A stretch of DNA of 64,000 nt from Streptomyces sp. NBC_01571. Its GTDB lineage: Bacteria > Actinomycetota > Actinomycetes > Streptomycetales > Streptomycetaceae. Both the position numbers and the translations under genes were made by a program. Location of the stretch: positions 1,922,001-1,986,000 of the forward strand of contig NZ_JAPEPZ010000001.1 in assembly GCF_026339875.1 (NCBI RefSeq). The letters are read 5' to 3'. The notes below the pieces were generated by a model, which worked only from the letters and a program-made list of their open reading frames with translations, did not search any database and was not told the origin of the DNA. Positions 1-64,000 of this stretch are shown one piece after another; position 1 is the stretch's first letter; the number at the start of each line of letters is the position of its first letter.

Positions 1-11
1 GGGCTACTGAA

Positions 12-1751
12 ATGGCACAGCACAAGGAACTGGGAACGGGCCCTGCGGGCCGCCCGCGCGCGGCCAAGGAGCTTCCGGTGGACGACGATCGGCAGCAGGC
101 CGACGAGCCGCAGAGCAGCGCATACGCCTACTGGGACTCGCGCTCGGACGAGCCGATCGACGCCGAGGTGATCGACGAGCCCGGACCGGAGGACGCAGAC
201 GGTTCGCGCGCCTGGCGCGAGCGGCTCCGGGACCGCGCCCGCGGGTTCTTCGGCGCGAAGACACAGGATCGGATGGCCGACCGCGAGCGCGTGCACGGGA
301 TCGACGTCGACCGGGCAGAGGACGAGACCGAGGGCCTGGAACAGCGCGAGCAGCTGCTCAAGCTTCGGGCGGAGACGCGGCTGGCCGGCGAGAAGTACAT
401 GGCCTCGCTGCGTGACTCGAAGCTGCTGGTGCCCGGCTTCAACGACGAGGAACGGACGCAGGAGCTCGGCGTCATGCACCACGTCTACATGCAGATGATG
501 ATGCAGTCGTGTCTCAAGCCGCTCTCGCGCGGAGTGAATGCCAACTCGATCATCCAGGCCGTCGGCATGGTGATGACGATGCGGATGCTCGCCCCGGACT
601 TCAAGAAGGAGATGGACAGCTACCTTCAGCCCCTCAAGGACAAGATCCAGGAACGCATCGACACCAGGACCCGCGGCATGATCGCCTCTGCCGAGAGCGG
701 CATCGCGCACCGGCAGAGGATCTTCAAGGACGTGCCGAGCGACGCCCGGCGCGAGCGCCTCATCGGCAGCACCGATCCGCGTGACCACCTGACGAAGAAG
801 TGGCGCAAGCGCTTCGACGCCATGCAGCACCGTGAGCGCGGCCACCGGGAGATGTTCACCCCGGACTCGGCAGCCATGACCGAGGTCGCGCTCATGGAGA
901 ACGCCTTCTGGAAGATGCGTGAGCCGGGCGCGGACGCCGGCCTGATCCGCGACAGCTACCGGGCGATGCGCAAGCGGCTGCACGAGCAGATGCGCGAAGA
1001 CGGCCTGGAGCGCCAGGAGGTCGTCCAGCGCGCGCGAATGATCATCGGCGAGCGGATGGAGTACGAGCCCGAGCTGCGCACGATGTTCAACGGCGTGGCC
1101 CACGGCCGGATCGTCAAGGCTCCCGCGCACGAGGAGCGGATCGCAGGCTCCGACCGGGTCCGCACGGTCTGGAGCGGGGAGTTCGACGACCAGCTGGGTC
1201 AGCGTCTGCCCGAGGACGGGATGTTCACGCTGCGCCGGCCCATGGATGCGGACGCCCACCAGGTCCAGCTCGCCGAGACGATGAAGACCTCGCTGCTCGA
1301 CGCGCTGGGCCGCAGCGACCAAGAGGGCTACGGGGGCAACATGCTCGGCTACCTGGTCGGCTTCGCGGCACAGAAGCAGGGCCTGGACACCAGCGGACTG
1401 CCCGACACGCTCCAGCACCGCCTGGACCAGTCCGAGGTGATGATCGCGAGCATGGACATCGACGGCCTGCCGCCCGAGGAGCAGCAGCGGGTCTACTCCA
1501 ACGCTTACGTCGACGCGATGGAGGCGGTGAACGAGAAGTACCCGGATCTTGAGGCCGAGCTGAAGCGGAGCCTCGGGGAGAACTGGCAGCAGACGCTGCA
1601 GACGGCGGTCGACGACCCGGGTGCCTTCTTCGAGGAGCAGCGGCTCAAGCCGCGGTCGCGCCCTACGGGTCCGTCGTCCGAGCAGGAGGCCGGCCCGCAG
1701 AACGAGAGCCCGAACGCTGAGGCCGATTCCGAGGACTACCAGCCCGCCTGA
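12..1751 (+). CDS. Hypothetical protein, 579 aa, methionine-rich helical
   Basis: I do not recognise this family. The protein is charged and mostly helical. An acidic, low-complexity N-terminus (residues 1-80) is followed by a helical core with methionine clusters such as YMQMMMQS near residue 160, and it ends in a disordered Ser/Glu/Pro tail. There is no signal peptide or membrane segment. The ATG at 12 is the first in frame, but no stop separates it from the window edge, so the true start may lie upstream. A TGA at 8-10 in another frame may end an upstream gene overlapping it. A second hypothetical gene follows 41 bp downstream on the same strand, suggesting an operon. Confidence 0.8.
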   Translation: MAQHKELGTGPAGRPRAAKELPVDDDRQQADEPQSSAYAYWDSRSDEPIDAEVIDEPGPEDADGSRAWRERLRDRARGFFGAKTQDRMADRERVHGIDVDRAEDETEGLEQREQLLKLRAETRLAGEKYMASLRDSKLLVPGFNDEERTQELGVMHHVYMQMMMQSCLKPLSRGVNANSIIQAVGMVMTMRMLAPDFKKEMDSYLQPLKDKIQERIDTRTRGMIASAESGIAHRQRIFKDVPSDARRERLIGSTDPRDHLTKKWRKRFDAMQHRERGHREMFTPDSAAMTEVALMENAFWKMREPGADAGLIRDSYRAMRKRLHEQMREDGLERQEVVQRARMIIGERMEYEPELRTMFNGVAHGRIVKAPAHEERIAGSDRVRTVWSGEFDDQLGQRLPEDGMFTLRRPMDADAHQVQLAETMKTSLLDALGRSDQEGYGGNMLGYLVGFAAQKQGLDTSGLPDTLQHRLDQSEVMIASMDIDGLPPEEQQRVYSNAYVDAMEAVNEKYPDLEAELKRSLGENWQQTLQTAVDDPGAFFEEQRLKPRSRPTGPSSEQEAGPQNESPNAEADSEDYQPA

Positions 1752-1792
1752 GGGCGATCCGAGAACACGAACAAGGAGCAGGAGGAAGGGCC

Positions 1793-2158
1793 ATGAGCCA
1801 GGAACAGAATGAGGGACAGCAGGTCAGGTTCGGCTCACGTTTTGCGCGGATGTTCGGCTACGTCACGCCGGAGGACCGGAGCCGATGGGAGCAGCAGCGG
1901 GCGCAGAACAAGCCGAACGTCAACGCGATCAAGCAGGGCACGAAGTCGGCGCTGGGCTCGATGATGGAGTTCGGGGAGCGCAACATCGGCGCGAAGCTCG
2001 ATGCCGCCCACCGCGTAGCGGCGCAGCAGCGGTTCGAGGAGTCCCACGACAGGGTCGTGAACCAGCGCCGCGATCCGAACACGCGGAACATCATCGAATC
2101 GGTCGACTACGAGCCCAAGGACGACCGGGAGGAGATCGAGCCGGATCTGGAGCTCTAG
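1793..2158 (+). CDS. Hypothetical protein, 121 aa
   Basis: This is a small, charged, soluble protein with no recognisable domain. An excellent ribosome-binding site (AGGAGGAAGG, about 1779-1788) sits just before the ATG and fixes the start. The sequence is predicted helical, rich in Arg, Gln and Glu, and ends in an acidic tail. It follows the 579-aa gene by 41 bp and probably shares its transcript. Function unknown. Confidence 0.8.
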   Translation: MSQEQNEGQQVRFGSRFARMFGYVTPEDRSRWEQQRAQNKPNVNAIKQGTKSALGSMMEFGERNIGAKLDAAHRVAAQQRFEESHDRVVNQRRDPNTRNIIESVDYEPKDDREEIEPDLEL

Positions 2159-2214
2159 CCGAATGGGCCAAGACAAGCGTAGCGAGTGGCACTCTATAAG
2201 CCCGTCTCTCCTTC

Positions 2215-2241
2215 TCGACTCGTTACTATCTTCGATAGACT
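2215..2241 (+). promoter_or_regulatory. Candidate promoter/operator upstream of the HU gene
   Basis: An A/T-richer gap precedes the HU gene. It contains TCGACT (2215-2220) and a -10-like TAGACT (2236-2241) with a 15-bp spacer. TCGACT/AGTCGA hexamers recur in other upstream gaps of this region (6709, 34297, 45365). This is a by-eye call. Confidence 0.3.
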
Positions 2242-2285
2242 GGTTTCTCAGCGAAACCGCGTCATGAAGGACGACAGGACAGGGT

Positions 2286-2675
2286 GTGGGTATGGAGACG
2301 ACGACGAATCCGCGTGTCAGTAAGCGCGAGTTCATCTCTCGGGTCGCGACTCGCAGCGGGTTGCCGATCCGGGTGGTGAACAAGGTGTACGAGTCGCTGC
2401 TCGGCGAACTCACGGGCGCAGTCAGCTGCGGAGAGACGGTCGTGCTCACGAGCTTCGGCCGCTTCTACCGACAGGACCACAAGGGCCACAAGGTGCGCTT
2501 CGGCAAGAGCAACGTCGACGACTACGTGGTGCTGAAGTTCTCCGCGTCGAGCAGCTTCAACCGCCGGCTCGGCGGCGATGAGGACGAGATCTCACCGGAG
2601 ACCTACGGGATGATCGAGGATGCCGACGAGTTCGAGAACGTCATTGAGGATCGTGAGCTACGGGCCGCGTCGTAG
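2286..2675 (+). CDS. HU/IHF-family DNA-binding protein
   Basis: A histone-like dimeric protein expected to bend or compact DNA. The family fold is visible: an N-terminal helical pair (residues 12-45), then the conserved strand-turn containing LTSFGRF (about 54-60), a short beta arm and a final helix around FNRRL. The usual Arg/Lys-rich arm with its proline is shortened and atypical (KVRFGKSNVDDYVVLKF), and a 35-residue acidic tail is added, so its DNA contacts probably differ from housekeeping HU. The start is GTG at 2286, or ATG at 2292. Replicon-borne HU proteins are common on large plasmids and phages. The IS701-family element begins 20 bp after the stop. Confidence 0.85.
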   Translation: MGMETTTNPRVSKREFISRVATRSGLPIRVVNKVYESLLGELTGAVSCGETVVLTSFGRFYRQDHKGHKVRFGKSNVDDYVVLKFSASSSFNRRLGGDEDEISPETYGMIEDADEFENVIEDRELRAAS

Positions 2676-2808
2676 GCAACGAGGAGCCAGCAGAAAAAGA
2701 GAACCCCCGTGATGCACTCGACTTTCGACGTTTTCGCGGGTCGCTCTGGCGAGTGTGGCTGTTGGCGTTTGGGTCCTGCGGTCTTGGCGGCGGTCGTAGG
2801 GTGAGGCT

Positions 2809-3540
2809 GTGGATGAGCGGCTTGTAGAGCAGGTACGGCAACTGGACCAGCAGGGTCGGTCGGTGAAGGCGATTGCCAGGACGTTGGGGGTGGGCGTCAG
2901 GGATGTTGGCGGGGTGCTCAACGGTGCCGTGCAGGTCTCGGCGTCGGTGCGTGACGAGCCGCGTTGCTGGGTGAACGCCGGCTGGAGCCGCAGCGTGGAT
3001 CTTGAGGGCGCGCCGCAGTGGGCGGCCTTGGACCCTGGGGCTTCTGACGCCGAGGAGGTGCGTGGCCTTGTCGCCGTGCTCGTCGCCGCGGACAGTACGC
3101 GCTCCGCGAAGGCGCAGGTCGCCGGGTTCCTGCTGGATGTGTGGTGTCTGGGGGTGAAGAACGCGCTTGCCCCGGAGTCGATGGGCGAGAGGCAACTGAG
3201 CGGGCACCGGGCGGTTTACTTCGGCGCCTTCGAGGGGCATGTGCCGGTTCCTGCCGAGCTTGCCCGCGCCCTGGTGTTCGGTGCCGCCGCCTACGCTCGC
3301 GGCCTCGGGTTCGATCCCGAGGCGGACTTCGAGGCCGCCGCCGCTGTCCTCGGTGAGCCCGCCGGTCCCTGCCCGATCCGCTTCGGCCGCGATGGCAAGC
3401 CCTTCTACGTCAACGGCCCCTATGACGATCCCGAGGCGGTGGCGCGGACGTTGCGGCGCGCCGTAGGTGACGACGGCTTCCACTGTGCCATTGCCTTCCC
3501 CGAGCAGCCGCGGCGTCGGTTGTCCTGGTCGCGCCGGTAG
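2809..3540 (+). CDS. IS701 passenger protein with N-terminal helix-turn-helix
   Basis: A 243-aa protein encoded inside the IS701 inverted repeats, ahead of the transposase. Residues 1-35 form a resolvase-like HTH (VRQLDQQGRSVKAIARTLGV), which suggests DNA binding. The remaining about 200 residues contain no motif I recognise. The GTG start at 2809 is supported by the position of the HTH; no strong ribosome-binding site is seen. Its enclosure within the inverted repeats suggests a role in control of transposition or simple hitch-hiking. Function is inferred only. Confidence 0.7.
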   Translation: MDERLVEQVRQLDQQGRSVKAIARTLGVGVRDVGGVLNGAVQVSASVRDEPRCWVNAGWSRSVDLEGAPQWAALDPGASDAEEVRGLVAVLVAADSTRSAKAQVAGFLLDVWCLGVKNALAPESMGERQLSGHRAVYFGAFEGHVPVPAELARALVFGAAAYARGLGFDPEADFEAAAAVLGEPAGPCPIRFGRDGKPFYVNGPYDDPEAVARTLRRAVGDDGFHCAIAFPEQPRRRLSWSRR

Positions 3541-3673
3541 GCCGGACCCCGGGGCGGGGGAGCCCGGTGGCTATCACCTTGACGGGTGAGGCACCGGGTG
3601 TCCGGGCCCGTGGTGGGCGGGGCCGCGGCAGCATCGGTGGTGTGGCGACCGCGCCCGGGGAGGGATACCTGCG

Positions 3674-4990
3674 ATGCCGACTGTGCCCGCTTCGCTGTTC
3701 GCCGTACTGGAGTTGGTACGGGGCAACTTCACCGCGCCGACGTTTCGAACCTTCACGGCGCTGGTCACGGGTCTGATCGCGCAGACCGGGCGGTGCACGG
3801 TGACCGGGATGCTCACCGGTGTCGGGTTGACGCGCGCATGGTCCCACGACCGCGCCCACACCTTCTTCTCCCGCGCCCCGTGGAACCCGGACATCCTGGG
3901 CATCTCCCTGTCCCACCTGGTCGTGCGCCAACTCCTGCCCGCAGGTGCGGTGTTGACGGTGGCGGTGGACGACACGCTGTTCAAGCGGCGCGGGAAGAAG
4001 GTCTTCGGTGCGGCCTGGCAGCACGACGGCGCGGCCACCGGACCCCGGGGTGTCGGGCGCGGGACCTGCTTCGTCGTCATCGGCCTGGTCGTCGACCTGC
4101 CCTTCCTGGCCCGGCCGGTGTGCCTTCCTGTCATGGCCCGGCTGTGGCGACCCGGGCAGGAAGGCAGCAAAGTCGACATCGCCGCGTCCATGATCCGCCT
4201 GCTGGCCGCCTGCCACCACGGCCGGCGCGTTCATGTCGTCGCGGACGCCGCCTACCACGGCAAAGCCTTACGCGATCTGCCCGCGACCTGCACCTTCACC
4301 ACCCGACTGCCCGCACCCTCGGTCCTGTTCGCCCAGGCCCCGCCCAGGACCGGCAAACGCGGGCGCCCCGCGCTCAAGGGCGCGCGACTGGGCACGCCCG
4401 CCCAGCTCGCGGCCACCGCCGACTTCGCTCCCGTACAGGTCACGCGCTACCAACGTACCGAGCAGGTGCATCTGGCCGAGGTCACCTGCCTGTGGTACGG
4501 CTCCTTCCACACCCGCACCGTGCGCGTGATCCTGCTCCGCGACGACACCACCGACACCGGCTACGACCTGGCCCTGGTCACCACCGACCTGACCAGCAGC
4601 CCGGCCGAGCTGATCACCCGTTACGCGCGGCGCTGGTCGATCGAGGTCACCTTCGCCGAGGCCCGCGGCCTGCTCGGAGCCGGCCAGGCCCACAACCGCA
4701 CCCGGGCCGCGGTGGAACGCACCGTGCCCTTCGCCCTGTACTGCTACACGATCACGGTCGTCTGGTACGCACTGCACGGCCACCAGCCCGGCGACGTGGC
4801 CGAGCACCGCGAGCGCGCCCCCTGGTACACCACCAAGACCGACCCGTCACTGTCCGACATGGTCGCCAAGCTCCGACGGGTGATCATCGCCGCCCGATTT
4901 ATGCCCACCCGCCCAGGTCAGCCCACCGAGCAGGAAATCCGCACCGTCCAGCAGGCATGGGCCGCGGCCAGCACCGACGCCGCCGCGTGA
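3674..4990 (+). CDS. IS701-family transposase
   Basis: A DDE transposase of 438 aa, close to the family norm. The first catalytic Asp region reads VAVDDTLFKRRGKK (about residue 98), and the C-terminal part around RRWSIEVTFAEARGLLGAG carries the conserved Glu. It is intact. The stop lies 63 bp inside the right terminal repeat, so the element looks potentially functional. Confidence 0.9.
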   Translation: MPTVPASLFAVLELVRGNFTAPTFRTFTALVTGLIAQTGRCTVTGMLTGVGLTRAWSHDRAHTFFSRAPWNPDILGISLSHLVVRQLLPAGAVLTVAVDDTLFKRRGKKVFGAAWQHDGAATGPRGVGRGTCFVVIGLVVDLPFLARPVCLPVMARLWRPGQEGSKVDIAASMIRLLAACHHGRRVHVVADAAYHGKALRDLPATCTFTTRLPAPSVLFAQAPPRTGKRGRPALKGARLGTPAQLAATADFAPVQVTRYQRTEQVHLAEVTCLWYGSFHTRTVRVILLRDDTTDTGYDLALVTTDLTSSPAELITRYARRWSIEVTFAEARGLLGAGQAHNRTRAAVERTVPFALYCYTITVVWYALHGHQPGDVAEHRERAPWYTTKTDPSLSDMVAKLRRVIIAARFMPTRPGQPTEQEIRTVQQAWAAASTDAAA

Positions 4991-5080
4991 CTCCCCGAGC
5001 CTGTCAGAACGTCGAAAGTCGAGTGATGCACAGGCATCACGGGGGTTCTCTTTATGGCGGGACGAGCCCAGTTGCGACGC

Positions 5081-5203
5081 TCAGCCGTCGGCGATGGCAA
5101 AGATCAGCACGAGCACGATGACCAGGACGATGAGCACGCCAGCCCCGGCGAGGAGGTGCTCCCACCCCAGCGGCGAGTTGATCCAGCCCATGAAGTCGTT
5201 CAC
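5081..5203 (-). CDS. Small single-span membrane protein, 40 aa
   Basis: Starts at GTG 5203, overlapping the stop of the preceding 40-aa gene (GTGA), so the two are translationally coupled. The N-terminus NDFMGWINSPLGWEHL is followed by one very hydrophobic segment (LAGAGVLIVLVIVLVLIF) and a short acidic end. DF-[I/M]-GW followed by a Pro also occurs in the 113-aa membrane protein two genes upstream, suggesting related modules. Function unknown. Confidence 0.7.
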   Translation of the reverse strand: MNDFMGWINSPLGWEHLLAGAGVLIVLVIVLVLIFAIADG

Positions 5204-5322
5204 AGGCCGGCGAAGGTGCTCGCGATCGAGGCGAAGAAGCCGGTGACCCATCCGCCGATGACCGCCAGACTGACGCCGCCGATCAGACCGAGAGCGATGA
5301 TGGCACGAGCACTCTTGAACAT
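5200..5322 (-). CDS. Small membrane protein, 40 aa
   Basis: ATG at 5322 is preceded by a GCAGGACC ribosome-binding site; an alternative in-frame ATG lies at 5334. The protein is a positively charged N-terminus (MFKSAR) followed by a glycine-rich hydrophobic span and a short amphipathic end. It is sandwiched between the 113-aa and 40-aa membrane genes with a 23-bp gap and a 4-bp overlap respectively, so the three form one operon. Holin-like or signalling-peptide roles are possible but unproven. Confidence 0.7.
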   Translation of the reverse strand: MFKSARAIIALGLIGGVSLAVIGGWVTGFFASIASTFAGL

Positions 5323-5345
5323 GGTCCTGCACATGACGCCCCGCA

Positions 5346-5687
5346 CTACTTCCGGTCCTCGAAGAGCAGGTAGTACAGCCCGATGTGCGGGATGACGAGG
5401 GCCGCCAGCGCGATCCAGGCCCGCCCCGGGTCCTCGACCACCCAGCCGATGAAGTCCCTGACGGGTCCGACGTAGGCCAGTACGGGGGCGAACAGCTCAG
5501 TGCGGAAGATGACGTGGAAGATGCCGTAGGCCATGCCGAGGGCGATCGCCAGTCCGATGCCGCGCCGTACGAAGAGGGCGCAACGAGGACTGATCAACCG
5601 GCGGCGTCCCGCGGTTGTGCTGGACTGGGGTTCAGCATCCAGAGCTGCCGCCTGGGTCACTGGCTCGTAGTCGTACATCGCCACCAT
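5346..5687 (-). CDS. Membrane protein with two predicted spans, 113 aa
   Basis: A cytosolic, Arg-rich N-terminus of about 40 residues is followed by two hydrophobic segments (IGLAIALGMAYGIFHVIF and WIALAALVIPHIGLYYLL) separated by a loop containing VRDFIGWVVEDP. That loop motif resembles the start of the 40-aa protein at 5081. It is first gene of a three-gene small-membrane-protein operon. A -10-like TAGAAT lies in the A/T-rich leader at about 5720. No homologue is recognised. Confidence 0.75.
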   Translation of the reverse strand: MVAMYDYEPVTQAAALDAEPQSSTTAGRRRLISPRCALFVRRGIGLAIALGMAYGIFHVIFRTELFAPVLAYVGPVRDFIGWVVEDPGRAWIALAALVIPHIGLYYLLFEDRK

Positions 5688-5762
5688 CTCGCTCTTATCA
5701 AATAGCTATTACCTCCATTCTATGAGAAACCATCAATGGTCAGAAGAATCGCGAATTACAGG

Positions 5763-6275
5763 TCACTCGAACTGGAGGTCAGGCTCATCCGCGGATGGCG
5801 TGCCGAAGCTGCTGATCGAGCGCTGTCGGGGTCGTGAGGGACTCGCGATCGGCTCGCGCTGCGCAGCCAGCTCGGCGAGAGTGAAGCCCACGGGGCGACC
5901 GAGGCGCTGGCCGGCCATGTAGTAGGCCTGCCCGTTCGCGCGTTCACCCAGGGCGATGATCTCGCGGGTGACGGGCTCGCCCGGGCGCTGGGGCGCGCGC
6001 TCCCGCCAGACGATCCGGTGCGAGGGCTTCGCATTCGGATCCGCGCCGACGTACGTGGTCTCGCAATCAGAGAGGTCGGGATAACTGGGCATGTACTCCA
6101 GCGGGTGCGTGCTCGGCGCGCCCTGCTGGATCCGGCCCAACTGGTTGAGAGCCACGCGCAGGAGCCGGTCCTCCGGTCCATGAGGGTGCATCACCGCGGC
6201 GTCGTGGAGCGTCTGGAGGTCCTGCTTGAGACCGGTCGTCGGCAGAAGGCGGACGGGAGACCGACGCTCACTCAT
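5763..6275 (-). CDS. RelE/ParE-like toxin of a type II toxin-antitoxin pair
   Basis: A 170-aa protein whose core (about residues 10-145) fits the RelE-superfamily pattern seen in actinobacteria: helical start (GLKQDLQTLHDA), then HPLEYMPSYPDLSDCETTYVG, the strand HRIVWRERAP, and EIIALGER followed by a Tyr-containing helix. Such proteins usually inhibit translation or gyrase. ATG 6275 overlaps the antitoxin stop by 8 bp and has an AGGAGAA ribosome-binding site, so it is translationally coupled to its partner, the usual antitoxin-first order. An extra disordered tail of about 25 residues follows the toxin fold. Confidence 0.65.
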   Translation of the reverse strand: MSERRSPVRLLPTTGLKQDLQTLHDAAVMHPHGPEDRLLRVALNQLGRIQQGAPSTHPLEYMPSYPDLSDCETTYVGADPNAKPSHRIVWRERAPQRPGEPVTREIIALGERANGQAYYMAGQRLGRPVGFTLAELAAQREPIASPSRPRQRSISSFGTPSADEPDLQFE

Positions 6276-6675
6276 CACGCTTCTCCTGCTGGGCAGCACG
6301 ATGCCCATCCGCCCACTGCTGACCGAGCGGGCCAAGGCTCTCGGCGAGCTCTTCGATGGTCATGCTCGCCTCGCCGGAAGCGTCGGACTCCTGGGTGCGA
6401 CGGGAGAGCTCGGCCTGGAAAGCAGCCTCAGCGTGGACGTGGGCCGCGTGGTCGTACTTCATGAGGCGCACGAACGCGGCGAAGGGGATGATCGCGGCCT
6501 CGGGCTTGTTGCCGTCCCCGAAGATCAGCGGCGTGATCTCGCCGCGGCGATAGAGGTTCAGCATCGTGGCGAGGTCCTCGCGCCTGAGCTGGTCGGTCGG
6601 GACGACATTGACGGAGAACTTCGGGAGCTCGGCGTCGGGAGTGCCGTTGTCGTGAGCGTTGCTGTTGTGAGTCAT
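6268..6675 (-). CDS. Phd/YefM-like antitoxin
   Basis: A 135-aa protein with a central Phd-type segment, LATMLNLYRRGEITPLIFGD, followed by KPEAAIIPFAAFVRLMKYD, which corresponds to the family's pattern of a strand, a turn with Gly/Asn-Lys-Pro, and a helix. The variable C-terminal half would wrap the toxin encoded immediately downstream (8-bp overlap). An operator-like inverted repeat lies 34-68 bp upstream, consistent with autoregulation by the antitoxin or complex. Confidence 0.65.
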   Translation of the reverse strand: MTHNSNAHDNGTPDAELPKFSVNVVPTDQLRREDLATMLNLYRRGEITPLIFGDGNKPEAAIIPFAAFVRLMKYDHAAHVHAEAAFQAELSRRTQESDASGEASMTIEELAESLGPLGQQWADGHRAAQQEKRDE

Positions 6676-6708
6676 AGCTTCAGCCTAATCAGTCAGGAAT
6701 AGCTTGTC

Positions 6709-6743
6709 ATCGACTCGCATACGACTTTGTTCGCCGAGTCGAT
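6709..6743 (-). promoter_or_regulatory. Operator-like palindrome upstream of the toxin-antitoxin pair
   Basis: A perfect inverted repeat ATCGACTCG / CGAGTCGAT (6709-6717 and 6735-6743) has a 17-bp spacer containing another CGACT. It sits just upstream of the antitoxin start at 6675, the usual place for a Phd-type operator. Confidence 0.5.
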
Positions 6744-6806
6744 AAGGACATCGAATGGTCGATCGCTCCGCCTCTGAGAGACGGAGCGGTTAGGGGAAAG
6801 AAGAGA

Positions 6807-6847
6807 CCCGTGCCCCAGTCCCGCACGGTGCGGAGCCGGGGCACGGG
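6807..6847. terminator. Perfect hairpin between divergent blocks
   Basis: CCCGTGCCCC (6807-6816) pairs exactly with GGGGCACGGG (6838-6847). A smaller hairpin lies in the loop. It lies just past the end of the gene at 6873-9034 and probably terminates that transcript. Confidence 0.6.
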
Positions 6848-6872
6848 CCCTGATGGATGGACGGTCGCGACT

Positions 6873-9034
6873 TCAGAAGTTCCCCTCGTCGGTGAGGTCG
6901 ACGGTGAGGTCAGCGCCCTCGTCGGGGCGCAGCAGCGCGAGAGTACCGAGCGCCGCGGACAGAACCTCGTCATCCAGGTCGGCAGTCCCGGCCGGGGGTA
7001 GAGGGGCGGGCGGCCTGCTCGTCGCGGACGGCCATGGGCAGCATGGCGGCAGCCTGCGACCGGTAGTCCTCCAGGCCCTGGGCGTACGTCCCGGCCGCGG
7101 TGATCCAGCCGTACCGGGCGGAGTGCAGGCGGCCGGCCCGGAACGTGTAGCCGGTCAGCCGACCGCGCTCGGTACGCTCGGCCTGGAATGCCTCGGCGTG
7201 CGGGTACGTGCGTTCCACGCGGGCGCGGGCCTGGTCCTCGGTCAGCTCGTCCGGCTGCGGGCGGTCGCACAGGCCGCACAGGCGGGTGTTGGGCACGCCG
7301 TCGACCACCTCGTCCACCTCTATGACCACGTACACGCAGCACTCCCGGCACGGCACGTCCACGCGGCGCACGCGCCGGCGGAACTCCAGCCGGTCTTCGA
7401 GCGTGAAGCGGAGCGGCCCGGCGCTGATGCCGTCCAGGACCAGCCACACGTGAGCGTTGGTGGTCTTGTCCACCTGGAGACCCTTGACCTCCATCGCCTG
7501 GCCGTCGACCACTACCAGGTCGCCGTCCTTGGCGTGGCAGGCCAGGCCGCGGGGGCGCGGCGGGTGGTAGAAGACGGCCGTGGTGTCGCGCATGGTCAGC
7601 TCCTCGCGGCTGCCGCGTGCGGGGCGGCAGCTCCCCGGCCACACCCACATGACGCCCTGCTGGCGGTCGTGCTGGGCGAGCTTGCCGGAGGGCAGCAGGG
7701 GCGCGGTGTGGTCGTCGTAGCCGCACAAGCCGGTCGGGCCGTCGTACTCGGCCGGGCCGTGGAACGGCACGGCCAGGCGGCTGCGCACCTCGACGGCGGC
7801 GGCCTGGGTCACCCGGCCGTCCGTGCCCGTGTACGCCTCGGCACGCAGGACGGCGCGGCGTCCCTGGACCTTCCAATCCTGGTCGACCTGCTCGGCGACC
7901 TCCATCACCTGGGTGACCGGCACGCCCAGTTCGCCGGCGATCTCGGCGACCTCCACGGGCCACGCCTGGGCCACGGCGTCCTTGGCGGCGTCCAGGTCGT
8001 GGTGGAACCCGACCTTGCCGTCGCGGCGCTCAGCGTAGGGGGCCCAGGCGGCGTAGCGGCCGCGGCGCATGCGGGCGCCCTCATCGTGGACGGTGCCCAG
8101 GAAGGTGCCGCCGCGGACGACGGCCCAGCGGGCGGCGCCGTCCGACTCCAGGCGCACTGTGTCCGGGTCCAGGGCGGCGGCCATGCACTCCAGAACCTCG
8201 GTGGGCTCGGCGGTCACCACGGCGATGTGCTCAGCCATGGGGGCGTCGTCCAGGCCGGTGCGGCGGGCGAGGAGGGCGGCCTGGTCAGCCTGCCACCGGT
8301 ACTCGCTGCCGTCGCCCTGGCTGATGATGTTGCGGACGGACACCCAGTGGTAGTGGGCGCGGGCGCCGTGGCCGGTGCGGAACGTCCAGGCGATACGCTC
8401 GCCGTCCGGCAGGTCGACCGGCTGGAAGGCGTGGGCGGTGGCGTGGCTGGCCAGGACGAGCGTCCGGGCAGACCTCGGTCACCAGCTCCTGACGGCGCGC
8501 CTGGTCGTCCTGGTCGGCGCGGTGAAGGACGTGGGGGGCGACCAGGTCGGCACCGCCGTCGTCCCAGCGCACGGCCTGGTAGGCGTAGGGGGCGGCGCCG
8601 TCCGCCACGCCGAACGTGGTGCCGGTGCGCTCGGTGTCCTTGGCGCGCATGACCACCCGGGTGCCGTCCGTGTAGTAGGTCAACTCCGGGTCGAACATGG
8701 TCGCGGTCGTGACGGTGTCGGCATCCAGGGGGCGCACGCGCCGCTCGATGTCGGCGACCTTGGCGGCCTGGTCGTCCTCCGCTGGGGCTGCCGGGGTCTG
8801 CTCGGCGGCGCCGGCGGCGGGGGCCTCGGTCTCGGCCGGCGGCTCGGTAGCCAGGACCTCCACGGCGCGCTTGCAGGGGCCGCACGCCTTGCGGTCGGCG
8901 GCCTCCTGGGCGGTCAGCTCCCGGGACACCAGTCGACCGCAGCCGATGGTGTGGGAGTGGAACGTGTCCTTGCGGACGTAGTGCACGGCCTTGCCATTGC
9001 CGACCTGGGCTGGGGCGGTGGTGATCGCGGACAT
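6873..9034 (-). pseudogene. Frameshifted hypothetical gene (about 719 aa if restored)
   Basis: Three reading frames join into one protein. ATG 9034 (ribosome-binding site AGGAGAACC) begins an N-terminal part with a CG-x8-C-x13-CGPCK type Cys set. Near 8455-8465 the frame shifts, and a second frame runs on as HATAHAFQPVDLPDGERIAW and beyond. Near a G5 run (6994-6998) it shifts again and ends at 6873 with a tail like that of the neighbouring gene (SAALGTLALLRPDEGADL). Removing one base at each site gives one continuous frame. A C-terminal Cys pair set (CRECC ... CGLC) suggests zinc binding. Function unknown; either real decay or uncorrected indels. Confidence 0.6.
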
Positions 9035-9178
9035 GACGCGGTTCTCCTGGTGGGTAGTGAAAGCAAAGGGGTGCAGGGCGCGCATGGTTCCTGTGGCGCG
9101 CGGGCCAGAAGCGCTGCGGCGAGGCGCCCTCGGGCGACCCCCTAGGCCACGCGCGCCCCGCCGTTTCGGTGTACGGGG

Positions 9179-9940
9179 TCAGTCGGTGAGGTCGACGGCG
9201 AGGTCCGCGCCTTCGTCGGGGCGCAGCAGCCCGGCGAGAGTGCCGAGCGCGGCGGACAGGACATCGTCGTCCAGGTCGACGGTCGCAAGCCCGCCCTCGT
9301 CCTCGTGCTTGTTCTCGTCTTCGTGCAGCTCCACGTCGTGGAGGCGGTAGTCGGCATGGCCCATGCCCAGCTTGGAGTCAGAGGCCGCGAAGACGGCATG
9401 CGTGTAGCGGGGGCCGTCGGTCGGCGTGAGCAAGCGGACCCGGCGGGCGATCGTGTCGCGCAGGGCGGCTTCCTCGGCCTCGGCGACGGTCTCCCGCAGC
9501 TCGGTCAGCATCACCGGGCCCACGGCGTCCAGGAGTGCCCGCAGGGCGGTCTTGCGGGCCCGTGCGCGGGCGTAGTCGGTGGCAACCTGGGCGCAGCACT
9601 GCGCGCGCCAGCACACGCAGCGGTGGCAGTCGAGACAGTTCTGGGCCCGGTCGCAGCCGCACCGGCAGTCGAAGGGGCGGCAGTGGGCACCGTGTTCCGT
9701 CTTCGGTGCGGCGGGGATGGCGGCCAGGGAGCGGGATATCTCGGTGAAGTCGCGGTTCTCGTCCACGAGATCTGCGGCCAGAACCTGGCCATCATCGCGG
9801 AGCTCCCCCGCAAGGTCATCGCAGGTCTGGCGGCGGACCACGAGGGCGTACGCCTCGACCTGCGCACCGACGAGCAGCGGCCCAGGACCCGGGACCTCCG
9901 GAGTGCCGCCGGGGGTGGGGGTTTTATCGGGTGAGGACAT
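9179..9940 (-). CDS. Cys-rich hypothetical protein, 253 aa
   Basis: The striking feature is a dense cysteine cluster near residues 90-120 (HCRPFDCRCGCD and CLDCHRCVCW), probably a zinc-binding module. Helices follow, then an acidic Asp/Glu stretch, and a C-terminal tail (LGTLAGLLRPDEGADLAVD) nearly identical to the tail of the broken gene downstream at 6873. ATG 9940 is chosen because coding character begins there, although its ribosome-binding site is weak. No family is recognised. Confidence 0.65.
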   Translation of the reverse strand: MSSPDKTPTPGGTPEVPGPGPLLVGAQVEAYALVVRRQTCDDLAGELRDDGQVLAADLVDENRDFTEISRSLAAIPAAPKTEHGAHCRPFDCRCGCDRAQNCLDCHRCVCWRAQCCAQVATDYARARARKTALRALLDAVGPVMLTELRETVAEAEEAALRDTIARRVRLLTPTDGPRYTHAVFAASDSKLGMGHADYRLHDVELHEDENKHEDEGGLATVDLDDDVLSAALGTLAGLLRPDEGADLAVDLTD

Positions 9941-10136
9941 GGTCTGTATCCGTTCGGGTAGTGACCCCGCGGGCAGGCCGGGCCCACCCACGGGGCGAGT
10001 GCGGGGGCCAGGGTCTGGCCGTTTACGGCGGGGTGGGTCAGGTCGATGACCTCTGGCCGTCCAGCGGGGCCGGTGTGGGCCGGGACAAGGCCGCCTGTAA
10101 CCCGTCCAGCCGCGCGTACAAGGTGCCTTCGGTCAC
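9941..10136 (-). pseudogene. Small frameshifted gene in the overlap-coupled series
   Basis: GTG 10136 overlaps the stop of the upstream gene (GTGA). The first 26 or so codons read MTEGTLYARLDGLQAALS and onward. After LDG a single missing base shifts the frame, and the coherent continuation is PEVIDLTHPA ... CPRGHYPNGYRPC. The original stop is no longer evident near the next start at 9940. Function unknown. Confidence 0.45.
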
Positions 10137-10765
10137 GACGAGCTGCTCCGGGTGGCGTTGGATGGCTGCACGCCCTTCAGCACGGCAAGTTCCCGCTGTA
10201 CCGCGGTCAACTTGGCCAGGTACTCGGCGGCCTGCATCTTCCAGTCCGCTGGCACGTCCGGCCGCGGAAGGACCCGGCCGGTCATGAAGCGGTCCCAGCC
10301 TTCCAGCGCGTACTCCAGGTCCCGGATACGAGCCCGCAGCCCGTCCGGGTCACGGTCCTGCCGTAGTTCGGCTACCTCGTCCTTGAGACGCCGTACGTCG
10401 CCGGCAGTGCGCAGCTTCTGGCGTTCCTTGCCCTTGTCGAAGCCGCGGCCAAAGGCGGCACGGCGTTCCTCGCGGGGGCACCCCTGGATCCACGGCGCCA
10501 GGTGCGCGGCCGCGTCCCAGTGTTCCTGGGCGCGTTCGGGGTCTTCCTGCTCGAGCTCGGCCAGGGGCCGGTAGTCGTACTGGCGGGCCAGCTGGTCGGC
10601 CAGGCGCTCCAGTTGGGACGGCAGGGTGATGTCGTCCTCGGTAGGATGGCCGGTGGCAGAGGCGATCCGGTCTGCCTTCTGCTGGAGGGACTCCGGGAGC
10701 CGCTCGGCGTTGACCGGGTCGTCCGGCAGGCTGTCCTGCAATTCCTGCCTCCTCTGTTCATCCAT
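10133..10765 (-). CDS. Hypothetical coiled-coil protein, 210 aa
   Basis: ATG 10765 follows GGAGGAG with 5-bp spacing. The protein is charged and helical, with a likely coiled coil in the C-terminal half (KDEVAELRQDRDPDGLRARI, then KMQAAEYLAKLTAVQRELAV) and a serine tail. No catalytic motif is seen. Its start overlaps the stop of the interrupted gene upstream by one base (TGATG), and its stop overlaps the next start, so it is an internal operon gene. Confidence 0.7.
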   Translation of the reverse strand: MDEQRRQELQDSLPDDPVNAERLPESLQQKADRIASATGHPTEDDITLPSQLERLADQLARQYDYRPLAELEQEDPERAQEHWDAAAHLAPWIQGCPREERRAAFGRGFDKGKERQKLRTAGDVRRLKDEVAELRQDRDPDGLRARIRDLEYALEGWDRFMTGRVLPRPDVPADWKMQAAEYLAKLTAVQRELAVLKGVQPSNATRSSSS

Positions 10766-11058
10766 CACGACTCCTCCACGCTGTCATTGATGCGTTCGAT
10801 GGAGAGACCGAGCAGTTGAGGGTTGATGGTGAAACTGCGGCCGTCCGAGGTGCGAACGGTGAAGCCCAGGCTGCGGTTGCCTGCGCTGGACCACTGCCAG
10901 GCGTCGACGACTTCGGCTCCGAAAGGTGACGCGGACCTTGGTGCTCTTGCGGGGGAGCGCGCGGGTCCTGGCCTCTTCGTCGCTGAGCGCGTGCAGGGGG
11001 CGCCGCTTCGGAGCGTGCAACGGTGACCTGGGTGGGGCGCAGACTCGGCACAGGAGTC
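10765..11058 (-). pseudogene. 3' part of a gene split by the IS5-family element
   Basis: The coherent C-terminus reads KSTKVRVTFGAEVVDAWQWS, then GFTVRTSDGRSFTINPQLLG, ending at 10765. At least two single-base shifts are needed (one in a TTT run near 10925). Upstream it reaches the IS end at 11062. Its 5' start is a GTG at 17919 on the other side of the insertion: joining the sides through one TTA copy gives a continuous start reading VQDPACRCKTPVPSLRPTQV. The original protein was about 100 aa with a small N-terminal Cys motif. Function unknown. Confidence 0.55.
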
Positions 11059-11140
11059 TTAGAGGGCTTCTCGAAACCGAGTGTGGAGCTGGGGGTTCCG
11101 TACGGGTGTGCTGTTCAGGTGATTGTGGCCGCGTGGGGGC

Positions 11141-11985
11141 ATGAAGGCAGGGCCTCTCGGTAGCACAGAGGGTGTCTACGCCACTGCTCACCGGGAGGCC
11201 CTGTTGCCGCAGTTGTATCGGTCTGCTGTGAAAGAGTCCATTCCGGACACACGGACGTGCGACTGCTTCGCCCACACGTACGGGAACGCGGCGGACAATG
11301 CGTCCGGCGGGCACTGCTATCCGACCGACATGAGGGACGCGGAGTGGGCCGCGGTCCGCGAAATGGTTCCGGTGCCGGCGTGGAGCGAGGGGCGGGGCGG
11401 CCGGCCGGAGGAGTACTGCCACCGGGACATACTCGACGCGATCAGGTATGTGGTGGACAACGGCGTGAAGTGGCCTGCGCTGCCTGTGGATTACCCGCCG
11501 TGGAAGGCGGTGCATCGGTTCTTCACCCGCTGGCGGAAGCAGGGGCTGATCGGCGAGTTCCACGACCGGCTCCGTGCCGCGACCCGTGAAGCGCAGGGCC
11601 GGGATGCGGAGCCGACGGCGGGGGTGATCGACTCGCAGTCCGCGAAGGGCACGTCGACGGTCGAGGCCGCGACCAGCGGCTATGACGGCGGGAAGAAAAT
11701 CAAGGGCCGTAAGCGGCACATCGTGGTGGACACCCTCGGCCTGATCCTGGCGGCCATGGTCACCCCCGCCTCGACAGGGGACCGGGACGCCGCCCAGGAC
11801 CTCCTGGCCCGGGCAGCCAGGCAGCATCACCGGCTTCGGCGCGTGTGGGCGGACAGCGGATACACCGGCATGCTGGTGGGCTGGTGCGCGACTGCTTTGA
11901 ACCTGATGCTGACCGTCATCCGCCGCAGCGACGACCGGAAAGGCTTCGTCGTGCTGCCCAAACGGTGGATCGTCGAGCGGACCTT
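11141..11985 (+). pseudogene. IS5-family transposase, 5' exon
   Basis: This encodes the N-terminal and catalytic parts of an IS5/IS1031-type DDE transposase: CYPTDMRDAEW, PEEYCHRDILDAIRY, GVIDSQSAKG with the first Asp, GRKRHIVVDTLG, VWADSGYTG with the second Asp, and KRWIVERT with the Glu. Reading stops being transposase at 11985, where the group II intron begins. The 3' exon is at 17186-17363. Excising 11986-17185 gives an uninterrupted frame through ERTFAWLTRSRRLARDYE, the normal family sequence. The start is uncertain: ATG 11141 is the first in-frame ATG and a TTG lies at 11123. Confidence 0.85.
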
Positions 11986-12484
11986 GTGCGCCACGAGGCG
12001 CTCTGTTTGTATCCCCGGCTCAGCCGGGAGGAACTCGGAAGGAGGTTCCTGGGCCGGATGACTTACCTGGATCCGAAAAGTGAAGGGGACAACAGCATGT
12101 CAGAAAACCAGTGACCGGGCTCAGTTGTCAGAGACGGTGTGCTGGGCGGCCCGCGCGATATGGCGAAGACTGGATTGTTTGAAGCCCAATCTCCAGAAGA
12201 TGCAAGTTCCCATCCGCCGGAAAGACGACTGAAACCGGCGCCGTGCTCTGCCCTGGATTCGAAGGTTGTCTGGGGCACTTCCGGAGCTCGGAGCGATGTC
12301 CAACGAGGACATCCAAGGAGATGAGTGGGACGCCTAAGTCGCGCTAGAACGTACAGACAGAGACGAACGTGGGATCGCCTACGGGACGCGAGTCCTATGG
12401 CGACGGAGGCCCCGTAGTAGTCGCCGGAGTCACGACCGGCCAGGGAGGGCGGGAAAGCCGTCCACATCGGGCGAAGGGGGCCAG

Positions 12485-14035
12485 GTGACTCGGACACCAC
12501 AGAATCGTGAGGTATGCGAAATGCAGAGCGCCAAAACGGTGCTGGGTGTCCTGCGTGAACGCGGCAGACGTGGTCTGCCGTGCAAGGAGCTGTATCGGCA
12601 ACTGTTCAATCCGCAGTTGTATCTGCTGGCCTACGGGCGGATCTACGCCAATCACGGCGCGATGACGCCCGGGGTCACACCGGAAACCGTGGATGGCATG
12701 TCCCAGCGGAAGATCGACCGGATCATCGAGGTGATGCGCCACGAGCGCTACCGCTTCCGTCCGGTCCGGCGTGTCCATATCCCGAAGAAAAACGGGAAGA
12801 CGCGTCCGTTGGGGCTGCCGACCTGGTCGGATAAGCTCGTCGGGGAAGTGATCCGCCTGTTGTTAGAGGCGTTTTACGAGCCGATATTCTCCGACCGCTC
12901 CCATGGATTTCGTCCGCGCCGTGGCTGCCACACCGCATTGCGGGAGGTGGACCACACCTGGACCGGGACGTCCTGGTTCATCGAAGGGGACATCGCCGAC
13001 TGCTTCGGCAGCCTGGACCACCAGGTCCTGTTGTCGATCCTCGGCGAAAAGATCCATGACCAGCGGTTTCTGCGGCTGGTGCGCAACATGCTCAAGGCCG
13101 GATACCTGGAGGACTGGAAGTGGGGTGCCACGCTCTCCGGAGCGCCGCAAGGCGGAGTGGCCTCCCCGGTCCTGTCCAACATCTACCTGCACAAGCTGGA
13201 CGAGTTCGTCGAGACAGTCCTTGTTCCGGAGTACACCCGAGGGAAGCGCCGGGCCCGAAACCCGGCCTATCTGGAGTTGCAGAATCTGCTGGCGAAAGCC
13301 CGCCGACGCGGCGACCGGGTCCAGGCCCGTGCACTGCGTCAGCGGATGGTCAGCCTGCCGAGTGCGGATCCGAACGATCCGGAATATCGCAGGCTGCGCT
13401 ACATACGCTATGCGGACGATCATCTCCTTGGTTTCACCGGACCGAAAGCCGAGGCCGAGCAGATCAAGCAGTGCCTGGCCCAGTTCCTGCGTGACGAACT
13501 CAGGCTGGAACTGTCCCAGGGAAAGACGCTGATCACTCATGCCCGCACCGGGGCAGCAAGGTTTCTCGGCTATGAGATCACGACCCAGCACAACGACACG
13601 AAGAAGACAGGACGTTACCGTCGGGTCAACGGCCAGATCGCTCTCCGTGTCCCACGGGACGTGATCAAAGCCAAGTGTGCCCCCTATCTTGACCGCGGAG
13701 AACCCGCGAAGAGGACGGCCCTGATCAACAGCACCGATCACGCGATCGTGGCGACCTTCGGGACCGTCTACCGGGGCACTGTCCAGTACTACCTGCTCGC
13801 CGGAGATGTCTTCCGGCTGCACCGGCTGCAATGGGCCATGGAAACCTCGATGCTCAAGACCCTCGCAGCCAAGCACCGCTCATCAGTGTCGAAGATGGCC
13901 GCCAAGCACAAGACCAGAATCGACACCCCCAACGGGCCCCGAATCTGCTTCGAGGCCCGAATCGAGCGGAAGAACAGGAAACCGCTGGTGGCACGGTTCG
14001 GTGGAATTCCTCTCCAACGGCAGCGAGCGGCAGAA
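12485..14035 (+). pseudogene. ltrA: Group II intron reverse transcriptase/maturase, N-terminal part
   Basis: The intron-encoded protein should splice its own intron and drive target-primed insertion. RT motifs are clear: IPKKNGKTRPLGLPTWSDKL, GDIADCFGSLDH (D169), SGAPQGGVASPVLSNIYL, and the catalytic YADD at residues 309-312. The X/maturase domain follows. At codon 517 an ISAs1-family element interrupts the gene. The remainder, with an HNH domain, is at 16810-17076 in the same frame once the insertion and its 9-bp duplication are removed (605 aa in total). GTG 12485 has an AAGGGGG ribosome-binding site; an ATG at 12521 is an alternative. Confidence 0.85.
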
Positions 14036-14150
14036 CAGGGCTTGATCAAGTTCCGTAGGTGTCTGGTTCGGTTGTGATGCCCAGGATGTGGAGTGCTCGT
14101 TCGGGTTCGTTTCGAATCGCTCGGGTGGTTTTGGCGATGTTGTCGGATCC

Positions 14151-15528
14151 CAGGGCTTGATCAAGTTCCGTAGGTGTCTGGTTCGGTTGTGATGCCCAGG
14201 ATGTGGAGTGCTCGTTCGGGTTCGTTTCGAATCGCTCGGGTGGTTTTGGCGATGTTGTCGGATCCGAGGGTCTTCAGGACGCCGATGGCGAGGTTGCGGA
14301 GGGTTGCCATGGCGCGGGGTGCGGTGCCGGTGTGGACGGTGGAGGCGTCTTCGGCGAAGGTGACGTCCCTGATGTGGTGTGAGGAGTTCTCGATCCCCCA
14401 GTGCCCGCGGATCGCGGTGGCAAGGCCGGCGGGGCCGGTCTGGTGGGCGTCGAGGCTGGTGACGGCGTAGAGGCTCTCCCGGGTCTCGCGCTGGCCGGTT
14501 TGCTTGCGGCGGCGGTGGACACGGATGGCCAGGCGGCCGTGGGGGAAGGAGATCCCGCCGAGTTCGTCCGGGACGGCGCAGGTCTTGATCGAGCGGGACT
14601 CGCGCCTGCCGTGCCCGGTGGTGGAGGCGGTGTGCTGGACGGGAATATCGCGCCACGGCAGGTCCGCGAGCTGGCTGTGGGCGGTCGGCTGGTTGGTCTT
14701 GATCACGGCGATGTAGTGGGCCTTCTTCGTCTCGACCAGCCAGGAGACGTTCGCCTTGACCGAGTGCAGCGCGTCGAAGGTGACGACGGTGCCGGCCAGG
14801 TCCAGCGGTGCCAGGAGCGGTTGGAAATGTGTGGTTTCGTTCGTCTTCGCGCCCACTTCCACCTGCGCGAGGGTGACGACCGGGGCGTGGGTGACCGCGG
14901 AGAGCAGATGCCGGCGCTTCGCGGTCAGACGGGCTGATCCCTTGAGTGTCTTGCCGTCGACAGCGATCACACACGGCCGCCCGGACGCCGAGGGCGATGG
15001 CCTGTGGGCCGGCTCGGTGGCGACGCGGTGCCGGTCGGCGAGGTAGGCGCCCACCGCCCGGTCCAGGGCGTCACCGTCAACGGTCCCCAGCACCCGGCCG
15101 ATCGTGGCCGGTGACGGAGTGCGTCGCCAGCCGAGCAGGTGACGCCGGATCCCGATCACTACCAGGAGTGCGTTCGAGGCGCGCTGGCCCCACTCGGCGA
15201 GTTCCTCGATGCTCCTCGCTCCCGACACGGCCGCACAGGCGCACACCAGCAAGATCGCGGTCAGTGAGTACCAACGGCCCCGCCGCGAGCGCGGATCGGG
15301 CACCGCATCGAGGTAGGAACGCAGATCGGCGACCTGACCGGCGTCCAGCGGACCCAGCCTCATCAGCACGGCAGGGACCGGAGAAGATATTGCAGCAGGC
15401 ACGGGCCACCTCGTGATCATCGGGCGTAGGAACCACAATGATCACGAAACCCGTGCCTGCCCTGCTATCCACCCCAACCGACGACAGCCCGGCCAACCCT
15501 CACCACCCCGGAACTTGCAGCCGCCCTG
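14151..15528 (-). mobile_element. Inner ISAs1-family copy, complete
   Basis: A complete 1,378-bp element flanked by the 9-bp duplication GTCGGATCC (14142-14150 and 15529-15537). It has inserted into an older copy of itself in the same orientation. By eye it differs from the outer copy by one base (t/g in the sequences near 15385 and 16665), so the second jump was recent. Confidence 0.9.
14161..15420 (-). CDS. ISAs1-family transposase (inner copy)
   Basis: A 419-aa DDE transposase of the ISAs1/H-repeat type. The N-terminal associated domain reads [20 protein letters not shown], followed by [15 protein letters not shown] with the first Asp, VVTFDALHS with the second Asp, and [20 protein letters not shown] with the Glu. 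The protein is intact. ATG 15420 is taken as start; a TTG at 15438 and later ATGs are possible. Confidence 0.88.
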   Translation of the reverse strand: MITRWPVPAAISSPVPAVLMRLGPLDAGQVADLRSYLDAVPDPRSRRGRWYSLTAILLVCACAAVSGARSIEELAEWGQRASNALLVVIGIRRHLLGWRRTPSPATIGRVLGTVDGDALDRAVGAYLADRHRVATEPAHRPSPSASGRPCVIAVDGKTLKGSARLTAKRRHLLSAVTHAPVVTLAQVEVGAKTNETTHFQPLLAPLDLAGTVVTFDALHSVKANVSWLVETKKAHYIAVIKTNQPTAHSQLADLPWRDIPVQHTASTTGHGRRESRSIKTCAVPDELGGISFPHGRLAIRVHRRRKQTGQRETRESLYAVTSLDAHQTGPAGLATAIRGHWGIENSSHHIRDVTFAEDASTVHTGTAPRAMATLRNLAIGVLKTLGSDNIAKTTRAIRNEPERALHILGITTEPDTYGT

Positions 15529-16692
15529 GTCGGATCCGAGGGTCTTCAGGACGCCGATGGCGAGGTTGCGGAGGGTTGCCATGGCGCGGGGTGCGGTGCC
15601 GGTGTGGACGGTGGAGGCGTCTTCGGCGAAGGTGACGTCCCTGATGTGGTGTGAGGAGTTCTCGATCCCCCAGTGCCCGCGGATCGCGGTGGCAAGGCCG
15701 GCGGGGCCGGTCTGGTGGGCGTCGAGGCTGGTGACGGCGTAGAGGCTCTCCCGGGTCTCGCGCTGGCCGGTTTGCTTGCGGCGGCGGTGGACACGGATGG
15801 CCAGGCGGCCGTGGGGGAAGGAGATCCCGCCGAGTTCGTCCGGGACGGCGCAGGTCTTGATCGAGCGGGACTCGCGCCTGCCGTGCCCGGTGGTGGAGGC
15901 GGTGTGCTGGACGGGAATATCGCGCCACGGCAGGTCCGCGAGCTGGCTGTGGGCGGTCGGCTGGTTGGTCTTGATCACGGCGATGTAGTGGGCCTTCTTC
16001 GTCTCGACCAGCCAGGAGACGTTCGCCTTGACCGAGTGCAGCGCGTCGAAGGTGACGACGGTGCCGGCCAGGTCCAGCGGTGCCAGGAGCGGTTGGAAAT
16101 GTGTGGTTTCGTTCGTCTTCGCGCCCACTTCCACCTGCGCGAGGGTGACGACCGGGGCGTGGGTGACCGCGGAGAGCAGATGCCGGCGCTTCGCGGTCAG
16201 ACGGGCTGATCCCTTGAGTGTCTTGCCGTCGACAGCGATCACACACGGCCGCCCGGACGCCGAGGGCGATGGCCTGTGGGCCGGCTCGGTGGCGACGCGG
16301 TGCCGGTCGGCGAGGTAGGCGCCCACCGCCCGGTCCAGGGCGTCACCGTCAACGGTCCCCAGCACCCGGCCGATCGTGGCCGGTGACGGAGTGCGTCGCC
16401 AGCCGAGCAGGTGACGCCGGATCCCGATCACTACCAGGAGTGCGTTCGAGGCGCGCTGGCCCCACTCGGCGAGTTCCTCGATGCTCCTCGCTCCCGACAC
16501 GGCCGCACAGGCGCACACCAGCAAGATCGCGGTCAGTGAGTACCAACGGCCCCGCCGCGAGCGCGGATCGGGCACCGCATCGAGGTAGGAACGCAGATCG
16601 GCGACCTGACCGGCGTCCAGCGGACCCAGCCTCATCAGCACGGCAGGGACCGGAGAAGATATGGCAGCAGGCACGGGCCACCTCGTGATCAT
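15442..16692 (-). pseudogene. ISAs1-family transposase (outer copy), C-terminus replaced
   Basis: Identical in protein sequence to the inner copy up to KTLGSD, where the inner copy has inserted. The last residues are now read from the inner element's end and adjoining DNA, giving a foreign tail of about 30 residues. The displaced true C-terminal codons lie at 14046-14150. The DDE residues are upstream of the break and the Glu motif survives, so activity is uncertain. Confidence 0.8.
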
Positions 16693-16809
16693 CGGGCGTA
16701 GGAACCACAATGATCACGAAACCCGTGCCTGCCCTGCTATCCACCCCAACCGACGACAGCCCGGCCAACCCTCACCACCCCGGAACTTGCAGCCGCCCTG
16801 GCGGCAGAA

Positions 16810-17076
16810 CTCGCCGATCGCGAGCCGGTTCGGGTGGACTATCCGCAGAAGGAACTCATCGCGAGACTCCTGGCGGACACCTGCGAGATCTGCGGAAGCA
16901 AGGGCAACGTACAAGTGCACCACGTCCGCGCTCTCGCCGACCTCGCACATGCCGGATGGCAGCCTTCCGACTGGGCGCGCGTCATGCTTCACCGGCGACG
17001 CAAAACCGTCGTGGCCTGCGACACCTGCCACGACCGTATCCACTCAGAACGGCCAGCCAGACCACTCACGCAGTAG
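16810..17076 (+). pseudogene. C-terminal HNH part of the intron reverse transcriptase
   Basis: This continues the 12485-14035 frame after excision of the ISAs1 copies. It reads VDYPQKELIARLLADTCEIC and on, with a Cys-x2-Cys, the HNH core VHHVRALADL and a second CDTC pair. This is the zinc-bound HNH endonuclease domain usual at the end of group II intron proteins, which nicks the bottom strand for priming. The stop at 17076 precedes intron domain V by 8 bp. Confidence 0.85.
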
Positions 17077-17084
17077 TCACTGGA

Positions 17085-17119
17085 GAGCCGGATGACCGGG
17101 AAACCGTCATGTCCGGTTC
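17085..17119 (+). ncRNA. Group II intron domain V
   Basis: A 35-nt hairpin opening with GAGCCGGA and closing with TCCGGTTC, with a GAAA tetraloop and the catalytic AGC triad. This is the most conserved part of group II introns and fixes intron identity and strand. Confidence 0.9.
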
Positions 17120-17185
17120 GGCGGGAGGCCGCGCGGAACAGGACTCGCCCTCACGGCGAGCACCTCACCGCGCGGCCGACCCAAC

Positions 17186-17363
17186 CGCCTGGCTCACCCG
17201 TTCCCGGCGTCTCGCCCGCGACTACGAACGGCTGCCCGCGTCGTCGGAGGCGATGATCCTGTGGTCAATGACCATGGTCATGACCCGCCGTCTCGGCCGT
17301 CGCCGCAGACGAACCGGCCCGGTGCCGGCTCGTGCGCCCATCCCCGCGCAACGAGCCGCTTGA
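17186..17363 (+). pseudogene. IS5-family transposase, 3' exon
   Basis: The first base completes the codon split by the intron. The sequence continues AWLTRSRRLARDYERLPASS and ends at 17363, completing a 340-aa transposase if ATG 11141 is the start. Its last about 85 bp overlap the convergent passenger gene on the other strand. Confidence 0.85.
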
Positions 17364-17781
17364 GCTTGCACCGCACACCCTCGGTCTTCGCCGGAACCAC
17401 CTCCAGCCCCAACAAGGCAGTGATCTCACGGCAGTTCAGTGGCTGACCGCCAGTGGCACGGCGATCGGCCAGCAGGTCCATGACCTGCTGATACTCCGGC
17501 GCCAGTACCTCGGCCGACAGTCCCTCCCGCCAGGGAGGAACAACCGACCCGGGCCTCGCCGCCGTCGGCGCCGTGGCTTCGTTCCCGCCCGGCGTCCTCC
17601 CTACCTCGCCCTCCTGGCCTGCGGATTCACCCAGGTCGTCCCACACCTCGCCGACCCGCCTACGGGCGACCAACCACTCGTCCCACTCCGACTGCGCCGC
17701 CTCCAGCTCGGCCTGCAACTCCTCCACCCGCTTCCGGGCCGCCCGCTCCCGCTCCTCCAGCCGCCCCAGCACCGACGCCAT
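17278..17781 (-). CDS. IS5-element passenger: coiled coil plus winged-helix-like protein
   Basis: A 167-aa protein encoded convergently to the transposase within the IS5-family ends. ATG 17781 follows a GGAGG ribosome-binding site. Residues 1-55 form a coiled coil (LGRLEERERAARKRVEEL). A disordered Pro/Ala linker follows, and the C-terminal 65 residues look like a winged helix (YQQVMDLLADRR, then CREITALLGLEV and KLKRLVARGW). Similar proteins accompany some streptomycete IS elements. A regulatory or DNA-bridging role in transposition is inferred. Its 3' end overlaps the transposase end antisense. Confidence 0.7.
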   Translation of the reverse strand: MASVLGRLEERERAARKRVEELQAELEAAQSEWDEWLVARRRVGEVWDDLGESAGQEGEVGRTPGGNEATAPTAARPGSVVPPWREGLSAEVLAPEYQQVMDLLADRRATGGQPLNCREITALLGLEVVPAKTEGVRCKLKRLVARGWAHEPAPGRFVCGDGRDGGS

Positions 17782-17896
17782 CACGCACCTCCAGCACGCC
17801 ACCTCAACGGACGCACCGGACCTACCTCACCCACCGCCGGACTATGCCTGACCAGCACAAACCAAGCCCCACACTCGGTTTCGAGAAGCCCTCTTA

Positions 17897-17919
17897 CAGC
17901 GGCAGGCGGGGTCCTGCAC
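17897..17919 (-). pseudogene. 5' start of the gene split by the IS5-family element
   Basis: GTG 17919 begins three bases after the upstream 21-aa gene and reads VQDPACRC before the IS. With one TTA copy it is in frame with the coding sequence at 11058 and below. See the 3' part at 10765-11058. Confidence 0.45.
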
Positions 17920-17922
17920 CTT

Positions 17923-17988
17923 CTAGGACTTGCGGCAGCGCGAGCGGTACCAGACCAGCGGCGTGGTCTCGGGAAGCTGGGAGGTCAT
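17923..17988 (-). CDS. Very small ORF, 21 aa
   Basis: ATG 17988 overlaps the stop of the upstream gene (ATGA) and the frame ends at TAG 17923, just before the next GTG. The peptide is polar (MTSQLPETTPLVWYRSRCRK). It may be a real coupled microprotein or a shortened remnant. Confidence 0.4.
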   Translation of the reverse strand: MTSQLPETTPLVWYRSRCRKS

Positions 17989-18812
17989 CGCTGGTCTTCC
18001 TTCGGCTGCGGGTCGGTGATCGGTGCGAGGTAGCCGTGCATCCGCCGTACGTACTTGATGCTGTGCTCGTCCCACCGGTGCCTGACCGCGACCTCCTGGA
18101 GGGTGCGGTCGTCCCAACCGATGAGGATCGCCCACAGGTAGGCGTCGATCCGGTCGACTGTCCAGTCGCGGTGATCCAGGAAGTCGGCCGACGTCCGCAT
18201 CATGTTGCGGACCGCGGCGATGGCGCTGGATACGCCGCCGAGGGTCTGCCGGTGCCAGTCCCAGGCCTTGAACATGGCCTGCGCGGCGTCGTAGGTCTCC
18301 GCACGGTCGTGCTCGGTGTCTTCGACGGCCTCGTACAGCTCGCGCAGGCTGTCCTCGGTGTGCTCCTCCAGCGGGAGCCGGCCGAGCTTCTCAGCGAGCG
18401 AGACAGGGGCCTCGAGCTGGCCCGTGGCGAGCAGGAGATGTTCCTCCCACAGGGGGCGCAGGAGACCGCCGTACGTCTGCGGGCGGGACATCCACTCGCA
18501 TGCGCAGGCCACCATCCACCGTCCGTTGGACAGGTCCACGGTGCGGGGCAGGTGCGCGGTGACGGCATCGAGGTGCTCGGGGCAGATGCTGCCCGTGGCG
18601 GGCCCGCGGGTTACCTGCCGCCATCCCTCCCCTGACCACTCGGGGCGGGCCGGCTGGCCGCCGGTGAGCGTGGCGAAGTGGTCGTACTGCTTCAGGCAGC
18701 CCCGTGTCAGGCAGGTGCGCAGGCCCATCGTGATGTGCAGACCAGCGAGTTCGCGCCGCAGGTCGACGAGTTCCTCCGGAGTGATCGTGTCTGCGGTCGG
18801 CTGATCGGTCAC
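17985..18812 (-). CDS. Hypothetical protein with Cys motif and possible C-terminal HTH, 275 aa
   Basis: GTG 18812 overlaps the previous stop (GTGA) and has GAAAGGACC upstream. Cysteines occur at CLTRGCLKQYDHF (near residue 37), CPEH and CACEW (near 105), a spacing that could bind a metal. The C-terminal end DDRTLQEVAVRHRWDEHSIK resembles a sigma-type helix-turn-helix. No family is recognised. It is an internal gene of the overlap-coupled minus-strand series. Confidence 0.7.
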   Translation of the reverse strand: MTDQPTADTITPEELVDLRRELAGLHITMGLRTCLTRGCLKQYDHFATLTGGQPARPEWSGEGWRQVTRGPATGSICPEHLDAVTAHLPRTVDLSNGRWMVACACEWMSRPQTYGGLLRPLWEEHLLLATGQLEAPVSLAEKLGRLPLEEHTEDSLRELYEAVEDTEHDRAETYDAAQAMFKAWDWHRQTLGGVSSAIAAVRNMMRTSADFLDHRDWTVDRIDAYLWAILIGWDDRTLQEVAVRHRWDEHSIKYVRRMHGYLAPITDPQPKEDQR

Positions 18813-18996
18813 GCGCTGGTCCTTTCGCAGGTGGGGTGGCGGTGGGCGGCGGTGCCGATGGCGTGCGGGTAGTCGTAGAGGCCGGGCATGGGCTTCCACG
18901 TCTCGCCATGCGCCCCGCATGTTTGCAGCGCCAGCGTTCGCCGCCGTCGATCTCCTCGAGGTCGAACGTCCCTCCGTATCGAGGCTGGTGCTTCAG
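18809..18996 (-). pseudogene. Small zinc-ribbon-like gene with one frameshift
   Basis: The first frame reads LKHQPRYGGTFDLEEIDGGE then RWRCK, and a second frame reads TCGAHGETWKPMPGLYDY and ends ERTSA at 18809. Adding one A in the AAA run at 18922-18924 joins them as WRCKTCGAHGETW, creating a normal CxxC. No ordinary start codon is seen (CTG 18996). The stop overlaps the next GTG start. Confidence 0.5.
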
Positions 18997-19301
18997 TCGG
19001 CTCCCGGAGCAGAGCCAGGGAACTCGCGCACGACGGAGACCAGGAGCGGCACGAGGGTGTCGAACGGGCCAGCTGCGTGCTGTTTCCCGTGCGGGGAGGC
19101 ACTGTGGAAAAGAGCAACAGGGGCCTCCGGCAGGGTTCCGGACTCGCCGCACTTGGGGCACGCCCAGGTCCAGCCGACGACGGGAGCGTGGACGATCTGG
19201 CCGTCCTGGATGATCCAGTCGAAGCGGTCGGCCAGCCTGTGCTCGTCGGAGGCGACGGAATCGGCGTCGAACAGCTCGTCGGGCACGGTGAGTTCAGGCA
19301 T
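18993..19301 (-). CDS. Hypothetical protein with CxxC motif, 102 aa
   Basis: ATG 19301 has a GAGAGGAG ribosome-binding site and overlaps the upstream stop by 8 bp. The protein has one CPKCGESG motif in a WTW-containing strand, then a hydrophobic C-terminal helix (PFDTLVPLLVSVVREF). No recognised family. It is an internal operon gene. Confidence 0.65.
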   Translation of the reverse strand: MPELTVPDELFDADSVASDEHRLADRFDWIIQDGQIVHAPVVGWTWACPKCGESGTLPEAPVALFHSASPHGKQHAAGPFDTLVPLLVSVVREFPGSAPGAD

Positions 19302-20004
19302 CGGTGGGCTCCTCTCGGCTGGTAGTGGGCCCCGGCAGCGCCGGGGCATCGAATGACGAGCTTTCGATGGAGGGCTCGGCACCCGTCAGCCGGACAACCT
19401 CCAGGACGTGGGCCTCGATGTCGGCGCGGGCCTGGGCGACGACCTGCTCGCCGGCCTCCACGAGTGAGTCGACGGTGAACTGGGCGTTGCTGCCCGCACC
19501 GGCGACGGCGTTCTCCAGTGCGTTGAGTGCCTCCTTGGTGGCTCTCACGCCCTTCTTCTCGTGGATCGCCTCGTGCAGTGCCGCCGTGGCGGCCTTGACA
19601 CGGGCGTACATCCGGTCGGTGACCTCGCGGACCTCCCGCAGGCTCTCGGCGGTGCGGGGCTGATGAGGGATCTCGGGCACGAAGGCGTCGTGCTCGGTAC
19701 ACCGGATGGTCACCGGCACGCCGCTGCCGAGCCCCACGGAGGACACGAGCGAGCCCCACTGCGCGAGGCTCATCTCGATCTCCACGAGCTCTCGGCCTGG
19801 ATGAACCCAGTCGTGGTTGAGGTCGCGTTTGCGCGTGGCCTGGTGGACCGAGAGCGAGATGGTCTCGTTGTGGAGCAGGTCGGACTGGAACAGCGAACGA
19901 CCTCCGCCGCTCCTCCGTGTCACGACCGCGACGCCGAAGGCGGGGTGGATCTCATCGCCCTGCGCTGCGTCAATCACTGGGTCCTGGACAGGACGGCGGC
20001 TCAT
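19294..20004 (-). CDS. Hypothetical protein, 236 aa
   Basis: ATG 20004 overlaps the upstream stop (ATGA) with GAGGCGG before it. The N-terminal half is beta-rich (SLFQSDLLHNETISLSVHQA, then LAQWGSLVSSVG). The C-terminal half is a long helix or coiled coil (SLREVREVTDRMYARVKAAT, ALNALENAVAG). It lacks membrane segments and Cys motifs. Intact; function unknown. Confidence 0.7.
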   Translation of the reverse strand: MSRRPVQDPVIDAAQGDEIHPAFGVAVVTRRSGGGRSLFQSDLLHNETISLSVHQATRKRDLNHDWVHPGRELVEIEMSLAQWGSLVSSVGLGSGVPVTIRCTEHDAFVPEIPHQPRTAESLREVREVTDRMYARVKAATAALHEAIHEKKGVRATKEALNALENAVAGAGSNAQFTVDSLVEAGEQVVAQARADIEAHVLEVVRLTGAEPSIESSSFDAPALPGPTTSREEPTDA

Positions 20005-20336
20005 GACTGCACCGCCTCAGTCGTCGGGTGGCTGCTCCGCCGTCGCGGACGGCCGCGCGCGCGGAAGCCGCGCACGTCGGCGTCGTACATTTCCACCTCG
20101 TACGAACGGCCGCCGCAGAGCTTCTCGGCCCAGTAGTGCACGTCGATGCTCGGCGCGCCGTCGGAGTAGTGGCTCTGCCAGGTGGTGATGTCCCAGGACC
20201 AGATGCGCGTGCCGGGCTTCTGGATCCGCAGATGGCGGTAGAGGCCGTCATCGTGGAGCACCACGAGCTGGTGCTCGGCGGTTTCGCGCAGGAAGTCCGC
20301 GTAGGCGTGGGCGTAGGGGTTGGTCGGCTTGGTCAT
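20001..20336 (-). CDS. Hypothetical protein, 111 aa
   Basis: The core (residues 1-85) is rich in aromatic residues (YAHAYADFL, YRHLRIQKPGTRIWSWDITT, YSDGAPSIDVHYWAEKL). It looks like a compact alpha/beta domain, and the Arg-rich last 25 residues may reflect a changed frame. ATG 20336 is chosen where coding character begins; no good ribosome-binding site is visible. Its stop overlaps the next start. Confidence 0.55.
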   Translation of the reverse strand: MTKPTNPYAHAYADFLRETAEHQLVVLHDDGLYRHLRIQKPGTRIWSWDITTWQSHYSDGAPSIDVHYWAEKLCGGRSYEVEMYDADVRGFRARGRPRRRSSHPTTEAVQS

Positions 20337-20418
20337 GATGAGTGTGCTGCGCTTTCTCTGACGTGCGGTGGGATGTTGTGGGGAGGCGGCGAGCACGACG
20401 GCATGACGAAGCCGGGGC

Positions 20419-20767
20419 TCAGCTGACCGGCACGCTCTGCTTCTCCTGGGCCGGGAGCGTGGCGAGGACGGCGTCGGCCACTTCCTTCGCGGGGGTGTCG
20501 AGCGGCATCTCGCGCTTGTACCCGTGGCCCCATGAGAAGCCCTGGAACTCCGCGGTGTCGGTGAGCGTGGTCGCCTCGATGGGATACGAGCCGTCCGGGG
20601 GCCAGGCGTTCACAGTGGCGCTGTGAAACTGGCAGCCGCCGCACCATGCCCGCCGGCGCAGCGGCTGGGTACTCGTCGTCGGGGCGCCGGATTTCGACGA
20701 GGTGGACCGGGCGCTCGGTGCTGTCTGCGGGCGCCAGGTGCGGGAGAGGGGCGTCAACGGTCGTCAT
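20419..20767 (-). pseudogene. Small CxxC gene with one frameshift
   Basis: ATG 20767 (overlapping the upstream stop by 14 bp) opens with PVHLVEIRRPDDEYPAAAPA. Near 20645 the frame shifts and continues WCGGCQFHSATVNAWPPDG, ending with KEVADAVLATLPAQEKQ at 20419. Removing one base gives AGWCGGCQF, a natural CxxC. Function unknown. Confidence 0.5.
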
Positions 20768-21206
20768 CCAGGGGTTCCAGGACGTCGGCCGCCGTGATGT
20801 CGCCCCGGATCAGCAGGAGGGCGACAGCGTGGGCCCGGTCGTGCGTGCCGGTCTTCTTGTAGATGCGCCGCAGGTGGGTCTTGATCGTGTCCTCGGAGAG
20901 GAACAGGTCCACGCCGGACTTCGCGTTGGACATGCCGCGCGCCACGCGGACGATGACCTGCTTCTCGCGGCCGGTGAGCGGGTGCGTCAGCGAGGGCGGG
21001 AGCATCCCCAGGTCGCGCAGGTGGCCGCGCCTGCCCCGGTGGAACGCCGCCTCCAAGTGGGGCATGACGGCCCGCAGGTAGGTGGCGACGACGTTGCGCT
21101 GCGACAGCCAGGCCGCCCGCGTCTTCTCTGTGGCGTCGGCCAGGTCGTGGGTCAGTTCCTCGCGCCAGGTCGGGGGGCGCGTCTCGGTGGGTTGGGCTAA
21201 GGACAT
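20754..21206 (-). CDS. LuxR-type HTH regulator, 150 aa
   Basis: A stand-alone DNA-binding protein. The C-terminal LuxR helix-turn-helix is clear (LTGREKQVIVRVARGMSNAK, LFLSEDTIKTHLRRIYKKTG, residues 80-140). No receiver domain precedes it, only about 75 helical residues. ATG 21206 has AAGGAG at good spacing. It lies within the operon of small Cys-motif genes, so it may control this block. It is intact while its neighbours on both sides are broken. Confidence 0.8.
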   Translation of the reverse strand: MSLAQPTETRPPTWREELTHDLADATEKTRAAWLSQRNVVATYLRAVMPHLEAAFHRGRRGHLRDLGMLPPSLTHPLTGREKQVIVRVARGMSNAKSGVDLFLSEDTIKTHLRRIYKKTGTHDRAHAVALLLIRGDITAADVLEPLDDDR

Positions 21207-21223
21207 ATCAGCGCTCCTTGCGC

Positions 21224-21459
21224 TTACGGAACTTCGAGAATTGCTGGCCGCGCGGGCATCGAGTCGGCCAGGGCTTGGGCCGCCTCGGGGCGGCAGTTGG
21301 GACAAGGGCGTTTCGTCTGGTGGGTGACGGGCTGGCTGTCCCGGGTACGGTCGGCTGTCGGCGCCGCGCTCGGGCTCCTGCTCGACGGTGTCGATCCAGC
21401 CCGCCACGCACGGAGGCTCGTGCGTGCACCTGCACTCGGCCCACGGGTACGGTTCCCGG
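21224..21459 (-). pseudogene. Fragment of a small Cys-motif gene cut by IS1182
   Basis: The frame from the IS edge reads PYPWAECRCTHEPPCVAGWI; near 21345 it shifts and continues TKRPCPNCRPEAAQALADSM, stopping at 21224. The paired Cys motifs suggest a zinc-binding protein. The upstream side of the IS (23177-23244) contributes a short proline-rich reading but no clear joined start. Confidence 0.4.
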
Positions 21460-21463
21460 CTAG

Positions 21464-23172
21464 GAGCGTGTCTCAGTAACCGGCAACCCGCCTGCGGTTC
21501 GTGATTATTCATACGGGATGATCACGGTATGCGTGGTGGCGAGGGGCTGTTCGAGGTCGAGCCGGTCGGGAAGAAGCGGCCGCAGGGTCAGCTGGCGGCG
21601 GTGGACAAGACGTTTCGGCCCTTCGATCCGCATCAGGTCCTGCTGCTGCCGCCGTCGCTGGACGACTGGCTGCCCGAGGGCCACCTGGCCCGGTTCGTCG
21701 CCGACCTGGTCGATGAGGTGCTCGACCTCGGACCGGTCCTGGCGGACTACACCGAAAAGCGCGGCTACCCGCCCTACGATCCGCGGCTGATGGTACGACT
21801 GCTGATCTACGGCTACACCACCGGCGTCCGCTCCTCCCGGGCGATCGAGCGCCGCCTGGCCGACGATGTCGCGTTCCGGTTCCTGGCCGCCGGCCAGGAA
21901 CCGGACTTCCGCTCGATCGCCCGCTTCCGCCGCCGCCACCTCGACGCGCTGGCCGGTCTGTTCACCCAGTCCCTGCACCTCGCACAGACACTCGGCATGG
22001 TCAAGATGGGACGCGTCGCGCTGGACGGCACGAAACTGGAGGCCAGCGCCTCCAAACACAAGGCGATGAGCTACGGCCGCCTGGTCGACAAGGAAGAGCG
22101 GATAGAGGCCGAGATCGCCGCTCTGGAAGCGAAGGCCCACGCCCTGCTGACCGACGCCGAGGCCGCCGACGAAGCCGAGGACGACACCTTCGGCGTGGAC
22201 GGCAAGGAGGCGGACCTGCCCGCCGAGCTGGACCGGCGTGAGAAACGCCTGGCGAAGCTGCAGGCCGCCCGCGCGCAGATCGAGGCCGAGGCCGCCGCCA
22301 AGGCCCGCGCCCACGCCGAGGACAAGGAACGCCGCCGTCAGGAACGTGCCGCCAGCAGCGACGAGCAGGCCGTCACCGACGCCGGGGAAGCGGCCGCCGC
22401 CAAGGCCCGTCCCAAGCCCAAAGCCCAGGCCAACTTCACCGACCCCGACTCGCGGATCATGAAGAACAGCGACGGCGCCTACATCCAGGCCTACAACGCC
22501 CAGGCCGTCGTCGACGAAGAACACCAGGTCATCACCGCCGCCGACGTGACGACCAACCCCTCCGACGCACTGAACTACACCACGATGCTCGACCAGTCCG
22601 CCCACAACACCGGCATCCACCCCAAGCAGGCCCTGGTCGACGCCGGGTACTGCTCCGAGACCAACCTCGAAGCCGCGAACGAGCGCCAACTGGCCTGCGG
22701 CACCGACACCTTCATGGCCACCGGCCGACTCGCCCACGACGAGCAGGTCCCGCCCGCTCCACGCGGACGCATCCCCAAGGACGCCACGCTGAAGGAGCGC
22801 ATGGCCCGCAAACTGCGGACCAAACCCGGCCGGAAGGCATACAGCCGCCGCAAAGCCATCGTCGAACCTGTCTTCGGACAGGTCATGACCTGCCAGAACG
22901 GCCGCCAGCTCCTCCTGCGTGGCGAGGACGGCGCCCGCGGTGAGTGGCGACTGCTCGCCGCCTGCCACAACCTCCGCAAGATCTTCCGACACTCCGGGCT
23001 CGCCGCCCAGGCCGGCTGACCAGCCAGGCCCCCGGCCCACGCCACAGGCCCTACCAGCCGAACAACAGCCGGGAAGGACCCAACCACGGCCTCACAGGTG
23101 CACACGAAACGGCCGCGACCGATCCCATCGATCACGGCCAGCGAGCCCCTTGCTCGTTACCGAGACACGCTC
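21464..23172 (+). mobile_element. IS1182-family element, copy 1
   Basis: 1,709 bp with ends GAGCGTGTCTCAGTAAC / GAGCGTGTCTCGGTAAC, flanked by CTAG on both sides (21460-21463 and 23173-23176). Copies 2 (52630) and 3 (57280) have exactly the same length and transposase. Confidence 0.9.
21529..23019 (+). CDS. IS1182-family transposase, copy 1
   Basis: A 496-aa DDE transposase. The N-terminal DUF772-like region reads FDPHQVLLLPPSLDDWLPEG, with YDPRLMVRLLIYGYTTG. The catalytic Asp region is MGRVALDGTKLEAS, and the C-terminal domain has NAQAVVDEEHQVI, VDAGYCSE and KAIVEPVFGQ. A highly charged coiled-coil insert occupies about residues 195-310. It is intact and the same as copies 2 and 3. Confidence 0.92.
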   Translation: MRGGEGLFEVEPVGKKRPQGQLAAVDKTFRPFDPHQVLLLPPSLDDWLPEGHLARFVADLVDEVLDLGPVLADYTEKRGYPPYDPRLMVRLLIYGYTTGVRSSRAIERRLADDVAFRFLAAGQEPDFRSIARFRRRHLDALAGLFTQSLHLAQTLGMVKMGRVALDGTKLEASASKHKAMSYGRLVDKEERIEAEIAALEAKAHALLTDAEAADEAEDDTFGVDGKEADLPAELDRREKRLAKLQAARAQIEAEAAAKARAHAEDKERRRQERAASSDEQAVTDAGEAAAAKARPKPKAQANFTDPDSRIMKNSDGAYIQAYNAQAVVDEEHQVITAADVTTNPSDALNYTTMLDQSAHNTGIHPKQALVDAGYCSETNLEAANERQLACGTDTFMATGRLAHDEQVPPAPRGRIPKDATLKERMARKLRTKPGRKAYSRRKAIVEPVFGQVMTCQNGRQLLLRGEDGARGEWRLLAACHNLRKIFRHSGLAAQAG

Positions 23173-23244
23173 CTAGCCGAAGTGGTGCTCTGCGGGCGGT
23201 GGGGCCGCTGGAGGCCGGGAGCCGGGGACGTAGTCGGGGGTCAC

Positions 23245-23478
23245 TCACGGGTCGTCAGCCGTGCGCGGCTGCCGCTCGAACGTCGGCGGCCCTTCCAGCT
23301 CTCACTGCAAGGTGCCGAGCGTCACGGGCTTGCCCGCCTCGGCGAGGACCTTGAGGGCGCGGGTGATGCGCGGTTCGAAGCACGCAACGCCTTCGGCTTC
23401 AGGAATCGACGAGCCAACCAGCGCCTGCGCTCACGCTGTGCGACCACTCGTCGCAGCCGACGGGAGGCGCACCCCCAC
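23245..23478 (-). pseudogene. Small gene with two in-frame TGA codons
   Basis: One frame of 78 codons from GTG 23478 reads coherently across two TGA codons: VGVRLPSAATSGRTA, TGA, AQALVGSSIPEAEGVACFEP and on through RALKVLAEAGKPVTLGTLQ, TGA, ELEGPPTFERQP. Both stops can be explained by CGA-to-TGA transitions. The protein is predicted helical and of unknown function. It lies between the P-loop gene and the IS1182 copy. Confidence 0.45.
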
Positions 23479-23560
23479 TATCGGTATCCGGCGGCGGGGC
23501 AGCGCGAAGCTGGTGCGCGTGCCGGTGCGTGGCCGGAGTCCGGGCGCGCCTCAGCCGGGG

Positions 23561-25082
23561 CTAGACAGGGGCCGAGGCCGGTTTCACACCTCCTCGGCGT
23601 CCCAGGCCGTACGCGATGCGGAACGGATCGGGCATGTCCCAGGACCCATCGGTACTGGGGTGCACGACGCCAGCAGCAGTGAGCTCTTCGAGGAGGTCGT
23701 GGTAGCGGGCTAGGTGCCGCATGCCGCCGGGGTACGGGTCCGCCGTGCGGGAGCCGAGACGTCGAAGACGGTCTGGCAGGCACGCGTGGTCCCACTGGGC
23801 GATGACCTGGTCGGATTCGATCGGCAGCTGCTGCCCGGCCAGCGGAGCGAGTGCCGCCCGCACCCATGGCATGGCCTGCTCGACTTCTGCGGCGCGGGCA
23901 CGCGCTCCCTCCGGCACGCCCCGGCGGATGTCCCGGTGGTGAAGGGCGCGCGGGTGGTCGGGGTGATCGTCCAGGGCGTGGCGCACGGCCTGCCTCAGTG
24001 CGATGAGGAACGGGCGCGGGCTGATTCCGCCGACACCGTCCTGGAGATGCGTGAGCATGAACCGGTACGTGGAGCCCTTGCGGGCGGTCGCGCCCATGTA
24101 CGGGTCCGCGATCACGGTGAAGAGGCGTTCCTGTCGCGCCCATGTACGGGTCCGCGATCACGGTGAAGAGGCGTTCCTGCGCGGCGGGATCGGAGGTCAG
24201 TTGCTCGGGCGCGCTGAAGCGACCGTCGGGGGTGAGCCTCCAGCCCGGGGTCAGAGAACGGAAGGCGGCGGCAACTTCACTGGGGTGGTTCGCCAGGAGC
24301 TGGAAGAACAGCCCGTAGAGGTGCGTTCCGGTCACCTGGCCCCAGTGGTCCGGCGTGCTCCAGTTCAAGTCGGTCGTACGCAGAGCACGTCGGGCCTCGG
24401 ACCTGAGCGCCCACAGGGCCGCGTCGAGGGTGTCGGGGCGTAGGAAGACCTTCGCCCTCACGCGCGGCCCGAGGCGGGCCAGGTCGGCAGCGAGCTGGAG
24501 GACTCCGGAGGCGAGGCGGTCCGTAATGCGCTGATCGGGGTGGAGACGGTCCAAGCTGTCGAAGACAACCAGATGAGTGTGGCCCTGCGAGTTCAGGTCG
24601 GCCACGGCCTGGCGCAGGGCGTCGGGGTTACGCAGCAACCACTGCGCGCGGTCGCGCCAGCTGGGCAGGTGTGTGAGGTCGCAGACGCCCAGGGCGGTCA
24701 GGGCGGTCAGGGCGACAGCGGTCCACACCATCACGGGGCGGATTCCTTCGCCGATCAGTGCCTCCAGCTCCGGCGCGGCCGGATAGCCGTCGCTGTCTCC
24801 TGCGGCCCCTGGGGCGGAGATCACCCGGGTATCCTCCAGGCGCGGCATCTTCAGGTCATAGGCGGCTGCCGCACGGAGGTCAGGGTCGGTCAGGACCCGG
24901 GCCCACAACGTCTTGCCGACTCCGGGACCGCCTCGGACCACGCTGCTGTCGATGAACAGCGCGGGGCGGCAGCCGGGCGTGTAGAACATGGAGGCCGGCA
25001 GTGTGGCGGCGTCGCGGGTCAGCGCTGTGGTGAGCGCGTCATGTATGAGCGTGCGCAACTGGCCGGGGGTGGGGAGCGTCAT
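23561..25082 (-). pseudogene. P-loop NTPase disrupted by a 46-bp tandem duplication
   Basis: ATG 25082 (GGAAGGAAG ribosome-binding site) begins a protein with Walker A RGGPGVGKTLWAR (about residue 52) and a Walker B-like HLVVFDSLDRL (about 175). Near 24088-24179 a 46-bp direct duplication shifts the frame; without it the protein continues ERLFTVIADPYMGATARKG to SWDMPDPFRIAYGLG and stops at 23561, 491 aa in total. As it stands the second half is lost. It resembles large single-ATPase proteins, but I cannot place the family. Confidence 0.65.
24088..24179. repeat. 46-bp perfect tandem duplication
   Basis: Two identical, adjacent 46-bp units (24088-24133 and 24134-24179), each starting TCGCGCCCATG. 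46 is not a multiple of three, so the duplication breaks the P-loop NTPase frame. It looks like a recent slippage event, or an assembly artefact. Confidence 0.85.
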
Positions 25083-25144
25083 CACAGGGTCTTCCTTCCA
25101 GTAGGAGCGTGCAGCACGCGGGCGTGGTGGTCGCCAGCGGGCGA

Positions 25145-25402
25145 TCAGTCGAAATCCGTCTCGGACAGCCATTGGGAGCAGCCCTCCCGCAAGAACCAGC
25201 CGCGCACGTTGGCGTCGTCAACCTGGGGTGCGGCATCCCGTGTCGGTCGCGGGTGCGTTGTGACGTCAGTCGTCGTTGGTGGCGGGCGGGATCGGTACGA
25301 CTGTTTCGCCGCCTTGGTCGACCCATATGCGCCGGGCCCGGTCTGCTCCGTTTCCACAGCTGCGGCATACAGGGCGTCCGGGGTCACGTGGAGAGTGGTC
25401 AT
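25145..25402 (-). pseudogene. Degenerate small gene(s)
   Basis: From ATG 25402 the frame reads MTTLHVTPDALYAAAVETEQ; a coherent continuation in another frame is ARRIWVDQGGETVVPIPPAT, ending at a TGA near 25262. A second short reading, DANVRGWFLREGCSQWLSET, ends at 25145. These look like two small coupled genes with lost starts or frames. The gap 25403-25695 holds nothing convincing. Confidence 0.35.
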
Positions 25403-25695
25403 GGGCGCGGACATGCGTCGGGGTGGTGGTCACTGGCACACCGGCGCCGGTTTTCCCGTCCCTGATGGCCCGATTTCGGCGGATTCTCCGGCGCCGGCTG
25501 GTGGCTCGCCCTGAAGCTCCGGGTCATCCCATACCACCTACTCGTGCCGGAAGGTGCCCTTGTTGGTGGGCTCCCTGGTCGCTTCCGGTAGCCGAACTCC
25601 TCCACCGGCGGCCTGGGGGTCTCGTATCCGGCCTCTTCGAGGGGTGGTTGAGCTGGTTGACCAAGTGCTGCAGATTATGGGTCGTGCGAGCGCTG

Positions 25696-26418
25696 TCAGT
25701 CCTCGCTCTCGTCTTCGCCGGCCTTGCCGATCTCTTCGACGATGTACGCCGAGAGGAACTTGCTCGACAGCGGGTCGAGGCCGTACCGCTCTGACCAGCG
25801 CTTGAGGTACTCGACGGGCTCAGCGTTGCCGGGTTCGTCACGCACCTTGCCGATGGCCTCGGCGATCCACTTGAGGGTGTCCGTGCCGGGCCACTCCGGC
25901 GAGGTGCCCAGGCCGAGCGCGATCGCGTCGACCACATCGGTGTCAGTGAGGGGCGCGCTGGCCCCGCGGCTGTTCGCGTGGGAGAGCGGCTGCTCGTAGT
26001 CCGGGATGAAGCCCATGGCGAGGATCACGCTCTCGGGCAGCTTGTAGGCGTCCCAGATCGCTTGGGTCACGTTCGTGGGGGTGTCGCCGTTGGAGAGCCC
26101 GCCGGAGATATAGAGCCTGTAGTCGGCGACCGTGAGGAATGTCGTCTCACGGGAGTCGAGGGCCATTTCGAGGTTGTTGATGATGACGAGCCCGGCGCGC
26201 CGGGCGTACTCGATGAGCACTGCGCCGTTCTCGTCGAAGAGGTCGGACTCGTCGTCCAGATCCGGTAGCAGCTCCTCCAGCTCAGTTCCGGGCTCGTCGA
26301 AGGTGAAGAGCGAGGGATCTTCGATCTTCTCGAGCAGCTGACGGCCTCGGTCGAAGTTCGGCGGTTCGGTGCTTCCGGCCGGGAACGCGATGGTGGCGGT
26401 GAGCATGCTCGCGCCCAT
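25696..26418 (-). CDS. Hypothetical acidic protein, 240 aa
   Basis: ATG 26418 follows AAGGAG. The protein is strongly acidic, with a Glu/Asp-rich region at residues 45-65, a compact alpha/beta-looking centre (GLVIINNLEMALDSRE, FLTVADYRLYISGGL) and a C-terminal helical segment ending in KAGEDESED. There is no signal or transmembrane segment and no recognised family. It is intact and starts a unit of its own downstream of the 26460 gene. Confidence 0.7.
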   Translation of the reverse strand: MGASMLTATIAFPAGSTEPPNFDRGRQLLEKIEDPSLFTFDEPGTELEELLPDLDDESDLFDENGAVLIEYARRAGLVIINNLEMALDSRETTFLTVADYRLYISGGLSNGDTPTNVTQAIWDAYKLPESVILAMGFIPDYEQPLSHANSRGASAPLTDTDVVDAIALGLGTSPEWPGTDTLKWIAEAIGKVRDEPGNAEPVEYLKRWSERYGLDPLSSKFLSAYIVEEIGKAGEDESED

Positions 26419-26459
26419 GATGATCTGCTCCTTCAGGATGGAAGAATTAGTGGGTCGAA

Positions 26460-26743
26460 TCAGTCCTGGATCCAGCGGAGGACGTCGTCGACGTCCTGGT
26501 CGCAGCTGGCCTTGATCGCCTGGCGCGGGGTCGCGCCGGGGTTCTCGAGGTAGTGCAGCGCGGCGCTGTCGATGAGGTTGGCCGCGTCACGTACCTGCTC
26601 GTTCTCGGGCGCGAGATCGCTCACGTCGTTGGCGGCGCGGCTCATGGCGTCGCTGATGCGCTCCTGGAAGAAGGCGGCCTTCGCGCCGGTGGAGCCGTCG
26701 AGGCCCTTCGCTGAGGATCGTGCGGGTCGTGCGGCTGGCTCAC
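26460..26743 (-). pseudogene. Small helical protein gene with one likely frameshift
   Basis: GTG 26743 overlaps the previous stop (GTGA) and reads MSQPHDPHDP; one added C near 26717 joins it to SAKGLDGSTGAKAAFFQERI and the helical remainder ending DVDDVLRWIQD (94 aa). Without the shift, no start with a ribosome-binding site is evident for the main frame. Function unknown. Confidence 0.5.
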
Positions 26744-27942
26744 CGGTCCTCCCCCGCGGTGTCGCCGGTAGTGCGCGACGGCGCATCGGCGTGCGCCACG
26801 GGGGAGACGTCCGGGTACGCCGCCTCCGTCTCGGTGACGTCGGTCCAGCCGTCGTGCTTCCAGTTCTCGGGGCTCATTCCGTGCACGGTCGCGGTTCCGT
26901 CTTGGCGGGCGAGGTAGCCGACCGCGTGGACCTGGCCGTTGTGGGGCGCGGGGGCTACGGCGAGGCACTGGAACATCCAGCGTCCGCGCTGATAGGTGCG
27001 CTCCGGCTGGAAGAAGTCGGGAGCGGCCGGGGCCTCCGGCGCGTCCTGGCTGTTCGGGCCCGGCACATACGGGATCTCTCCGCCGAGCCGAGTGGCGACT
27101 TCATCGACCGAAGCCAGTTCACTGATCTGCTCTACCAGCGTTCCAATCTCATCCGGCTCACCCGTCAACGCGAGTTCTCCGAGGTCCTCCAGCTTGGTCA
27201 CCAGGTCATACGACGGCTCCTGGCGCAGCGCCAGGGCGAGAGCAACGAACGTTGCCGCCCGGCACTGGGCGTTGGCCGTCTTCAGCGCGGCGATTCGCTG
27301 GGTGAGGTCCTGACTCTGTGCCGGGCCTCGACTGAATCGAGCCCGCAGCCGCTCCAGCTCGGCGATCTCGCCCGGTGCGAGCCAGGCCGCGACCTTCCGG
27401 CGCGTCTCTGGGTCGAAGCACAGCGCCACGGGCCGCCCGTCGACCGCGCCGACCGTGAAGACCGGCTCTTCCTCCGAGGCGGGCTCCATGGCGACGTCGT
27501 ACCGCGACACGACCAGCGGTTCGTGCTCTGGGCGGCTTCCCTTCTCCTTGGCCATGGCCTGGACGATCACCCGGCAACGGCGCCACGCGTCGGCATAGGA
27601 ACCGGCGTTGAACGTGCCCTTCAACTCGTCGGGCAGCTTCATCGCGGCGAACTGCTCGTCGACCTCGCGCAGGACCGAGACGCGATCGAGGCGGCGCAGC
27701 GCGGCAACGATAATCTCGGTCGACGGCATGCCGGTGTCGACGAACTCAACATCGGGGTCCATGTAGGCGGCAGCCCACACCGACCAACCCCTCGCGGTGC
27801 CGACCTCGCGGATCTTCACGGACCACTCGCGCAGCAACTCTGCGTCGGAAGCCGCCACCAGCGCTTCGGACGTCTGGGGGGCGGCGTCGTGCCGCTCGGC
27901 CCACTGTCGGAGGATCCCGATGAGTGTGTCGCGGGCGCTCAC
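26740..27942 (-). CDS. Hypothetical protein, 400 aa
   Basis: GTG 27942 overlaps the upstream stop (GTGA), marking translational coupling. The N-terminal half is helical (TLIGILRQWAERHDAAPQTS). The centre contains a beta-rich strip (EPVFTVGAVDGRPVALCFDP) and a charged helical part. The C-terminus has a small beta domain (GRWMFQCLAVAPAPHNGQVH). Cys are few. No catalytic motif is seen. It is one of the few intact long genes in this block. Confidence 0.7.
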   Translation of the reverse strand: MSARDTLIGILRQWAERHDAAPQTSEALVAASDAELLREWSVKIREVGTARGWSVWAAAYMDPDVEFVDTGMPSTEIIVAALRRLDRVSVLREVDEQFAAMKLPDELKGTFNAGSYADAWRRCRVIVQAMAKEKGSRPEHEPLVVSRYDVAMEPASEEEPVFTVGAVDGRPVALCFDPETRRKVAAWLAPGEIAELERLRARFSRGPAQSQDLTQRIAALKTANAQCRAATFVALALALRQEPSYDLVTKLEDLGELALTGEPDEIGTLVEQISELASVDEVATRLGGEIPYVPGPNSQDAPEAPAAPDFFQPERTYQRGRWMFQCLAVAPAPHNGQVHAVGYLARQDGTATVHGMSPENWKHDGWTDVTETEAAYPDVSPVAHADAPSRTTGDTAGEDR

Positions 27943-28325
27943 TGGGTCTTACCTCCCTCGGCTTCGTCGAGGATGAGCGCGGCGGCCTGTTTGGCGGACA
28001 GCAGTCCGTTCCGCTCGGACACGGCGCGGCGGATCCGCTCGGCCTCGGCCGTGTGGCCATGGGCGTCGAGCAGCTCGGCGGCGTGCGTGCCGTGCATGCC
28101 CCGCCGGGTCTTGGTGGCGTCGAGGATGAGGCGGACGGCTGGGTTGCCGTCGATCCGGGCCTGGTTCCATGCGGCGGAACGTCCTTGGTGCACCTGGGAG
28201 TTGCGGGCGCGGGTGCCGCCGTGGCTCCTGCACAGTTCGCCGGCCGCCGAGCCGCAGTCCGGGCAGGCGACGGCGAGCGGCGGCAGGTTCTCACGCTGCC
28301 AGTCGTTCGGGGTCAGGTCGGTCAT
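27939..28325 (-). CDS. Zinc-finger protein of the small phage type, 128 aa
   Basis: ATG 28325 (AAGGA upstream, overlapping the previous stop) opens MTDLTPNDWQREN. Residues 18-50 form a zinc-binding pattern seen in actinophage and plasmid proteins: CPDCGSAAGELC, then HGGTRARNSQVHQGRSAAW. The rest is helical. Nucleic-acid binding is likely. It is between the HNH endonuclease gene and the 400-aa gene in one coupled transcript. Confidence 0.7.
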   Translation of the reverse strand: MTDLTPNDWQRENLPPLAVACPDCGSAAGELCRSHGGTRARNSQVHQGRSAAWNQARIDGNPAVRLILDATKTRRGMHGTHAAELLDAHGHTAEAERIRRAVSERNGLLSAKQAAALILDEAEGGKTQ

Positions 28326-28882
28326 CAGGAATCCTTCGGAGTGCAGTAGGGGGCGCCGGGGCAGGGGCCGAAGCCGTTGTGCTGCGAGCACTGGAGCTGT
28401 GACGGATTCGGGCCGCCGTCCTCGGCGGGGTCGATCAGTTCCGAGGCCCTGCGCATTCCGACCTCGTACTCCTCGCGCTCGTAACGGCCGAACGAGTCGC
28501 GACGGCTCCAGGAGTCGTCCGCGTATCTCTTGCGCCGGCGCGCGAGACGCCAGCGGTAGAGGGGGCTCGGCACACGGTTGGACTTCCGCCGGTTGTGCCG
28601 GCGGCAGAGCATCTGGCCGTTCCACAGTTCAGTCGCCCCGCCGCGGCTCCAGGGGTGTATGTGATCGGCCTCAGTTCCCGGTGCCGGGCACCGGAACCAG
28701 AGGGGCGGCTTGTGCTCGCACCGGCCGTTGGCCTGGCGGATGAGCTGCTGCTTCTGGGGCCAGCTGAAGAGCCGGGTGGGATCACGCCAACGCCGCTTAC
28801 GGCCAACGCCGATGGCGAGACACAGGACACCGAGCGCAGCGACGGCCAGGCAGGCGAGCAGCACAGTCGGATCTGGCTGCAT
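28325..28882 (-). CDS. Membrane-anchored HNH endonuclease-like protein, 185 aa
   Basis: An N-terminal hydrophobic segment (VLLACLAVAALGVLCLAIGV) precedes a cytosolic HNH domain: CEHKPPLWFRCPAPG, ADHIHPWSRGGATELWNGQM, LCRRHNRRKSNR, giving the His-Asn-His and supporting Cys. HNH proteins of this size nick or cut DNA; the membrane anchor is unusual. A C-terminal region adds more Cys (CSQHNGFGPCPGAPYC). ATG 28882 is 5 bp after the stop of the 56-aa gene. Confidence 0.75.
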   Translation of the reverse strand: MQPDPTVLLACLAVAALGVLCLAIGVGRKRRWRDPTRLFSWPQKQQLIRQANGRCEHKPPLWFRCPAPGTEADHIHPWSRGGATELWNGQMLCRRHNRRKSNRVPSPLYRWRLARRRKRYADDSWSRRDSFGRYEREEYEVGMRRASELIDPAEDGGPNPSQLQCSQHNGFGPCPGAPYCTPKDS

Positions 28883-28887
28883 AGCGC

Positions 28888-29058
28888 TCAGTGCAGGTCG
28901 TTGCCGAAGGAGATCAGCTCACGCCTGGTCACCCGGAACAGATCCTCGGAGTCGATGGCCGTGACGAGACTGACCTTGCCGAGGCAAAGGTTGGCCCTTC
29001 GGGGCTCACGATGCTCTGCGCCGGGGCGGGGCTCGGAGACGATGCGGTACTCGGGCAT
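28888..29058 (-). CDS. Hypothetical small protein, 56 aa
   Basis: ATG 29058 reads MPEYRIVSEPRPGAEHREPR and ends in DLFRVTRRELISFGND. Coding character and tight linkage to the HNH gene support it, although the ribosome-binding site is weak. Function unknown. Confidence 0.55.
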   Translation of the reverse strand: MPEYRIVSEPRPGAEHREPRRANLCLGKVSLVTAIDSEDLFRVTRRELISFGNDLH

Positions 29059-29102
29059 GGTCGAAGGCTGCTTTCTGTACAGGAACGCGTGAGCCGGACA
29101 GC

Positions 29103-29140
29103 GAACCGCCGAGGAGACTGGAGTGGCGCCTCGGCGGTTC
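29103..29140 (-). terminator. Perfect hairpin after the AAA+ gene
   Basis: GAACCGCCGAGG (29103-29114) pairs exactly with CCTCGGCGGTTC (29129-29140), 15 bp beyond the stop of the AAA+ gene at 29155. Likely intrinsic terminator without a T-run, common in streptomycetes. Confidence 0.75.
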
Positions 29141-29154
29141 AGATGGGGGCGTCC

Positions 29155-30237
29155 TCAGAAGTCGATGGAGTACTTCGGGGGACGGCGCAGGATCACCGCG
29201 GCGGCACGCAGGTCCTTCTCGTCGTCGGGCGACCTGTCGTCCTCGTCACGGAGGTCGGTGAGCGTGAAGGCACCATCCGGGAGCTGGTAGCCGTCCTCGG
29301 ACGGGACGGCGTCGCGCATGCGGAACTGCAGCCCGATGCCGGTGTCCCAGTCGTTGATGGTCTGCAGGCTGTCGCTGTTGAACAGATCGACACGACCGTC
29401 GAAGACGTCGGTGTCGCCGTTCTTCCAGGTGATGTGGGCCTCGATCCGCGAGCCGGCGTGCTCGCTGCGCTTGATATTCAGGTCACCGATCACCTCGGCG
29501 AACGACTCTCCCAGACGCAGCTCGAAGGCGATCGCCCGCAGGTGGTCGAAGTTGATGTCGTACTTCCGGGAGAAGTCGACGATCTCGGCCACTTGCTTCT
29601 CGGCTACTCCGGGCACCTGGTCGCGCAGGTAGGTGGCCACCGTCTCGGGCTCGGGGTAGGCGAAGCGCATGTGGTAGTGGAAGCGGCCGGGGCGGTTGAG
29701 CATGTAGTCGTTGACGCGGTGCAGCTCGTTGACCGACAGGACGTAGAGGCGCTTCGTCGTGCTCAGCCCGTCGAACAGACTCAGGAACTGGTTCTGCGAC
29801 TCGTCGTCCTCGTTGGAGAAGATCTTCTCGAACTCGTCGAAGACGACGACGACTTCGCCCAGCTCGTCGAGGAAGGCTGCCAGCCCCGGTGTGTCGTGGT
29901 GTACGAGCACGGTGGGCAGGTGGTGCTCCTCGCGCATCCGCTCGGCGAGCAGGCGGAGCATGAGGCTCTTACCCATGCCCTTGTCGCCGGAGAGGATGAC
30001 GCCGAGCGAGCGGTCCATGGCGGAGTAGCCGGTGACGATCCTCCGTACACGGGAGGCGTGGCTGCCATAGACGGTCTCTCCGGCGCATGCCAGCGGCTCC
30101 GTCTGGCGCAGGCTGTAGCCGGTCGTCTGAGAGAAGGCGATCGTGTAGGTGGCCACGGGCAGGTCAGCGAAGGTCTGCACGGAGTCCCCGTAGAGGCGGA
30201 ACTCCCCGCCGGAGGCGACGATCGTGGATGCGGGCAT
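29155..30237 (-). CDS. AAA+ ATPase, 360 aa
   Basis: A single-module AAA+ protein. Walker A is GDKGMGKS (84-91), Walker B VVVFDEFE (130-137), sensor-1 Asn in VLSVNEL (about 170), and an Arg-finger-like NRPGRFHYHMRF (181-192), the order seen in FtsH/CDC48-type or phage AAA proteins. After residue 260 a beta-rich C-terminal part follows. It is expected to form a hexamer that remodels proteins or DNA complexes. ATG 30237 has GAGAAG upstream. A perfect hairpin ends the gene. It is one of four AAA+ proteins within 14 kb. Confidence 0.85.
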   Translation of the reverse strand: MPASTIVASGGEFRLYGDSVQTFADLPVATYTIAFSQTTGYSLRQTEPLACAGETVYGSHASRVRRIVTGYSAMDRSLGVILSGDKGMGKSLMLRLLAERMREEHHLPTVLVHHDTPGLAAFLDELGEVVVVFDEFEKIFSNEDDESQNQFLSLFDGLSTTKRLYVLSVNELHRVNDYMLNRPGRFHYHMRFAYPEPETVATYLRDQVPGVAEKQVAEIVDFSRKYDINFDHLRAIAFELRLGESFAEVIGDLNIKRSEHAGSRIEAHITWKNGDTDVFDGRVDLFNSDSLQTINDWDTGIGLQFRMRDAVPSEDGYQLPDGAFTLTDLRDEDDRSPDDEKDLRAAAVILRRPPKYSIDF

Positions 30238-30249
30238 GAAGACTTCTCG

Positions 30250-30651
30250 CTTTCGCGGGAGTTGAGTGGATGGAGATGGCGGCGGACCAGCGGATCGGAA
30301 GCCCCCTGTTGTCCGAGGGCAATAGGGAGGTGCCCCAGGGAGTTGTGCAGCTCCGCGATGCGACCCTGGTGAGCGCCGAGTGCGACGACGACGAAACTCT
30401 GGGAGCGGCGGAACAAGCCGCCTCGCGTGAGGGTGTGTATTCCGCCGGAGAAGAAGCCGCGCCGACCGGGACCTTGCCGTCGTCGTCGAGGTGTGCCGAC
30501 AGGCTGAGGATCTGGTCGCTCAGCCGCTGGACGGTGCCGTCGGTGAAGTAGTTCTTCATGAAGTAGGAGCGGTCGATCACGAGGTAGACGGCGGCGCGGT
30601 CGCCGAGGCCGCCGCTTTTGCGGAGGCTGCTGCGCGCCGCTCGTGGGACAT
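30250..30651 (-). pseudogene. Remnant of a TerF-like vWA protein
   Basis: From ATG 30651, after a shift near an AAAA run, the text is GDRAAVYLVIDRSYFMKNYF, then DGTVQRLSDQILSLSAHLDD, which fits the metal-binding vWA domain of tellurium-resistance-type proteins. A second shift leads to QSFVVVALGAHQGRIAELHN, after which the family sequence stops. Both frames are needed and the 3' half is missing. The usual DxSGS appears as DRSYF, so the MIDAS is degraded. Confidence 0.5.
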
Positions 30652-30708
30652 GGCGGCGCGGGTCTTCTTGCGCTGGGCCCGTTGCGGGCGTGCGGGGCGG
30701 TGCTTGGC

Positions 30709-31122
30709 TCAGTGGGTCAAAAGCTCGTCGAGGAAGCTGTCGATATCGACGGTTTCAGACTCCCGGCCTGCGGGGACGACCTCGAAGGTCTTGGCGAGCC
30801 ATGCCTTCACGGAAGCTGCCGGCCCTTCAAGGCAGGCGTATCCGCCGGGGGATTCCAGTTCGATGCTGAAGCAGCGGTTTCGGTGAGGACCGATCGGAGT
30901 GATCTTCACGTCCCCGATGCCAGCGGGTGTGATGAGGCCCTGGTCGAGCAGTTCCCGGGCGAACGTCCACCGGACCACCTCGTCGGGCGTGACGTCAAAG
31001 GAGAACTGCACCGCGTACGGGTCGGAGTCCGTGTAGTACAGCCGCACGGGGACGAAGACACGCGCGTCCGGGTCGGCCACGAGCGTCATGCGGATCTTCA
31101 GTTCCAGGCCGGGAAAGTCCAT
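30709..31122 (-). CDS. SsgA-like (SALP) sporulation/cell-division regulator
   Basis: A 137-aa protein matching the SsgA family, which in streptomycetes guides septum placement and sporulation. Family blocks are visible: RVFVPVRLYYTDSDPYAVQF, TPDEVVRWTFARELLDQGL, GDVKITPI, and SPGGYACLEGPAASVKAWLA, ending in SFLDELL. ATG 31122 has AGGA upstream. The length is normal for the family. A copy on an accessory element could let the element influence the host's sporulation or division. Confidence 0.9.
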   Translation of the reverse strand: MDFPGLELKIRMTLVADPDARVFVPVRLYYTDSDPYAVQFSFDVTPDEVVRWTFARELLDQGLITPAGIGDVKITPIGPHRNRCFSIELESPGGYACLEGPAASVKAWLAKTFEVVPAGRESETVDIDSFLDELLTH

Positions 31123-31208
31123 GGGTGGATTCCTGTTCTTCGGCGGGAAAGCGTGGTGGAGGCGGGAGGCAAGGCCCGGCGCTGCTCAAACACCGCCGTT
31201 CCGCCTAG

Positions 31209-31391
31209 CTAGGTCGCTGTGCGGGAGGGGGACATGGCGGGTGCGGCTTGCTGCGCCTGGCGTTCTGCCAGGGCGTTGATGGCGAAGAGGACCTCGCCCT
31301 GGATGGCCCATTGGACGAGGTAGGTTTGTGCAATGCGGAAGACCGCAGGGGCGGGTGTCTCGCTCGTCGAGAACACCCGCCCCTGCGGCAT
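31209..31391 (-). CDS. Possible small protein
   Basis: A frame of up to 60 codons contains a plausible helical stretch (AQTYLVQWAIQGEVLFAINA). The only ATG lies in the helicase terminator hairpin, so if real the gene starts further in at a non-ATG codon. Low confidence. Confidence 0.3.
   Translation of the reverse strand: MPQGRVFSTSETPAPAVFRIAQTYLVQWAIQGEVLFAINALAERQAQQAAPAMSPSRTAT
31343..31388 (-). terminator. Perfect 16-bp hairpin after the helicase gene
   Basis: CCGCAGGGGCGGGTGT (31343-31358) pairs exactly with ACACCCGCCCCTGCGG (31373-31388), 21 bp beyond the helicase stop. Confidence 0.8.
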
Positions 31392-31408
31392 GGGGTGGCG
31401 GCGGTTGG

Positions 31409-34207
31409 TCAGACGGCCGCAGTGACCGCAGAGCGATCTTCGGTGTTGCCGGGAGCAGCGCTGTCGTTGTCGTCCAAGAGGTCCGGATCGATGCCGAGGG
31501 CGCGAGCGGCGTTCCTCTTGTCGCGCTCGGTCAGAGCCGTCACGATCTGCTCGTAACTGCTCTGGATCGGCGGGTTCTTCACGGTGCCGTAGCCGAGTAC
31601 GTACTGGCTCTTCATGGCACGGGTAAAGGCGACGTAGAACATCCGCTTGACGTCCTGGGTCATCTTCGTGTCCTCCCTGTAGAGGACGACAACGTTGTCG
31701 AATTCGAGACCCTTGGCACCGTGGATCGTCGAAACAACCAGGTCGGCCTTGGACTCGAGGTTCTTCCGCTTGCGCTCCTGGTTCTTCTGCTTGTTGATGT
31801 TCAGCTTCTGCTGGTTCCGCCGAATCTCAAAGGAGAGCAGGTTGTCGCGCAGCCGATCGAAGAACGCCACGTGCGTGAGCGTGCCCTGGTGGCAGAGCGT
31901 GACCCAGCCGTTGATGGTCGCGCTGTTCTCGATCCACCACTCGGAGATCGTGCGCAGGATCGCCTTCTCAACGTTGGCGTTGGCAGCGTTCTTTGTCAGC
32001 TTGCCCATGTTGTCCTTGATCCCCTGGGAGACCACGAACGCGGCGTTGGCCGGCGGTGCCTGCAGGACGTCGTTCCAGAAGAACTTGATGTACTTCGAGA
32101 AGATGTCCGTGGCGTAGACCCGATCGCTGACCAGAGAGGCGACGTGGCGGTCCGGGTAGCGCTTTTCGAGCACATCCTGGATCAAGGACACCTCGCGGCG
32201 CGAGTAGGCCAGGAAAGCCACCTGCTCGCCCCGGTCCAGGCACTTGTCCACGTAGTCGGGGATGACCGTGTTACGCACGATCGCCTGCAGGTCCTGGGTG
32301 ACGAACCCGGTGAGTCTGGCCACCTCGCGGTACTCCAGGGTGACCTTCTCCTGGAACGAGTCGGCCGTAGGCATGGCGAGCGAGTTCGCCTGCAGCTGGA
32401 TGTTGGCGAACTGGTTGGTCTCCAGGCCGCCGAGCACGACGTTCGCGAAGTCCAGGATCTCCTGGTTGCTCCGGTAGTTCGTCGTGAGCTTGAAAGTCGC
32501 GAAGACCCCCGAGCCCTCCAGCGTGTTGAGCGCGCGCGGGTTCGCTGAGCGGAACTCGTACAGCGTCTGCGAGGCATCGCCGACGATGAACAGGGACTGA
32601 GCGTGCTTGGTGATGTACTTCAGCACGTAGATGAACTCAAACACGCTGTTGTCCTGCACCTCGTCGATGATGAGGTACTTCGACTGCACGTGGGCCGGCT
32701 CGGCCATGTCGTCGATCTTCTGGTAGCAGATGATGATCTGCAGCTCCAGCGACGTCTGCTCGATGCGGTCGAGCAGGGCGATCACCTCGTCGAAGTGGCT
32801 CTCGACGAAGGTGTTCAGGGCCGTGAAGGCACCGGTCCTGTTCTGGTCGACCTCCAGCAGGCGGTGGCGGAACGTCGCCGCGAACTGGCTGTTCGGGTAG
32901 AAGATGTCGATCGAGTTGATGATGGTGTCGATGGCCGAGACCTTGTGCCTCGGGTGGTTCATCGAGTAGATATCGATGATCATCTTGGCGATCGTCATCG
33001 AGCCGACGTCCGGGTTCTTCTCCGTGATGTTGTCGGCTGCGGCGTTGGTGAACGAGAGCACCGTGATGTCCGAGGCGGGGACGCCGCAGGCTTCGAGGTA
33101 CTTAATCCGTTCGAGGATCACGGTCGACTTGCCGGTGCCGGCTCCCGCCTGCGTCATCACCAGCGGCTCGTGCGTGGTGAGCGCGTCGAGCTGCTGCTTG
33201 GACAGGTGGGGCGGCAGATTCGGAGGCGTGGCCGGCTGCGCAGGCACGATCAGCTGAGGCTTCATCTGCTCCAGGTGGTCGAGCGTGCGGTTCATCAGCA
33301 GGCTGAGGTTCTGCTTCGACAGCTTCGTGGCGATCCGGTCGGAGAAGGTCGCATCCAGCTGCTTGTGGATCTGGCGGTAGGCCTCCAGCGGGACGTTGTA
33401 GTTCTCCAGGTAGCGCAGCTGGACGGCGAGCATATTCAGCTGCTGCTCCGTCGGGCCCGCGGGCATGTCCTGGATGTAGCGGCAGACCTCGTCGGCAATC
33501 ACCTCGGAGTCCCAGATCTGGGCCAGGCGCGTGATGCGCTCGTAGATCGAGTACTGGCGCATCCACTCGTCAAACTCATCGCCGAGGTTGGAGGCCGTCA
33601 GGCCGGCGGATGTGAGCACGTCCTGGACGTAGTCACGGGCGTTCTCCAGCGGGCTGGTGTCCCACTGCAGGAAGACGGCGGCGTCGTGGTTGCCGTAGCC
33701 GGCCGAGCGCGAGACAGCGGTCGCGTACTCCGGGTCGGGCAGCCCATTCTTGAAGAAGTACAGCTCCATCCGGTACTGGATGACGAGGTCGCGCGTGGAC
33801 TTGCCGCCGGACTTGTCCTCGTAGAACACGAGCGCCTGCGGGGTCATGTCGAAGGCGACGTCCCAGTCGTCGAATCGGCTGGACGCGGTGTCGACAGCGA
33901 AGCGGTCGTCGGCGTGCGGGCTCGGCAAGGTGAAGGACCCGCCGGCGTTCAGAGCGCGGCGCGTGATCGGCGCGAGCGGGATCGACGTCGTGGTGATGTC
34001 ATGCTGCGTCGAGCTCTGCTTGACCTCGATATCGGTGGCCATGGCGTAGGCGGTGTTGGTGGCAGTGTTGATCGGCAGCAAGGACTCGTTGAGCAGGCCG
34101 ATCTTCTTGCCGTTGCCGGTGAGCTTCGAGGAGAAGAACTTCGGGTCGACGGCCTTCTGAGCAACGGCATTGGCCGAGAGGTCGAGGTCATCAAGCAGGA
34201 CAGGCAT
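31409..34207 (-). CDS. UvrD/Rep-type SF1 helicase with long N-terminal extension, 932 aa
   Basis: A DNA helicase with all SF1A motifs: Walker A QAGAGTGKST (about 353), motif II YLIIDEVQD (about 512), motif III FIVGDASQTLYEF, motif IV NYRSNQEIL, motif V VSTIHGAKGLEFDNVVV and motif VI FYVAFTRA. About 340 residues precede the helicase core with no match I know. That part is beta-rich early (DDWDVAFDMTPQALVFYEDK) and helical later, and may direct it to an element-specific partner. ATG 34207 is preceded by AAGAAAGG. It has its own leader and terminator. It probably serves replication or repair of the element. Confidence 0.9.
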   Translation of the reverse strand: MPVLLDDLDLSANAVAQKAVDPKFFSSKLTGNGKKIGLLNESLLPINTATNTAYAMATDIEVKQSSTQHDITTTSIPLAPITRRALNAGGSFTLPSPHADDRFAVDTASSRFDDWDVAFDMTPQALVFYEDKSGGKSTRDLVIQYRMELYFFKNGLPDPEYATAVSRSAGYGNHDAAVFLQWDTSPLENARDYVQDVLTSAGLTASNLGDEFDEWMRQYSIYERITRLAQIWDSEVIADEVCRYIQDMPAGPTEQQLNMLAVQLRYLENYNVPLEAYRQIHKQLDATFSDRIATKLSKQNLSLLMNRTLDHLEQMKPQLIVPAQPATPPNLPPHLSKQQLDALTTHEPLVMTQAGAGTGKSTVILERIKYLEACGVPASDITVLSFTNAAADNITEKNPDVGSMTIAKMIIDIYSMNHPRHKVSAIDTIINSIDIFYPNSQFAATFRHRLLEVDQNRTGAFTALNTFVESHFDEVIALLDRIEQTSLELQIIICYQKIDDMAEPAHVQSKYLIIDEVQDNSVFEFIYVLKYITKHAQSLFIVGDASQTLYEFRSANPRALNTLEGSGVFATFKLTTNYRSNQEILDFANVVLGGLETNQFANIQLQANSLAMPTADSFQEKVTLEYREVARLTGFVTQDLQAIVRNTVIPDYVDKCLDRGEQVAFLAYSRREVSLIQDVLEKRYPDRHVASLVSDRVYATDIFSKYIKFFWNDVLQAPPANAAFVVSQGIKDNMGKLTKNAANANVEKAILRTISEWWIENSATINGWVTLCHQGTLTHVAFFDRLRDNLLSFEIRRNQQKLNINKQKNQERKRKNLESKADLVVSTIHGAKGLEFDNVVVLYREDTKMTQDVKRMFYVAFTRAMKSQYVLGYGTVKNPPIQSSYEQIVTALTERDKRNAARALGIDPDLLDDNDSAAPGNTEDRSAVTAAV

Positions 34208-34264
34208 GTCGCTGCCTTTCTTGAGTGGATTGAGGGGCGGATTGATAGAAGGCATGAATCACGC

Positions 34265-34310
34265 CGCATAGCAATTCCGACAAGAGATTAACAGCAAGTC
34301 GAATGCTCGA
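34265..34310 (-). promoter_or_regulatory. A/T-rich leader with candidate helicase promoter
   Basis: On the minus strand TTCGACT (34303-34297) is followed five bases later by TTAATCT. The same TTCGACT-N5 arrangement occurs upstream of the LysM gene. Candidate promoter/operator only. Confidence 0.3.
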
Positions 34311-34360
34311 AGGTGAGCGAAGAGCACAGCGACAGGGCTGGACCATGGGGGCGCAGGTAC

Positions 34361-34406
34361 GAACACGGGCGGGGCTCTCGTCAGCCGACGAGCCCCGCCC
34401 GTGTTC
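34361..34406. terminator. Perfect 17-bp hairpin
   Basis: GAACACGGGCGGGGCTC (34361-34377) pairs exactly with GAGCCCCGCCCGTGTTC (34390-34406). It lies downstream of the minus-strand gene at 34524 and upstream of the helicase leader, and may isolate the two. Confidence 0.75.
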
Positions 34407-34421
34407 CTCTCAACCCACCCG

Positions 34422-34501
34422 TCAGGGGCCGTTAGGCCCCTGAGTCCGGGGTATGTGGCGAAGCCACGCCCCGGACACCGCGCGCTACCCAGGCGCGCGG
34501 T
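34422..34501. other. Three directly abutting perfect hairpins
   Basis: Hairpin I (34422-34443): TCAGGGGCC, loop GTTA, GGCCCCTGA. Hairpin II (34444-34476): GTCCGGGG ... CCCCGGAC, enclosing GTGGC-GAA-GCCAC. Hairpin III (34477-34501): ACCGCGCGC, loop TACCCAG, GCGCGCGGT. There is no spacer between them. This exceeds what a terminator needs and resembles a structured RNA, an origin or telomere-type palindromes. Function unknown. Confidence 0.8.
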
Positions 34502-34523
34502 CGTTCATCAGCGGCAACTCACC

Positions 34524-34778
34524 TCACGTCGAGGTCGACTCCGAGCGGCGCCGGTCGGTTCCATCGACGGCAGCATCGTCGGCATCGAGATCCCAGGGAC
34601 AGGCCGTGACGAGGGATCCTGCGGGATCGACCTCGATCAGGCCAAGCATGAGGCCCAGTTCGCGGAGTTCATCGGTGCTCCGGACATGGGCGGTGAGGTT
34701 CGTTCGGGCCGCGGCGGAGAGCTCCATGGCTCGCTTTCGGTGCTCTTGGAGCAGAGGTTTGGGGAGCATGGTGGACAT
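34524..34778 (-). CDS. Hypothetical protein, 84 aa
   Basis: ATG 34778 has AAAGGGGGA upstream. Residues 1-45 form amphipathic helices (LLQEHRKRAMELSAAARTNL), then RELGLMLGLIEVD and LVTACPWDLDADD. Short actinobacterial proteins with this look exist, but I cannot name the family. It follows the HsdM fragment and precedes the hairpin cluster. Confidence 0.65.
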   Translation of the reverse strand: MSTMLPKPLLQEHRKRAMELSAAARTNLTAHVRSTDELRELGLMLGLIEVDPAGSLVTACPWDLDADDAAVDGTDRRRSESTST

Positions 34779-34799
34779 GGCTGTCCCCCTTTCTGAGCA

Positions 34800-34951
34800 A
34801 TGAGGGCGTGGGGGCGAGGTACGTCGCTGGCGTGCTTCAGGAAGACGAACGGCAGCAGATAGTCCTGATATTGGTGCGGGCTCAGCGGGCCGCGCAGCAC
34901 CTCGGCGGCGCCCAGCAGGTGCCTCTCGAGCTGAGAGAGCGACCGTGGCAT
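34800..34951 (-). pseudogene. N-terminal fragment of a type I restriction methyltransferase (HsdM)
   Basis: About 45 residues from ATG 34951 read MPRSLSQLERHLLGAAEVLR, then QYQDYLLPFVFLKHASDV, matching the conserved helical start of HsdM. The methyltransferase domain is absent and the frame decays immediately. A remnant only, next to the IS3-family element. Confidence 0.55.
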
Positions 34952-35082
34952 GACGGACGTCCTTTGCACGGCCCATGGGCAGTGGAATCAGTGGTGCCCG
35001 GCCGGGAGGCGGGGCGCCGAAGTCGTCTGGTGGGGAAGGGCGGTCCGGAACCTGTCAAAGCGATCAAGGCAGGTAGATCGTT

Positions 35083-36144
35083 TTAACGCTGTGCTGGGAT
35101 CAGTGGGCCGTCTGGTGCCGGCTGGTTGATCCAGGCCGCTGCGGGGACCTTCGGGGGCTCCGGTGGCTTGCGGACGAAGCGTTCGGGGTGCTTCGCGTAG
35201 ACCGCCTGGAGGACGTCGGCACGCATCTCGCGGAGCTGCTCGGCGAGACCGAAGTGCACGTCGTAGGGCGTGTGCAGGCCGATTCCGGAGTGCCGATGCT
35301 CCTCGTTGTACCAGGTGAAGAAGTGGGTGCACCACGCCCGGGCGTCCTCGAGGGATCCGAAACGCTCGGGAAAGTCGTGCCGGTATTTCAGGGTCTTGTA
35401 CTGGCTCTCGCTGTACGGGTTGTCGTTCGACGTCTTCGGCCGCGAATGCGACTTGGTGACGCCGAGACCGGCCATCATCTGGGCGACGTTCTGCGCGACC
35501 ATCGGGGACCCGCGGTCCGAGTGGATCGTCAACTGCCCCGTTTCAATGCCGTACTTGGCGATCGACTCGGACAGGAACCGCTCGGCGAGGTCCTTGTTCT
35601 CGTGGGCGGCGATCATCCAGCCGACCGTGTAGCGGCTGAAGATGTCGATGATCGTGTAGAGGCAGTAGTAGACGCCCTTGACCGGCCCCTTCAGCTTCGT
35701 GATGTCCCAGCTCCAGACCCGGTTCGGGCCCTCGGCGACCAGCTCGGGAACGGTCCGGGGTGGGTGGACGGCCTGGCGGCGGCGTTCACGGACCTCGCCG
35801 TGCCGTCGCAGGAGCCGGTACATCGTCGACTCCGAGCACAGGTAGACACCCCGGTCCAGGAGCACCGCGTAGATCTCGGCGGGCGCCATGTCGGCGAACT
35901 CCGGGGAATGGAGCACATCGAGGACCCGTATCTCCTCCTCGGGCGCGAGAGCGCGGGGGTGTCGGCGCCGTTCTGGCCGCGGCTTGGCCGGGGCGGGGCT
36001 TCGGCGGTGTCGGCGGTAGTAGGTGGCACGGCTCACGCCGAGCGCGGCGCATGCCTGGACGCGTCCGACCAGCCCGGTGAGCTCTTCAAGAGCCTGGTTG
36101 CGGGCGGTGTTGAACGCCACGGCCGCGAACTGGGCCCCGGTCAC
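35083..36144 (-). CDS. IS3-family transposase OrfB
   Basis: The 353-aa integrase-like part begins at GTG 36144, overlapping the orfA stop (GTGA). HTH_21-like region [12 protein letters not shown] is followed by the DDE core: [20 protein letters not shown] with the first Asp, [11 protein letters not shown] with the second, and [14 protein letters not shown] with the Glu. It is intact. OrfA-OrfB fusion by frameshifting is usual in the family; here simple coupling is also possible. Confidence 0.9.
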
Positions 36145-36587
36145 CGGTTCTTCTCGCCGTTCCTGTTCGGGGCGCTGTCCGTGGCGAACTGGTCGAGCAG
36201 CGCGGAGAGTTTTCCCTGGACCTCGATGACGGTGCGGGCCTTCGCGAGGTCGGCTTCCAGGCGGGCCTTCTCCGCCTTCAGCTTCGCGATCTCCTTGTCC
36301 CTCGGGTCCGCCTTCGGCCGTCCGGCCGACGCGGCGAGCGCGTCCCGGGCGCCCTTGTCCCGTTGCTGCCGCCACGTCGTGATCAACGACGAGTACAGAC
36401 CCTCCCGCCGCAGCAGAGCGCCCTTGTCCTTCTTGTCCAACGTCTCGTACTCCGCGAGGATTCTCGCCTTGTACTCCGCGGTATACCGGCGCGGACCGGT
36501 CGAACGGGCTTCTACCTGCGGATCAGGGGTCCCGTGGTCATTCGTGCTGGCTACCCGGGCACTACTCCTTCTCCGCCCTCGACTCAA
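36141..36587 (-). CDS. IS3-family transposase OrfA
   Basis: A 148-aa protein with an N-terminal HTH ([39 protein letters not shown]) and a C-terminal leucine-zipper-like coiled coil ([20 protein letters not shown]). It recognises the IS ends and dimerises. The start is TTG 36587; no ATG is in frame upstream of the HTH. Confidence 0.85.
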
Positions 36588-36748
36588 TGAATCATCCAGT
36601 ATGCCTGACTCGATCTACTTTGACAGAGAGGGGTCCGGCCAGGTGCGGGCTGGCCCGAGCCGTCGCTGGCCCGTGGCCGCCCGATCAGCGTGTCGATCAC
36701 ATTGGCGGTCACGGCCAACGCGGTACTCCCGAGAGGGTTGTGGCGGGT

Positions 36749-36771
36749 ACCCGGCCCGTCTGGGCCGGGGT
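36749..36771 (-). terminator. Hairpin downstream of the TetR gene
   Basis: ACCCGGCCC, loop GTCT, GGGCCGGGGT. It lies in the 218-bp gap between the IS3 end and the TetR stop, where I see no gene. Confidence 0.5.
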
Positions 36772-36843
36772 TAGCGCACCACGTCACTACCGCGAGCGTG
36801 TCGCCGGTCGGACATCGCGTGCTCGACTCGCGTCCCTGACGGG

Positions 36844-37488
36844 TCACGCAGTCGGCAGCTGGACGGCGACGGTTCCGCCGGACACGGCCCGGGCGATGAG
36901 TTCGACCAGCATCTGGCGAACCACCTGTGAGTCCGCTGTCTCGGGGTTTTGGTGCCCGGCGGCCGCGGCAAGCAGCACCGTCAGCGCCTCGGCCGCGGCG
37001 AAGGAGTCGTCCGTCGCGCCGGGTGATGACGGACGAGCGGTGATCGCGTACTCCAGGTGCCCCAGGAGACCGGAGAGTATGCGGCGGCGGATCTCGGCGA
37101 ACCGGCTGTCGTCCTCGGCCGCCCGCAGGTCGACCACCCGCAGGACCACCTCGTGCTCCCGCCAGAACGCGAAGAAGGCGTCCACCGTGCTCCCGGCCGC
37201 GTGACGCCCGCCGCCCCACCAACTGCCGATCTCCGCGTAGATCAGTCCGTCGCTTCCCTCCTGCGCCACGGGCCGGGCCAGCTCCAGGGCGGCCGCGTCG
37301 ACGTCTGCGAAGTACTGATAGAAGGTCGCGGGCGAGGTACGCGCGCGACGGGCGACATCGATCACTCTCGTCGCGTGATAGCCGTGCTCGGCCAGCAACT
37401 CCTTGAGACAGAGCAGCAGTTGGCTGCGAGTCTTCAGACCGCGTGCCCCGATCGGGCGCCCTGCGGTGCTCCGGATCTCCTCGGTCAT
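36844..37488 (-). CDS. TetR/AcrR-family regulator, 214 aa
   Basis: The N-terminal TetR HTH is clear: RSQLLLCLKELLAEHGYHAT, VIDVARRARTSPATFYQYFA (residues 20-60). The C-terminal ligand domain is helical and of normal length. ATG 37488 has AGGAAG upstream. The next genes are a ClpB-like protein upstream and the IS3 element downstream, so its target is unclear; autoregulation is usual. Confidence 0.88.
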   Translation of the reverse strand: MTEEIRSTAGRPIGARGLKTRSQLLLCLKELLAEHGYHATRVIDVARRARTSPATFYQYFADVDAAALELARPVAQEGSDGLIYAEIGSWWGGGRHAAGSTVDAFFAFWREHEVVLRVVDLRAAEDDSRFAEIRRRILSGLLGHLEYAITARPSSPGATDDSFAAAEALTVLLAAAAGHQNPETADSQVVRQMLVELIARAVSGGTVAVQLPTA

Positions 37489-37655
37489 GTCACTTCCTGT
37501 TCGGTGGGGTGGCACCGGCCCGGCCCCTCGGAGCCGGGCCGGCGGCGGCCGCTGTCTGGTCCAGGCCCGGCCGCCCGACGCGGGAGCGTGTTCGCCCCCG
37601 CGATGCTGGTCAGGGCCGGGCCAGCGCCGCTGTGATGTCGTCGACGGACTTGACG

Positions 37656-37698
37656 CCGAGCGCTCCTGTTCCGGAACATCCGGAACGGGAGCGCTCGG
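37656..37698 (-). terminator. 20-bp hairpin after the ClpB-like gene
   Basis: Arms 37656-37675 and 37679-37698 pair over 20 bp with one G-T wobble and a 3-base loop. It lies 19 bp past the stop at 37717. Confidence 0.75.
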
Positions 37699-37716
37699 TG
37701 CGATGTGGACGGCTGC

Positions 37717-39624
37717 TCAGTCATCCGAGGGGGATGCCGAGGCTGTGCCGCCGGTCTGGGCAGCGAGCAGGTAGTCCTCGATCCAGGTGCGAACTGCCTT
37801 GCGCGCCGGCCGCGCACCCTGGGAGTCCACGTAGGTGGTCTCTTCGATGGCGCGCAGCTCGTCGTCGGGCATCGACGCGGGAAGCGCCTGGGCCAGCCGC
37901 GGCTTGGCCTCGACGATCCGTTCACGCTGCCGCTCGTAGTCGGCGGCCATGATCTGTCGGTAGGTCTGCCGGTCGATGGGGTTGAACCCCACGACCAGTG
38001 AGAACCGGCCCAGCAGCTCGGCGTCGAAGAACTGCTCCAGTGCCTTGTTGAGGCTCTGGTTCGAGATGGTCTTCGGGTTGTTGCCGAAGCCGATCATCTT
38101 GCCGTCGAGCGAATCACGGGCGGCGTTGGTCGTGCAGATGACCAGGGCCTTGGAGAAGTCCAGGATCTTGCCATGGGCATTGCGGATGTAGCCTTCGTCG
38201 AATGCCGAGAGGAACAGGCGCTGCACGGCCTTGTCGGCCTTCTCGAACTCGTCGAGCAGGATCACCCGGTGGGGGTTGGACTCCAGCGTGTCGAACGGGA
38301 GCTCCTGGTTGGAGTCCGATCCGACATAGCCGGGAGGTGCGCCGATGATCTTCGACGTCGACCACTCGCTGTGGAATTCGGTCAGGTTGAGGATGATCGG
38401 CTCGGTGCCGGTCGTCTCCTCAGCGATGATCTTGACCGCCTCGGTCTTACCCACACCCGAGGCCCCGGCGAACAGCCACGTCGTGGGCGTCTTCGTCGGG
38501 AACAGGTCGAGCTCTTCGCGGGCCAGACGGTCCGTGAGCTTGGCGAGCACGTCGTCCTGGCCCTGCAGGCGGCTGGTGAGCGTGGCGCTCAGCGCGGCAA
38601 CGTCGAGGTCCTTGCGCTGGGCGTTTCCGGTCATCAGGCGCTTGGCCACATCGAGCACACGGGTGCTCGTCAGCGGCACCTGCGGAATGGACCGCAAGGT
38701 CTGCGCGAGCGCCGTGTCGCCGGCGACCTCGGCCTGGACGATGAGCTTCTTCTGCTCCAGGACCCGGTCAGCCATCGCCCGGTCGAGCAGCGTGATGGCG
38801 TTGTCCGGACGGCGCTGGCCAGCCCGGGAGTTCGCTTCGGCGATCTGCACCACCGAGGCCAGGACGTCGTCGGAGACCCCGATCTGGTGACGGTAGTGCG
38901 CCATCAGGCCGGGCCGGACCGTGGTCATCACGGCCAGCGTCTGTTCCACGCTCAGCTCGTCGACGATGAGCCGGGTGAAGCGACGGGCGAAGGCCGGGTC
39001 CTCATCGAAGGCACGAGACTCCGTGCTGGTGGTCGCACCGATGACGGACATGTCGCCGCGGGCCAGGGCCGGCTTGAGGATCTGCGAGATCTTGCGGCCG
39101 ACGGCGTCGCCATGGCTGCCGGACCCTCCGGTGATCTGGTGGATCTCGTCCATGAACAGGATGGCCTTGTTCTTGGGGTCCGAGGCGAACTCGACGATCG
39201 CCTTGACCTTCTCCTCCAGCGAGCCGACTATGCCGGTCCCGGCGATGATGTTGGTGATGGGCAGCTCGTAGATCGTGTAGTCCTTGAGCTGGTCGGGAAT
39301 GAGGGCGTCGCCGAGCGCGATGCGCCGTGCAATGTCCTCGACGATCTTCGTCTTGCCGACGCCGGCGGAACCGACCAGCAGAGCGTTGGGCTTGGTCTTG
39401 CTGATGATGACCGAGAGGACCTGCCCGATGAGCGTGTCACGGAACATGGTCGGATCGGCGTTCTTGAACTTCTCGTTGTAGTCGACGAGGAGCTCCTTGA
39501 CGTCATCGGCGCTGCCACCGCTGGACGGCAAGGCCGCGGACGGGAACTGCGGAGGGAAGCTGCCGCCACCGCCGTTGCCCTTGTCGTCGTCGGAGCCGCC
39601 GGGTGTGAAGTTGCTGAGACCCAC
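37717..39624 (-). CDS. Two-module ClpA/ClpB-like AAA+ ATPase, 635 aa
   Basis: Both Clp-type modules are present. D1 has Walker A GSAGVGKT (85-92), Walker B AILFMDEIHQ (154-163) and an arginine-finger region DPAFARRFTRL (209-219). D2 has GASGVGKT (387-394), the pore loop GAPPGYVGSD (428-437) and VILLDEFEKAD (454-464). The N-terminal Clp repeat domain is replaced by a Gly/Ser-rich disordered stretch, the ClpB middle coiled coil is missing and no IGF-type ClpP loop is evident, so it is a shortened Clp-like remodeller rather than host ClpB. GTG 39624 follows a strong AAGGAGGA site. Confidence 0.88.
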   Translation of the reverse strand: MGLSNFTPGGSDDDKGNGGGGSFPPQFPSAALPSSGGSADDVKELLVDYNEKFKNADPTMFRDTLIGQVLSVIISKTKPNALLVGSAGVGKTKIVEDIARRIALGDALIPDQLKDYTIYELPITNIIAGTGIVGSLEEKVKAIVEFASDPKNKAILFMDEIHQITGGSGSHGDAVGRKISQILKPALARGDMSVIGATTSTESRAFDEDPAFARRFTRLIVDELSVEQTLAVMTTVRPGLMAHYRHQIGVSDDVLASVVQIAEANSRAGQRRPDNAITLLDRAMADRVLEQKKLIVQAEVAGDTALAQTLRSIPQVPLTSTRVLDVAKRLMTGNAQRKDLDVAALSATLTSRLQGQDDVLAKLTDRLAREELDLFPTKTPTTWLFAGASGVGKTEAVKIIAEETTGTEPIILNLTEFHSEWSTSKIIGAPPGYVGSDSNQELPFDTLESNPHRVILLDEFEKADKAVQRLFLSAFDEGYIRNAHGKILDFSKALVICTTNAARDSLDGKMIGFGNNPKTISNQSLNKALEQFFDAELLGRFSLVVGFNPIDRQTYRQIMAADYERQRERIVEAKPRLAQALPASMPDDELRAIEETTYVDSQGARPARKAVRTWIEDYLLAAQTGGTASASPSDD

Positions 39625-39729
39625 CGGGTCCTCCTTCGGTGCGGGTCGCTCGGCGTGGTGGCGCGCTGGGTGGATGCGCCACGGTGTCCCGAGCAGGGAT
39701 ATGGATGAGTGAGAGGGAAAGTCAGGGGT

Positions 39730-39782
39730 CGCCAAGAGCGGTGCCAGCCAGGGGAGTTGGTTGCACGGCACCGCTCTTGGCG
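39730..39782 (-). terminator. Perfect 16-bp hairpin after the vWA gene
   Basis: CGCCAAGAGCGGTGCC (39730-39745) pairs exactly with GGCACCGCTCTTGGCG (39767-39782), between the ClpB-like start and the vWA-gene stop. Confidence 0.8.
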
Positions 39783-39800
39783 GTTCTTGGGGCAGCAGGG

Positions 39801-41486
39801 TCAGACGACCATGCCGAGGAGCTTCTGCCGGATGCTCGGATCGATGTGCTGCATCGAGTCGGCGTAGCGTTTTGCCAGGTCAACCATGAACGACCAGTCC
39901 ATGGCGGAGCACGGTGCGTAGTACAGGTTCTTCGGGTGGTCCTGGCGCGTGGACGGCGGCAGCCAGTCGAAGTCGGTGACCACGAGCGAGAGCCTGCGCT
40001 GGCGCACGCGGCTGGCGTTGATATACCGCCAGATCTGGGTGTACTCCGTTCCGCCCGACACCTTCGGGATCCTGCGGAACTCCTTCCAGATCTGAGTCGT
40101 CGACTTGTTCTCCGTGCGCAGCATCACCTCCTGGGACAGGAAGTGGCTGAACGAGTTGAAGTACAGGTTGATGTTGAGCTTCTTGGCGATCCGGATGAGC
40201 ATCATGACCGCCTCCTGGTAGTTCTCCTCGGAGATCGAACCGGAGGTGTCGATGTAGATGTGCAGGTCGGGCATGTACTGCACCGAGGTGATCCGGCCGG
40301 GCTTGTTGCAGTCGTCCGGGTCCCGGCGGTTGGCCTTGAGGAAGGTCGCCTTCGTTGTGCGGAAGATGTTCTGTGACTTGTTGACCTTGCCCATCCGGCG
40401 CAGCACCCGGGTGATGTCCTTGAGCAGGTCGAGCTTGCTCGGCGGCTGCTTGCGGAACGCCACCTGGGCGCTACGGCTGCCAGGCTGGCCCGGTTGCTGC
40501 GTGGCTCCCAGGGCGGCGGCCCGGGCGGCGGCCCGTGGCAGCGACGTGAGCTTGGACAGCGACGTGTTCGAGACGACCTTCACCGGCGAGGCCAGCGACT
40601 GGTTGATGAGGTTCCACTCCCCCGTGATCTTCGCCGCGGTGGCCCGGGCATGGGCCTCGACGTTGACCAGGACGAGGGAGCGCGGGCAGAACAACTCCCC
40701 GATCGTGAACGGCAGGACGCCTGTGTCCAGGGCGGTGTTCTGCTGGCTGGCCTGGACCCGCTGCTGCTCGATGTAGTTCATGAGCATGTGCACGAGCACG
40801 CGGGCGAAGGAGTGCTCATCGTTGGCGTCAGAGTCGTCCTTGCGCACCAGCAGCGACTCGGTGAGCCCCTTCAGGGACAGGGCCGTGAAGTCGTTGAGCA
40901 GCTTGGTGGTGGCCAGCGGCAACGCACTGGCCATCGTCTGTGTCTGCTGGGACAGCCAGATCTTGAAGTCGTCGAAGGCCGCGGAGGACTGGAACCAGAA
41001 CCCGAGGGTGTCGGGGTGGAAGGTGTAGGCGATCGAGGCGAAGAAGGCGCTCTCGTCGCCGGTCCCCGCCAGCAGAGCCTTCGCGGCCGGGAGGACATCA
41101 GCCTGCGCGGTGTAGAGCACCCGCGGGGAGGGCGCGGGCATCTTGTTCTGCTGTCCGGCCTGGACGGCGAAGAGCTCGGCGACCGGCAGCGGTGTGCCCT
41201 GGTCGAAGTTGATCAGGGTCTGCCCGAGCAGCTCCTTGACGGTCTGCTCGCTGGCCACGTTCAGCGTGTCGCCGAGGCAGCTCAGGACCAGATCCGGGAT
41301 GTTCCCCGTCAGATCAGCGCCCTGGGCATCGGTGATGCTCGCCGGGGCGTTGGGGTTCAACGGCTCCAGCAGCGGGTCGATGAGGGTCTGCTGGATCGCC
41401 GGCATCGGGTCGTAATCACCGGTGCACGAGATGGTGTGCAGTGCGTCGAGTACGGCCGGCTTCTGGTTCGTGACGGTGATCGTCAT
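39801..41486 (-). CDS. vWA (MIDAS) domain protein partner of a MoxR ATPase, 561 aa
   Basis: The C-terminal vWA domain begins DLHIYIDTSGSISEENY, with the MIDAS DxSGS at 413-417, followed by a GGTEYTQIW element and SLVVTDFDWLP, completing the metal site. Residues 1-400 are largely helical without known match. Proteins of this kind pair with MoxR AAA+ ATPases, here encoded just upstream (41595-42836), to insert metal or remodel a target complex. ATG 41486 has AAGGAG upstream. Each gene of the pair has its own hairpin, so they are probably expressed separately. Confidence 0.85.
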   Translation of the reverse strand: MTITVTNQKPAVLDALHTISCTGDYDPMPAIQQTLIDPLLEPLNPNAPASITDAQGADLTGNIPDLVLSCLGDTLNVASEQTVKELLGQTLINFDQGTPLPVAELFAVQAGQQNKMPAPSPRVLYTAQADVLPAAKALLAGTGDESAFFASIAYTFHPDTLGFWFQSSAAFDDFKIWLSQQTQTMASALPLATTKLLNDFTALSLKGLTESLLVRKDDSDANDEHSFARVLVHMLMNYIEQQRVQASQQNTALDTGVLPFTIGELFCPRSLVLVNVEAHARATAAKITGEWNLINQSLASPVKVVSNTSLSKLTSLPRAAARAAALGATQQPGQPGSRSAQVAFRKQPPSKLDLLKDITRVLRRMGKVNKSQNIFRTTKATFLKANRRDPDDCNKPGRITSVQYMPDLHIYIDTSGSISEENYQEAVMMLIRIAKKLNINLYFNSFSHFLSQEVMLRTENKSTTQIWKEFRRIPKVSGGTEYTQIWRYINASRVRQRRLSLVVTDFDWLPPSTRQDHPKNLYYAPCSAMDWSFMVDLAKRYADSMQHIDPSIRQKLLGMVV

Positions 41487-41530
41487 GGGTCGTGGTCTCC
41501 TTCTGAGGACAAGGCAGCGGCAGAACGCCG

Positions 41531-41583
41531 CCGGTGGTGGGGAGTTGCAGCAAGGACTGCACCGCAGTAGTCCCCACCACCGG
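41531..41583 (-). terminator. Perfect 13-bp hairpin after the MoxR gene
   Basis: CCGGTGGTGGGGA (41531-41543) pairs exactly with TCCCCACCACCGG (41571-41583), 11 bp beyond the MoxR stop. Confidence 0.78.
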
Positions 41584-41594
41584 TAAGCGAGCGA

Positions 41595-42836
41595 TCAGAG
41601 GAAGGCCGAGAGGACCGGCTTGGCCTGGTTGACGATCGGAGCGTCGATCTCCATGAAGGCCTCGAGGTTCTGGCGGTCGATCTGCTGGCTGGTCACCATC
41701 TCGATGAGCGTGCGGGTGTGCTCCGGCTCGATCTGGGTGATGGCCTGGGCCAGCTGCTCGATGAGGCGCGCGTTGTCCTTGCTCTCCTTGAGCGCGTACA
41801 GCAGCGACCCGGACTTCTCGTTGTCGGTCAGCGTCGCGATGACCGCGGCCATGTCGGTCATGGTCGCTGCGGCCTTCAAGCTCTGGTAGCAGTTCGGCTT
41901 CGGGACGTTCACCCGGTTCTGCTGCACGCCGCCGACGTTGCTCGCCAGGTCCTGGGCGATGGTGGCCACGAGCTGCGTGGTGAACATGGTGTCCCCGACG
42001 TAGGCCTCGATGGCCTCGTTCAGCAGCGAGGTCTCGCGGTCGCCGATCTGGATCGGGGTGGCCAGATACTGCGCCAGCTGCTGCGGGTCGGCCGCGTTGA
42101 GCCACTTCGACAGGTTGTCGATGGTGCGCGGCGTGGTGAGCTGGTTCATCTCCTCGCCGCCGTCGAACAGATCGGCCATCGTGACGTTGCCGTTGTCGTC
42201 GTCGTCCTGGCCGTCGGCGACGATGGCCTCGGGCGTCGACTTCTGGAAGACGAGCCCGGGGGCTTGCGTGAGCACCGTCTTCACCCAGGGGTTCATGTTG
42301 TCGCCGAGGACGGACATGAGGGTGGCGGCGTCGGGCTCGACGTGAAAGATCGCGAAGCGGGACAGGCTTGCCTCGTCGAGCGAGGTGACGTTGCCCCTGT
42401 CGTTGCCGGCCACGACGATGCGGACGTTCTTGGGCAGGTCGACGTACCCCATGCGGCGCAGCGTGACCAGGGTCAGCGCGCCGGAGGTGACGTCGGAGGT
42501 GGTGCGGTTGATCTCGTCGAGGAAGAGGATCGGCCACTCGCGCGGGTTCTTCTCGGCGTAGTCGATGCACTCCTGGATCACCTGGTGCGGGTAAAAGACC
42601 TGCTTGTAGCTCTGCGTGCCGTCGTCCTTGGTGTACGGCACCAGGCGCGCACCGGTGAGGTCTGCTTTGTCGGCGAGCTGGTTGCACGGCAGCGTGAATG
42701 CCTGCGTGCCCATGGAGTAGGCCAGGTCCTCGACGAAGCTGGACTTGCCGATGCCGGGTTCGCCCATGAGAGCGGGCGTCGCGCCGACCTCAAGGGACTG
42801 CTTGATGAGGGTCGTCAGGGTGTCGTTGAACTTCAT
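41595..42836 (-). CDS. MoxR-type AAA+ ATPase, 413 aa
   Basis: Walker A GEPGIGKS (25-32), Walker B ILFLDEINR (103-111), sensor-1 in VVAGND (about 141) and the SRF arginine finger (159-161) define a MoxR-clade ATPase. The helical lid and a C-terminal extension follow (total 413 aa, longer than the usual 330). ATG 42836 is the first codon before the conserved domain; upstream AGAAAAG is only a modest ribosome-binding site. Its MIDAS partner is the next gene. Confidence 0.88.
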   Translation of the reverse strand: MKFNDTLTTLIKQSLEVGATPALMGEPGIGKSSFVEDLAYSMGTQAFTLPCNQLADKADLTGARLVPYTKDDGTQSYKQVFYPHQVIQECIDYAEKNPREWPILFLDEINRTTSDVTSGALTLVTLRRMGYVDLPKNVRIVVAGNDRGNVTSLDEASLSRFAIFHVEPDAATLMSVLGDNMNPWVKTVLTQAPGLVFQKSTPEAIVADGQDDDDNGNVTMADLFDGGEEMNQLTTPRTIDNLSKWLNAADPQQLAQYLATPIQIGDRETSLLNEAIEAYVGDTMFTTQLVATIAQDLASNVGGVQQNRVNVPKPNCYQSLKAAATMTDMAAVIATLTDNEKSGSLLYALKESKDNARLIEQLAQAITQIEPEHTRTLIEMVTSQQIDRQNLEAFMEIDAPIVNQAKPVLSAFL

Positions 42837-43000
42837 GTCGACGTCTTTTCTGTGCGTGGGCGAGGAAGAGAGAGAAAGCCAAGAGATGTCGGAGGACGGC
42901 GCTGCTGCTCTCGGCGTCGCCGAGGCTGCATAGGCCGTGAAGGCTCCTGTGGCGCGGGCCGCGCCGTCGGAGCCTGGCGGAGACCTGCACTCCCGCCATT

Positions 43001-43053
43001 GGTGGCGATGGAGCCCCGCTGCACATCGCCACCCGATCGCGCTCCGCGCGATC
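43001..43053 (-). terminator. Two adjacent hairpins after the primase gene
   Basis: GGTGGCGATG/CATCGCCACC (43001-43033) is followed by GATCGCGC-TCC-GCGCGATC (43035-43053). The gap 42840-43173 contains no convincing gene; these hairpins are its only clear structure. Confidence 0.6.
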
Positions 43054-43173
43054 CAGCACTGTCCTCCACCTGTGCCCGGCCCCGCCGCAGCACCCGTCAC
43101 CCACCCCACCCCCGTTGCCGGAGGCAGCAGATGAACCAGGAGCAGAAGCAGCAGCAGGAACAGGCACAGAGCG

Positions 43174-44220
43174 TCAGTTGGTCGACGAGGAACGGGCCTC
43201 GCGGTCGGCCACGAGCGCAGCCGCCCGGTCGAGGAGGAAGGGCCGGCCGTTGCGCCGCTCGCGGTGCTTGGGGCGCGCAGGGATGACATCGACCGCCGCC
43301 TTGTAGAGCAACCACGCGGTGTCGCCCGTCGAGTACTCGACGCCGAGGGCGCTGTAGGCGCGCAGTTGCGTCCGCATCCAGCCGTAGAGCGAGGCGAGAA
43401 CCGAGAATTCCCAGCGGGACATGTCGTGGTTGAAGTCGCCGGGATCCCGTAGCTGATGGCGTGCACTGGCCAGGGCCTGCTCGACGATCGCCTGCGAGTA
43501 CGGGATGTCGGGCATGTCCTCGGTGGTGTCGACAGCTGATGCTGAAGCACCGGAGCTCTCGCTGGCGTTCACGGCCAGCTGCGCGTAGAGGTCCTCGATG
43601 GAGGCGAAGGCCGGCACATTAGTTGCTGTGTTGACGTGAGCGACGATGCGATCGGGCACCGGCTGGCGGGTGAAGGTCGACCAGTGGTCCAGGAGCAGCT
43701 CGTACCAGCCGTGTTCCTCACGCAGGACGCGCTTGCCGGCGGCTACAGGGAAGTCGTGGAAGTTCTTCGGCAGCGGCATGACGAGATGGAAGCCCTGGCC
43801 GGACATCGACAGCTCCGAGTAGAGGATGCCCGGCAGCCGCAGCAGGTCTGTGGCCACTCCTGGCGGGCAGTCGGCCTCGATGTCGAGGACGAGCAGCCCG
43901 TCAGTCTGGGCCTGGAGGTAGAAGGCGGTGTTCGCGGCGTTCGGTATCGCCGCGGTGAGTTCGTCGAGGGTGAGCAGGCAGGTCTCGTCCAGGGCGAAGG
44001 CTCCGCGTAGTGGGCTGGCGTGCTTGCAGCTGGACGTGCAGCCGGCGAGCAGGTGCCGTACGTCGATCGGGGCCTTGCGCTTCGGCGGCTTGGTGGGATT
44101 GTCGGGGGTCTCTTCCCCGATCTGTCCGGAGATGGTCCACCGACAGGCACTGGCGAGAGTGCGGATCGCGGGGTTGCCGTAGAACTGCGGGAACCAGGCA
44201 TGGGGGTCGGCTGGAGTCAT
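43174..44220 (-). CDS. Prim-pol (archaeo-eukaryotic-type) primase, 348 aa
   Basis: The active-site pattern of plasmid and phage AEP primases is present. Motif I is LLVLDIEADC (DxE, about 112-117), and motif II YSELSMSGQGFHLVMPLP contains the SGxGxH signature. An N-terminal Cys-containing segment (LLAGCTSSCKHAS) precedes it. The C-terminal about 150 residues are helical and may act in DNA binding. It should synthesise primers for the element's own replication. ATG 44220 is used; a GTG at 44232 is an alternative and neither ribosome-binding site is strong. Confidence 0.75.
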   Translation of the reverse strand: MTPADPHAWFPQFYGNPAIRTLASACRWTISGQIGEETPDNPTKPPKRKAPIDVRHLLAGCTSSCKHASPLRGAFALDETCLLTLDELTAAIPNAANTAFYLQAQTDGLLVLDIEADCPPGVATDLLRLPGILYSELSMSGQGFHLVMPLPKNFHDFPVAAGKRVLREEHGWYELLLDHWSTFTRQPVPDRIVAHVNTATNVPAFASIEDLYAQLAVNASESSGASASAVDTTEDMPDIPYSQAIVEQALASARHQLRDPGDFNHDMSRWEFSVLASLYGWMRTQLRAYSALGVEYSTGDTAWLLYKAAVDVIPARPKHRERRNGRPFLLDRAAALVADREARSSSTN

Positions 44221-44272
44221 CGTGGGACGCACGCTTTCGGTCGGAGGCGTCAGGAGGGGAAGAGAAAGACAG

Positions 44273-44307
44273 GACCCTCGTACCGCACGGATGCGAGTAC
44301 GGGGGTC
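44273..44307 (-). terminator. Hairpin after the 44328 gene
   Basis: GACCCTCGTAC (44273-44283) pairs with GTACGGGGGTC (44297-44307) with one G-T wobble. Confidence 0.65.
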
Positions 44308-44327
44308 TCATCGAGGGTCAGCGTGGA

Positions 44328-45254
44328 TCAGCCCTGGTAGGTGATCCCCGCCTGCTGGGCCAGGCCGGAGCCGTTCCAGGGGTCGGTGGCCACGGGCGAG
44401 CCCACGGCCGAACCGGCGTCCTTGAGGGAGGCGTTCTCGGCCTCAAGGCGCGCGAGCTTCTGCTCCAGGGTCTCCTGCTGGGCAGGAGCCGCGGCCGGAG
44501 CAGGAGCCGCAGCGACGGGCGCAGCCACGGCGGTCGCCGGGGCCTGAGCCTGAACGGGAGCCTGCGCGGCCACGGCCACAGGTGCGGACGCCGGCTGGGG
44601 GGCCGGGAAGGACAGGCCGTCCTCGACCTCCGTCGCCACCGGGACGGCGGCGGCAGGGGCAGCGCTGGCAGGAGTGGCCTGAACGGGACGCGGCGTGCCG
44701 TTGAGCACGATGCCACGCGCAGCCAGCTCAGCCTGGTCGATGCCGCCGGCCTTGTAGTAGCGCGGCGCCTCGTGGACGATCACCTGCTCGAGGGCCAGGC
44801 CTCGGTTGTTGAAGTTCTTCGGCTTGTAGGTGCGCAGCACGAGCGTGACGTCGAGGCCCTGCGCGAGCTCCTGACCGGACTCGTCCTGGTCGTAGGTGCC
44901 GTCGCCCTTCGGAGAAGGGATCGCGATGACCGGCAGGGTGCTGCCCTTGGAGTCGATGGAGTAGTTGGGTCCGGTTTCGGGCCGCTTCGGGGAGTCGTAG
45001 CGGCGCTCGGAGACGAACTGCTCTTCGAGGGTGGGGTTGTTCGGATCGGCGAACTGGACCTCGGCGTGAATGATCGTCGCGGTGGTGTGCGGCTTGCCGA
45101 CGGGGCTCATCCCGTTCTTCGTCTTGCGCTGGTCGCTGGCAACGAGCTCCGCGCCTTCGATGAGGCGGGCGAGTACGGCGAAGCCGAGCTTCCCGCGGAT
45201 GAAGACGTTCTTGCCCTCGGTGATCTGGCTGGCGGAGATGGAGTAGTTGGCCAT
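44328..45254 (-). CDS. Hypothetical protein, possibly ssDNA-binding, 308 aa
   Basis: A beta-rich N-terminal domain of about 180 residues (NYSISASQITEGKNVFIRGK, HTTATIIHAEVQF, LDVTLVLRTYKP) is followed by a long Ala/Pro-rich disordered linker, a short coiled coil (QETLEQKLARLEAENASLKD) and a tail ending in NGSGLAQQAGITYQG. The globular-linker-tail layout next to primase and helicase genes suggests a replication accessory or ssDNA-binding protein, but no SSB signature or acidic tail tip is present. ATG 45254 follows GAAGGA. Function inferred. Confidence 0.7.
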   Translation of the reverse strand: MANYSISASQITEGKNVFIRGKLGFAVLARLIEGAELVASDQRKTKNGMSPVGKPHTTATIIHAEVQFADPNNPTLEEQFVSERRYDSPKRPETGPNYSIDSKGSTLPVIAIPSPKGDGTYDQDESGQELAQGLDVTLVLRTYKPKNFNNRGLALEQVIVHEAPRYYKAGGIDQAELAARGIVLNGTPRPVQATPASAAPAAAVPVATEVEDGLSFPAPQPASAPVAVAAQAPVQAQAPATAVAAPVAAAPAPAAAPAQQETLEQKLARLEAENASLKDAGSAVGSPVATDPWNGSGLAQQAGITYQG

Positions 45255-45348
45255 GGTGATGCGGTTCCTTCGTTCGGTCTGGCGGTCGGTGACTCAGGGG
45301 TCCATTGGGGGGCTATCGGACAGGATTCGGACTGCCATCCAATCCCTT

Positions 45349-45382
45349 ATTCTATCAACTTCAGTTCGACTATGAGTAGAAT
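45349..45382. promoter_or_regulatory. Divergent promoter region
   Basis: An A/T-rich divergent gap holds GATAGAAT on the minus strand (45356-45349) and TAGAAT on the plus strand (45377-45382), with a shared TTCGACT (45365-45371) between them. It probably drives the 44328 and LysM genes in opposite directions. Confidence 0.4.
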
Positions 45383-45438
45383 GCCAATGCCGGACATGAA
45401 TGATTGTGCGTGCTATTCGCAGAGGAGTCGGGACAGGG

Positions 45439-45996
45439 ATGACGGCTACGATTCAGAGGCCAGTGGGGACGACGTCGAAGCCGTCGGCGCAGACGAGAGC
45501 AGCTGCCGGGAGTCACGCCGGCCCGATGGGCTTCGGCAACGGACCCGTCATCGCCGCCAGCGTCATGGTGGGCGGAGCGGCGCTCTTCGCCGGATGGGGC
45601 CTGACGCAGCTCGCGACGTCCGACGGCGGCTTCATCCAGGCACTGCAGGGCAATCACGCCCCGGTCGAGGCACCGGTGAATCCCGGCGAGAAGAACGCCG
45701 GAGGCGGCAGCGCCCAGCAGCCGAGCGAGGGCGGCACGGGGAAGCAGGACGAGAACGGGGCGAGTCAGGATCCGACGCCGGGTCGCGGCGACGAGGACAA
45801 GCCCAACGGATCGGGTGCACCGGCCGAGGCGAAGCCCGCGCCGAAGGCGAAGCCGTACACCATCAAGCCAGGCGATACGCTCACCGCGATCTCGGGGACG
45901 ACGGGGATGCCGATCGGCATCCTGGTCGAGACGAACAAGATCCAGAATCCGGATCTCATCTACGCGGGGGCCTCGCTGCTCATCCCGCCGGTGTGA
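45439..45996 (+). CDS. Membrane-anchored LysM protein, 185 aa
   Basis: A short cytosolic N-terminus is followed by one transmembrane span (VIAASVMVGGAALFAGWGL), a long disordered Gly/Pro/Asp spacer and a C-terminal LysM domain (YTIKPGDTLTAISGTTGMPI, ending in GASLLIPP). The LysM should bind peptidoglycan outside the membrane. ATG 45439 has AGAGGAG upstream; an in-frame ATG at 45400 would add 13 residues. It is the only plus-strand gene of this block. A cell-wall role in conjugation, entry or lysis is possible. Confidence 0.8.
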   Translation: MTATIQRPVGTTSKPSAQTRAAAGSHAGPMGFGNGPVIAASVMVGGAALFAGWGLTQLATSDGGFIQALQGNHAPVEAPVNPGEKNAGGGSAQQPSEGGTGKQDENGASQDPTPGRGDEDKPNGSGAPAEAKPAPKAKPYTIKPGDTLTAISGTTGMPIGILVETNKIQNPDLIYAGASLLIPPV

Positions 45997-46315
45997 CGAC
46001 CCGGCAGGGCGGCACTGCCGCGTACCGAGCCTGATTCGATGCCCTGACCGCCACGAGGCGGTCAGGGCATCGTCGTCTTCTCAGGGCGGAGGACTCTGCT
46101 TCCCGGCGGGCCCGCAGGTCCATCAGGCGCGTGCGCAGCTGGTGCAGCTGCTCGACCTCGTCGTTCATGGACCGGATGCCATCCGGCGTGTAGTCCTGCG
46201 GGTATTTGAGCTTGTAGTCGCTGAGCAGCTCGATCTTCGCATCGACGAGATCGAGCGCTGTGCTCAGATCGAGGACGTCGTCCAGCGGGAGCCCGGAATC
46301 GGCGGAGGCGGTCAT
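45980..46315 (-). CDS. Hypothetical helical protein, 3' end uncertain
   Basis: Coding character runs from about 46315 (AGGACC before ATG; a GTG at 46417 is possible) to about 46085: LDLSTALDLVDAKIELLSDY, RSMNDEVEQLHQLRTRLMDL. Beyond that the frame passes through the terminator hairpin at 46037 and into the LysM gene end, which is unlikely for a real C-terminus. A frameshift or lost stop near 46085 is suspected; a TGA lies in another frame there. Confidence 0.5.
   Translation of the reverse strand: MTASADSGLPLDDVLDLSTALDLVDAKIELLSDYKLKYPQDYTPDGIRSMNDEVEQLHQLRTRLMDLRARREAESSALRRRRCPDRLVAVRASNQARYAAVPPCRVVTPAG
46037..46072. terminator. Perfect 16-bp hairpin between convergent genes
   Basis: CGATGCCCTGACCGCC (46037-46052), loop ACGA, GGCGGTCAGGGCATCG (46057-46072). 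Probably a bidirectional terminator. Confidence 0.8.
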
Positions 46316-46560
46316 GCTTCGGTCCTGGGCTCTGCCGCCCAGTCGCTGCTCAAGGTCGGGGGGAAGGTTCTGGTCGACGGTGTTGAAGACGAACTGCGTG
46401 GGCCTCGTAGAGCTCACCGCGAGGCGTCACCCGGGACCGGCGTTAGCCGGTCCACGGCATGTCTCCCCGCAAAGCACTCGGCCTGGGTTCGACACACGGA
46501 TCAGCTGTGCTGATCCCCTCCCCTGTTGCGAAACGCAGCACTCGTAACAGCGTCAGAGAT

Positions 46561-46602
46561 CAGACGACCCCCGCCGGCCAGGCTGCCGGCGGGGGTCGTC
46601 TG
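46561..46602 (-). terminator. Perfect 18-bp hairpin after the 46623 gene
   Basis: Arms 46561-46578 and 46585-46602 pair over 18 bp around loop CAGGCT, 20 bp beyond the stop of the 172-aa gene. Confidence 0.8.
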
Positions 46603-46622
46603 AGGCACGAGGTCGTGGTCTC

Positions 46623-47141
46623 TCACGCCGCATCGGTGTCGTCGGACTCACCCCGGCCAAACAGGAATCCGCGGACATCACCGTTCTTCATCATGTCCTG
46701 CAGATGCGCCAGGAACACCGCACGCTGCGTGGCCCGGCGATCGGCCAAGGGGTCGTACTCGCGCAGTACCTTCAGGTTGACGACCCAGCCGTTCTCGCGA
46801 GAGATGGACTGGTCAAGCTGAGAGTCCGGAACGACGTCCATGCCGGTGAAATCGTGGTCGAACTCGGGCGCGATGCCGAGGTGTTGATTCGGCTCGTCGA
46901 TGTAGAGCGTGTCGACGCCGACCTGCTGGCCGGCCTTGTCGAAAGCCACGAGGAACACACGGTCTGCCCTGGTGGTGTTGTCGACGTGGACCGCTGCAAC
47001 GTTCGAGTCACCGATGAAGCTCGTCTGCTCGAACCGTTCGTACACGCGGGCACGAGCTTCATGGCACCACATGATGCGCCGGGCTTCATCGAAACCTTTG
47101 AACTCGTCAGAGTTGGACGCTTCGGGGTGGGGGTGGATCAT
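46623..47141 (-). CDS. Hypothetical protein, 172 aa
   Basis: ATG 47141 has a good AAGGAG site. The protein is soluble and mixed alpha/beta, with a core reading AAVHVDNTTRADRVFLVAFD and VGVDTLYIDEPNQHLG, and an acidic tail. No motif I can assign. It seems to be the last gene of the intact DNA-metabolism block. Between 47142 and 47644 I see no convincing gene, only short frames without ribosome-binding sites. Confidence 0.7.
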   Translation of the reverse strand: MIHPHPEASNSDEFKGFDEARRIMWCHEARARVYERFEQTSFIGDSNVAAVHVDNTTRADRVFLVAFDKAGQQVGVDTLYIDEPNQHLGIAPEFDHDFTGMDVVPDSQLDQSISRENGWVVNLKVLREYDPLADRRATQRAVFLAHLQDMMKNGDVRGFLFGRGESDDTDAA

Positions 47142-47644
47142 CGGTGCGCTCCTTCATATGCGGTGGCTCCAACCACCTTTCAGCGCCCGCCTCCTGGTGC
47201 GTGCAGCGGTTCACCACCGCGGGCTTTGTCGGCTTCCCCGTGGGCAGTTTCGGCTTGAGCCTCACTCGCCTCATGGTTGGCCGGGCTTGCATCGGCAACG
47301 CTAGGCATATGCGCGTGGCGATGCCATTTCGCCGGTGCACAAACTGGCCGTTGACACCTGTCGGTATTGCACCAGTCGGCTACATGCCGGCGCGGAAGTG
47401 CACCTTCCTCATGACAGGGGTGTCGGGGTTGCACACTTTCAGGCCCCACGCGTAGCTCGTCTATCACTTGGCAAACTTCCGCCCCATCCTGAACACCACG
47501 CCACGAACGGCAGGTTGGTCGATAAGGAGACATTTCCCGGTGGTCTCTTGCGGTGGCGTGGAAGGTGATCTAACCCCATACTGACGAGCCGTTTTTCCTC
47601 GTGTCTTCCTTCGTCCCGCGAGGCGTTTGTGGTAGCCCTCCGAT

Positions 47645-48628
47645 GTGATCGACCTTCCCTCCGAGCCAATGCTGGCGAATCCCGTCGAGACGTTTGCACT
47701 TCCCTTGAACTGGTTTGCCGAACCGAAATGGGATGGCTTCCGGGCGTTCGCGGCACACGATGCTACCGGTCCTACGGTGCTGCGCTCGCGCACGGGCAGT
47801 GATCTATCCGCGGCCTTTCCGGAGATCACCTCAGCCCTTCGGCGGTTGCCCTTTTCCGTCGTCTTCGACGGCGAATTGGTCGTGTGGGAGGAGAACAGGC
47901 TCGCGTTCAGGCGGCTCACGCAGCGGTTGCACCGCCGGGGCGCCGTCGCTCAGCAGGCCGCGGCTGCCCAGCCGGCCCACTACGTCGTGTTCGACCTGCT
48001 CCACGTCGAGGGCCAGAGCCTGCGCGAACGCTCATACGTCGAGAGACGGCGGGCACTCGAAACCCTGTTCCAGCGGGAGGGGCTGGCTGCGCCGTGGACG
48101 TTGTGCCCGTCAACAAACGATGCCGAAGTGGCCCGAGGGTGGCTGGCCTGGTCCGTGGCCGGCGTGGAAGGCTGCGTGTTCAAGGACGGCGGCGAAAGCT
48201 ATCGGCCAGGAGAACGCTCCTGGCGGAAGTAGGTGCGCGACACCCTGGAGATGATCGTCGGTGCGGTCACCGGGGCGCCCCACCGTCCCCGGACACTGCT
48301 GCTCGGCCGGCACGACTTCGACGGACGACTGCAGTATGCGGGACGCACGAGCGCCTTGCCGGGAGTTCAGGCTCAGATCATGGGGGGTCTCTTGCGCCCG
48401 GTAGCGGATCACCCGTGGGCCGGGTGGTCTTTCTCCGCCGGCTGGGGATCACGGGAGAAACTGCAGGTGTCTCTGGTCGTTCCGGAGACCGTCGTCGAGA
48501 TCAGCGTGGATGTCTCCCGGGACGCCCGCGGCCGTCTGCGCCACCCTGTGCGCTTTGTGCGTGTGCGTGCGGACATGGCCGTCGAAGACGTGCCGCCCCT
48601 CGACGCGCTGCGAAGGCCGGCCACATGA
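47645..48628 (+). pseudogene. ATP-dependent DNA ligase (LigC-like) with an in-frame TAG
   Basis: GTG 47645 opens an adenylation domain with motif I EPKWDGF (the nucleotidyl Lys), motif III VFDGELVVWE, motif IIIa YVVFDLLHVEG and motif IV EGCVFKDGG. The frame stops at TAG 48230-48232, exactly in motif V (SWRK, stop, VRDTLEMIVGAVTGAPH), and the same frame continues through the OB-fold domain to 48628. One substitution restores about 327 aa. Unless the stop is read through, the nucleotide-binding Lys of motif V and the OB domain are lost. Confidence 0.75.
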
Positions 48629-48680
48629 GGAAGAAAAAGGAGGGGTCTCTCTCACGCCGAGTTCTGTGACGCCGAGGCGC

Positions 48681-50594
48681 TCAGCAGGCAACGACAGACA
48701 GTCCTTGCTGATCTGAGGGCAGATCAGGCTGGCCCGTGACGACATGAAGTGAGAACTGCAGATCGCGTACGCCCGCGAGGGTGGCGAGATCGCGCTGCAT
48801 GTGGTTCTCCACGGCCCGCAGATGGGAACGCACTGTGACCTCGGAGAGACCGAGCGCGCGGGCTGCCGGCTCGACGTGCGTGTCGAAGGTGAGCCAGGCG
48901 AGCGCCGTGGACTGGAGGTCACGCCGGTCTGCCTGGACCGGTCTGACCAAGGTCTGTGCCCAGGCGTGCACCTGGGGAGTGTCCAACAGCCGCGCCAAGG
49001 AGGGCGGTTCCGCACCGGCCAGCCGCGGAGAGGCGGAACCCTCTCGTTGCGTGACCAGTTCCATGGCCAGGGCGACGGCTATGCGGTCGCTTATGGACGT
49101 GAAGTCCATGCGTAGGAGTTCGGCGGCTCGTGAGGCGCGGCGCATGACCGTGTTGCGGTGCAGGCGCAGCCGGCGGGCGGCCACCGTGTATGGGTAGGCG
49201 AGGGCGGCCGGAAGGGTTTCGCGCATGGACTCCCACTGCGTCTCGTCGCGCATCAGCGGGTGCAGCAGGCGGCGGGCCCAGTGTTGCGCTTCCGCCTGCG
49301 GCAGGAGACTGACGAGGTCGGAGCCGTGCACGGAGAGGGCCACGGAGTCAGGCTGGAAGGCGGCAAACCTCTGGGCGGTGATGGCCTCGTGAAGTGCGTC
49401 GGCGAGCAGGGCCATGGAGTAGACCCCGCTGCCCCCCAGAGACGACGGCGACCCCAATGCGCCCACCAGGCGGGTGAGTTCGGCGGAGACATCCTCCCCG
49501 GAATCCTCGTCGGGGCGGATCGGCTGCACGATCAGTATCCGCCGGTCGTCTCTCGGGGCAGGCACGACGAGGGCATGCTGGCCGACAGATGTCCTGCAGC
49601 GGCGGACAGTCAGCTCCCGGCGTGACGGCTGGGTCTCCACAACGAAGACGCGGGCGGTTTCCGTTTCCAGAAGTCCGGGCGCCAAATTGGCCATGACACG
49701 CCGCGCCTTTTCAACCTCGCCGTCTAGAAGAAGCTCGAACGCTGCGCTGCGCGCCGCTTGGGAGGCACCGGAGGCTGCCCGGTATTCGCGGTGCGCCTGG
49801 TCCACGAGGCCCAGGAGTTTCGCCGCATGACGCAGCAACCGCAGATCCGCCTCGTCGAATGGGGTTCTGCGGGCCACCGCGAGTACGGTGTCCGCGGCCG
49901 AGGCCGGGGCGAGCGAGATGAGCTGGGTGTGGGGTCCGGAGAGCGTCTCGGGGAGAACTCCGTCGACGGACTGCCGGATGATGGCCTGAGCCAGCTGCTC
50001 TGCTGCCGTGGCCGGTGAGGCGGCGAGGACCCGCTCCGGTTCGCTGACCAGAACCTGGCAGTCGAGGACCCGGGCGAGCCAGTCCGCGATGCGCTGCATG
50101 GCCCTGGAATCGGCCAGCTGGGCCGGCAACTCCTGTACCAGGGAGCTGAGTTGGGCGGCACGATGCTCAGCGAACCTCAGGCGGGACTGCTGGATCTCCT
50201 CATGCACGCCTTCCCAGCACTCGGTGGGAGCAGACGTGATCAGCAGGGCGATGCCCAGCCCACTGGCCCGGTCCACGATGACCGGGGGGAACGGCTGGCG
50301 CGCCCCGGGAGCTGCACTGACGGCCAGACCTGCGCCGCCGTCCCGGCTCATCCGCTGCAGCAACAGATCGAGAACCGTGGTGATACGGCCACGCAGGCGG
50401 AAGGGAGAAATTCCGGTGATCAAGACGAGCGAGCCGTCAGGCAGAGCCGACGGGACACCGTCTTCCAGCAGCTGCTCCGGCGTCACCGTCACCACGCCGG
50501 TGATCTCCGCGGTCTGGGCACGCAGGGAACCGCTTGCTACGAATGTCAGTTCGAGTTCCGGCCGGTCAGTGGGCAGTGAGCCCAGAGTCAGCAT
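48681..50594 (-). CDS. PucR/CdaR-type transcriptional regulator, 637 aa
   Basis: An N-terminal PucR-like ligand domain (ELELTFVASGSLRAQTAEIT, GSLVLITGISPF) is followed by a helical linker, a GAF-like region (about 165-270) and two C-terminal helix-turn-helix units: VAARRLRLHRNTVMRRASRA (about 480) and AARALGLSEVTVRSHLRAVE (about 590). Such regulators are common in streptomycetes and respond to small metabolites. ATG 50594 is used. The 650-bp gap upstream (50595-51243) holds no convincing gene, though a TTG-initiated frame at 50670-51116 on the minus strand is conceivable. Confidence 0.8.
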   Translation of the reverse strand: MLTLGSLPTDRPELELTFVASGSLRAQTAEITGVVTVTPEQLLEDGVPSALPDGSLVLITGISPFRLRGRITTVLDLLLQRMSRDGGAGLAVSAAPGARQPFPPVIVDRASGLGIALLITSAPTECWEGVHEEIQQSRLRFAEHRAAQLSSLVQELPAQLADSRAMQRIADWLARVLDCQVLVSEPERVLAASPATAAEQLAQAIIRQSVDGVLPETLSGPHTQLISLAPASAADTVLAVARRTPFDEADLRLLRHAAKLLGLVDQAHREYRAASGASQAARSAAFELLLDGEVEKARRVMANLAPGLLETETARVFVVETQPSRRELTVRRCRTSVGQHALVVPAPRDDRRILIVQPIRPDEDSGEDVSAELTRLVGALGSPSSLGGSGVYSMALLADALHEAITAQRFAAFQPDSVALSVHGSDLVSLLPQAEAQHWARRLLHPLMRDETQWESMRETLPAALAYPYTVAARRLRLHRNTVMRRASRAAELLRMDFTSISDRIAVALAMELVTQREGSASPRLAGAEPPSLARLLDTPQVHAWAQTLVRPVQADRRDLQSTALAWLTFDTHVEPAARALGLSEVTVRSHLRAVENHMQRDLATLAGVRDLQFSLHVVTGQPDLPSDQQGLSVVAC

Positions 50595-51229
50595 GGTGCG
50601 CTCCTCGGGAGTCGGGACGAGGTCGTGAAGTACCTCCGGTACCGGCTGGCCGGCACAGGCACTCAGTGATCACGACCTCATGGCTCCGCTTCCGTCGATT
50701 CGCATTACTGGTCCTGGAGGTGCGCTTTGACCCACCCGCGCGCCAGCAAGAAGAAGCCGGGGGCGTGGAGGTGCCGCCCGCTCGAGACGGCGTCCCGCGG
50801 GAGGTACCGCGGGATGCACGAGGCGCTCGGCCCGGCGCCATCTGCGGGCGCGGGCCAGTTGCGCCCGGCGGGGAGTCACGCGAGGGCACGGACGAGCCCC
50901 TCCCCCGGCGCTCACCCTCCCCCGTCGAGAGCAGTGGCGTTCACGAAGAGCACGCGCCATGGCTGACTCTCCCCGCACATCCCGGCCAGCATGGGCACTG
51001 CTGTTGGATGCCAGCTCCATCCTCAACTCTTCCCCCTGCCGGTGCAGCGCCCGAACTGCGAGCGTGAGCCGCAGTTCGGCAAACACCAACGCCGCATCCA
51101 CCGCCGTCGTGTCCAACTCTTCGGGCTACTGGGGACCCAGCACCCAGGAGATCATTCCTGCACTACAGTCGTTACGGTCAGTAATCAATCTGCTGCGCAG
51201 GGTTTCATTCACCCTATCGTGATCCTGCC

Positions 51230-51257
51230 TTGCGCCCCCGGCTATGTCAACTAAAAT
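51230..51257 (+). promoter_or_regulatory. Candidate promoter of the XRE regulator
   Basis: TTGCGC (51230-51235) and TAAAAT (51252-51257) are 16 bp apart. If this is the promoter, the ATG at 51244 is not transcribed and the regulator starts further downstream. Confidence 0.4.
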
Positions 51258-51864
51258 ACACAGCACCGAACCCCGCCTGAGTGAGAGACCGATACATAGT
51301 GGTGTACAGCCTGCAGCAGGACGGCCCCCAGGCCCTGTCCGGCAATCCCTGCCTGTGCTGAGGCGCGGCCGCCGCCCTCTGGCGGAGAGACTTAGCGCGT
51401 TGATGGCCGCCCGCCGCGATGCCAAAGGCCGCGCGTTCTCGTCGCGCACGCTGTCTGCCGCCGTCGACGCACTGCCGGGCGAGCACCCGTCGGTGTCTCA
51501 CGCCGCCATCGCCAAATTGGCCAAGGGTTCCCAGGACAACCCGACGGTGGGCACCATCCTGGCACTGTGCGAAGCTCTCGGCGGCGTCCCACCCGCACAT
51601 CTTCTGCCGCACAACACCTATGGCGATCTCAAGGCCCTGGAGGCCTTCGAGGATCCTCAGGTACGCCGAGTTCTCGCACTGCTGAACGGCATGCCGCCCG
51701 ACGAGGTGCAGAACCTCATCGCGGACCTTGAACAGCGTCGGGATGATCTCGGTCTAGAGCCGGTGCCGGACGACGAGGCGGACAAGTCGCCCGACAAGCC
51801 TCAACGACGCCGGAGTATGGACGACGCCGCACGCTATGCGGCAGATGCACTGGAGGGTTTGTAA
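51244..51864 (+). CDS. XRE-family HTH regulator
   Basis: The core LAERLSALMAARRDAKGRAF, with VSHAAIAKLAKGSQDNPTVG and TILALCEALGGVPPAHLLP (about residues 45-120), is the XRE-type HTH with extra helices seen in regulators paired with MAB_1171c-type membrane proteins. The C-terminal half is acidic and helical. ATG 51244 has no ribosome-binding site and overlaps a likely -10 box; GTG 51355 or ATG 51403 may be the real start. Its stop is immediately followed by the next gene's GTG. Confidence 0.8.
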   Translation: MSTKIHSTEPRLSERPIHSGVQPAAGRPPGPVRQSLPVLRRGRRPLAERLSALMAARRDAKGRAFSSRTLSAAVDALPGEHPSVSHAAIAKLAKGSQDNPTVGTILALCEALGGVPPAHLLPHNTYGDLKALEAFEDPQVRRVLALLNGMPPDEVQNLIADLEQRRDDLGLEPVPDDEADKSPDKPQRRRSMDDAARYAADALEGL

Positions 51865-52629
51865 GTGGTCGACGGCATAGTCTTCGGGACGTGCACCGCA
51901 GCCGGATTGGTGGTCACAGCGCTCTGCACACGGAGGGCCGTGGGCAATCCGCGGGTGTCCACCTGGGCGATCGCCCTCGCCTTCGGGGTGTGCACACTGG
52001 GCGTCCTGTGCGCCGTCCCCGCGGTGGCCGATGCGTTGCAGGACATCACGGGCCTGCACAACGTCGGCAAGCTGGTGGCTCACATCTGTGCGGTCCTGTG
52101 GTGTGCCTTCCTTCAGATCACGATGGTGGACCTCGCCTACCGGCCCGAGTACCTGAAGGCCGCGATGTTCCAGCGCGGCTTCGCCGCCGCGGTGGAACTG
52201 ATGATCCTGGTGCCGCTCTTCCTGGCCACGAACCGGCCCGATGTCGAGTTCACGACCGAGTACGCCGACGACCCGAAGGTCGCCGCGTATCTGCTGATTT
52301 ACCTCTCCTACGTCCTGGTCACCTGCGCTGAACTCGCATTCATGTGCGGCAGGACGGCACGCCGCAACTGGGGCATCAGACCGTGGAGCGGCGCCGGCTT
52401 CGCCTTGTCCTCCGTGTCGGCGGCCCTCGGCCTGGCGTACGCGTTCTCCAAGGGCTCGTACATCATCTTCTACACCCTCGACAATCCCTGGCCGCTGAAG
52501 GCCGAGGAGGTCGTGAGCCCCACGCTGAGCGGACTGGCGGTGCTGTTCCTCTTCTGCGGTCTGACGCTCCCCATGGTCGGTGCCCTGCGTGAGCGCCTGC
52601 GCGACAAGAAGGCACTGGCCGGAGACTAG
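51865..52629 (+). CDS. Integral membrane protein (MAB_1171c-like), short form
   Basis: 254 aa with about seven hydrophobic spans (GLVVTALCT, WAIALAFGVCTLGVLCAV, AAAVELMILVPLFLA, AYLLIYLSYVLVTCAELAFM, SGLAVLFLFCGLTLPMVGAL). It resembles the membrane half of MAB_1171c-type putative transporters but lacks their cytosolic C-terminal domain. GTG follows the XRE stop directly. Its TAG stop is part of the CTAG where IS1182 copy 2 inserted, so the stop probably predates the insertion. Confidence 0.75.
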   Translation: MVDGIVFGTCTAAGLVVTALCTRRAVGNPRVSTWAIALAFGVCTLGVLCAVPAVADALQDITGLHNVGKLVAHICAVLWCAFLQITMVDLAYRPEYLKAAMFQRGFAAAVELMILVPLFLATNRPDVEFTTEYADDPKVAAYLLIYLSYVLVTCAELAFMCGRTARRNWGIRPWSGAGFALSSVSAALGLAYAFSKGSYIIFYTLDNPWPLKAEEVVSPTLSGLAVLFLFCGLTLPMVGALRERLRDKKALAGD

Positions 52630-54338
52630 GAGCGTGTCTCGGTAACGAGCAAGGGGCTCGCTGGCCGTGATCGATGGGATCGGTCGCGGCCGTTTCGTGT
52701 GCACCTGTGAGGCCGTGGTTGGGTCCTTCCCGGCTGTTGTTCGGCTGGTAGGGCCTGTGGCGTGGGCCGGGGGCCTGGCTGGTCAGCCGGCCTGGGCGGC
52801 GAGCCCGGAGTGTCGGAAGATCTTGCGGAGGTTGTGGCAGGCGGCGAGCAGTCGCCACTCACCGCGGGCGCCGTCCTCGCCACGCAGGAGGAGCTGGCGG
52901 CCGTTCTGGCAGGTCATGACCTGTCCGAAGACAGGTTCGACGATGGCTTTGCGGCGGCTGTATGCCTTCCGGCCGGGTTTGGTCCGCAGTTTGCGGGCCA
53001 TGCGCTCCTTCAGCGTGGCGTCCTTGGGGATGCGTCCGCGTGGAGCGGGCGGGACCTGCTCGTCGTGGGCGAGTCGGCCGGTGGCCATGAAGGTGTCGGT
53101 GCCGCAGGCCAGTTGGCGCTCGTTCGCGGCTTCGAGGTTGGTCTCGGAGCAGTACCCGGCGTCGACCAGGGCCTGCTTGGGGTGGATGCCGGTGTTGTGG
53201 GCGGACTGGTCGAGCATCGTGGTGTAGTTCAGTGCGTCGGAGGGGTTGGTCGTCACGTCGGCGGCGGTGATGACCTGGTGTTCTTCGTCGACGACGGCCT
53301 GGGCGTTGTAGGCCTGGATGTAGGCGCCGTCGCTGTTCTTCATGATCCGCGAGTCGGGGTCGGTGAAGTTGGCCTGGGCTTTGGGCTTGGGACGGGCCTT
53401 GGCGGCGGCCGCTTCCCCGGCGTCGGTGACGGCCTGCTCGTCGCTGCTGGCGGCACGTTCCTGACGGCGGCGTTCCTTGTCCTCGGCGTGGGCGCGGGCC
53501 TTGGCGGCGGCCTCGGCCTCGATCTGCGCGCGGGCGGCCTGCAGCTTCGCCAGGCGTTTCTCACGCCGGTCCAGCTCGGCGGGCAGGTCCGCCTCCTTGC
53601 CGTCCACGCCGAAGGTGTCGTCCTCGGCTTCGTCGGCGGCCTCGGCGTCGGTCAGCAGGGCGTGGGCCTTCGCTTCCAGAGCGGCGATCTCGGCCTCTAT
53701 CCGCTCTTCCTTGTCGACCAGGCGGCCGTAGCTCATCGCCTTGTGTTTGGAGGCGCTGGCCTCCAGTTTCGTGCCGTCCAGCGCGACGCGTCCCATCTTG
53801 ACCATGCCGAGTGTCTGTGCGAGGTGCAGGGACTGGGTGAACAGACCGGCCAGCGCGTCGAGGTGGCGGCGGCGGAAGCGGGCGATCGAGCGGAAGTCCG
53901 GTTCCTGGCCGGCGGCCAGGAACCGGAACGCGACATCGTCGGCCAGGCGGCGCTCGATCGCCCGGGAGGAGCGGACGCCGGTGGTGTAGCCGTAGATCAG
54001 CAGTCGTACCATCAGCCGCGGATCGTAGGGCGGGTAGCCGCGCTTTTCGGTGTAGTCCGCCAGGACCGGTCCGAGGTCGAGCACCTCATCGACCAGGTCG
54101 GCGACGAACCGGGCCAGGTGGCCCTCGGGCAGCCAGTCGTCCAGCGACGGCGGCAGCAGCAGGACCTGATGCGGATCGAAGGGCCGAAACGTCTTGTCCA
54201 CCGCCGCCAGCTGACCCTGCGGCCGCTTCTTCCCGACCGGCTCGACCTCGAACAGCCCCTCGCCACCACGCATACCGTGATCATCCCGTATGAATAATCA
54301 CGAACCGCAGGCGGGTTGCCGGTTACTGAGACACGCTC
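52630..54338 (-). mobile_element. IS1182-family element, copy 2
   Basis: 1,709 bp, flanked by CTAG (52626-52629 and 54339-54342). The right CTAG is also the left flank of the adjoining IS1380 element. Inverted relative to copies 1 and 3. Confidence 0.9.
52783..54273 (-). CDS. IS1182-family transposase, copy 2
   Basis: Same 496-aa protein as copies 1 and 3, intact, including MGRVALDGTKLEAS and KAIVEPVFGQ. Perfect protein identity over three copies shows recent spread or gene conversion. Confidence 0.92.
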   Translation of the reverse strand: MRGGEGLFEVEPVGKKRPQGQLAAVDKTFRPFDPHQVLLLPPSLDDWLPEGHLARFVADLVDEVLDLGPVLADYTEKRGYPPYDPRLMVRLLIYGYTTGVRSSRAIERRLADDVAFRFLAAGQEPDFRSIARFRRRHLDALAGLFTQSLHLAQTLGMVKMGRVALDGTKLEASASKHKAMSYGRLVDKEERIEAEIAALEAKAHALLTDAEAADEAEDDTFGVDGKEADLPAELDRREKRLAKLQAARAQIEAEAAAKARAHAEDKERRRQERAASSDEQAVTDAGEAAAAKARPKPKAQANFTDPDSRIMKNSDGAYIQAYNAQAVVDEEHQVITAADVTTNPSDALNYTTMLDQSAHNTGIHPKQALVDAGYCSETNLEAANERQLACGTDTFMATGRLAHDEQVPPAPRGRIPKDATLKERMARKLRTKPGRKAYSRRKAIVEPVFGQVMTCQNGRQLLLRGEDGARGEWRLLAACHNLRKIFRHSGLAAQAG

Positions 54339-54342
54339 CTAG

Positions 54343-56020
54343 CCTCGCCGTTTCACTTGGGTACGGCTGGCTTTGGGGCGGAAATGCGAAAGTGCCTTCC
54401 TGACCTGGGACGATGAACCTTGCTGAGGAGTTCTGTCGGTCCAGGCGGAGGGCACTTTCTACGTGCAGGCTATCGGGTTGCGTCCCAAGATCCAGGTCAG
54501 TGCAGATGGTTCGGGGGTGGTCGGGCATGCCGGGGCACGGTTACTGGCCGATCTCGCTGATGCCACCGGGCTGACCGCCGCGTACTCCACCGCGCTCAGG
54601 CCACTTCGGCCGCGCGGGACCGGGCATGATCCGGGCCGGATCGCCACCGACCTGGCGGTGGTGCTCGCCGACGGCGGTGAGGCCATCGCGGACCTGGCCG
54701 TACTGCGGGACCAGGCAGGGGTGTTCGGTTCGGTCGCCTCGGCACCGACGGCCTGGCGACTGCTCGCCGACACCGACGAGAGGACACTGGCTTCTCTGCG
54801 CGCGGCGCGTGCCCAAGCTCGGGAAGTCGCCTGGATGCAGGCCGCCGAGCAAGGCGAGGGCATACCCGCAGTCCGGGCCGCGGGACGCATTCTGCCCGGG
54901 CTGGTCCTGGACCTCGACGCCACGCTGATCACCTGCCACTCCGAGAAGGAGCAGGCCGCACCCACCTATAAAGGCGGCTTCGGCTTCCACCCGCTGCTGT
55001 GCTTCCTGGCCAACACCGGCGAGGCACTGTCGGGCCGACTGCGTCCCGGAAACGCCGGTGCCAACACCGCGAGCGACCACATCACGGTGTTCGACCAGGC
55101 ACTCGCGCAGATCCCCGACGCTCAACTTCACGGCACCGACATCCTCGTCCGCACCGACAGTGCCGGATCCGCGAAAGCATTCCTCGCCCACGTCCGCGAC
55201 GTGCGGAAACGAGGAATCCGTACCTTCTTCTCGGTCGGATACGCCATCACCGAGCCGGTCCGTCGCGCTGTCCGGGCCATGCCCGACCGCCTCTGGCATC
55301 CCGCCCTGGACCAGGACGGGACTCTGCGTGATGGCGCCGAGGTCGCCGAGCTGACCGGCATGGTCGATCTGGACGGCTACCCGGCCGGCACCCGCATCAT
55401 CGTGCGCCGAGAGCGGCCGCACCCCGGAGCCCAGCTGTCCCTGTTCGACCAGGACGAGGGCCTGCGGCATCAGGTGTTCCTCACCGACACCCCGTACTCC
55501 GGTGGCGGTTCCGCCCAGTTCCTGGAGGTCCGCCACCGCGGACATGCCACTGTCGAGGACCACATCCGGTGCGGCAAGACCACCGGCTTCGGCCGCTTCC
55601 CCTCCCGCGACTTCGCCGTCAACGCCGTCTGGCTCGAACTCAGCCTCGCCGCGATCGACCTGCTCGCCTGGACCCGTGTCCTCCTCCTGGACGGGGAGCT
55701 GGCCACCGCCGAGCCGAAGAAACTCCGCTACCGGCTACTGCACGTCACGGCCCGCCTCACCCGCGGCGGCCGACGCCTCCACCTGCGAATATCGGCGACC
55801 TGGCCCTGGAGACACGAACTGGCCACGGCCTTCCACCGCCTCGCCGCACTGCCCCGACCCGCCAGCTGACCAGCAAACCCCCGTCCGCCCACGACCCGAA
55901 AGAACCCGGAGAACCCGACCACCGCGCCGGGACTCCGACCTGCCCAAGCACCGAAATCACATCGGCCACCCAACAGTTGGCGATCAGCGACGCCGCCTCA
56001 GCCCAACCGAAACGGCGAGG
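54343..56020 (+). mobile_element. IS1380-family element A
   Basis: 1,678 bp with ends CCTCGCCGTTTC(A/G), flanked by CTAG (54339-54342 and 56021-56024). It abuts IS1182 copy 2 and shares its CTAG, so one element inserted at the other's target copy. Confidence 0.88.
54463..55869 (+). CDS. IS1380-family transposase A
   Basis: A 468-aa DDE transposase. Catalytic and typical regions are LVLDLDATLITCHSEKEQAA, DILVRTDSAGSAKAFLAHV and VEDHIRCGKTTGFGRFPSRD, with the final domain NAVWLELSLAAIDLLAW. GTG 54463 is used, the usual start of this group. The protein is intact. Confidence 0.9.
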   Translation: MQAIGLRPKIQVSADGSGVVGHAGARLLADLADATGLTAAYSTALRPLRPRGTGHDPGRIATDLAVVLADGGEAIADLAVLRDQAGVFGSVASAPTAWRLLADTDERTLASLRAARAQAREVAWMQAAEQGEGIPAVRAAGRILPGLVLDLDATLITCHSEKEQAAPTYKGGFGFHPLLCFLANTGEALSGRLRPGNAGANTASDHITVFDQALAQIPDAQLHGTDILVRTDSAGSAKAFLAHVRDVRKRGIRTFFSVGYAITEPVRRAVRAMPDRLWHPALDQDGTLRDGAEVAELTGMVDLDGYPAGTRIIVRRERPHPGAQLSLFDQDEGLRHQVFLTDTPYSGGGSAQFLEVRHRGHATVEDHIRCGKTTGFGRFPSRDFAVNAVWLELSLAAIDLLAWTRVLLLDGELATAEPKKLRYRLLHVTARLTRGGRRLHLRISATWPWRHELATAFHRLAALPRPAS

Positions 56021-56075
56021 CTAGCTGCCCCGCCCACGCCGGACAGGGCAGCGGCGTCGTCGACGAGTGCCTCGG

Positions 56076-57266
56076 TCAGGACGAGGACTCGGTGGCTGCG
56101 TAGCGCACCGGCAGTTCGAGGAGTCCTCGGGCGCGCAGCGAAGGCCGCCACCGCGGTTCGTTCCCGGTGAGCTCAAGATCCGCGAACCGCTCCAGGAGCG
56201 CGGCCAGGGCGATCTCAGTCTCGGCTCGTGCCAAGGGTGCGCCCAGGCAGTAGTGGATGCCGTGGCCGAGCGCCAGGTGGCCGCCGGCATCGCGGCCGAG
56301 GTCCAGGCGGTCCGGGTCCGGGAAGCGATCCGGGTCGCGGTTGGCGGCGGACAGGGACAGCAGTACCGTCTCGCCCGCCGGAATCCGGACGCCGCCGATC
56401 GTCACGTCCTCGATCGCGAAGCGCCGGATGGCAAGCAAGGCCGGGCCCTCGAAACGGGCGAACTCCTCGACGGCGGCAGGAATCCGGGACGGGTCCTGCC
56501 TCAGCAGCACCATCTGGTCCGGATGCTGCAACAGGGCCAGGATCCCGTTGCCGATCAGCTGGACGGTGTTCTCATAGCCAGCGAAGAGGATGAGGAAGGC
56601 CAAGGACATCAGCTCGTCCTCGGTGAGCCGGTCGCCCTCCGTGTCCCGTACGGCGATCAGGTCGCAAAGGAGATCGTCGGCCGGCTCGCGCCGCTTGTGG
56701 GCCATGAGCTCTGTGAAGAAGCCCAGCATGGCCACGATGGCTTCCTTGGCTTCGTGGGGGCGGGCCGGATCCGGGGCGATCAGCGCTGTTGTCCAGGAAC
56801 GGAAGTCCCTGCGGTGGCTTGCCGGGACGCCGAGGAGATCGCAGATTACGGTGATCGGCAGCGGGGCCGCATAGGCGGTGATCAGGTCTGTGGTGCCGTC
56901 CGCGCCCAGAGCGTCCAGGAGTTGGTCGGCGGTGGCGCGGATCGGCGCGCGCAGCTGCTCGACCCGGCGCTGGGTGAAAGCCTTCCCGACGAGGCGACGC
57001 AGACGGGTGTGGTCGGGAGGATCCATATTCAGGAGGTTGGCGTCCAGAGCCGGAGGCAGGGACAGCCCCCGGTAATTGCCCTCACGCGCATGCGTCTTGT
57101 CCAGCGACAGCAGCGGATCGGCAAGGCCTGCGCGAACGTCGTCGAACCGAGTGACGAGCCAGGCAGGTTGCCCATCCGTTCCCGTGATGCGGTGTACCGG
57201 AGAGGTGGTCCGCAGCCCCTGGTATACGTCGTATGGGCGGGTGATCAAATCGTCCGCAAGATCCAT
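56076..57266 (-). CDS. Cytochrome P450 (CYP107-like), 396 aa
   Basis: A soluble class I P450. The I-helix reads FLILFAGYENTVQ (the usual AGxET is here AGYENT), the K-helix ExxR is EEFAR, and the haem loop is LGHGIHYCLGAPLARAE with the cysteine ligand. A clear DPPDHTRLRRLV C-helix is present. It needs ferredoxin partners, none of which is nearby. ATG 57266 has GGGTGGA upstream, but only 13 bp separate it from IS1182 copy 3, so its native promoter is gone. It is likely an orphan tailoring enzyme moved from a biosynthetic cluster. Confidence 0.92.
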   Translation of the reverse strand: MDLADDLITRPYDVYQGLRTTSPVHRITGTDGQPAWLVTRFDDVRAGLADPLLSLDKTHAREGNYRGLSLPPALDANLLNMDPPDHTRLRRLVGKAFTQRRVEQLRAPIRATADQLLDALGADGTTDLITAYAAPLPITVICDLLGVPASHRRDFRSWTTALIAPDPARPHEAKEAIVAMLGFFTELMAHKRREPADDLLCDLIAVRDTEGDRLTEDELMSLAFLILFAGYENTVQLIGNGILALLQHPDQMVLLRQDPSRIPAAVEEFARFEGPALLAIRRFAIEDVTIGGVRIPAGETVLLSLSAANRDPDRFPDPDRLDLGRDAGGHLALGHGIHYCLGAPLARAETEIALAALLERFADLELTGNEPRWRPSLRARGLLELPVRYAATESSS

Positions 57267-57279
57267 GTGTCCACCCTAG

Positions 57280-58988
57280 GAGCATGTCTCAGTAACCGGC
57301 AACCCGCCTGCGGTTCGTGATTATTCATACGGGATGATCACGGTATGCGTGGTGGCGAGGGGCTGTTCGAGGTCGAGCCGGTCGGGAAGAAGCGGCCGCA
57401 GGGTCAGCTGGCGGCGGTGGACAAGACGTTTCGGCCCTTCGATCCGCATCAGGTCCTGCTGCTGCCGCCGTCGCTGGACGACTGGCTGCCCGAGGGCCAC
57501 CTGGCCCGGTTCGTCGCCGACCTGGTCGATGAGGTGCTCGACCTCGGACCGGTCCTGGCGGACTACACCGAAAAGCGCGGCTACCCGCCCTACGATCCGC
57601 GGCTGATGGTACGACTGCTGATCTACGGCTACACCACCGGCGTCCGCTCCTCCCGGGCGATCGAGCGCCGCCTGGCCGACGATGTCGCGTTCCGGTTCCT
57701 GGCCGCCGGCCAGGAACCGGACTTCCGCTCGATCGCCCGCTTCCGCCGCCGCCACCTCGACGCGCTGGCCGGTCTGTTCACCCAGTCCCTGCACCTCGCA
57801 CAGACACTCGGCATGGTCAAGATGGGACGCGTCGCGCTGGACGGCACGAAACTGGAGGCCAGCGCCTCCAAACACAAGGCGATGAGCTACGGCCGCCTGG
57901 TCGACAAGGAAGAGCGGATAGAGGCCGAGATCGCCGCTCTGGAAGCGAAGGCCCACGCCCTGCTGACCGACGCCGAGGCCGCCGACGAAGCCGAGGACGA
58001 CACCTTCGGCGTGGACGGCAAGGAGGCGGACCTGCCCGCCGAGCTGGACCGGCGTGAGAAACGCCTGGCGAAGCTGCAGGCCGCCCGCGCGCAGATCGAG
58101 GCCGAGGCCGCCGCCAAGGCCCGCGCCCACGCCGAGGACAAGGAACGCCGCCGTCAGGAACGTGCCGCCAGCAGCGACGAGCAGGCCGTCACCGACGCCG
58201 GGGAAGCGGCCGCCGCCAAGGCCCGTCCCAAGCCCAAAGCCCAGGCCAACTTCACCGACCCCGACTCGCGGATCATGAAGAACAGCGACGGCGCCTACAT
58301 CCAGGCCTACAACGCCCAGGCCGTCGTCGACGAAGAACACCAGGTCATCACCGCCGCCGACGTGACGACCAACCCCTCCGACGCACTGAACTACACCACG
58401 ATGCTCGACCAGTCCGCCCACAACACCGGCATCCACCCCAAGCAGGCCCTGGTCGACGCCGGGTACTGCTCCGAGACCAACCTCGAAGCCGCGAACGAGC
58501 GCCAACTGGCCTGCGGCACCGACACCTTCATGGCCACCGGCCGACTCGCCCACGACGAGCAGGTCCCGCCCGCTCCACGCGGACGCATCCCCAAGGACGC
58601 CACGCTGAAGGAGCGCATGGCCCGCAAACTGCGGACCAAACCCGGCCGGAAGGCATACAGCCGCCGCAAAGCCATCGTCGAACCTGTCTTCGGACAGGTC
58701 ATGACCTGCCAGAACGGCCGCCAGCTCCTCCTGCGTGGCGAGGACGGCGCCCGCGGTGAGTGGCGACTGCTCGCCGCCTGCCACAACCTCCGCAAGATCT
58801 TCCGACACTCCGGGCTCGCCGCCCAGGCCGGCTGACCAGCCAGGCCCCCGGCCCACGCCACAGGCCCTACCAGCCGAACAACAGCCGGGAAGGACCCAAC
58901 CACGGCCTCACAGGTGCACACGAAACGGCCGCGACCGATCCCATCGATCACGGCCAGCGAGCCCCTTGCTCGTTACCGAGACACGCTC
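57280..58988 (+). mobile_element. IS1182-family element, copy 3
   Basis: 1,709 bp, flanked by CTAG (57276-57279 and 58989-58992). The left end has one change from copy 1 (GAGCATG instead of GAGCGTG). Confidence 0.9.
57345..58835 (+). CDS. IS1182-family transposase, copy 3
   Basis: Same intact 496-aa transposase as copies 1 and 2. It reads away from the P450 gene, which lies upstream on the other strand, so outward transcription from its left end could affect P450 expression. Confidence 0.92.
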   Translation: MRGGEGLFEVEPVGKKRPQGQLAAVDKTFRPFDPHQVLLLPPSLDDWLPEGHLARFVADLVDEVLDLGPVLADYTEKRGYPPYDPRLMVRLLIYGYTTGVRSSRAIERRLADDVAFRFLAAGQEPDFRSIARFRRRHLDALAGLFTQSLHLAQTLGMVKMGRVALDGTKLEASASKHKAMSYGRLVDKEERIEAEIAALEAKAHALLTDAEAADEAEDDTFGVDGKEADLPAELDRREKRLAKLQAARAQIEAEAAAKARAHAEDKERRRQERAASSDEQAVTDAGEAAAAKARPKPKAQANFTDPDSRIMKNSDGAYIQAYNAQAVVDEEHQVITAADVTTNPSDALNYTTMLDQSAHNTGIHPKQALVDAGYCSETNLEAANERQLACGTDTFMATGRLAHDEQVPPAPRGRIPKDATLKERMARKLRTKPGRKAYSRRKAIVEPVFGQVMTCQNGRQLLLRGEDGARGEWRLLAACHNLRKIFRHSGLAAQAG

Positions 58989-59157
58989 CTAGCTAGCCTC
59001 GATCTTTCTTGACGGTCCGCGAGGGAGCCGGTGGACCGTTTCGCTTTCGGTGGCTGATGCCGGGCAGGCCGTGGGCCCGAGTGTCGCGTCGGGTGGGCGC
59101 CGGGTTCCACTGCTCCGGGTGGGGTGGTGCTACTCGCAGGGGTAGGGAAGCTGCTGG

Positions 59158-60534
59158 TCAGCCGGGGTTCGGCAGGAGTGTGAGCCGTGCAAGGGCGTCT
59201 GTGATCTCGTTGGTCCAGGGCCAGTGGGCCGCGAGGCGGAGGATGCGGCGCCGGCCGGTGGTGACGAGCTGGGCGGCTGCGGAGAACAGGCGGAAGCGGA
59301 GGCGGCGGGGTTCCCAGAGACGGGTCTGGCCGGTCAGGGCGAGCATGGGCATCCAGGCCAGCAGGTCGAGTGCGATCTGGACGATCTCCAGCCACACCTT
59401 GTTCTGCGCGGTGTCGTGCAGGGGCAGATTGCGCAGGCCCGTCGCGCGGGCAGCTCGGATACGGTCCTCGGCCCGGGCCCGCAGCCGGTGACGGAGCTCG
59501 AGTTCGGCGATGGGACGGCCGGCGGTGTTGGTAGCAAAGCAGGTGATCCGCATGCCGTCCGCATCGGTGATCCTCAACTGGGCCCCGGGATGCGGCCGTT
59601 CCTTGCGGACGATCAGCCGCATGCCCTTCGGCCAGCCCTCAAGCAGGTCGCCGGTGAGTTCGGCGACCCAGGCCCCGTCGCGGACCTCGCCGCCGGTCTC
59701 GACGGCCGGCGTCCATGCCGATGCAGGGATCTTCAGGACGTGCTGGTGAATGGCTTCGGTGATCACCATGCCGACCGAGTAGGACAGCCAGCGCCCGCGC
59801 TGGGCGATCCAGGCGACGAACTCGTGGGTGCCGCCCGCGGAATCGCAGCGGATCAAGGTCTGTCGCCCCCGCCGGTACTTCGTGGGCAGCTGAGCGAGGG
59901 CGAGGCGGGCGGCCTCGATGTGGTCGGCGGCCGTGTTCGAGCCCGCGTTGCCCGCCCTGAGAAGGGACGCGACAGGTTCACCGGTGCCACCGGAGCCGTG
60001 ATCGACGAAACCCATCAGCGGGTGGTGACCGTAGGTCTTCTTCCAGGTCGGGGCGGCGTCCTGCTTGTCCGAGTGGGCGATGACCAGCACTCCGTCCAGA
60101 TCCACGGTCACCTGCCCGCCAGCGTCCGGAGCCCCGTCGCGGGCCAACTTCCAGACCCGGCAACGGACTTCGGACCGGGCTGTGCGGATTGCGGTCAGTG
60201 CCTTCTCGCCCGAGGCGGCAAGGGTGTCGATCAGGCGGGAGACTGTCGGGTCGGAGGCGACCGGCCCGAACACGGCTGGCTCGGCCCGAAGCATGCCCAC
60301 ATCTGCCAGGCAGTCCCCGCCCAGCGCGACCGCCAGCGCCACATCCAGCAGGACCTTGCCCGGATCATGCACCGCCCGCGACTTGCGCCACGGCGCCAAC
60401 GCCGCCGATATCGCCCTGTCCAGGCCCGTTTTGCGGATCGTCTCCACCAGCAGCACACCGCCGGCCTGGGAGACCACCCCGCGACCACCACCTTCGGTAC
60501 GGACACACGGGTAGGACCCGATACGCTTCTTCAC
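59158..60534 (-). CDS. IS1380-family transposase B
   Basis: 458 aa from GTG 60534 (VKKRIGSYPCVRTEGGG), the family's usual start. DDE-type regions: VTVDLDGVLVIAHSDKQDAA, TLIRCDSAGGTHEFVAWI, RAEDRIRAARATGLRNLPLH. Only distantly similar to transposase A. The coding region is intact, but the IS110 insertion separates it from its left terminal repeat, so its own promoter may be lost. Confidence 0.9.
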   Translation of the reverse strand: MKKRIGSYPCVRTEGGGRGVVSQAGGVLLVETIRKTGLDRAISAALAPWRKSRAVHDPGKVLLDVALAVALGGDCLADVGMLRAEPAVFGPVASDPTVSRLIDTLAASGEKALTAIRTARSEVRCRVWKLARDGAPDAGGQVTVDLDGVLVIAHSDKQDAAPTWKKTYGHHPLMGFVDHGSGGTGEPVASLLRAGNAGSNTAADHIEAARLALAQLPTKYRRGRQTLIRCDSAGGTHEFVAWIAQRGRWLSYSVGMVITEAIHQHVLKIPASAWTPAVETGGEVRDGAWVAELTGDLLEGWPKGMRLIVRKERPHPGAQLRITDADGMRITCFATNTAGRPIAELELRHRLRARAEDRIRAARATGLRNLPLHDTAQNKVWLEIVQIALDLLAWMPMLALTGQTRLWEPRRLRFRLFSAAAQLVTTGRRRILRLAAHWPWTNEITDALARLTLLPNPG

Positions 60535-60608
60535 CTGGAGAGTGCTTCTTTCACGCGACGACCTGGACCCTAGACAAGTCCCATCGTTGCAGGTCAGTCC
60601 CCCTGATC

Positions 60609-60829
60609 CCTTTCGGGTACGCCTTGCTGGCGTGAAAACATGATCGCGGTGCCTGCCCGCCGACCCCGATGCTTCGTTGGGACTGTGAGCCCGTAGGTCA
60701 GTCTGGCGCCGGGACCGCAGAGGGGCCACGCACTGTTGCCTCCGAGCACGCCGGTCAGATTCTCGCTCCCCCAGCGGTCCCACGGGCAGGCACCGTCCTG
60801 TACTGGCACGGTGTGAAGGGGAGGGGTTC
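60609..60829 (+). ncRNA. IS110 left-end region, candidate bridge RNA
   Basis: IS110 elements of this type transcribe a structured guide RNA from the long left non-coding end that pairs with donor and target. The 221-nt length and position fit. I have not folded it or matched the target loop, so this is by position only. Confidence 0.35.
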
Positions 60830-62161
60830 ATGGCTGAGGCCGAAGACATCGAGGAGATCGAGCAGGCGGTCGAGCTTGTGGAGCGGGTCGCGGCGATCGA
60901 CATCGCCAAGGCGTCCGGGATGGTGTGCGTGCGCCTGCCGCACGAGGACAGGCCGGGCTTTCGGACCCAGCGCGTCTTCAACACCATCGCGACCAGCGGC
61001 GCGATCCTGGACCTGGCCGACCACCTCATCTGCCAGGGCGTCACCCGCGTGGTCATGGAAGCCACATCGACCTACTGGAAGCCGTACTTCTTCCTGTTGG
61101 AGTCGCGTGGCCTGGAGTGCTGGCTGGTCAACGCCCGTGACGTCAAGAACGTCCCGGGCCGGCCGAAGACCGACCGCCTGGACGCGGTCTGGCTGGCGAA
61201 GCTGGCCGAGCGCGGCATGCTCCGGGCCTCGTTCGTGCCCCCGAAGCCGGTCCGTGAACTGCGCGACCTCACCCGGGCGCGTGCGGTGATGACCCACGAG
61301 CGCACCCGCCACAAGCAGCGAACCGAGAAGCTCCTCGAAGACGCCCAGATCAAGCTGTCCACCGTGATCGCCGACATCTTCGGGGTCTCGGGGCGCGCGA
61401 TGCTGCAGGCACTGATCGCGGGCGAGCGCAGCCCCAAGGCCCTCGCGGACCTGGCCCACGGCACGATCAAGGCCAGTCACACCACCCTCGCCGAAGCCCT
61501 GACCGGCCGGTTCGAGGAGCACCACGCATTCATGTGCCGGATACTGCTGGACACCGTCGATTACCTCACCGTGCAGATCGACAAGCTCACCGCCCGGATC
61601 ACCATCCGCCTGGCCGAACTGTCCACCACCGAGGACGACGAAGGCCCGGGTCAGGGCACGCTGATGCCGATCACCGACGTGGAACGACTCGACGAGATCC
61701 CCGGCGTCGGCCCCAGCACCGCTCAGGTGATCCTCGCCGAGACAGGCCTGGACATGACCGTCTTCCCCACCGCCGGCCACCTTGTCTCCTGGGCGAAACT
61801 CTCCCCACGCACCATCCAGTCCGGCGGGAAGAACACCTCCGGGCCGACGGGCAAGGGCAATCCCTGGCTCCGGGGAGCCCTGGGCGAGGCGGCGATCTCC
61901 GCCGCGCGCACCGACACCTTCCTCGGCGCCCGCTACCGGCGCATCGTCAAACGCCGCGGCCACATGAAAGCCCTGGTCGCGGTCGCCCGCTCGATCCTGG
62001 TGTCCGTCTGGCACCTGATGGCCAACCCGACCGCCCGCTACCGCGAACTGGGCGCGGACTTCCATGCCCGCAACCTCGACCCCGCACGCAAGGCCCGCGA
62101 CCTGGTCCGCCAGCTCAAGGCCCTCGGCCACGACGTCACCCTCGCCCCGGCAGCCGCCTGA
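60830..62161 (+). CDS. IS110-family recombinase
   Basis: 443 aa with the N-terminal RuvC-like DEDD domain (VAAIDIAKASGMV; MEATSTYWKPYFF; KTDRLDAVWLAKL) and the C-terminal Tnp domain (IPGVGPSTAQVILAETG; SWAKLSPRTIQSGGK with the catalytic Ser). ATG 60830 follows GGGGAGGGG. It acts by RNA-guided strand exchange in characterised relatives. Intact. Confidence 0.9.
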   Translation: MAEAEDIEEIEQAVELVERVAAIDIAKASGMVCVRLPHEDRPGFRTQRVFNTIATSGAILDLADHLICQGVTRVVMEATSTYWKPYFFLLESRGLECWLVNARDVKNVPGRPKTDRLDAVWLAKLAERGMLRASFVPPKPVRELRDLTRARAVMTHERTRHKQRTEKLLEDAQIKLSTVIADIFGVSGRAMLQALIAGERSPKALADLAHGTIKASHTTLAEALTGRFEEHHAFMCRILLDTVDYLTVQIDKLTARITIRLAELSTTEDDEGPGQGTLMPITDVERLDEIPGVGPSTAQVILAETGLDMTVFPTAGHLVSWAKLSPRTIQSGGKNTSGPTGKGNPWLRGALGEAAISAARTDTFLGARYRRIVKRRGHMKALVAVARSILVSVWHLMANPTARYRELGADFHARNLDPARKARDLVRQLKALGHDVTLAPAAA

Positions 62162-62342
62162 ACTCCTCCCGACACCCCCGAACACCCCGGAAGAGCCCCC
62201 GACAGCCACCGCCGAGGGGCTATCTCGCAGTACCCACCTGACCGTCGAGTTTTCCGGTCAGAATCACTCTCCGCGTTTCTGATCACCTACCGGACGCCCT
62301 GCCACGTGAAAGCGCGAGGCTAGGCCAGCTGCCTACGGGTTG

Positions 62343-63959
62343 CTACGCCAAGTCTGCGTCGCTGACGTACATATCCCTGCGGCGGATGAAAGAAAAGGCG
62401 ACCAGCGCGCCGACCGCCGCAACGATCATGCACACCACCATGGCATTGTGCAAGCCGTCCGTGAACGCGGTGCGAGCGGCGAGAGCGACGCGTGCGGCGA
62501 TCTCGGGGTCCGGGATGCTCGCGACAATTTGCCTTGACCCTCCGGCAGCCACTGTGTCTCCGATGTTACCGCCGAGAGCGCGGCCGGATGGGGATGCATC
62601 GAAAAGGTGACTCACCCGAGCCTGAAAGAACGCACCTATGGCAGCAATTCCCACGGCCGTCCCAACCTGAAGAAATGTCTCATTCATCCCCGATGACATT
62701 CCTGATTTTTCCGGCTTGACGAGGGAAATAGCCAAGGAGGCGCGAGGCGGTTGAAACAGCCCCATGCCCAGGCCCAGCAGGATCATACTTGGCAGCAGTG
62801 CGGTCCATCCACTGTTCGGAGTGACCAGCAAAACCAGCCCAATTCCCGCAGAGATGGCTGAGAGGGATGCGCCGAGGAGAATAGCCGGCGGCACCTTTTC
62901 GGTCAGCAACCCCACGACGCCGGCCGCGATGAACAGGGTGAGAGTCAGGGGTAGGAAGCGGACGCCGGCCTGCCAGGCGGTCAGGCCGAGTTCGTTTTGC
63001 ACATAGGAGATTTCCAGGAATATGGCGGCCATCTGCGCTGCCGCACACAGGATGGTCACGACCGAGAAGCCCATGAATGTGCGGTTGTGGAACAGTGAGA
63101 GGTCGAGCATGGCACGCTCGCCCAACCGGCGTTCGAGGACGAAGAATGCTCCGAATAGAATGACGGAGGCGGCAAAGCAGGCCACGATGACCGGGCTTTT
63201 CCAACCTTCTGCTTCGCCACGGAGGAATCCGAGCACCAGCAGTGCCAGGGCAAAACAGAAGGTGACCAAGCCAGACCAGCCCACGGGGCGCGGAGCGGTC
63301 TCCCTTGACTCTTTCACGCGCGAGAAGGATATGATCAGTGCGAGAATTCCGACGGGTACGTTGATCAGGAAGATATACCGCCAGGACACCGAGGTCAGTG
63401 CACCTCCGATGAGCGGGCCGAAGGCGATGGCCAGTCCCACCACACCGCCGAAGACACCGAATGCTTTGGCCCGGTCCTTGCCTTGGTACTCCTGTCCTAT
63501 CAGTGCGGGTCCAACGGCGAACAGCACCGAACCACCGATGCCCTGGACTGCCCGGGATAGCGAGAGCATTTCCACATTGTGGGAGAGTCCACAGGCGAGG
63601 GATCCAAGAATGAAGACGATAAAGCCGATGTTGAAGGTGCGCTTGCGTCCCGATCTGTCTGCGATCGATCCGGCTGTGAGGAGAAAGATGGCCAGCCCGA
63701 GCGCGTACGCATCCAGGACCCATTGCAGCGCTGGGAAAGAGGAATGAAAATCGGCCCGGATGTCAGGAAGTGCGACGTTGACGACTGTAAGGTCGAGTAT
63801 CAGCATGAAGGTCGCCATAGCAACTGTGGCTAGGGTCCAGCCACGTCCACGCGTGGCCCCACCAGTGGTAGTTGTGAGATCTGGCGAGTCGGGGAGAGCC
63901 TCGTCACGACGGGAGGCCATTCCCCGGGGCCCCGTGGTCTGGTGAACGGAATCGGGCAT
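62343..63959 (-). CDS. DHA2-family MFS drug exporter, 538 aa
   Basis: A 14-span proton-driven exporter of the EmrB/QacA type. Motif A-like GSIADRSGRKRTF follows span 2, motif C-like GPLIGGALTSVSWRYIFLIN is in span 5, and the D-x4-NVALP sequence LDLTVVNVALPDI is in span 1. ATG 63959 has GGAGA upstream. Its codons use A/T in third positions more than the neighbours, suggesting separate transfer. The stop lies 20 bp from IS1380 element B. Substrate unknown; it could export a P450-modified metabolite, but linkage is weak. Confidence 0.9.
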   Translation of the reverse strand: MPDSVHQTTGPRGMASRRDEALPDSPDLTTTTGGATRGRGWTLATVAMATFMLILDLTVVNVALPDIRADFHSSFPALQWVLDAYALGLAIFLLTAGSIADRSGRKRTFNIGFIVFILGSLACGLSHNVEMLSLSRAVQGIGGSVLFAVGPALIGQEYQGKDRAKAFGVFGGVVGLAIAFGPLIGGALTSVSWRYIFLINVPVGILALIISFSRVKESRETAPRPVGWSGLVTFCFALALLVLGFLRGEAEGWKSPVIVACFAASVILFGAFFVLERRLGERAMLDLSLFHNRTFMGFSVVTILCAAAQMAAIFLEISYVQNELGLTAWQAGVRFLPLTLTLFIAAGVVGLLTEKVPPAILLGASLSAISAGIGLVLLVTPNSGWTALLPSMILLGLGMGLFQPPRASLAISLVKPEKSGMSSGMNETFLQVGTAVGIAAIGAFFQARVSHLFDASPSGRALGGNIGDTVAAGGSRQIVASIPDPEIAARVALAARTAFTDGLHNAMVVCMIVAAVGALVAFSFIRRRDMYVSDADLA

Positions 63960-64000
63960 TGCGTTGTCTCCAGGTGGGATGTTGTGGTGGATTAGGCGTT

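Follow-up and report, generated by a model that had tools for sequence, protein, structure and literature searches.

Four mobile elements, each lying within the next, occupy positions 11,059-17,896 of the window (the whole 64,000-nucleotide stretch of DNA that was analysed). The outermost is an IS5-family element, its transposase gene carries a group II intron, and the protein-coding part of the intron carries an ISAs1-family element with a second ISAs1 copy inside it. The best explanation as a whole, to which we assign a probability of roughly 0.8, is a nest in which the intron homed into the IS5 element and the two ISAs1 copies moved as one unit. A sequence-only reading had proposed the four-level containment, and this is borne out by boundaries verified at the base level, by family matches, and by relatives that independently support the same boundaries. 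Its assignments to IS5, group II intron, and ISAs1 agree with profile and Rfam matches. For each layer, a counterpart that is empty or uninterrupted exists outside the window. The containment of the layers is fixed but not the sequence and location of the steps: the order of the nest cannot simply be taken as the order of events, because the inner pair has an identical copy elsewhere that forms one unit. The most useful points are this double unit with its twin and the homing of an intron clade to a protein motif.

The IS5-family element (11062-17893) has 32-bp terminal inverted repeats (11062-11093, plus strand, and 17862-17893, minus strand), which were found by repeat search, checked at the base level, and differ by two mismatches. 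It is flanked on both sides by TTA (11059-11061 and 17894-17896), the duplication that had been claimed for it. Exon 1 of the transposase gene (11123-11985, plus strand, start codon provisional) matches NF033580, PF01609, and PF13340, and exon 1 alone scores 170.7 bits against NF033580 (cut-off 110). Exon 2 (17186-17363, plus strand) is defined by the sequence and by uninterrupted relatives. With its DDE transposase profile above the NCBIfam cut-off, inverted ends, and short (3-bp) target duplication, the element is like other IS5 family insertion sequences. It differs from them in the intron-split transposase gene and in an accessory ORF of 174 aa (17278-17802, minus strand) that is common to all four IS5 relatives (79-87% identical) and for which Pfam and NCBIfam gave no family match.

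The element sits at a TTA site. An empty site was sought with the right flank as query, which matched 6 of 392 genomes of the same genus, the own genome included. In one genome of the genus (G131), the same region carries a single TTA, and its flanks match those of the window at 98.8% over 1504 bp (left) and 96.9% over 1653 bp (right). Two further insertions that the window carries (near 2718-5022 and 21464-23172) are likewise absent from that genome. Among the 392 genomes, six full-length close matches to exon 1 are found in four genomes other than the own. The four relatives that were fetched (L069-L072) are intron-free and have 3-bp duplications of their own (TAA, TAA, TCG, and TGA). A search of the own genome found no other close copy of the IS5 element, the next match being 72%.

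The group II intron (11986-17185, plus strand) starts with GTGCGCC and ends with CCCAAC, limits that are supported by a match to RF00029 and by relatives. Group II introns have the consensus start GUGYG and end AY, and the ends found here (GTGCG ... AC, checked at the base level) agree with it. The 3' end of the ribozyme (17083-17185, plus strand) scores 47.3 bits against RF00029 (gathering score 40), and we take this segment to be domains V-VI. The intron protein exists as a part with reverse transcriptase (RT) and maturase domains (12485-14035, plus strand, PF00078 and PF01348, start codon provisional) and an HNH endonuclease part in the same frame (16834-17076, plus strand, PF21368). As the protein is split, the RT part scores 258.3 bits against TIGR04416, under the cut-off of 300. 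Restored layers were expected to align end to end with intact relatives. This is the case for all four IS5 relatives, which align to both exons at 87-91%, and, with the ISAs1 unit removed from the query, for seven relatives of the intron, which are 84-92% identical in alignments that cover virtually the full 2426 bp. All eight intron relatives that were checked are uninterrupted at the ISAs1 insertion point. A search of the own genome found no other close copy of the intron.

In the window, the exon-binding sequence EBS1 (AAGGTT, 12262-12267, plus strand) pairs with all six bases of IBS1 (GACCTT, 11980-11985, plus strand), the last bases of exon 1, with one G-U pair, and the insertion site follows VER codons. 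The intron would have homed into the IS5 transposase gene by this pairing, after these conserved codons. With both ends of the ribozyme and the RT/maturase part left undisturbed, splicing may persist, and production of the IS5 transposase would depend on it. Endonuclease-dependent homing of this intron has probably been lost because the HNH part is separated by the ISAs1 unit.

The double ISAs1 (14036-16800) is 2765 bp long. Its outer copy consists of 14036-14150 and 15538-16800 and is bounded by the 9-bp duplication GCGGCAGAA (14027-14035 and 16801-16809). The inner copy (14151-15528, delimited at the base level and by copies in the own genome) is inserted 115 bp from the left end of the outer copy and is bounded by GTCGGATCC (14142-14150 and 15529-15537). 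Both duplications had been noted from the sequence alone and are confirmed by the base-level check; the chance of an exact 9-bp duplication at the predicted ends is about 4e-6 (1 in 4^9) for each. Both copies are 1378 bp long (the outer one without the second GTCGGATCC) and differ by one base (position 1241, which is T in the inner copy and G in the outer). The inner transposase ORF (14161-15438, minus strand, 425 aa) is uninterrupted and scores 178.6 bits against NF033564 (cut-off 70). The outer transposase ORF (15442-16710, minus strand) scores 178.7 bits and has had its last part replaced through the insertion. Target duplications of the ISAs1 family range from 8 to 10 bp. Single 1378-bp copies are present elsewhere in the own genome, which has at least 14 near-identical ISAs1 copies (across 14 copies, 9 columns are variable). 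Among the other near-identical full-length copies, 8 of 10 have 8-9 bp duplications and two (L008 and L012) are without, as judged by eye.

A twin of the double unit is found elsewhere in the genome, at about 107 kb of C1 (G000:C1:106757-109521). All 2765 of 2765 bases are identical to those of the window unit, including the T/G combination at position 1241, and the twin is bounded by its own 9-bp duplication CCTGTCCGT, unlike GCGGCAGAA. The unit has the transposase profile (above the NCBIfam cut-off), the inverted ends, and the 9-bp duplications (at both levels and at the twin) of ISAs1 family insertion sequences; it differs from them in being a copy within a copy and in that the pair has an identical twin elsewhere. 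That the self-insertion occurred twice, independently, at one and the same base was considered and judged unlikely, as both units share the T/G combination and all 2765 bases. Because the identical twin has its own duplication, the double ISAs1 most likely jumped as one unit at least once. In this simplest reading, the moving unit would rely on the outermost ends together with the transposase of the inner copy. With the inner ORF uninterrupted and the outermost ends intact, the pair can behave as a composite.

It follows from the identical unit at a second locus that the inner layers were probably already nested when they reached one of the two loci, or both. That the nest reveals the order of events is therefore not supported: the inner two layers also exist at another locus, where the 9-bp duplication is a different one. 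A 30-base sequence across the double-unit junction is found in only one of the 392 genomes of the genus, the own, at two places; these genomes are a sample from a larger group, and the place where the double unit formed is not settled by them. As for the outer layers, the containment is compatible with the IS5 element arriving with or without its intron, and no donor is visible since the genome contains no second close copy of either.

Stepwise building in place, the course proposed by the sequence-only reading, by which the IS5 element, the intron, an ISAs1, and an ISAs1 into that ISAs1 arrived one after another and the double unit later went to C1:107 kb, fits all of the boundaries, and it fits the twin if the window was the donor. 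Nothing favours the window over C1:107 kb or a third place as the site of formation, however, and the genome has no other close IS5 or intron copy as a source of separate arrivals. We regard this reading as unlikely, though it deserves to be kept in mind. The main alternative to movement of the whole unit is gene conversion, in which a single ISAs1 at C1:107 kb gained the inner copy through homologous recombination with the window unit, or the reverse. Near-identical ISAs1 copies are abundant, and the two sites carry separate duplications, as a single insertion at each would be expected to leave. Gene conversion, however, requires both an insertion and a conversion tract after which two units are identical over 2765 bp, where transposition of the unit is one event, and it appears quite improbable. 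By either route, movement of the unit or gene conversion, the innermost insertion need not have occurred inside the intron. An assembly artefact, with the double unit truly at one place only or a repeat duplicated by the assembler, is conceivable in an assembly of 15 contigs with at least 14 near-identical copies; but the two places differ in their exact 9-bp duplications and have unique flanks, and the predicted empty or uninterrupted sites are matched by relatives, which makes such an artefact very improbable.

Nests of this kind have precedents (PMC2882425, PMC4424553). In the account of Thermosynechococcus elongatus, group II introns occupy a conserved position within either an insertion sequence or a further intron, and the intron ORF TeI4g is interrupted by an IS element (PMC2882425). 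The present locus shares both features, an intron at a conserved IS site and an IS in an intron ORF. Unlike in that account, a single locus combines the two here and a second ISAs1 lies within the first; moreover, a motif of IS5 transposases serves as the target, and relatives of the intron reach other transposase families. Methanosarcina acetivorans likewise has deep nests of mobile elements, with up to five nested group II introns (PMC4424553); they are described there as introns within introns, whereas three kinds of element (IS5, intron, and ISAs1) are combined here. A group II intron divided by a transposase is also described in Methanosarcina mazei (PMC8919778). It is similarly an intron split by an IS-type gene, but it is archaeal, and the passage that reports it describes only that layer.

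The closest clade of introns comprises 28 rows (25 distinct) from Streptomyces and other actinobacteria. In these, the intron is located after (V/I/L)ER(T/S/A/L) of IS5-type transposases in the same codon phase, and exon 2 continues with (A/G/S)W(L/I/F) in the 24 rows where it is readable. The ER at the target is presumably part of the catalytic glutamate motif of IS5 transposases. The motif table took 20 of the 28 loci L088-L115, and those left out have an unclear 5' end (L090 and L096), no 5' end found (L105, L107, and L108), or other target types (L111, L113, and L114). The loci in which exon 2 alone is readable (L090, L096, L107, and L108) likewise have a TGG codon at this position. Beyond L115, and outside the table, one intron is found after VER (L127) and another, with an RT 78% identical, elsewhere (L133). 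The NCBIfam IS5 model was matched by seven of nine close relatives tested. Only L099 and L101 are above the cut-off, and the remaining five matches are exon-1 fragments under it. No family match was found for L092, L095, and L115 in Pfam or for L092 and L115 in NCBIfam.

In the 27 rows compared (L106 is too short and was left out), the introns are 81-95% identical to that of the window (500 nt) and the exons only 50-72% (400 nt), where shuffled exons give a mean of 50 and a maximum of 53. The intron has thus repeatedly changed host, passing between IS5-type genes of only distant similarity. Descent of the intron together with IS5 from an ancient single insertion, with no homing, would place all 28 rows at the same codon position as observed, but it can hardly be true and was rejected, because intron and exon identities do not match (in 229 of 351 pairs the introns are at least 85% and the exons less than 65% identical) and close IS5 relatives are without the intron.

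The EBS1 loop appears, from its pairing, to covary with the target. In a first test with 11 distinct introns and one fixed column, 46 of 66 pairs were found (shuffled mean 33.2, with 13 of 20000 shuffles as high), and a neighbouring column gave 51. In 35 introns, from which loci beyond L116 were excluded except L124, L127, and L154, the column of the window's EBS1 forms 161 standard pairs out of 210 with the six bases that end exon 1, and the next best column forms 124. This larger test includes the introns of the first and so remains tied to the choice of column. When freedom within the EBS1 loop is allowed, the score rises to 181 (mean of the shuffles 153.8), which 0 of 5000 shuffles reach; the shuffles ignore the relatedness of the introns. 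At best, the pairing is 6/6 in 13 introns, 5 in 15, and only 4 in 7.

More distant relatives, a selection of loci whose exon-1 frames were tested against transposase families, are found in other targets. IS701 is matched by L114 and L154 (365 bits, cut-off 150), ISL3 by L053 and L123 (187 and 212 bits, cut-off 180), and IS481 by L047 (289 bits, cut-off 224) and, below the cut-off, L124 (117 bits). Also below their cut-offs are matches to IS3 (L137, 132 bits, cut-off 160), IS1380 (L129, 69 bits, cut-off 180), and IS5 (L049 and L056, 108 and 74 bits, cut-off 110). The insertion points, GK(V/I)ERF, IEE(C/S), VADRW, GDITYL, and GTWGF, are taken by us, by eye, to resemble catalytic-core motifs. From these data comes a rule, open to testing, by which a lineage of group II introns could spread across unrelated transposase genes. 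With slightly less than even odds, the intron may belong to an actinobacterial clade that persists by homing into codons of catalytic-core motifs of DDE transposases (VER of IS5 and comparable motifs of IS481, IS701, ISL3, IS3, and IS1380 in the distant relatives), retuning EBS1 for each target, and IS pairs nested in such introns would travel on as composites. If so, the most conserved and most widely spread gene stretch of another parasite would be the perpetual home of the intron. Among the papers listed, as judged by title and abstract opening, none deals with group II introns that home to the catalytic motifs of more than one transposase family.

For L119 the family tests gave no match, and L063 has only a weak match to a carbon-nitrogen hydrolase, below the cut-off. 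Some relatives interrupt SEL(V/T/A)TNA frames, which are unlike transposases in look, and several others whose insertion points were read carry no family assignment, so that not all relatives fit the motif pattern. The intron of L059 exists within a gene for a histidine-kinase-like ATPase.

A close relative of the window's group II intron, found in another genome of the same genus (L175; G187:C75:8001-16000, reverse strand 2055-6919), is interrupted after intron position 491. The approximately 2.4 kb of interrupting DNA includes a second intron, 68-70% similar in sequence comparison; judged by sequence, this locus holds an intron in an intron. Additional group II intron starts were seen at L090 (around 5823) and L096 (1289 and 3467), within or adjoining introns of the clade formed by the closest relatives of the window's intron, and these may represent more nests. 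One of these extra starts falls in apparent domain V sequence.

Distant relatives of the intron cut reading frames at SEL(V/T/A)TNA in seven loci (L119, L120, L122, L126, L134, L141, and L162). This motif resembles the N box of RsbW-like ATPases, and the frames possibly constitute a non-transposase target family; the family search returned no family match for the interrupted frame of L119. At two other distant relatives, L050 and L116, the flanks resemble, by eye, an ISAs1-type transposase.

Comparison within the window's own genome showed that the double ISAs1 exists in a second, identical copy (L033; G000:C1:106757-109521) with its own duplication, CCTGTCCGT. A further ISAs1 cluster is found on another contig (L034; G000:C5:78001-89634, at 4594-8040), where a full copy adjoins a partial copy that is itself interrupted by a 1480-bp insert with a duplication of 9-10 bp.

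The IS5 element carries an accessory ORF of 174 aa (17278-17802, minus strand), for which no match was found in Pfam and NCBIfam. In the four closely related IS5 elements compared, all four have this ORF at 79-87% identity; in L024 the identity is 45%.

Two more stretches of the window (approximately 2718-5022 and 21464-23172) are missing from the matching region of G131, the same-genus genome with an empty IS5 site (96-99.7% elsewhere). Each contains a transposase-like ORF. A 496-aa transposase-like ORF is present three times in the window (21529-23019, 52783-54273, and 57345-58835). Between 29155 and 45254 lies a block of large minus-strand ORFs resembling, by eye, ATPases, a helicase, and a VWA-type protein.
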